A stretch of DNA of 17,116 nucleotides from Candidatus Aenigmatarchaeota archaeon. Its GTDB lineage: Archaea; Aenigmatarchaeota; Aenigmatarchaeia; PWEA01; B50-G16. The notes under the pieces are model-generated. The model had not been told where the DNA came from. It did no database searches and worked only from the letters and a program-made list of their open reading frames with translations. The stretch covers positions 1 through 17,116 of the forward strand of contig QMZU01000005.1 in assembly GCA_003663345.1 (NCBI GenBank). The letters are read 5' to 3'. Positions 1 to 17,116 of the stretch are shown one piece after another (the stretch's first letter is position 1; every line of letters begins with the position of its first letter). The translations under genes and the position numbers were made by a program.

Positions 1-85
1 GCATAATTCTCCATAACAATACTTCCCATTTCCAGTCTAACCAATCCCACTGGTCTGACCAATCCAAAACGCTCTCTTTATCCAT
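1..85 (-). CDS. Partial small Trp-rich protein (C-terminus beyond window edge)
   Basis: The gene opens with ATG at 85-83 and is still open at the left edge of the window, giving 28 visible codons. A full GGAGGTGA ribosome-binding site sits 6 nt upstream, and the ATG overlaps the TGA stop of the preceding gene (TGATG), so translation is probably coupled. The visible peptide begins MDKESVLDW and is very unusual: six of 28 residues are Trp, mixed with Asp and Glu. No family is recognised and the function is unknown. The ORF could be very short, since its end is not seen. Confidence 0.6.
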   Translation of the reverse strand, partial: MDKESVLDWSDQWDWLDWKWEVLLWRIM

Positions 86-99
86 CACATCTCACCTCC
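82..99 (-). promoter_or_regulatory. Recurrent stop/SD/start coupling sequence (example site)
   Basis: The minus-strand sequence GGAGGTGAGATGTGATGG combines the SD, the upstream stop (TGA) and the next start (ATG). Near-identical 18-mers occur at 2081-2098, 2294-2311, 2898-2915 and 3866-3883, with looser forms at about 4841-4857 and 5107-5122. At most of them the upstream protein ends Gly-Glu-X or Gly-Gly-Glu-X because of it. Confidence 0.8.
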
Positions 100-249
100 C
101 TTCCTCTCCCACAACACGCTTGCCGTAATCTCTACGAACCTCTCCGCCTTACACGTATCCTCCCAAACCGTCTTGCCGTTGTACCTCACTTCAACCCTGT
201 CCCTGGGTTTCATCCTGAGCCATACCTGAACCAACTCTCCAGCCTCCAC
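85..249 (-). CDS. Small hypothetical protein, 54 aa, GTG start
   Basis: A GTG start at 249 lies exactly 9 nt after GGAGG, and the SD (256-263) contains the stop codon of the upstream gene. The stop TGA overlaps the next ATG. The protein begins MEAGELVQVWLRM and is predicted to be mostly beta strand (VRYNGKTVWED) followed by one amphipathic helix. It ends in GGEM, residues dictated by the downstream gene's ribosome-binding site. One Cys is present and there is no membrane segment. No family is recognised. The call rests on the SD, the overlap and the tight packing. Confidence 0.6.
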   Translation of the reverse strand: MEAGELVQVWLRMKPRDRVEVRYNGKTVWEDTCKAERFVEITASVLWERKGGEM

Positions 250-255
250 CTGCTA

Positions 256-432
256 TCACCTCCTTTCCAGCGTGAAGAACGAGAAGATTATGAGGGCGTA
301 CAACATCCCCGCTTCCCAGGCCTCGGATGGATTCTCCGAGCACAGCTTCTCCATCAGGAGGCGTTTAAGTTCCTCGGCTTCCTCAACCGTCATGCTGCAG
401 CTCCTGAGTTTATTAACCAGCTCCCAGACCAT
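256..432 (-). CDS. Small helical hypothetical protein, 58 aa
   Basis: An ATG at 432 is preceded by AAAGGAGG with 9 nt spacing. The protein begins MVWELVNKL, has two helical segments rich in Glu, Leu and Lys with two Cys, and ends in a hydrophobic stretch (LYALIIFSFF, about residues 44-53). That stretch could be a short membrane anchor or a helix packing against a partner. The last codons AGG AGG TGA are the SD of the next gene. A TTAAATA string (458-464) lies 29 nt before the ATG, the spacing seen at the two clear promoters here, but the SD makes co-transcription with the upstream gene equally likely. No family is recognised. Confidence 0.6.
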   Translation of the reverse strand: MVWELVNKLRSCSMTVEEAEELKRLLMEKLCSENPSEAWEAGMLYALIIFSFFTLERR

Positions 433-455
433 CACTAACCGCCTCCTTTCAAGAG

Positions 456-671
456 CTATTTAACCGCCTCTTTCAACCCTATCCTCTCCTTGGGTCGGTG
501 AAATAATCGCTTTCTCACATAACCTGTCTCATCAACGACGATTGCCCTATCCGACGACACCACCAGATAATATCCATACTGCTTGTAGTCCCATACAGCG
601 GGTTTTACACCCATCCTCTCCAGCTCGTCGAGGAGTCTGTTCAGATTTTCACGTAAGCTACCCTCACCCAT
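456..671 (-). CDS. Small hypothetical protein, 71 aa
   Basis: I chose the ATG at 671 (MGEGSLREN) over the in-frame TTG at 677 because GGAGGGTGA lies 6 nt before the ATG, as at the other genes here, and would be too close to the TTG. The first third is a helix (LRENLNRLLDELERMGVKPA). The rest alternates short hydrophobic strands (YYLVVSSDRAIVVDE) with turns, so a small alpha/beta fold is likely. There is no Cys. No family is recognised. It lies 6 nt downstream of the small membrane protein. Confidence 0.7.
   Translation of the reverse strand: MGEGSLRENLNRLLDELERMGVKPAVWDYKQYGYYLVVSSDRAIVVDETGYVRKRLFHRPKERIGLKEAVK
458..464 (-). promoter_or_regulatory. Weak TATA-like site before the 58-residue gene
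   Basis: TTAAATA on the minus strand is centred 29 nt before the ATG at 432, in one of the few short gaps (433-455). The distance equals that at the two clear promoters. No GAAA-type BRE precedes it and the gene has its own SD, so it may be unused. Confidence 0.25.
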
Positions 672-677
672 CAGCAA

Positions 678-866
678 TCACCCTCCTCCCTCTATGTGTT
701 TGAATGCCCGTTTGAACAGCCAGCCGAGAAGGAGACCGACAGAGATGTACACGGGCAACCATACCCAAAACCCGTAGCGGTGCACTGGGTGTGTGATGGC
801 AAGTGCGTAGGCGCCAGCTATAAACCCGACCGCCAGTTCGTCAAGTATCCGTTCCCATATTTTCAT
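678..866 (-). CDS. Small two-helix membrane protein, 62 aa
   Basis: An ATG at 866 overlaps the stop of the upstream zinc-ribbon gene, with GAGGTGA 6 nt upstream. Two hydrophobic segments are visible: about residues 11-25 (LAVGFIAGAYALAIT) and 33-51 (FWVWLPVYISVGLLLGWLF). They are separated by a short His/Arg-containing loop, and a basic tail (KRAFKHIEGGG) follows. It is probably a small integral membrane protein of the host cell envelope. The charge pattern suggests both ends are cytoplasmic. Size and context would fit a holin-like, superinfection or membrane-modifying viral protein, but no family motif supports any of these. The C-terminal Gly run is encoded by the next gene's SD. Confidence 0.75.
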   Translation of the reverse strand: MKIWERILDELAVGFIAGAYALAITHPVHRYGFWVWLPVYISVGLLLGWLFKRAFKHIEGGG

Positions 867-994
867 CAGCAGTCACCTCTCGTATAGTATCCACAGGATG
901 GGCAGATGTCGTAGCTCCTGTTGTGCACTAGACCGCCTTCCTCCCATGTCCAGATGAGCACCTGCATCTCACAGTCACACTTCGGGCACTTCAT
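866..994 (-). CDS. Mini zinc-ribbon protein, 42 aa
   Basis: This very short gene has an ATG at 994 with AGGAGGTGG upstream. It encodes CPKC (C3, C6) and CPSC (C32, C35), a classic two-knuckle zinc ribbon with about 25 residues between the pairs, plus C8 and a C-terminal Cys. It ends RGDC, as does the Cys-rich protein at 11713-11967, because both genes finish on an almost identical coupling sequence, AGAGGTGACTGCTRATG. It is probably a nucleic-acid or protein-binding miniprotein. The role is unknown. Confidence 0.7.
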   Translation of the reverse strand: MKCPKCDCEMQVLIWTWEEGGLVHNRSYDICPSCGYYTRGDC

Positions 995-997
995 ACT

Positions 998-1186
998 TTA
1001 GCCACCTCCTCCTTCGGCATACTTCTTCAACATGTTTGTCAGTTTTGCCAGTTCCAAGGCCTTTAACGCCATCTCGTACCTGTCCAAGGCCTCCCTGTAA
1101 TGGCCCATATCCGCCAGACGTTTGCCCGACTCAAAAGCCCTCTCCGCCAGCTCCTTAAACGCTTCAACAAGCTTCGCCTCATCCAT
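998..1186 (-). CDS. Small helical TPR-like protein, 62 aa
   Basis: Two adjacent ATGs exist (1189 and 1186). I chose 1186 because it lies exactly 9 nt after the GAGG core and overlaps the upstream stop as TGATG. The protein is all helical. The segment GHYREALDRYEMALKALE has the spacing of a TPR helix pair (Gly-x-Tyr, Ala-Leu, Tyr, Ala-Leu), although only about one repeat is present. It resembles the 57-residue product at 5107-5280 (G-[HK]-Y-x-EA-[LF]-D), which suggests an old duplication. It is likely a small adaptor that binds a protein helix. The C-terminal Gly run comes from the overlapping SD. Confidence 0.7.
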   Translation of the reverse strand: MDEAKLVEAFKELAERAFESGKRLADMGHYREALDRYEMALKALELAKLTNMLKKYAEGGGG

Positions 1187-1422
1187 CATTTCCCACCTCT
1201 CAAGAACATTTTCTGAAGGACTTTCTGCGCCTTCTCTGTGCGGAGGAACTCCAACAACGCTTTAACGACGCACTGCTCCGTTTCCTTATCCCATAGCATA
1301 CAGCCGTCCTCCATACAGGTGGCGTTGATGAACGGGCAGACCTTCCTCCCCCTTAGCGCCTTCTTCTTTTCCTCAGACAGTTCGTTCCACCATTCACTCC
1401 ACAACTGAACACCCATTTTCAC
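1186..1422 (-). CDS. Small four-Cys protein (CPF...C...C...C), 78 aa
   Basis: The GTG at 1422 overlaps the upstream TGA (GTGA) and lies 6 nt after GGAGG. An ATG at 1416 (12 nt) is an alternative. After a Trp-rich N-terminal helix (LWSEWWNEL), four Cys appear at residues 29, 36, 41 and 51 in the arrangement CPF-x5-C-x4-C-x2-W-x6-C, followed by a helix. Compact four-Cys modules like this recur in phage and archaeal hypothetical proteins and probably bind one zinc. The reaction or target is unknown. The gene sits inside the row of small zinc proteins. Confidence 0.7.
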   Translation of the reverse strand: MKMGVQLWSEWWNELSEEKKKALRGRKVCPFINATCMEDGCMLWDKETEQCVVKALLEFLRTEKAQKVLQKMFLRGGK

Positions 1423-1703
1423 ACTTCACCTCCCAGTTCTTGAATGATTTCCGTCATCAACGAGTGGATTCTCTTTCTGGTTTTCCGTATCTCCTCCTCA
1501 ACGTCGGAAAGCATCTTACGGTGACTTTTCAGCTCCTCTTCGCGTTCCCTGTACTCTTCCTCGTCCAACTCACCGAACTCTCCGCTGAGAACCTTCTCAT
1601 CCAGCTCCACTAGGGCTTCGCAGTGACTTAGATTATCGTAGTCTTCCCTGAGGCGGTGTAGCAGTTCATGTAGTTCAATCAACTTATCCACTGCCCCTTT
1701 CAT
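1419..1703 (-). CDS. Coiled-coil protein, 94 aa
   Basis: The start is the ATG at 1703 (MKGAVDKLIELH). It overlaps the upstream stop as TGATG and follows GGAGG by 9 nt, so the in-frame GTG at 1706 is rejected. Almost the whole chain is predicted helix with heptad-like Leu/Ile and very high Glu/Lys/Arg content. Helices run at about residues 4-35 and 46-90, with a break at SGEFGELDEEEY. It looks like an antiparallel coiled-coil hairpin, suited to dimerisation or scaffolding. The end GGEV derives from the next gene's SD. No enzyme motif is visible and the family is unknown. Confidence 0.7.
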   Translation of the reverse strand: MKGAVDKLIELHELLHRLREDYDNLSHCEALVELDEKVLSGEFGELDEEEYREREEELKSHRKMLSDVEEEIRKTRKRIHSLMTEIIQELGGEV

Positions 1704-1921
1704 CACGGCTCGCCTCCAGACCTCAAGGCACGGTTGCCGCTAATCACCCAAGTCCTCCCTCCCGTAGACCACATAACCGTGTAGCTCCATGGCTCAAACT
1801 CCTCTACGGGAACGAGTATCTTGCCTCGACCTCCACACCTTGGACACTTCTGCCACCTCTTTCCGTCCGGCGTGGGAAGTATTCCCCTACCGTTGCATGC
1901 TGGACACTTTTTATACTTCAT
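1703..1921 (-). CDS. DnaJ-type zinc-finger protein, 72 aa
   Basis: Two CxxCxGxG knuckles (CPACNGRG at residues 6-13 and CPRCGGRG at 26-33) match the repeats of the DnaJ central zinc domain. Here they form a single two-repeat unit with no J domain, and a 40-residue tail rich in Trp and beta strand (WSYTVMWSTGGRTWV) follows. By family knowledge such units bind one zinc and unfolded peptides or nucleic acid. The annotated ATG at 1921 overlaps the upstream stop by 11 nt but has no close SD. The SD GAGGTGA lies 9 nt after its GAGG core from a CTG codon at 1933, five codons upstream. Confidence 0.75.
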   Translation of the reverse strand: MKYKKCPACNGRGILPTPDGKRWQKCPRCGGRGKILVPVEEFEPWSYTVMWSTGGRTWVISGNRALRSGGEP

Positions 1922-2084
1922 GCCTGTGGGTATCAGCTCTTCTCACCTCCTCTTTGGCATATATCTTGTAGTCCGCTATGACATGTGCTCCTCTAAGGCT
2001 GTACAGCTCTCGCATTAACTCCACCGTTGCCAGGACAGCGTCAGTAATGCTCTTGACCTCCACCTCAACAACAATCTTCGCCAT
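1911..2084 (-). CDS. Small alpha/beta hypothetical protein, 57 aa
   Basis: An ATG at 2084 follows GGAGG by 9 nt, and the SD holds the stop of the ribbon-helix-helix gene. The stop TAA lies inside the start of the DnaJ-zinc gene (11-nt overlap). The product begins with a strand (MAKIVVEVEVKS), then a helix (ITDAVLATVELMRELYSL) and a strand (HVIADYKIYA), and ends in a charged tail rich in Arg, His and Asp. That order is half of a ferredoxin-like fold, so it may dimerise. No family is recognised. Confidence 0.65.
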   Translation of the reverse strand: MAKIVVEVEVKSITDAVLATVELMRELYSLRGAHVIADYKIYAKEEVRRADTHRHEV

Positions 2085-2090
2085 CAAGTC

Positions 2091-2297
2091 TCACCTCCTG
2101 GCCTCTACGACTTCAGCCTCTTTGAACTCCATGTACGGCAAGTTTAGCTGTTTTCTACAAATCTGCTCTATCACGAAGCTTCTGTCCACCTTGAACTTGG
2201 AGGCTATTTCGTCCACCCTTGCCAACAACTCGTTAGACACAGTTATCAATATCCTCTTCCTACCGCTTATTTCCGCCTCATATCTGGCTCTATCCAT
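2091..2297 (-). CDS. Ribbon-helix-helix (CopG/Arc-like) DNA-binding protein, 68 aa
   Basis: The start is the ATG at 2297, which overlaps the upstream TGA and sits 9 nt from GGAGG. After about 12 residues comes a basic strand (GRKRILITVS), then helix one (NELLARVDEIASKFK) and helix two (DRSFVIEQICRKQL). This is the beta-alpha-alpha layout of ribbon-helix-helix repressors, in which paired strands from a dimer read the major groove. By family knowledge it would act as a dimeric transcription regulator, in archaeal viruses often autoregulatory. No operator repeat was found directly upstream, and since the gene is internal to an operon its target may be elsewhere. Confidence 0.8.
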   Translation of the reverse strand: MDRARYEAEISGRKRILITVSNELLARVDEIASKFKVDRSFVIEQICRKQLNLPYMEFKEAEVVEARR

Positions 2298-2548
2298 CAC
2301 CTCTCACCTCCCGGCCTCTTCGGCCTGTCCCGGGCCAGACCAGCCGTCCCGGCGCCGGTTGAAGACAATAGAGTATCTTGGCGGAGGAGCCGGGCTGTAG
2401 CGTCATGATGGCCGGCTGGCCTCTCGGGGGCCTTCTTAGGAAACAAGTCTGTCCAAGTCACCTTCTTGAACTGTTGCCGCTGTTCCTGAAGTGCCTTCCG
2501 AAGTTCATTTGCCTCCTTAGCGGTTTCCATAAGCTTTTTTACCCACAT
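2297..2548 (-). CDS. Hypothetical protein with coiled-coil start and GC-rich, low-complexity tail, 83 aa
   Basis: An ATG at 2548 overlaps the upstream TGA, with GGAGGTGA 7 nt before it. Residues 1-30 form a charged helix (KKLMETAKEANELRKALQEQ). From about residue 40 the composition changes sharply to Arg, Pro, Gly, Ala and Thr, encoded by a GC-rich stretch full of palindromes (2311-2430). The two halves have different codon bias, so the tail may be an insertion, a disordered region or a structured nucleic-acid element read through by chance. No frameshift can be shown. It ends GGER through the next SD. The function is unknown. Confidence 0.6.
   Translation of the reverse strand: MWVKKLMETAKEANELRKALQEQRQQFKKVTWTDLFPKKAPERPAGHHDATARLLRQDTLLSSTGAGTAGLARDRPKRPGGER
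2311..2430. other. GC-rich palindromic island
   Basis: This 120-bp stretch stands out from its neighbours by high G+C and by clustered palindromes: CCCGGG at 2329-2334, CCGGCGCCGG (perfect 10 bp) at 2349-2358, and several GGCC boxes. It codes for the low-complexity tail of the 83-residue protein. It may be a small insertion, a protein-binding site or a structured RNA part. Confidence 0.5.
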
Positions 2549-2901
2549 CAGCCTATCACCTCCACTTTGATACGAACCTTCTTGCCCTTAAAGGGCCTCA
2601 AGAGCTTGTGCACCTTCCTCGCACCTTCCCAGTGACACGGTCTCAACTCCCCGCATATGAGCTCGCCCTTCTCCAATCTGCTTTTCTGTTCGACGAGTTC
2701 TTCCAACAGGTTTTCAAGGTGGTATTCCCTCAAACTCTCCCACTCTCCCTTGAACTCCTCTGCAATTTCCTTTCTACATTCATCGGCATACTTCATGATG
2801 GTGTCCATGGTGACCGGCTCGTCGAACAACAGTAGGTCTCCACACTCGTATTCACTACACTCGTAGAGCCAGCCCTCAAACACCTTAACCTTCTTCACCA
2901 T
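2548..2901 (-). CDS. Hypothetical protein, 117 aa
   Basis: An ATG at 2901 overlaps the upstream TAA (TAATG) and lies 9 nt after GGAGG. The protein starts with strands (KKVKVFEGWLYECSEYECGD), has a long charged helical middle (about residues 31-80, strongly Glu/Lys) and ends in a basic strand segment (FKGKKVRIKVEVIG). Cys residues appear in pairs at both ends (CSEYEC near residue 15, CGELRPC near 85), so the ends may meet around a metal or disulfide. No known family is recognised. It lies between the winged-helix regulator and the coiled-coil gene. Confidence 0.7.
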   Translation of the reverse strand: MVKKVKVFEGWLYECSEYECGDLLLFDEPVTMDTIMKYADECRKEIAEEFKGEWESLREYHLENLLEELVEQKSRLEKGELICGELRPCHWEGARKVHKLLRPFKGKKVRIKVEVIG

Positions 2902-3221
2902 TACGTCTCACCTCCCGGCCTCTCCCTCCCGCCCATGCGGGTAGGGGGCCTCCTGGGAATGTAGTATTCGTACACGTACATCCACCTCCGAGAGTTCCAA
3001 AACACATGCCCACACTCTGGGCACTTGAACATCTTGCCCACACGCCTCCTAACCTTCCTCCTCTTCACCTCACCGCGCTTCAGCAAGTAGCACAGCACCC
3101 CGCTCAACGTGGTCTTGGGAACATCCTTCATAGCCTCACGGAGCTCCCTGAAAGTCTTGGGACCATCTGCCAGAGCCAATATAACTTTCCGACTCAGGCC
3201 GACGTTTTTTCGCCCCGGCAC
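2901..3221 (-). CDS. Winged-helix regulator with C-terminal zinc knuckle, about 106 aa
   Basis: The segment SRKVILALADGPKTFRELREAMKDVPKTTLSGVLCYLLKRGEVKRR reads as a winged helix (three helices then a basic wing). It is followed by KCPECGHVF, a single CxxC-x-H knuckle, and an Arg/Pro tail ending PGGET over the next SD. It probably binds DNA as a transcription regulator. The GTG at 3221 is preferred because GGTGGGAG lies just upstream. A GTG at 3266 would extend it by 15 residues but has no SD. Either start overlaps the upstream gene in another frame. The second half of a full zinc ribbon is missing, so the metal site may form by dimerisation. Confidence 0.75.
   Translation of the reverse strand: MPGRKNVGLSRKVILALADGPKTFRELREAMKDVPKTTLSGVLCYLLKRGEVKRRKVRRRVGKMFKCPECGHVFWNSRRWMYVYEYYIPRRPPTRMGGRERPGGET
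2928..2941. repeat. Short perfect hairpin in the regulator's tail
   Basis: CCCGC, loop CCAT, GCGGG form a 5-bp GC hairpin in the code for the Arg/Pro tail of the winged-helix protein, about 30 nt before the next gene's start. It is short, but flanked by the same GC-rich composition as the other hairpins. Confidence 0.4.
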
Positions 3222-3694
3222 AGCGTCTCCCACCCCAACAAGAGCCTGTTTATGTAGCCCAGCCACTTTCCCGGCGGAATCGTTATCCTCACCTCGTTTC
3301 CCTCCACCTCCACCTCAAGCCCCTTCTCGTAGATTTTCTCCACGTGTCCCCAGTAAACCATGTTGTAGCCAGAGCCGTCCCACAACACGGGTTGGAAGGG
3401 CTTGTAGAAGAAGCACGTGAGGTCGTACTCCGTCTTAGCCTCCCTGTCGAAGCCGTAGGCGTAGAGCACCGCATGGTACCTCTCCACCAACTTTCGGAAC
3501 GTAAACCTAAGCCACAGGTACAGCCTCTTCCAGGGAGGCAGCAGGTCGTAGAGTTCCCACAGGTCGTCGTGTCTAATCCACTCGTCCTTCGTGTAGAGAT
3601 AGACGCTCTTGACTTCAAACTCGCTCAGCACCTTCTTCAACTTCCTTGCGGCCTCCTCATGGGTGAAGTGTATGGTCACGAACTTATGCTTCAT
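3194..3694 (-). CDS. Hypothetical alpha/beta protein rich in aromatics, 166 aa
   Basis: An ATG at 3694 lies 9 nt after GGAGG, and the SD is inside the preceding gene (11-nt overlap). The N-terminus (KHKFVTIHFTHEEAARKLKKVL) gives a strand-helix unit. An aromatic and basic helical middle follows (WKRLYLWLRFTFRKLVERYH), then a C-terminal strand region (GLEVEVEGNEVRITIPPG). There are only two Cys, no signal peptide and no transmembrane helix. I recognise no family. The gene lies directly between a six-Cys zinc protein and the winged-helix regulator. Confidence 0.75.
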   Translation of the reverse strand: MKHKFVTIHFTHEEAARKLKKVLSEFEVKSVYLYTKDEWIRHDDLWELYDLLPPWKRLYLWLRFTFRKLVERYHAVLYAYGFDREAKTEYDLTCFFYKPFQPVLWDGSGYNMVYWGHVEKIYEKGLEVEVEGNEVRITIPPGKWLGYINRLLLGWETLCRGEKTSA

Positions 3695-3869
3695 CGCAGC
3701 CTACCTCCTTTTTATACTTCTCTATCGCCCACCTCAGCAACCGTCCCAAACACTCATCGCACAAACGAACCCCGCCGAGGTAAAAGTGAGGCTCTGGCAC
3801 CCTGATAGTCCGCTCATCCGTTTCCATGCATAAGTTCTTTCCGCACAGGGAACACCTACATTCGTCCAT
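3684..3869 (-). CDS. Six-Cys zinc protein, 61 aa
   Basis: The start is the ATG at 3869 (MDECRCSLCG). It overlaps the upstream stop as TGATG and carries the shared SD junction in the variant GAAGGTGA, so the in-frame GTG at 3872 is rejected. Cys at residues 4, 6, 9, 14, 37 and 40 form two pairs of knuckles (CxxC at 6-9 and 37-40) around a beta region, then a helix (LLRWAIEKYKKEV). The layout resembles the treble-clef and ribbon miniproteins common in archaeal viruses. One zinc is likely; a second is possible with C4 and C14. The partner is unknown. Confidence 0.7.
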   Translation of the reverse strand: MDECRCSLCGKNLCMETDERTIRVPEPHFYLGGVRLCDECLGRLLRWAIEKYKKEVGCDEA

Positions 3870-4045
3870 CACGTCTCACCTTCCTCTTTTACGTATTTGC
3901 ACAGTATGGCGTCCCACTCCTCCCCAGCCTTGTGCTCGCAGTAGTTGCACGCATATGCGTCTATCACCTCATCCCGCCTTGGGCAGTATACAAAAGTTAG
4001 TGTGATAACGAACTTCTTCAGTCTCCTCACCGCTTTCTCAGTCAT
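3869..4045 (-). CDS. Small Cys/His zinc-binding protein, 58 aa
   Basis: An ATG at 4045 follows GAGGTGA and overlaps the preceding gene by 8 nt. The stop overlaps the next ATG. A basic N-terminal helix (MTEKAVRRLKKF) leads into a strand (VITLTFVYCP). Then C33-x2-C36-x-H38 and C49, with C21, supply ligands for one zinc (CNYCEH is the visible core). The basic N-terminus would suit nucleic-acid or ribosome contact, but that is inference. The end GET is written by the next SD. Confidence 0.7.
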   Translation of the reverse strand: MTEKAVRRLKKFVITLTFVYCPRRDEVIDAYACNYCEHKAGEEWDAILCKYVKEEGET

Positions 4046-4229
4046 CGCATCTCACCTCGACTTCAGACTCGTGCCAGACAGACGTGGCACACTCCTCCCC
4101 AAGCAGGTCGTTCAGCCACTCCTCGGCGAGACGCTTGGCCTCCTCCTCGTCCCTTGCGGGAACCCTGAACTCTAGGATATACCTGACCGTCCACCACCTT
4201 TTCTTCAGCAGTTCATTTAGTTTGCTCAT
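4038..4229 (-). CDS. Small alpha/beta hypothetical protein, 63 aa
   Basis: An ATG at 4229 overlaps the upstream stop (ATGA), with GGAGGCGAG before it. Predicted order: helix (SKLNELLKKR), strand (WWTVRYILEFRVPA), helix (DEEEAKRLAEEWLNDLLGEE), strand (SVWHESEVEVR). The strand then helix block, with Arg-Val-x-Ala-x-Asp-Glu-Glu-Glu-Ala, is common in small proteins that fold as a beta-alpha-beta-beta sheet. No catalytic motif is seen and the function is unknown. Confidence 0.7.
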   Translation of the reverse strand: MSKLNELLKKRWWTVRYILEFRVPARDEEEAKRLAEEWLNDLLGEECATSVWHESEVEVRCDD

Positions 4230-4843
4230 GTCTCCTCGCCTCCCCGGTTTACCCAGAGCGCGTAGCCGGCGGGGTATACCTCCACGTGGCTGTCGAAAGT
4301 CAGCTTACACGTCATCTTCGGAAACTTCACCAGCAACGTGCGGGGAAGTTTCGCGACGGCGACCATGTCCCCTGTCCAGAGGTAGCATCGAGCCCATACC
4401 AGGTCAGTCGGCGGATATTTCATGGTTCCCAGCTCGATTCTGACTTCGTTCGGCAGTTTTTCGAACTCTAGACATCTGCTCCAGAAGCCCCAGACGAGAC
4501 ACGCCGTACCCCTCGATGTGAGGTCTTCGTTCCTCGCTAGCCGTATTCCAATCGTCCCGGGGCGTGGAAACATGCCCTCGAAGGGGTAGTCGAACGTCGC
4601 CTTCATTATCCCCGCCAGAGATTTCGCGGTCTCTTCGATAGCTTTCTCGAATTTCTTTCCTAGGTAGGGCCTCGGCAGGCTTTTCAGAGCCAACTCCAGC
4701 AGTGACTTCTCCTCCGGAAATAGTTCTTCATACGGACAGGTGCGTCGGCCTCCGACCAGGTAGTTCATGTCTTCAACGGGCAGTAGCTCGTCGACGGGAA
4801 CGCCGACCTCCTGTTCAAACTTTTCTTCAGCCTGCTTGACCAT
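4226..4843 (-). CDS. Hypothetical protein, 205 aa
   Basis: I chose the ATG at 4843 (MVKQAEEKF) over a GTG one codon upstream because it matches the 9-nt spacing. Its SD is the weaker GGGGTGA and the upstream gene ends 12 nt away, a rare gap here. The first 80 residues are helical with a Pro/Glu-rich linker. From about residue 85 it becomes beta-rich and aromatic (GTIGIRLARNEDL, ACLVWGFWSRCLEFEK, HVEVYPAGYALWVN). Four Cys are scattered. It is one of the few medium-sized genes in this region, so it may carry a specific enzymatic or binding role, but I recognise no motif. Confidence 0.75.
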   Translation of the reverse strand: MVKQAEEKFEQEVGVPVDELLPVEDMNYLVGGRRTCPYEELFPEEKSLLELALKSLPRPYLGKKFEKAIEETAKSLAGIMKATFDYPFEGMFPRPGTIGIRLARNEDLTSRGTACLVWGFWSRCLEFEKLPNEVRIELGTMKYPPTDLVWARCYLWTGDMVAVAKLPRTLLVKFPKMTCKLTFDSHVEVYPAGYALWVNRGGEET

Positions 4844-4855
4844 CACGTCTCACCC

Positions 4856-5110
4856 CTAGCATATCTCCACCTTGGCCTTTGTGAGAAGCGAGGCCAGCCT
4901 CCTGCTCAGCAGTTCCTCGCTACGCTTTATGCTCAGGTACTTTATCCAGGCTTCAGCGGCGTCCAGGAACTCGGCGGGACTCAGCCTCAGGTCGGCGGTG
5001 AGTTCGGTGAACAGCTCGCCGATTTCTTCGTCCATCTCCTTAAGCTCCTCCAACAGCATCTTCCTCCTTCTCAGCAACTCCTTTAATCTCCGTACCTTCT
5101 CCTCATTCAT
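4856..5110 (-). CDS. Coiled-coil protein, 84 aa
   Basis: An ATG at 5110 overlaps the upstream TGA (ATGA), with GGAGGTGA 6 nt earlier. The first 38 residues are a continuous charged helix (NEEKVRRLKELLRRRKMLLE and onward) with Leu heptads, followed by a short break (TADLRLSPAEF) and a second helical half (LDAAEAWIKYLSIKRSEELL). It ends at TAG just before the next gene's SD. A helical hairpin or dimer is likely. Nothing suggests an enzyme. Confidence 0.7.
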   Translation of the reverse strand: MNEEKVRRLKELLRRRKMLLEELKEMDEEIGELFTELTADLRLSPAEFLDAAEAWIKYLSIKRSEELLSRRLASLLTKAKVEIC

Positions 5111-5280
5111 CGCGTCTCACCTCCTTCCCGTTCCTTCAGCAACTCTATTGTGCATAACAGTTGCAAGACGTCTTCGGTCACGTCGAAGGCTTCCGAGTAT
5201 TTTCCTGCAGACACTAATTGTCTAGCTTCTTCCAGGTATTTCTCCGCCAGGGCTTTCAACTCTCTAACGGCTTCACTCAT
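5107..5280 (-). CDS. Small helical TPR-like protein, 57 aa
   Basis: This short gene starts at ATG 5280, 9 nt after GGAGG, and overlaps the dCTP deaminase stop as TGATG. An adjacent ATG at 5283 is too close to the SD. The product is all helix. GKYSEAFDVTEDVLQLL parallels GHYREALDRYEMALKAL in the protein at 998-1186, both preceded by an Ala/Glu-rich helix. That gives the helix-turn-helix of a single TPR-like or MIT-like unit. The end GGETR is SD-encoded. It is probably a small protein-binding adaptor. Confidence 0.65.
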   Translation of the reverse strand: MSEAVRELKALAEKYLEEARQLVSAGKYSEAFDVTEDVLQLLCTIELLKEREGGETR

Positions 5281-5834
5281 CATGCCTCACCTCCGATTTC
5301 TTTCTCGGTTTCAAACTTGGGAAGTACGACGCCCCTCTGACGTTGATACTGTCCTCTGTACGGTTTCTCGACAGGCGAGGTAAGCTTGCAGAACACCACA
5401 TGCAGGAACCGCTGTCCCTTGTAAAGCTTCACGGGGAACGCTCCTCCGACCAACTCTATTACGAGTTCCCCTTCGAAGCCTGCGTCGATTATCGTGGGTG
5501 GCGTGAAGAGGCCGAGACGTGCGAAGGTTGAGCGGAGGCAGCAGAATCCCATGAGGTCGTCGGGTAGAGCTACGTATTCGAGTGTGTTCACCAAAACCCG
5601 CTCGTCGGGGTATACTATCAGCCCCTCCTTCTCGTCGAAGTCCACTTCTCTAAAGTTGTCTGGAAGCACGGCTTTACGTGTGTCCATGATTACGCCGCTC
5701 CGCAGCAGTGAAACGCTTTTGCCGCCGAGCCTGAGGTCTACGCCGTTCTCCCTTATCGTGTCGTCGTGTAGTGGGACTATCTTCAGTCTTCCTTCATCGA
5801 TGGCTTTCCTTATGTCGCGGTCTGACAGAATCAT
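5280..5834 (-). CDS. dcd: dCTP deaminase / dUTPase-family nucleotide enzyme, 184 aa
   Basis: The start MILSDRDI is typical of Dcd. Family motifs follow in order: ENGVDLRLG (29-37), RSTFARLGL (101-109), IDAGFEGELVIEL (116-128) with the expected catalytic Glu at 127, and a C-terminal YRGQYQRQRGVV that matches the nucleotide-closing tail. Such enzymes deaminate dCTP to dUTP, and the bifunctional type then hydrolyses it to dUMP, feeding thymidylate synthesis and keeping uracil out of DNA. Which activity applies cannot be told by eye. Viral copies raise the dTTP supply for replication. The length is normal, and the ATG overlaps the upstream stop (ATGA). Confidence 0.88.
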   Translation of the reverse strand: MILSDRDIRKAIDEGRLKIVPLHDDTIRENGVDLRLGGKSVSLLRSGVIMDTRKAVLPDNFREVDFDEKEGLIVYPDERVLVNTLEYVALPDDLMGFCCLRSTFARLGLFTPPTIIDAGFEGELVIELVGGAFPVKLYKGQRFLHVVFCKLTSPVEKPYRGQYQRQRGVVLPKFETEKEIGGEA

Positions 5835-6463
5835 AGTTTCACGGCTCCTCTTTCAGTTATTGCAAACACTCCGTCGCCCGTTATTTCCACGGCGAAGACC
5901 TTTATCCCATGTTCTACGATATGTTGCACCCTTTCGTTGGCCGTGGTGGTTTTAATGACGTGACGACAGAACGGACACATCCAGAAGCCGTAATATTCGA
6001 GTTGGTCTCCGAGTCCCTGAGCCTTCTCTATCAGCCAGTTCGTCTTTTCCAAAGCCCATTTCCACTCGGCTTCCGTCCCTCTACGTGCGAGTTCAACCTG
6101 CCTCCTGTACTCGTGGTAGTCTATCTCGCCATTAGCCAGCTTCGCCTCCGCCTCTCCCTCCCTCTCGTAGTTGGTTATCACCAAATACAGGTCAACCATA
6201 CCGTCCTTTCTGTATTCAGGGTAAATTCCCGCAAGATATGCTCGTGGGTATTTTAGGGCTATTTTCTTTATCGGCCACCTCCAGTCCTCGGGGTGGTCTT
6301 CAGGCGAAACCCAGATGTTTATCGCTCCACCTCCACGACTGTCGTAGAGCCCGCCTTTGTCGAGGTCCAGGTCCCTCGCTATACGGTGCATGTTCAGGAA
6401 TACCCATCTTGGGACGGTGGCTATCTTCTTCTCGTTGGGAGCGAAAATGTATTTCTGTTTCAT
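5831..6463 (-). CDS. Hypothetical protein with C-terminal C2H2 zinc finger, 210 aa
   Basis: An ATG at 6463 overlaps the upstream stop, with AGGGTGA before it. A candidate internal promoter lies at 6498-6514. Residues 1-150 are unrecognised: an N-terminal basic/aromatic segment, a Trp- and Pro-rich middle (WVSPEDHPEDWRWP), then long helices. Near the C-terminus C163-x2-C166-x14-H181-x3-H185 forms a C2H2-type finger (CPFCRHVI), followed by a two-strand end (GDGVFAITERGAVKL). C2H2 fingers are frequent in archaeal viruses and usually bind DNA. This one could be a regulator or a DNA-processing protein. Confidence 0.75.
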   Translation of the reverse strand: MKQKYIFAPNEKKIATVPRWVFLNMHRIARDLDLDKGGLYDSRGGGAINIWVSPEDHPEDWRWPIKKIALKYPRAYLAGIYPEYRKDGMVDLYLVITNYEREGEAEAKLANGEIDYHEYRRQVELARRGTEAEWKWALEKTNWLIEKAQGLGDQLEYYGFWMCPFCRHVIKTTTANERVQHIVEHGIKVFAVEITGDGVFAITERGAVKL

Positions 6464-6930
6464 GATGTTTCACCCTGTTTCATGTTAGGAATTTTCTGTA
6501 TATTAATGTTTCCAACGGGTTCAAGCTTCAGCTCCACGCCGAGTATCCGGTGGAACTTCACAAACCTCATCACCTTCCACGTCTCAACGCCGTTCGAGTC
6601 TCTGGTCATCACGACGGTCTCCCACTCAGGATTGTAGTCTCTACCTGGGACAGGCGGACTGTACGTCATCTTCACCTGCTTCATCTCAGCCCACAGAACG
6701 GTGACGCCTTCCCTGTTGGCGTGTTGAACAAACTCCGCGATTATCGTCAGCGGCAACACGGGAACCACAACGTCGAACCCATGTTTCTTCACGTACTCGA
6801 CCAGCCACTCAGCGTTCGGCACAAACCCGCTGTACTGCTTCAGCTCGTACTCACCGTAGATGCGGGCGAGTTCTTCGAGCTGCGCTTTAAGCGGTTTATG
6901 TCTGCTCGTCCAGAGTATCCTAACTGACAT
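6460..6930 (-). CDS. Rossmann-like protein, possible Csx15/16/20 (ring-nuclease) relative, 156 aa
   Basis: I chose the ATG at 6930 because GGAGGCGGAG lies 10 nt upstream; the longer reading has no SD and covers the neighbouring gene. The N-terminus is a strand ending in Ser-Arg-His (ILWTSRH, residues 5-11) followed by a Gln/Leu/Glu helix (KAQLEELARIYG). Next come FDVVVPVLPL (52-61), a helix, and VTVLWAEM (76-83). This strand-SRH-helix and D-VVV-LP pattern resembles the small Csx15/Csx16/Csx20 proteins of type III CRISPR loci as I know them, several of which degrade cyclic oligoadenylates. The match is by eye only. The C-terminal 70 residues are unlike them. Confidence 0.55.
   Translation of the reverse strand: MSVRILWTSRHKPLKAQLEELARIYGEYELKQYSGFVPNAEWLVEYVKKHGFDVVVPVLPLTIIAEFVQHANREGVTVLWAEMKQVKMTYSPPVPGRDYNPEWETVVMTRDSNGVETWKVMRFVKFHRILGVELKLEPVGNINIQKIPNMKQGETS
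6498..6514 (-). promoter_or_regulatory. Candidate internal promoter inside the SRH-protein gene
   Basis: On the minus strand TGGAAACATTAATATAC matches the promoter at 11993-12009 at 16 of 17 positions. From its TATA centre (about 6502.5) transcription would start near 6476, giving a 13-nt leader that contains the AGGGTGA ribosome-binding site of the C2H2 gene at 6463. It lies in the last coding part of the gene at 6460-6930, so the match may be due partly to coding sequence. Confidence 0.45.
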
Positions 6931-6944
6931 TTTTTCTCCGCCTC

Positions 6945-7163
6945 CTAGACCTTTATCACCTCTACGGTTCCAATCTTGTGAATTGTACAGCCGGTACCTC
7001 TGAACACTGTACTCCACCACTCCACTATTCTGTCAGCTTCCTCCTCGTATCTCACTGCATCCCACTTGATAAGGCGGCCCTCTTTATCAAACACAGCTAC
7101 TGCCCACCTCCACCGATAGAAGCTACTAAGTGTCTGGCCCCTCATACCTCTGCCACGCTTCAC
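6945..7163 (-). CDS. Small hypothetical protein, 72 aa, GTG start
   Basis: The GTG at 7163 overlaps the upstream stop (GTGA) with GGAGGTGA just before it. An ATG at 7145 is a possible later start. After a basic N-terminus (KRGRGMRGQ) comes strand WRWAVAVFDKEGRLIKWDAV, then a helix (YEEEADRIVEWW), and a final strand block (CTIHKIGTVEVIKV). This is a compact beta-beta-alpha-beta layout. The basic head would suit nucleic-acid contact. It ends at TAG 14 nt before the next start. No family is recognised. Confidence 0.65.
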   Translation of the reverse strand: MKRGRGMRGQTLSSFYRWRWAVAVFDKEGRLIKWDAVRYEEEADRIVEWWSTVFRGTGCTIHKIGTVEVIKV

Positions 7164-7498
7164 TGTCTCACCTCCTCTTCACTAATTTTAGCTTTAGCAG
7201 TCTTTTGTTCTTTGGGCAGTATTTCAGCTAAAGTCTTTAGCCACCTCTCTATGGTTTTCAGCTCCTCCAGAGCGTAGTGTATGGCCCTTAGGTCTCTGCG
7301 GACCCTAAACTCAAATAGACCTGTATCCATCGTGTAGAAACCAGGCTCCCTCTTCGCTTCTATGACAGCCGCCGCCAACTCAACTATTCCCTTCCTCAAA
7401 GAGGATGTGAGTTCTTTCACTTCCTTGTATAACACAGCCGATTCCTTATCCAACTTATCTAACGTGCTTTCATACTTCAACTTCTTCGACTTACTCAA
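7160..7498 (-). CDS. Helical hypothetical protein, 112 aa, TTG start
   Basis: The TTG at 7498 lies 9 nt after a GAGG core (GAGGCTGAGAAGC), matching the rule seen elsewhere, and overlaps the upstream gene by 8 nt. The protein is nearly all helix: a basic Lys/Ser start (SKSKKLKYESTLDKL), helix pairs through residue 50, a short loop (GFYTMDTGLFEFRV), then helices to the end with a Lys-rich tail (PKEQKTAKAKISEEE). There is no Cys. A helical bundle that binds a partner or DNA is possible. The family is unknown. Confidence 0.7.
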   Translation of the reverse strand: MSKSKKLKYESTLDKLDKESAVLYKEVKELTSSLRKGIVELAAAVIEAKREPGFYTMDTGLFEFRVRRDLRAIHYALEELKTIERWLKTLAEILPKEQKTAKAKISEEEVRQ

Positions 7499-7625
7499 GC
7501 TTCTCAGCCTCTTTCACCTCGTTTTTGACTACCTCGACTATGAACTCGCGCTCAAGCCCGTGCTTCTCCAACGTCTCGACGACCCAGATGAGGTAGTCCT
7601 CGAAGTCTCTAACAACCCTCCTCAT
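7491..7625 (-). CDS. Very small helical protein, 44 aa
   Basis: An ATG at 7625 has GGAGG exactly 9 nt upstream and overlaps the preceding gene by 17 nt. The stop overlaps the next start by 8 nt. The product is one or two amphipathic helices (VVRDFEDYLIWVVETLEKHG, then EFIVEVVKNEVKEAEKLE). The double overlap and the perfectly placed SD are the main evidence that it is real, because its size alone would not be. The function is unknown. Confidence 0.55.
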   Translation of the reverse strand: MRRVVRDFEDYLIWVVETLEKHGLEREFIVEVVKNEVKEAEKLE

Positions 7626-8076
7626 GCTCCTCTCCCTCCACGTCCACTAGAAGAACCCACTCTTCGGGAACGACTTTGAACCTACCTTTCTTCAGGGCTT
7701 CTACGACACGCCTATGGCCCTTTTCTGCCTCGTCCTTGGTACGGTAGCGTAAACACAGCCAACACTCAACGTCACGAGGTTCATCGACAAAGACCATAGT
7801 TTCATACCATAGAGGTTCTTCTGGTGTTCCATAGTTGAGTTCGAGGAACACTGTAGAGACAACTCCTTTTAGGACGCCTATTTCTGATTTAATCTCGAAC
7901 GGCGTTTTAATGTGCCATCTATCTCTGTGGAAGACGTACCCGCACTCGCAGACACATGTAAATCCATGTTGCTTCCACGGGTCGGTGTCTTCAGGCACCA
8001 GCGGAACACGTTTCAGCTTAACCAACTCTGCAGTAGTGTAGACCTTGCCACACTTACCGCACTTCCACTCGCCCAT
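7609..8076 (-). CDS. Zinc-ribbon hypothetical protein, 155 aa
   Basis: An ATG at 8076 has GAGGTGA 7 nt before it. The N-terminal 50 residues form a zinc ribbon: C6-x2-C9 (CGKCG), a beta/basic linker, then C41, C43 and C45 (CVCECGYVFH) with H50. The remainder is alpha/beta with strands such as VVSTVFLELNYG and ETMVFVDE, a helix rich in Glu/Lys (KDEAEKGHRRVVEALKK) and a final strand (EEWVLLVDVEG). Fusion of a ribbon to a ferredoxin-like tail would suit an RNA- or DNA-binding factor. It ends EGC over the SD of the 44-residue gene. Confidence 0.7.
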   Translation of the reverse strand: MGEWKCGKCGKVYTTAELVKLKRVPLVPEDTDPWKQHGFTCVCECGYVFHRDRWHIKTPFEIKSEIGVLKGVVSTVFLELNYGTPEEPLWYETMVFVDEPRDVECWLCLRYRTKDEAEKGHRRVVEALKKGRFKVVPEEWVLLVDVEGEEHEEGC

Positions 8077-8078
8077 GT

Positions 8079-8312
8079 CTACTTCACCTCTATCACTTTC
8101 TTTCCCTCGGGTTTGGCAAGCTTGAAGCGTTCACACACCACTCTCTTTGACCGGCAGTCAGGACAGTAGATGTCGGCGCGTCTTCCGAACTCACACTGAT
8201 GAAACCAAGGACAATCCTCGACGACACAGGCGAGGCACAGGCATATCGGCGTTTCTTCAGGCCACTCTGCCCACCCGTTGTCTTCCAGCACTTCGAGAAG
8301 CCTATTCCTCAC
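8079..8312 (-). CDS. Cys-rich zinc-binding protein, 77 aa, GTG start
   Basis: The GTG at 8312 lies exactly 9 nt after GGAGG and overlaps the upstream gene by 11 nt. After a 20-residue helix, eight Cys at residues 24, 26, 29, 34, 40, 50, 53 and 60 are spread over 37 residues (motifs CLCLAC, CPW, CEFG, CPDC). Two metal sites are plausible. The pattern, including Gly-Arg-Arg before the CPDC knuckle, resembles small conserved phage and archaeal zinc proteins whose function is not known. It is the most Cys-dense product in the window. Confidence 0.7.
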   Translation of the reverse strand: MRNRLLEVLEDNGWAEWPEETPICLCLACVVEDCPWFHQCEFGRRADIYCPDCRSKRVVCERFKLAKPEGKKVIEVK

Positions 8313-8700
8313 CTGCTTTCACCTCCCCCCGCCGTGCCCTTTCTTGGGCCGTGCGGGTCTGGGAGCGGGAAAAATAGTTTTGTTTACGCTTACCCTCCTC
8401 TCCGAGTATGCAGCGTAAATAGTTGACAGCGTCCTGTAGGACGTTAATTGTACGGGTGTACGAAGCTATTGTGCCCCTGATATATTTAGTATTGCCAGAG
8501 GCCCTGAATACGTCGTCCCTCAGCTCCTTAAAGAACTCGATACGTTCCTCCAGAAACTTTATCGCGTCCTCAAAACCTTTCCTAAGGCCGTCTCTGAACC
8601 CCTCGTCGTACGCTATCCTCTTCAGATGCTTGATGTACTTTATCCGCTCTGACCTGTCCTCCGTCACCCTGATAAGCTCAGCCCACTCTAGCTCGTTCAT
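8302..8700 (-). CDS. Helical hypothetical protein with basic tail, 132 aa
   Basis: An ATG at 8700 overlaps the VWA gene's stop (ATGA) with GGAGG 10 nt upstream. Residues 1-100 are long helices rich in Arg/Glu (SERIKYIKHLKRIAYDEGFR, FLEERIEFFKELRDDVFR), with one Cys at about 97. The last 30 residues switch to a basic, disordered tail rich in Arg, Gln and Thr, encoded by a GC-rich stretch that contains a long hairpin (8328-8357). Following the VWA gene directly, it could be an accessory factor of the AAA+/VWA pair. The family is not recognised. Confidence 0.7.
   Translation of the reverse strand: MNELEWAELIRVTEDRSERIKYIKHLKRIAYDEGFRDGLRKGFEDAIKFLEERIEFFKELRDDVFRASGNTKYIRGTIASYTRTINVLQDAVNYLRCILGEEGKRKQNYFSRSQTRTAQERARRGEVKAGEE
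8328..8357. repeat. GC-rich hairpin with internal loop
   Basis: On the plus strand CCCGC and GCGGG, then GCCC and GGGC, pair around a TTTCTT loop, with a CGT/CGT internal loop between the two stems. It lies in the code for the basic tail of the 132-residue protein, near its stop, where it may act as a structured mRNA element or DNA site. Confidence 0.5.
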
Positions 8701-10691
8701 CCTGCGTGCACCTCCCTCATTATCAGTTTAGTTAGGTACCGGGTGAGCACTTTCCCCACTTCGTCGAAGTCTTTGACGACCACATGCCTGTTCGGGAACA
8801 TCTCTTCCATCAGCTTCTGCGGGTAAGGGTCGCGAGCCACGTTGACGTATATTCCTACGACGGAGATGCCTTTTCTAGCCGCCTCTAACACCGTTTTCCG
8901 AGTTTCTTTTACCAGCCACAGGGTGCCTAAGCGTCCTTTCGTTGAGAACGACTGAGGCTTCCCGTCGGTGATGATTATGAGTAGTTTCTTCGGATGTCTC
9001 TTACGGGAAAGTATGTGGACGCCGTATTGAACTGCGAGAGGTGTAGGCGTGTATCCGTCAGCGTAGAGCTTCGCCACGTCTTCGGGTTTCTTACATCTTT
9101 GAACGTCTATCGAGAACTTCGACGTGTCTTCCTGACGCCATGCGTAGACCTCGAGGTCGACGTATTTCTTCAGAGGTTCAAGCGACTTCCACAGAGTGTA
9201 TAGGATGTCCTTCGCGTATTGAATGTTCCATCCGTCCATGGACCCGCTGCAGTCGACGCCTATGGCTATCGCCATTCCGGGACCTACGTCCTCGGTCACG
9301 AAGGGTTCACCCGTTTTTCTGACCTTAAACTGAATGTAGTCGTCCAAGTCGACCTCAAGACCTTCTTCGTCTCTCACCTCGACGAGTCTTCCCCTAAGTT
9401 TCTCCCAGAAACGGTGGAGCTGACGGTAGCAAGGCAGTAGTTTGAGGACGTCGGTTTCGCCTTCCACGGAATTCCTTACGTTGACGAAGCCTTTAACTTC
9501 AGGAACCCTATTCTTTACGACTCTGAATTTGGGCGCTGAAAGTCTTTTCTCAAGCCATTTAAGATACGTCTCGGCGGCTTTCCTCTCATGTTCCAACCTG
9601 TCTTGAAGCTCCTTTCCTTCAAGGTGAACCACGTCCTCCAGCTTCTCCAAGTCGCGGTTAGACATCTCTTCGAACTCTTCTCTGAGGTATTTTCTGGCGT
9701 TTTCTCCATGTTCAGGCACAGCGGCGCTGAGTATGCGTGCCGCGTTTTCAAACGTTTTCTGCATTAAGGCGAATTCACGTATATCGAACCTTCCGGTGTC
9801 CTCGCATCTCTCAATCTTCGACTCAGCTTCTTTCAATAACTTCAGTGCATTCTCGTACAGCTCTTCGAGTTCTCTCTTCTCCTCGTCTGGCATTTCGGCT
9901 CCGTTGAGCTTGTCCTGTATTTTCTCCATTATCTCCTGAATCTCGGCCACCGTTTTCTCCGCCTGTTTCGCCGCTTTCATGGGATTGCTGAAGAACTCCC
10001 TAAAATACTGGTCGCGGAACTCCTGCGCCTTCTCAGACGCCGAAACGAAACATTCCCGTATTTCGTCGTATTTCTTTAGGTACGGGAGTAGATGTTTCTC
10101 GACGAAAAGCTTCGTGCATATTACCGCGCCTTCGTACGTCGTGTATCTAACCTGCTCGAAGAGTTTAACCGCGTCGTTATAAGCGTCCAGATACTTGGAC
10201 GAGTCGTAAATAGGTGGTTCTCCGACGAAGGCGTTAAGGAGTGCTCCTACCGGGTCCTCGGTTATCTTTAGCTCCTCAAAGAACGTCTTTCTGAGGATTC
10301 TAAACCTCCTAGCCGTGCCCCTGTAGATTCGCCCCCAGAGGCTTTCGACGCGCTCGTCTTCGAAAGCGTTGAGTGCGATGAATATTGGCACGTAGTTACG
10401 GGAGTTATACGGGAATCCAAACACCTCAAGAATCCTGCGGACCGCTGAATCAGGGTCTTTACTGTCGAATAAGACGTGGCTGAGTTCATGCTCGAGTAGC
10501 GTGTAGGTTTTGAGTGTGAGAGGTTTTTCATGAGGTAGGAATATCGCCTGTCTTTTGTGGTCGTAGCATGGCTCGGCGCCAGGTTCGATGTAGAGTTTGA
10601 CGCGTTTCCTCTTCAGCTCGTTGACGATGTTTTTCGTTTTGTGGAAGACGTCTCTTCCGACCGGTGTTGAAAGATAATTTTCGGACTCCAT
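8697..10691 (-). CDS. VWA-domain protein with zincin-like N-terminus (CobT-like), 664 aa
   Basis: Three parts are visible. Residues 60-130 contain HELSH (68-72) and ALNAFEDERVE (106-116), an HExxH metal motif followed by the Asn-x-x-Glu-Asp-x-Arg-x-Glu signature of CobT-type proteins. Residues about 190-400 are long charged helices. The C-terminal VWA domain has an intact MIDAS: DCSGS (480-484), Thr in GYTPTP (548) and ITDG (Asp 576). In the family, VWA proteins work with the adjacent MoxR/CobS AAA+ ATPase as a chaperone or metal-insertion machine; phages and the two-tailed archaeal virus ATV carry such pairs. No cobalamin gene is nearby, so true cobaltochelatase activity is unlikely. It overlaps the ATPase gene (TAATG). 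Confidence 0.88.
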   Translation of the reverse strand: MESENYLSTPVGRDVFHKTKNIVNELKRKRVKLYIEPGAEPCYDHKRQAIFLPHEKPLTLKTYTLLEHELSHVLFDSKDPDSAVRRILEVFGFPYNSRNYVPIFIALNAFEDERVESLWGRIYRGTARRFRILRKTFFEELKITEDPVGALLNAFVGEPPIYDSSKYLDAYNDAVKLFEQVRYTTYEGAVICTKLFVEKHLLPYLKKYDEIRECFVSASEKAQEFRDQYFREFFSNPMKAAKQAEKTVAEIQEIMEKIQDKLNGAEMPDEEKRELEELYENALKLLKEAESKIERCEDTGRFDIREFALMQKTFENAARILSAAVPEHGENARKYLREEFEEMSNRDLEKLEDVVHLEGKELQDRLEHERKAAETYLKWLEKRLSAPKFRVVKNRVPEVKGFVNVRNSVEGETDVLKLLPCYRQLHRFWEKLRGRLVEVRDEEGLEVDLDDYIQFKVRKTGEPFVTEDVGPGMAIAIGVDCSGSMDGWNIQYAKDILYTLWKSLEPLKKYVDLEVYAWRQEDTSKFSIDVQRCKKPEDVAKLYADGYTPTPLAVQYGVHILSRKRHPKKLLIIITDGKPQSFSTKGRLGTLWLVKETRKTVLEAARKGISVVGIYVNVARDPYPQKLMEEMFPNRHVVVKDFDEVGKVLTRYLTKLIMREVHAG

Positions 10692-11713
10692 TATATTCTC
10701 ACCCCGAAAACGCTTTCAATTCTCTGTTTAACGAACTTTCTGTGGTCTTCGTCCTCGTATTTTCCAAGGACGGAAGTCTCCAACGCCTTCTTCAGGAGCG
10801 ACTTGCCGCTAAAGTATTTCGAATAAGCGATGTAGAGCTGGCAGAACTGTACGATGTCTCTGGGAGACAGAGCGTATTCGACGTCTCCTGCCGCCACGCT
10901 TGCCCTCGTTTCTTTCGCCAGCCTGAGAATGCCGTCGAGTATTTCTCCGGGAATCTCGTTGAACCCGTTGCGTAAGGCGACTTCGGTGATTATTCTCTTC
11001 TCCAGGTCTTTTCCAGGATAGTTCCAGTACCACACCGCAAACCTCGACAACAGGTCTTCGTTTAGTTCGTGGACGCCTCCGTAGGTTGAAGGGTTCATCG
11101 TCGCCGCGATAAGTAGCTTGACACCTGGTTTAAGCCTGTAAACTTTATTCAGCTCAGGTATGAAGCAGTGCCGTCTCCAGTCGAGGGCTTGGTTGAGAAC
11201 TTTCTGCATCTGTGGCGTCAAGGCGTTGAGTTCCTCGAACACCAGTATCGCCGCGCCTTTCTTGTTCGCGACTTCAAACGCCGTTGGGATAACGCCGAGC
11301 TGATAGACGACCTCGTCACCACGAAGCAGGAATCTTCCAATCAGGTCACCTCTCTTAACGTTCTCGCTGCAGTCGAACTGTATGATTGGAACTCCTTTTT
11401 GGGCTGCAAAGGCTGCAAAGCTCAGTGTTTTACCGATGCCCTTGGGACCTATGAGTAGAAGTGGAACGCCGCTCTCAAGGTGGGCTTCGAAGATTTCGAA
11501 CTCGGAGTTCGTTGGAACGTATTTTGGCACGTTCTTAGGTATAAAGACCTCTGGGTCGACGGGAAGAATCTTTATTCCGTTACTGGCTTCCGCCTCTGTA
11601 ACGTCCTGAAGATAGTCCTGAGGAAGTGACGTTTTGTGCTTTATTTTATGATGTATCTTTAGGTCGCGGAGTGTCTTGCAGGCTCTCCCGCAGGTAGGAC
11701 ATATCCACACCAT
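10691..11713 (-). CDS. MoxR/CobS-like AAA+ ATPase with N-terminal C2H2 finger, 340 aa
   Basis: The Walker A GPKGIGKT lies at 89-96, Walker B ILVFEELN at 156-163, sensor 1 AATMNPSTYGG from residue 203 with Asn 207, and LLSRF at 221-225 with a candidate Arg finger at 224. These place it in the MoxR/CobS branch of AAA+ ATPases, which form hexamers and remodel a VWA partner, here the next gene. The first 26 residues are CPTC plus H21/H26, a C2H2 finger not normal for MoxR, which could tether the machine to DNA or a substrate. The ATG is 9 nt after GAGG and overlaps the upstream TAA. The direct neighbour and the shared operon strongly support the pair. Confidence 0.9.
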   Translation of the reverse strand: MVWICPTCGRACKTLRDLKIHHKIKHKTSLPQDYLQDVTEAEASNGIKILPVDPEVFIPKNVPKYVPTNSEFEIFEAHLESGVPLLLIGPKGIGKTLSFAAFAAQKGVPIIQFDCSENVKRGDLIGRFLLRGDEVVYQLGVIPTAFEVANKKGAAILVFEELNALTPQMQKVLNQALDWRRHCFIPELNKVYRLKPGVKLLIAATMNPSTYGGVHELNEDLLSRFAVWYWNYPGKDLEKRIITEVALRNGFNEIPGEILDGILRLAKETRASVAAGDVEYALSPRDIVQFCQLYIAYSKYFSGKSLLKKALETSVLGKYEDEDHRKFVKQRIESVFGVRI

Positions 11714-11967
11714 TAGCAGTCACCTCTGGCGGTAATGTAGAAGCGGTAGACAGGGCAGGAGTAGAAGTCGGGCCATCGTTCGCATTCGTCGAGTAGTCTA
11801 TTGTAGTTCTCGCATCGGCAGCAACAGTCGGGTAGCCATCTTGGATATTCGTTACGGCCTAGATAACTCGGTTTCGGGGCCGGTTTTGGACCCCTCGGCC
11901 CGGCGTCCACCCGCCCCCGAAGCCTTAGGTGAGGTTGGGGGTTTCTTTCAATCTTCTTTCCGTTCAT
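11713..11967 (-). CDS. Small Cys-rich protein, first gene of a promoter-driven operon, 84 aa
   Basis: I chose the ATG at 11967 because a BRE/TATA element is centred about 30 nt upstream, which would give a leaderless or nearly leaderless mRNA. The longer reading to 12021 would place the promoter inside the gene. The first 45 residues are basic and Pro/Gly-rich (RGRVDAGPRGPKPAPKPS), probably disordered, and GC-rich in code. Then come C48, C49, C50, C52, C62, C71 and a final C84, enough for one or two metal sites. It ends RGDC, like the 42-residue ribbon protein. As first gene it is well placed to be a regulator or an adaptor for the ATPase. Confidence 0.7.
   Translation of the reverse strand: MNGKKIERNPQPHLRLRGRVDAGPRGPKPAPKPSYLGRNEYPRWLPDCCCRCENYNRLLDECERWPDFYSCPVYRFYITARGDC
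11877..11901. repeat. GC-rich inverted repeat in the leader part of the Cys-rich gene
   Basis: GGGCCG (11877-11882) and CGGCCC (11896-11901) are perfect inverted repeats around a 13-nt loop, inside the Pro/Arg-rich N-terminal coding part of the first gene after the promoter at 11993-12009. It could attenuate translation of, or transcription into, the ATPase operon. Confidence 0.45.
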
Positions 11968-11992
11968 GGTCGTATTAGAAGGGGAATAACGG

Positions 11993-12009
11993 GTATATAA
12001 ATGTTTCCA
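11993..12009 (-). promoter_or_regulatory. Archaeal BRE/TATA promoter of the MoxR-VWA operon
   Basis: On the minus strand the element reads TGGAAACATTTATATAC: a purine-rich BRE (GGAAACA) followed by TTTATATA centred at about 11997.5. The predicted start of transcription, 26 nt on, falls at about 11971, four bases before the ATG at 11967. This indicates a leaderless or near-leaderless transcript and explains the absence of an SD there. It lies in a 50-nt gap, one of only two real gaps in the window. Confidence 0.75.
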
Positions 12010-12017
12010 CTTGTTTC

Positions 12018-12683
12018 TCACTCCTCAGGCATATACCGAGCGTTCAGTACCCGATGAATTTCCTCAGCCCTCTTCCTCCCAACGCCCTTCACCTGGGAAA
12101 TTTCGTCAGGAGACGCCTCTGAAAGACGTCTAATCGACCCGAAGTGGAGAAGTATCTCATGCGCGAGGTTCGGACCTATTCCAGGAATCCCCTCGATGCA
12201 TGCGCGGATTTTCTCGTGGAGCTTGTAGACCTTCGGCTGTACTCTAATGGGATGGATTTTCTTTTTGATCTTGCCGAGGTTCCTATGTAGTTTGGCGAGG
12301 TAAATTACTGTCCACCGCTTGCTCGGAACGAATATCACAGGTATCTTCCAGTCTTCAACCACCGATATCACGCTACCCATTACTCCCTCGGGACTCCACC
12401 TGCTGAACTTCTCTATCAGGGCGAGACTCCCCTCGATGAGGATTCTAGGCTCAACGTCGGTCACTCGGGAGAGGAGTATAAGCTGGTCGACCATCCTCCT
12501 CGAAGAAACCGAGTGAACGAAGTCGAGGGAAGTCTTCCTCTCGACGAGAACGGCTTTCCTACTTCCCACCACGAGGTAGTCGCCTACGGGAAGCTTCTTT
12601 ATCTCGACGTCTTCGACCTCGTTCTTAAGTCTCCTCACGATGTCAGGATTCTTCGACGCTTCCCTCGTGTCCACCACTATCAT
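12018..12683 (-). CDS. ERCC4 (XPF/Mus81-type) structure-specific endonuclease with HhH2, 221 aa
   Basis: The ERCC4 nuclease motif is complete: VDTRE (Asp 5), GDY (34-36), ERKTSLD (48-54), the GDYx(n)ERKxxxD signature that binds the catalytic metal. From about residue 165 a double helix-hairpin-helix follows (IPGIGPNLAHEIL, VKGVGRKRAEEIH), which binds DNA. By family knowledge such dimers cut 3' flaps, forks and branched DNA. It has no helicase domain, unlike Hef, and is close in size to crenarchaeal short XPF, which partners PCNA; no clear PCNA box is seen at the C-terminus. The ATG at 12683 has GGAGG 8 nt upstream and overlaps the helicase gene by 41 nt. Confidence 0.9.
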   Translation of the reverse strand: MIVVDTREASKNPDIVRRLKNEVEDVEIKKLPVGDYLVVGSRKAVLVERKTSLDFVHSVSSRRMVDQLILLSRVTDVEPRILIEGSLALIEKFSRWSPEGVMGSVISVVEDWKIPVIFVPSKRWTVIYLAKLHRNLGKIKKKIHPIRVQPKVYKLHEKIRACIEGIPGIGPNLAHEILLHFGSIRRLSEASPDEISQVKGVGRKRAEEIHRVLNARYMPEE

Positions 12684-14238
12684 CCGATGTCCCTCCAAAC
12701 TTTTCCTTGTATTCCCTCAGCTTGGTCCGGGCTTCCTCCTCACTGAGGCTGTAGTTTTCCATCAGCATCCACACGACCGTCTCTTCGGGGAACCCGCGTT
12801 TCAGGCAGTCCCGAATGTACAGTAGGTATCCTTCGTCGGTGAGTTCTGGGCCTTCATGTACAGTTTGTACAGTTTGTACAGTTTCCTCTGGGATGTCGAC
12901 ACCGTACTCCTTCGCAAGTTCGTGAAGCTTCTCAACCGTTATGTAACGCTCGGTAGGACGTCCTCTTCCAGGTCCACGTCTCACGTCTTTGAACCCGAAT
13001 TTCCTCGACAACGTCCTTCCAACCCATCTTGAAGTGACCCATTTCCCGTCTTCCTCGTATTCCCTTAGCTTTTCCGTAATCTCACTAACTTTATACCAGC
13101 CGTCTTCGGTCACGAGCTCGAGGAGAACGCGGATGAGACTTGCCTCCCGAGCTTCAACCGCATCTTCTACAATCCGTTCCTTCGTTTTCTTCACGGCGAG
13201 CCCAGCCATCTGCTCGTATACGTCGTCGCCGAAGAACTTGGCGAGTGCGAGAATGGGTTTCCACAGCTCCCTAAACCTGCTTTCAAGCATGTCGATTTCA
13301 GGGAGATTCTCGTAAATTTCCTTTATTTTCTTCCAATAGAACAACGCAAAGACGTAGAGCTTGCCTCTTATTTCTTCCCACACAGGGTCGTCTTCGTAGA
13401 TTTCGCTGTTAGCTATCGACCTGTCGAGCGTCCTCCTCATCACGATGTTCACACTCCTGTCTTCGGTGACGTCTTCAAGTCCCTCGTAGGTCACAAAAGC
13501 CTTGGGGCTAAACACTTCGAACTTCGCAGGAACTATAACGTCGCCTCTCACCTTCACCGTCCTGAAAACATACCCGTATTTCTTGTATCCTGAGTTGAGG
13601 ATGTTTCTCAGCTCCGTCCTCTTCTCAGGCGAGGAAAGAAGTTCAGCCTCGTCGACGAGGAGCGTACATCTTAGGCTCTGCACGAGGCGGTATAGAGACG
13701 CGGTTGAAATGTTGGTTGAGAACAGCGCGTTGAACGCGAGCATTTCGAGGAACTTGAGGAGCTTCGACTTCCCTGACCTCTTCGCGCCGCTTATGCTGAG
13801 GTATGGGTAGCTGTTCCACACGGGTAGAAGATATGTTCCCACAATCCACAGGGCTACGAACGTATATTCTCTTTCGTCTTCCTTCAGGTCGATGTACTTT
13901 TTCAGAAGCTCCACGATGTCTTCAAGCAGGGAGCGCGGGTCGAACGGCGGCTGTGTCCCTGTCGCCTTTATTTTAACGTATTCCTTTATCGACTCAAGGG
14001 GCCACCTTAGTTCAAGGGCGACTGCGGGATACTTTAGTTGAAGGTTCCTCTTTTCGAGTTCTTCGTCAGTCGCGATGAAGACCTCACCTTCATCGGTGAC
14101 GAAACAGAGGGCGTCGGTTATGCTCTCGCCTGAGACGGGGAGCATGAGGCCGAATATAAGCTTTCCGTCAACCAGGTCAACGGCAGGGTGGAGGCGTTTA
14201 GGCATCTTTTTTCTATCCCATACGATTTCGTAGCCCAA
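12643..14238 (-). CDS. P-loop helicase-like ATPase with C-terminal winged helices, 531 aa
   Basis: The central ATPase has Walker A SISGAKRSGKSK (P-loop 151-158) and Walker B TLLVDEAE (Asp 196, Glu 197), with a downstream MRRTLDRS Arg-rich segment. The spacing is that of DUF3631-like and viral SF3/D5-like helicase domains. Residues 1-100 are an unrecognised beta-rich domain. From about 400, winged-helix-like segments (GWYKVSEITEKLREYEE) and an acidic tail follow, joined by a repetitive linker. Placed right after the primase, it is the likely replicative helicase, so no MCM gene is needed. The TTG start at 14238 lies 11 nt after GGAGG with a stop upstream in frame. An ATG at 14205 lacks an SD. 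Confidence 0.8.
   Translation of the reverse strand: MGYEIVWDRKKMPKRLHPAVDLVDGKLIFGLMLPVSGESITDALCFVTDEGEVFIATDEELEKRNLQLKYPAVALELRWPLESIKEYVKIKATGTQPPFDPRSLLEDIVELLKKYIDLKEDEREYTFVALWIVGTYLLPVWNSYPYLSISGAKRSGKSKLLKFLEMLAFNALFSTNISTASLYRLVQSLRCTLLVDEAELLSSPEKRTELRNILNSGYKKYGYVFRTVKVRGDVIVPAKFEVFSPKAFVTYEGLEDVTEDRSVNIVMRRTLDRSIANSEIYEDDPVWEEIRGKLYVFALFYWKKIKEIYENLPEIDMLESRFRELWKPILALAKFFGDDVYEQMAGLAVKKTKERIVEDAVEAREASLIRVLLELVTEDGWYKVSEITEKLREYEEDGKWVTSRWVGRTLSRKFGFKDVRRGPGRGRPTERYITVEKLHELAKEYGVDIPEETVQTVQTVHEGPELTDEGYLLYIRDCLKRGFPEETVVWMLMENYSLSEEEARTKLREYKEKFGGTSDDSGGHEGSVEES
12858..12884. repeat. Three perfect tandem copies of a 9-bp unit (GTACAGTTT)
   Basis: Three exact copies of the 9-bp unit lie inside the helicase-like gene and encode Gln-Thr-Val repeats in the acidic linker between the winged-helix part and the C-terminal segment (VQTVQTV). 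The unit length keeps the frame, so copy number can change by slippage without breaking the gene. Confidence 0.85.
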
Positions 14239-14239
14239 C

Positions 14240-15217
14240 TCATATCACACCTCCTATAGGTTTTATCAGCTTGGAAGCCTTGGACTTCGAAGACGTTTTT
14301 GAAGACGTCTTCTTAGCTTCAAAGATGCAGTGCCTACATCCCTCGCAGAACTTGCTCAACACCGGGTTTTTCTTGAGGCTTCTAACTCCCACGGAATATC
14401 CTCTCTGATACGCGCTCCGTACCGTTGTTATAAGTTCGCGCTCTGGAAGCGGAGGATTGTTCCTCCTGTTCCACCACGTGAGAAGGAGTTCAGCGCCTTC
14501 ACGCGGCACGCCTGTGTAAAAGAGTATTCTGCTTAGGAGGAAACAGGCTTCGTTCCTCGAACCTTCGTCGACACCTTGCCATATCCTCGCGATGGCGAGA
14601 CATCCGCCCCATTCGATGAACTTGGGGAGAATCTCAGGTCCTGTCAGCAGTTCTTCGACTACGTCGTCGGGAAGTTTTACAGGCGTTATTTCTTCGAGTT
14701 CAGGCTCGATGACTATGCTTCTCTTCCCGTATTTTCGGTGTATTCCGAGAGGAAGTTTAACGAGGTTTCCGAACCCGTTTTCGTCAACCGAGTCCTGTTT
14801 AGGAAATATTTCGCATACAACGTTGACCTTAGACGCGATTTTAACAGCGAGGTTCCTCGCCGCCTTCGCGGGAATCGGAGGGTCGAAGAAAAGCCAAACG
14901 TGCGCACCTCTTCCTCCGGTGTGTTCGAGCATCACGGCGTTTTGATACTGCTGTTTTTTCCTCAGGTATTCGAAGAGCTTTAACGCTTCGCTCCTGTTTC
15001 CGTCGAAATCCCAGCAAATCCACTTCACCTTCGAGTCCTTCGAGAGCTGATAGACTCCTACCGTGATTTCTCCTCGGAGATGGCTTTTTATCACTTCATC
15101 GGTGATAGGTTCGGGAATCCTCACGTACTCTCCAGTTTCCCTCTGAACTGCGTACGTATCAGTCCTCGTGACGAAGAGCTTCCGAATAAGAGAAACATCT
15201 GACACGTTTACAAACAC
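14240..15217 (-). CDS. Archaeo-eukaryotic-type primase (TOTE/prim-pol-like), 325 aa
   Basis: The metal motif ICWDFDGN (Asp 70, Asp 72), the HTGGRGAHVWLFF block with His 106, and FPKQDSV...GNLVKLPLG (138-157) with Lys/Arg residues for the nucleotide match the AEP primase core in its TOTE/short prim-pol form. A PriCT-like helical part follows (EACFLLSRILFYTGVPREGA). Near the C-terminus FCEGCRHC supplies metal ligands, and a Lys/Ser tail (KKTSSKTSSKSKASK) ends the protein. It should make primers and may also extend DNA. The GTG start is 9 nt after AAGG and overlaps the AbrB-like gene's stop. Fused or adjacent helicases are common in this family, as here. Confidence 0.88.
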   Translation of the reverse strand: MFVNVSDVSLIRKLFVTRTDTYAVQRETGEYVRIPEPITDEVIKSHLRGEITVGVYQLSKDSKVKWICWDFDGNRSEALKLFEYLRKKQQYQNAVMLEHTGGRGAHVWLFFDPPIPAKAARNLAVKIASKVNVVCEIFPKQDSVDENGFGNLVKLPLGIHRKYGKRSIVIEPELEEITPVKLPDDVVEELLTGPEILPKFIEWGGCLAIARIWQGVDEGSRNEACFLLSRILFYTGVPREGAELLLTWWNRRNNPPLPERELITTVRSAYQRGYSVGVRSLKKNPVLSKFCEGCRHCIFEAKKTSSKTSSKSKASKLIKPIGGVI

Positions 15218-15462
15218 TAGGAATCACCTTCCTCGAACTTGTGGGCTATGTGCTGTTTCAGTATCTCCAGGCATTTCAGAATTTCCTCCTTGGTCATTTC
15301 GGGATTGAATAGAAGTATCACAAGGGCGTCAGGTTCACATCCGATAACGTATGAACGGTCTTCTTCAGGAGGCGACAGTTCCCTGAGAATGTATTTAGGT
15401 ATTCTGGCTATTCCGTGACGCTTTGAAACCTTTAGAACTCCGAAGGGTTTTATCTTCGACAT
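15217..15462 (-). CDS. AbrB/SpoVT-type DNA-binding regulator, 81 aa
   Basis: The start MSKIKPFGVLKVSKRHGIAR and the following IPKYILREL form the beta-strand/loop swapped-hairpin motif of AbrB-type regulators, which bind DNA as dimers. I chose the ATG at 15462 because a TATA element is centred 29.5 nt upstream, giving a leaderless start. The ATG at 15474 would lie only 17 nt from it. A palindrome TGTTAACA lies between TATA and start. As first gene of the primase operon it probably regulates its own operon. The C-terminus is a Glu/Lys helix. It could be an antitoxin-like regulator, but no toxin gene is next to it. Confidence 0.78.
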   Translation of the reverse strand: MSKIKPFGVLKVSKRHGIARIPKYILRELSPPEEDRSYVIGCEPDALVILLFNPEMTKEEILKCLEILKQHIAHKFEEGDS

Positions 15463-15476
15463 AGCTATAAACATTT

Positions 15477-15484
15477 TGTTAACA
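15477..15484. promoter_or_regulatory. Palindrome TGTTAACA, candidate operator
   Basis: A perfect 8-bp palindrome lies just downstream of the TATA box and before the predicted transcription start of the AbrB-like gene. A dimeric regulator bound here would block transcription, so it is a candidate site for autoregulation by the AbrB-like protein or for a host factor. The site is short and there is only one copy, so it could be chance. Confidence 0.35.
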
Positions 15485-15487
15485 CTG

Positions 15488-15502
15488 ATATTTAAGCTTT
15501 CT
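15488..15502 (-). promoter_or_regulatory. Archaeal BRE/TATA promoter of the AbrB-primase operon
   Basis: On the minus strand AAGAAAGC precedes TTAAATAT (15488-15495). The TATA centre is 29.5 nt before the ATG at 15462, and the predicted transcription start is about 3 nt before that ATG. The element has the same GAAA-x2-TTWAWAT shape as the promoter at 11993-12009. It directly follows the terminator of the upstream genes, so it marks a true operon boundary. Confidence 0.72.
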
Positions 15503-15504
15503 TG

Positions 15505-15520
15505 AAAAAATAGGGGAGGG
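15505..15520 (-). terminator. Poly-T terminator after the RadA-like gene
   Basis: On the minus strand the sequence after the RadA-like stop contains CCTCCCCTATTTTTTC. The T run (six T at 15510-15505) is the usual archaeal intrinsic termination signal, and no strong hairpin is needed. It lies between the stop at 15531 and the TATA box of the next operon. Confidence 0.6.
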
Positions 15521-15530
15521 AGAGACCGGC

Positions 15531-16271
15531 CTACACGTCTTCAACGCCTTTGTCCGAAAGCTTGAACTCAACTGTCTTCCCAGCGGGGAGACCCTTCGCC
15601 TTCCACAGGTAGGCCCTTCTGACAGGCCGTCCTCGTTCGACGACGCTGAGTTCGACGATAAGCTTTGGGAAGAAGCCGAACGCTCTTCCTCCGATGAACG
15701 GGACTTCAGATTCAGCTCCGAACGCCTTTCCCACAGGAGAGGAAGGCCACGTGGTGATTATAACGGGAACCTTGTATTTCACTGTTAGATACCGCAGCGT
15801 CGTCAGCTGTAGGTCGAGCTTGCCTGTGTATTGTCCGATGACGGTCGCCCGATGTCTCATGTCAGTTCTAAGAATTATCCCACGGTAGAACGCTGTCATG
15901 GGGTCGCAGACGATTAGTAGCGGTTTAATCTGTCTTTTCTCTATGGTTTCGGGAAGCTTTTTGACTGTCTGATGCTGGTCGTCGAAGCTTTCAACCTCAA
16001 CGTACTCGAGATGCTCGGCCATAACGTCAGGTTCCAGGCCGTTGTTCTTCCATATCTGCTCGGCTCTCCACATGTCGAATCCTCCGTCGCCGTCAATGAC
16101 GATGAACTTCTCGTTGGATTCCAGTTTTTTGCGTTCAATAGCTATCCGCGTAGTCGGGACGTACGCAGCGAGCGTCGTCTTTCCCGACCCCGTCTCGCCG
16201 TAGAACATCATTAGAATAGGTCTTATTCCTCCTGTGAGTTCGTCGAGTGCTTTCACACCCCAGCTGTACAT
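15531..16271 (-). CDS. RadA/RadB-like RecA-family ATPase, 246 aa
   Basis: The Walker A YGETGSGKTT (24-33), Walker B LLIVCDP, and the overall size and order (YSWGVKALDELTGGI start, as in RadA/RadB) place it in the RecA/RadA paralogue group. An N-terminal HhH domain of full RadA is absent, so it is a paralogue rather than the main recombinase. Such proteins help load recombinase or act in viral replication and repair. The ATG at 16271 is preferred to the GTG at 16280, which would lie inside the SD (AAAGGTGA). It follows the SWIM gene directly and ends before a poly-T terminator. Confidence 0.85.
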   Translation of the reverse strand: MYSWGVKALDELTGGIRPILMMFYGETGSGKTTLAAYVPTTRIAIERKKLESNEKFIVIDGDGGFDMWRAEQIWKNNGLEPDVMAEHLEYVEVESFDDQHQTVKKLPETIEKRQIKPLLIVCDPMTAFYRGIILRTDMRHRATVIGQYTGKLDLQLTTLRYLTVKYKVPVIITTWPSSPVGKAFGAESEVPFIGGRAFGFFPKLIVELSVVERGRPVRRAYLWKAKGLPAGKTVEFKLSDKGVEDV

Positions 16272-16276
16272 CTTCC

Positions 16277-16603
16277 TCACCTTTCAATCCTCAAAAGCCT
16301 GTACATCTCGTCTTCATCCACATCGAGGGTGAAATACGCGTAGAGACAGAGAAAAAGAAGGTGTTTACAAACCGTTTTGTGGACCGTCTGTCCCTTACAG
16401 CTGCAGAAGAGTTCGTTCTCCGAGATGAGACAGCTGTAAACGCCTGTGTTTCCTTCGACCTCGGCGGAAATCGTCACTCCGTCGTCGCGTCTCTCGAACG
16501 CGTAGTTACGTATTCTATCCCACTTCCAGGCGAGGACTTCTTCGAGTCTCTTCCCGAATTTTTCTCTAAGCTTTTCCGGAAGGATTAAACCTCGGGTCGA
16601 CAT
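16277..16603 (-). CDS. SWIM zinc-finger protein, 108 aa
   Basis: FCSCKGQTVHKTVCKHLLFL gives C67-x-C69-x9-C79-x-H81, the exact CxCx(n)CxH SWIM signature. The rest is short alpha/beta flanks typical of small archaeal SWIM proteins. By family knowledge SWIM proteins bind DNA or proteins; the eukaryotic Sws1 works in a complex with RecA-family paralogues to aid Rad51. Here the gene stands between a Cas4-like nuclease and a RadA-like ATPase. An ATG at 16603 follows GAGG with 7 nt spacing and overlaps the Cas4-like gene by 38 nt. Confidence 0.85.
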   Translation of the reverse strand: MSTRGLILPEKLREKFGKRLEEVLAWKWDRIRNYAFERRDDGVTISAEVEGNTGVYSCLISENELFCSCKGQTVHKTVCKHLLFLCLYAYFTLDVDEDEMYRLLRIER

Positions 16604-17116
16604 GGTCTTCCCTCATGCATATCCCGTAATAAGCACAGTATTCGCAGACGAGCTTTGAGGTCTTGTCGTCCCAGGTTGTCATCTTCCGCGGAGGCAGTAT
16701 TCCGGTTTTAAGACACTCGCTGATTATCTCGGCTTTCCGAAGCATTTCTTCCTCAACCTCCTCGAGCGGTCTTTCGAACTCGACGGGAAAAACTTCGACC
16801 TCGGCGCTGTCGACGTCGATGTACATTAGTGCCGCTTTTTTGACAGGTCTCCCATTTCTCTCGCACAGAACCCAGTAATATTCAACCTGCCTCACGTGAT
16901 GAGGGTAAGGTTTCTTGGGAATCGACCTACACGTCTTCTTCTCGAGGAGAACCCCGTCTTTGTACTCGTCGATTCTTCCCGTGATTCCTTTATACTCAAG
17001 CCTTATTTCGACCTCGCCGCCGAGGATGGAAGTCTCGTGGAGTTTCCTACCTATCCACGTTCTTATCGCTCCTCGGGGGTCGATGATGACGTCGGGATAC
17101 GTGATTTGATAGTAAC
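16566..17116 (-). CDS. Cas4/RecB-like PD-(D/E)XK exonuclease, N-terminus beyond window
   Basis: The frame is open to the right edge, so the N-terminus is outside; an internal GTG at 16895 is not the start. Visible in order: KLHE (RecB His motif), GRIDEYKDGVLLEKKT (metal Asp, and Glu-x-Lys of the PD-(D/E)XK core), QVEYYWVL (the RecB Gln-x-x-x-Tyr motif) and a C-terminal CEYCAYYGIC, three Cys placed like the Fe-S ligands of Cas4/AddB nucleases. The fourth Cys would lie near the N-terminus, out of view. Cas4-like enzymes resect DNA ends and are common in archaeal viruses without CRISPR. No cas1 or cas2 is seen here. Confidence 0.85.
   Translation of the reverse strand, partial: YYQITYPDVIIDPRGAIRTWIGRKLHETSILGGEVEIRLEYKGITGRIDEYKDGVLLEKKTCRSIPKKPYPHHVRQVEYYWVLCERNGRPVKKAALMYIDVDSAEVEVFPVEFERPLEEVEEEMLRKAEIISECLKTGILPPRKMTTWDDKTSKLVCEYCAYYGICMREDHVDPRFNPSGKA

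Follow-up and report, generated by a model that had tools for sequence, protein, structure and literature searches.

A repeated 18-bp stop/start junction motif, likely a translation-initiation signal, in a co-oriented gene string of probable archaeal virus origin

A short sequence repeated between genes in 17,116 nt of an archaeal assembly (the window, i.e. the whole stretch analysed; contig QMZU01000005.1, positions 1 to 17,116) is likely a set of intercistronic translation-initiation signals belonging to a long co-oriented gene string of an archaeal virus or a similar mobile element. The 18-mer GGAGGTGAGANGTGATGG is a genuine repeat. With up to three mismatches, 12 sites were found in the window, all on the minus (coding) strand and within 82-5294 (Table 1), against a mean of 0.10 and a maximum of 3 sites in 200 shuffles. 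With at most one mismatch it occurs five times in the whole assembly, and all five occurrences are on this contig. In eleven of the 12 sites, the distance from the first base to an ATG start codon is exactly 14 nt; the exception, site 1933, lies 29 nt before the ATG of the gene model but 14 nt before an in-frame CTG. An earlier note, made from the sequence alone, had named five main sites (82, 2081, 2294, 2898 and 3866), each of which matches the 18-mer with no or one mismatch, and looser copies near 4045, 4843 and 5110, which proved genuine with three, two and two mismatches, respectively. Its observation of the repeat stands in part, since the motif is not shared by all junctions and does not give every upstream protein the same tail. 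In the 41-gene model with 40 junctions the motif is confined to the left third, with no copy beyond position 5294.

Table 1. Junction motif copies (mismatches to the 18-mer in brackets) and the two parts of the gene string in the window.
Feature	Position	Strand	Remarks
Junction motif (0)	82..99	-	ATG at 85; upstream protein tail GGEM
Loose copy (3)	1183..1200	-	start 1186; upstream protein tail RGGK
Loose copy (3)	1700..1717	-	start 1703; upstream protein tail GGEP
Loose copy (3)	1933..1950	-	in-frame CTG 1936; gene-model ATG 1921; upstream tail RHEV
Junction motif (1)	2081..2098	-	start 2084; upstream tail EARR, TGA within Shine-Dalgarno, spacer hence non-coding
Junction motif (0)	2294..2311	-	start 2297; upstream protein tail GGER
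Junction motif (1), TAATG overlap	2898..2915	-	start 2901; upstream protein tail GGET
Junction motif (1)	3866..3883	-	start 3869; upstream protein tail EGET
Loose copy (3)	4042..4059	-	start 4045; upstream gene uses another frame, tail VRCDD
Copy (2)	4840..4857	-	start 4843; 16 of 18 nt beyond upstream gene, tail VEIC
Copy (2)	5107..5124	-	start 5110; upstream protein tail GGETR
Loose copy (3)	5277..5294	-	start 5280; upstream dCTP deaminase tail GGEA
Left block, 22 mostly short genes and dCTP deaminase gene at upstream end	1..5834	-	motif-bearing junctions
Remaining same-strand gene string	5831..16895	-	no motif copy at up to 3 mismatches

The bulk of the 18-mer consists of a full-length archaeal Shine-Dalgarno sequence, GGAGGTGA, followed, after a gap of constant length (6 nt), by overlapping stop and start codons. 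At 11 of the 12 motif sites, GGAGGTGA or a close form is present 14 nt upstream of ATG. The 16S 3' end GGATCACCTCC was found in all four archaeal 16S loci obtained from five genomes searched, from which the host's own 16S may differ; no 16S was found in the assembly or bin of the window. Neighbouring genes overlap by 1 nt at 12 and by 4 nt at eight of the 40 junctions. Judged by sequence, the combination of Shine-Dalgarno, 6-nt gap and overlap is a known layout for coupled translation, for which PMC2784483 provides a published precedent. A ribosome would finish the upstream gene at TGA or TAA, would be held by the strong Shine-Dalgarno sequence that this gene encodes in its final codons (or that lies in the short gap), and would then restart at the ATG overlapping or adjoining the stop codon. 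Coupled translation, which the earlier note had proposed, fits well with the overlaps at 20 of the 40 junctions and the Shine-Dalgarno sequence at a fixed distance. In the right two thirds of the gene string, where the motif is absent, Shine-Dalgarno signals are weaker. Translationally coupled pairs of genes that overlap as ATGA or TGATG and have an intragenic Shine-Dalgarno sequence were found in archaea (Huber et al. 2019; PMC6728339). The junctions studied here resemble those pairs in the overlap types (-1/-4) and in the Shine-Dalgarno sequence within the 3' end of the upstream gene; a stop/start overlap or a gap of a few nucleotides is present, as is a Shine-Dalgarno sequence at initiation distance. 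Unlike those pairs, many junctions in the window carry a nearly fixed 18-mer, including spacer bases which do not pair with 16S rRNA.

The motif was also said to force the upstream proteins to end in GGE-X. Such endings occur at 82, 1700, 2294, 2898 and 5277, and in the form GGETR at 5107, but not at 1183, 1933, 2081, 3866, 4042 and 4840, and the ending GGEV, which had been listed as well, belongs to junction 1422, which is not among the 12 sites. Relative to the upstream gene, eight sites are read in phase 0, two (2081 and 4840) in phase 1 and two in phase 2, and at both phase-1 sites the spacer itself is non-coding. The additional spacer bases are read in two different phases, and at two of the sites they are non-coding; hence, the sharing is at the nucleotide level, and with all three phases in use the constraint acts on nucleotides rather than on protein tails. 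The GGE-X tails simply follow when the motif is read in one particular phase. Among the best 120 of 792 dCTP deaminase homologues, a single one (P0122) has a GGE-X ending; with 99% identity over 64% of the query from the window, it evidently comes from the same element. Near-identical copies of two proteins of the window, P0122 being one copy and P0121 the other, are present on a second contig of 20,974 bases. A protein-level constraint on the tails was rejected due to the varied phases, the position partly outside genes and the 119 other deaminases without this tail.

Conservation beyond the Shine-Dalgarno sequence, likewise pointed out in the earlier note, holds modestly, so that this part of its interpretation stands beside coupled translation. 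Among the 22 left-block starts, 14 have G at -6 and 11 have A at -5, which make up most of the extra bases, and about nine left-block junctions have a common preferred spacer consisting of GA, any base, and then mostly G. For the null model, the Shine-Dalgarno, start and stop bases were fixed and the four spacer bases were randomised in 3000 sets. The observed cluster of nine starts (3 mismatches) exceeds the null mean of 4.8-5.4, with p = 0.001 using local spacers and p = 0.016 using archaeal spacers. Near starts, 10 of 22 GGTGA sites are followed by GA, compared to 3 of 31 sites elsewhere in the window (p = 0.004); for this count and for the upstream and right-hand similarity tests, the start at 85 was set at 84. 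Where the layout is exactly GGAGGTGANNNNTGATG, the spacer begins with GA at 3/4 sites in the window versus 1/33 sites in 200 archaeal genomes (p = 0.002). The corresponding values are 5/8 window sites for the layout GGTGANNNNTGATG and 8/12 window starts with GGTGA at the right place, the latter being a looser layout than that of the 33 archaeal sites. The spacer carries an additional signal, which is weaker than the Shine-Dalgarno part and modest in its excess. Extended 16S pairing was ruled out as the source of the G after GGTGA, since the 16S has an A opposite.

By analogy, the closest known counterpart of the junction motif is the Start-Associated Sequence (SAS) of Cluster K mycobacteriophages, a 13-bp sequence, GGGATAGGAGCCC, described by Pope et al. 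(2011; PMC3203893), where both a translational role and recombination are left open. Similar to SAS as presented there, the motif is a short repeat at starts with a Shine-Dalgarno core and conserved bases unable to pair with 16S rRNA; it occurs nearly exclusively in one orientation and is confined to a genome part with non-structural genes. Conserved bases beyond 16S pairing are found at a subset of starts in the window too, with the modest excess given above. The sequence differs from SAS, and the copies in the window are less uniform. With up to two mismatches, GGGATAGGAGCCC gave no match in the window, whereas the positive control, positions 30000-52000 of TM4, gave eight, all on one strand. 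At 8/12 sites the copy includes the stop codon of the upstream gene, always in the same phase, and the SAS legend in PMC3203893 indicates such an overlap for some SAS too. About half of the SAS sites are preceded by imperfect 17-bp inverted repeats (ESAS); in the window, no such repeat was common to the 12 upstream stretches (approx. 110-120 nt), a search which strongly diverged repeats could escape.

The string in 5831..16895 encodes a VWA protein, an AAA+ ATPase, an XPF/ERCC4-HhH nuclease, an AEP-TOTE/PriCT primase and a Rad51-like ATPase, as well as SWIM and, below the cut-off, Cas4-like proteins. One gene of the left block is truncated by the left end of the window. No relative of the VWA, dCTP deaminase, 166-aa or 117-aa proteins was found in the set viral_contigs. 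For the primase, no DNA locus among the matches listed exceeded 41% identity in its best segment, and the 23 nearest proteins among the matches listed were 43-52% identical. Neither megablast against phages nor a degenerate DNA pattern for a primase motif gave a match. A primase match was obtained in 32/60 relatives of the bin, with a best E value no better than 3e-10. The exact 17-mer was found in 16 viral contig stretches, one copy each. Scanning 213 other loci for 18-mer sites (up to 3 mismatches) gave none in 192, one in 20 and two in one locus, 16 of the 20 one-site loci having been picked because they carry the motif. Thus, no element of like construction was seen in these searches and the 213 loci. 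A match of GGAGGTGAGACTCAATG in another contig of the bin was dropped, as it adjoins TRAP-transporter genes (DctP, DctQ, DctM) and no similar gene string.

A Shine-Dalgarno sequence plus overlap alone leaves the spacer unaccounted for, as seen from the same-layout comparison with archaeal genomes and the unpaired G after GGTGA. The absence of the motif from the remainder of the string, its right-hand two thirds, also counts against the initiation reading. It is unlikely that no extra signal exists and that the repeat is a chance product of strong Shine-Dalgarno sequences and tight gene overlaps on a coding strand rich in G and A. The strand is indeed 34% G and 27% A in 1-5300, random spacers still give a cluster of about five starts with ten as the largest among the 3000 null sets, and at the limit of two mismatches five starts versus 3.0 with archaeal spacers is not significant (p = 0.068). 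The 19 motif-free starts on the right-hand side show a weak spacer excess as well (p = 0.015), and the excess may therefore be partly general. Chance is opposed by the cluster of nine starts at three mismatches with either spacer source, and by GA both near starts and in the same layout. It appears similarly improbable that a protein or RNA of the element acts as a regulator, binding to a site which overlaps the ribosome-binding site and controlling translation of the small genes jointly; such control, one option left open for the mycobacteriophage sequences, is conceivable by analogy. It would agree with the extra bases, which do not pair with 16S, keep to the small-gene block, fall in two phases and are partly non-coding, and the block encodes a protein of 68-69 aa whose match to RHH is weak (E = 0.03) and falls short of the Pfam cut-off. 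Yet no such regulator was identified, the predicted folds of 22 junctions differ by eye without a common hairpin, and inverted repeats of at least 12 nt were present in just 2/12 upstream stretches and were dissimilar.

Slightly less probable still is a role of the junctions in recombination, with their homology allowing cassettes of small genes to be swapped or inserted there; such a role has been proposed for short sequences of phages, either regulatory or at boundaries. Boundary sequences of this kind are cited in PMC3029335. The window shares with them the repeated short sequences between small genes; their defining property is exchange at these sites. The left block consists of small genes, mostly without family, and its 205-aa protein matched itself alone among 265 candidates. 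Mobile regulatory cassettes of T4-type phages were reportedly treated by Arbiol et al. in 2010 (cited in PMC3950731). Upstream of the Shine-Dalgarno sequence, AGAGGCC[AG]G is common to the junctions 2084, 2297 and 2901, an additional match of 8-9 nt which is only a hint. The best upstream pair had p = 0.014, and the third-best pair was matched by none of 1000 null sets. Across the 22 left-block junctions, similarity exceeds background at -20 to -15 (p = 0.005) but equals it at -40 to -21 (p = 0.74). Downstream, similarity exceeds an in-frame null only within +4 to +9 (p = 0.002), with no excess at +10 to +42; the third-best pair exceeds this null (p = 0.016), whereas the best pair does not (p = 0.11). 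Homology deep into the downstream genes was rejected on this basis, an earlier, stronger signal having come from a null blind to codon phase. A stretch of 48 nt spanning the motif agrees at 77% between the starts 4045 and 5110, a figure without its own null, and there is one likely paralogue pair, 998-1186 and 5107-5280 (40% over 60 aa, E = 6e-5). Eighteen base pairs are short for homologous recombination, which also counts against exchange. No more probable is an element-wide junction module in which ribosome-binding site, stop/start overlap and landing homology are united, so that small genes bounded by it would slot in and, through coupling, find immediate translation; insertion would then have left the common spacer and the more extended matches at 2084, 2297 and 2901 as scars.

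Intercistronic initiation signals thus remain the preferred reading. The shared spacer exceeds what compact initiation signals alone would give, and most likely reflects a nucleotide preference in initiation within this element or a trace of junction copying during the gain of small genes. The motif resembles a start-associated repeat, here combined with stop/start overlaps and found not in a mycobacteriophage but in what is probably an archaeal context. Should relatives show exchange of genes at the repeats, this would explain how small accessory genes can be added without loss of expression. If they show no exchange, the junctions would offer a clean natural series on whether the bases between the Shine-Dalgarno sequence and the start codon matter in archaeal reinitiation.

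The earlier note described an 18-bp stop/Shine-Dalgarno/start sequence repeated at gene junctions, and the main part of this observation holds up. With up to three mismatches, the 18-mer occurs at 12 sites in the window (0.10 expected), all of them on the coding strand and none above 5294. At 11 of these sites the distance from the motif start to the ATG is exactly 14 nt. The copy at 1933-1950 (minus strand; GGAGGTGAGAAGAGCTGA) stands 14 nt ahead of an in-frame CTG at 1936, which lies 15 nt upstream of the gene-model ATG at 1921; this spacing hints that the zinc-finger-like gene at 1703-1921 may start at the CTG. In the whole assembly, the 18-mer with at most one mismatch was confined to the window contig.

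For an archaeal 16S reference, five genomes were searched, of which four had a 16S locus (three of the four belonging to the bin's own order or class). The 16S 3' end was GGATCACCTCC in all four, hence GGAGGTGA represents a full Shine-Dalgarno. It keeps a constant distance of 6 nt to the start, and the ATG is often overlapped by the upstream stop codon (among the 40 junctions, by 1 nt in 12 and by 4 nt in eight). Base counts at the 22 starts of the left block (1-5834) place the information mainly at -14 to -7, corresponding to the Shine-Dalgarno, at -2/-1, where TGATG has its first TG, and in the start codon itself; position -6 was G in 14 and position -5 was A in 11 of these starts. Shine-Dalgarno signals were much weaker at the 19 right-hand starts. 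The best explanation of this arrangement is probably coupled translation: with a Shine-Dalgarno at a fixed 6 nt and overlapping stop and start codons, the downstream gene would be translated by coupling to the upstream gene. Gene pairs coupled through ATGA or TGATG, with the Shine-Dalgarno inside the upstream gene, are described as widespread in archaea and bacteria (PMC6728339, PMC2784483).

The motif is read in the upstream gene in phase 0 at eight sites, phase 1 at two and phase 2 at two, and at the phase-1 sites 2081 and 4840 the spacer between Shine-Dalgarno and start is non-coding. The C-terminal tail GGE-X, said to be forced on the upstream proteins, thus merely results from reading in phase 0 and is not universal. 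Motif sharing is at the nucleotide rather than the protein level, as the dCTP deaminase illustrates. Among the best 120 of 792 dCTP deaminase homologues, only P0122 ends in GGE-X and the 119 others do not; P0122 covers 64% of the query at 99% identity, so it evidently comes from the same element as the window.

Conservation beyond the Shine-Dalgarno was examined with a null in which the Shine-Dalgarno, start and stop bases were fixed and only four spacer bases randomised. At ≤ 3 mismatches the largest start group comprised nine starts, compared to 4.8 with local spacers (p 0.001) and 5.4 with spacers from archaeal sites (p 0.016). At two mismatches it comprised five, compared to 2.4 (local; p 0.010), but the difference to 3.0 with archaeal spacers was not significant (p 0.068). 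GA follows GGTGA at 10/22 places near starts and at 3/31 elsewhere in the window (p 0.004); it does not serve 16S pairing, since further pairing needs a T after GGTGA. As archaeal control, GGAGGTGANNNNTGATG was searched in 200 genomes belonging to the same phylum as a Bathyarchaeota genome, giving 33 sites in 28 genomes (≤ 3 per genome), which are pattern matches and not confirmed gene starts. GA was found at 1/33 control sites and at 3/4 window sites with GGAGGTGANNNNTGATG (p 0.002), composition and descent being unmatched. In layouts looser than the control's, the window values were 5/8 when GGTGANNNNTGATG alone was required (p 0.0004 against 1/33) and 8/12 for GGTGA in place with any start (p 1.9e-5). 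The right-hand 19 starts showed a weak spacer excess as well (p 0.015), and the signal may thus be partly general. The proposed conservation beyond the Shine-Dalgarno therefore survives in modest form, as a small extra nucleotide signal that these tests support.

For the cassette idea, which stays conjectural, the junction flanks were compared. Across the 22 left-block junctions, upstream similarity exceeds the background at -20 to -15 (p 0.005) but equals it at -40 to -21 (p 0.74); downstream it exceeds the in-frame null at +4 to +9 (p 0.002) but not at +10 to +42. The three pairs with the best extension upstream (2297/2901, 2084/2297, 85/2901) lie above the null (best p 0.014, third 0/1000), whereas downstream the third-best pair does (p 0.016) and the best does not (p 0.11). 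The starts at 4045 and 5110 have 77% identity along a 48-nt stretch, and the small proteins 998-1186 and 5107-5280 are likely paralogues (E 6e-5 in the 41-protein comparison). These data fit junctions occasionally copied or duplicated; they do not demonstrate exchange, and searches for related elements found no relative with comparable gene order. The same protein comparison gave 456-671 and 11713-12021 as likely paralogues (E 3e-4).

According to the gene model, all 41 genes lie on the minus strand, with 40 junctions. The short genes of the left 5.3 kb are mostly without a family. Among the scanned proteins (30 of 41 against Pfam, 10 against PHROGs) no capsid or packaging protein was recognised, and taken together the proteins suggest an archaeal virus or a related mobile element.

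Recognised proteins of the window
Feature	Position	Strand	Remark
AEP-TOTE/PriCT primase	14240-15217	minus	
Rad51-like ATPase	15531-16280	minus	
XPF/ERCC4-HhH nuclease	12018-12698	minus	
AAA+ ATPase adjoining VWA protein	8697-11713	minus	ATPase CobS/MoxR-like; ~24-25% identity to cyanophage proteins
dCTP deaminase	5280-5834	minus	
SWIM protein		minus	
Cas4/PD-(D/E)XK		minus	match below cut-off

Several relatives of the primase (P0001-P0012) have IKP...G(V/T)-like C-terminal tails; in the window primase, the Shine-Dalgarno of the following gene codes for this tail. P0121 and P0122 are near-identical copies of two window proteins on another contig, which is 20,974 bases long. P0122 begins with MYKRQ, presumably a sequencing-adapter trace, so this contig may end there and reach beyond the left end of the window.

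The bin (951 kb, 183 contigs; the window is its 17,116-base contig C5) looks mixed. It is poor evidence of the host, because an AMP phosphorylase of archaeal type, scoring above its cut-off, co-occurs with a contig (C104, locus L225) carrying TRAP-transporter genes (DctP, DctQ and DctM) of a kind known from bacteria, and because the G+C of the window (0.51) deviates from the 0.44-0.47 of seven other sampled contigs. In tetranucleotides the window is distant from the sampled bin contigs, but one further contig, L197, is distant too. A 15-kb stretch of the bin (L202, contig C7) has no reading frame longer than 151 aa and no Rfam match.

Repeat strength was compared by a self-clustering measure for start-like 18-mers in a non-random sample of 133 other fetched loci ≥ 10 kb. 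The window reached 10; 107 of the others had 1 or 2. Their maximum was 7, found in ten contigs which all have the same repeated A-rich Shine-Dalgarno and start, hence weaker start-linked repeats exist elsewhere. In eleven phage contigs that share the primase match (L006-L016), AAAAGGAGGGAAATATGA recurs in 6-7 copies within 15-21 kb, possibly another start-linked repeat.

Among the literature titles listed for archaeal viruses and Shine-Dalgarno sequences (15 of 129 and eight of nine), none reports such a repeat in an archaeal virus, which is not proof of absence. The closest known analogue is the Start-Associated Sequences (SAS) of Cluster K mycobacteriophages, described with between 11 and 19 copies in each genome, located at start codons of the non-structural half, and with a Shine-Dalgarno core plus further conserved bases without 16S pairing; in that account their function is left open and recombination is mentioned (PMC3203893). 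Since the SAS sequence is not present in the window and shared upstream inverted repeats are not seen at its sites, the motif is no SAS member, but by analogy it seems to work like one.
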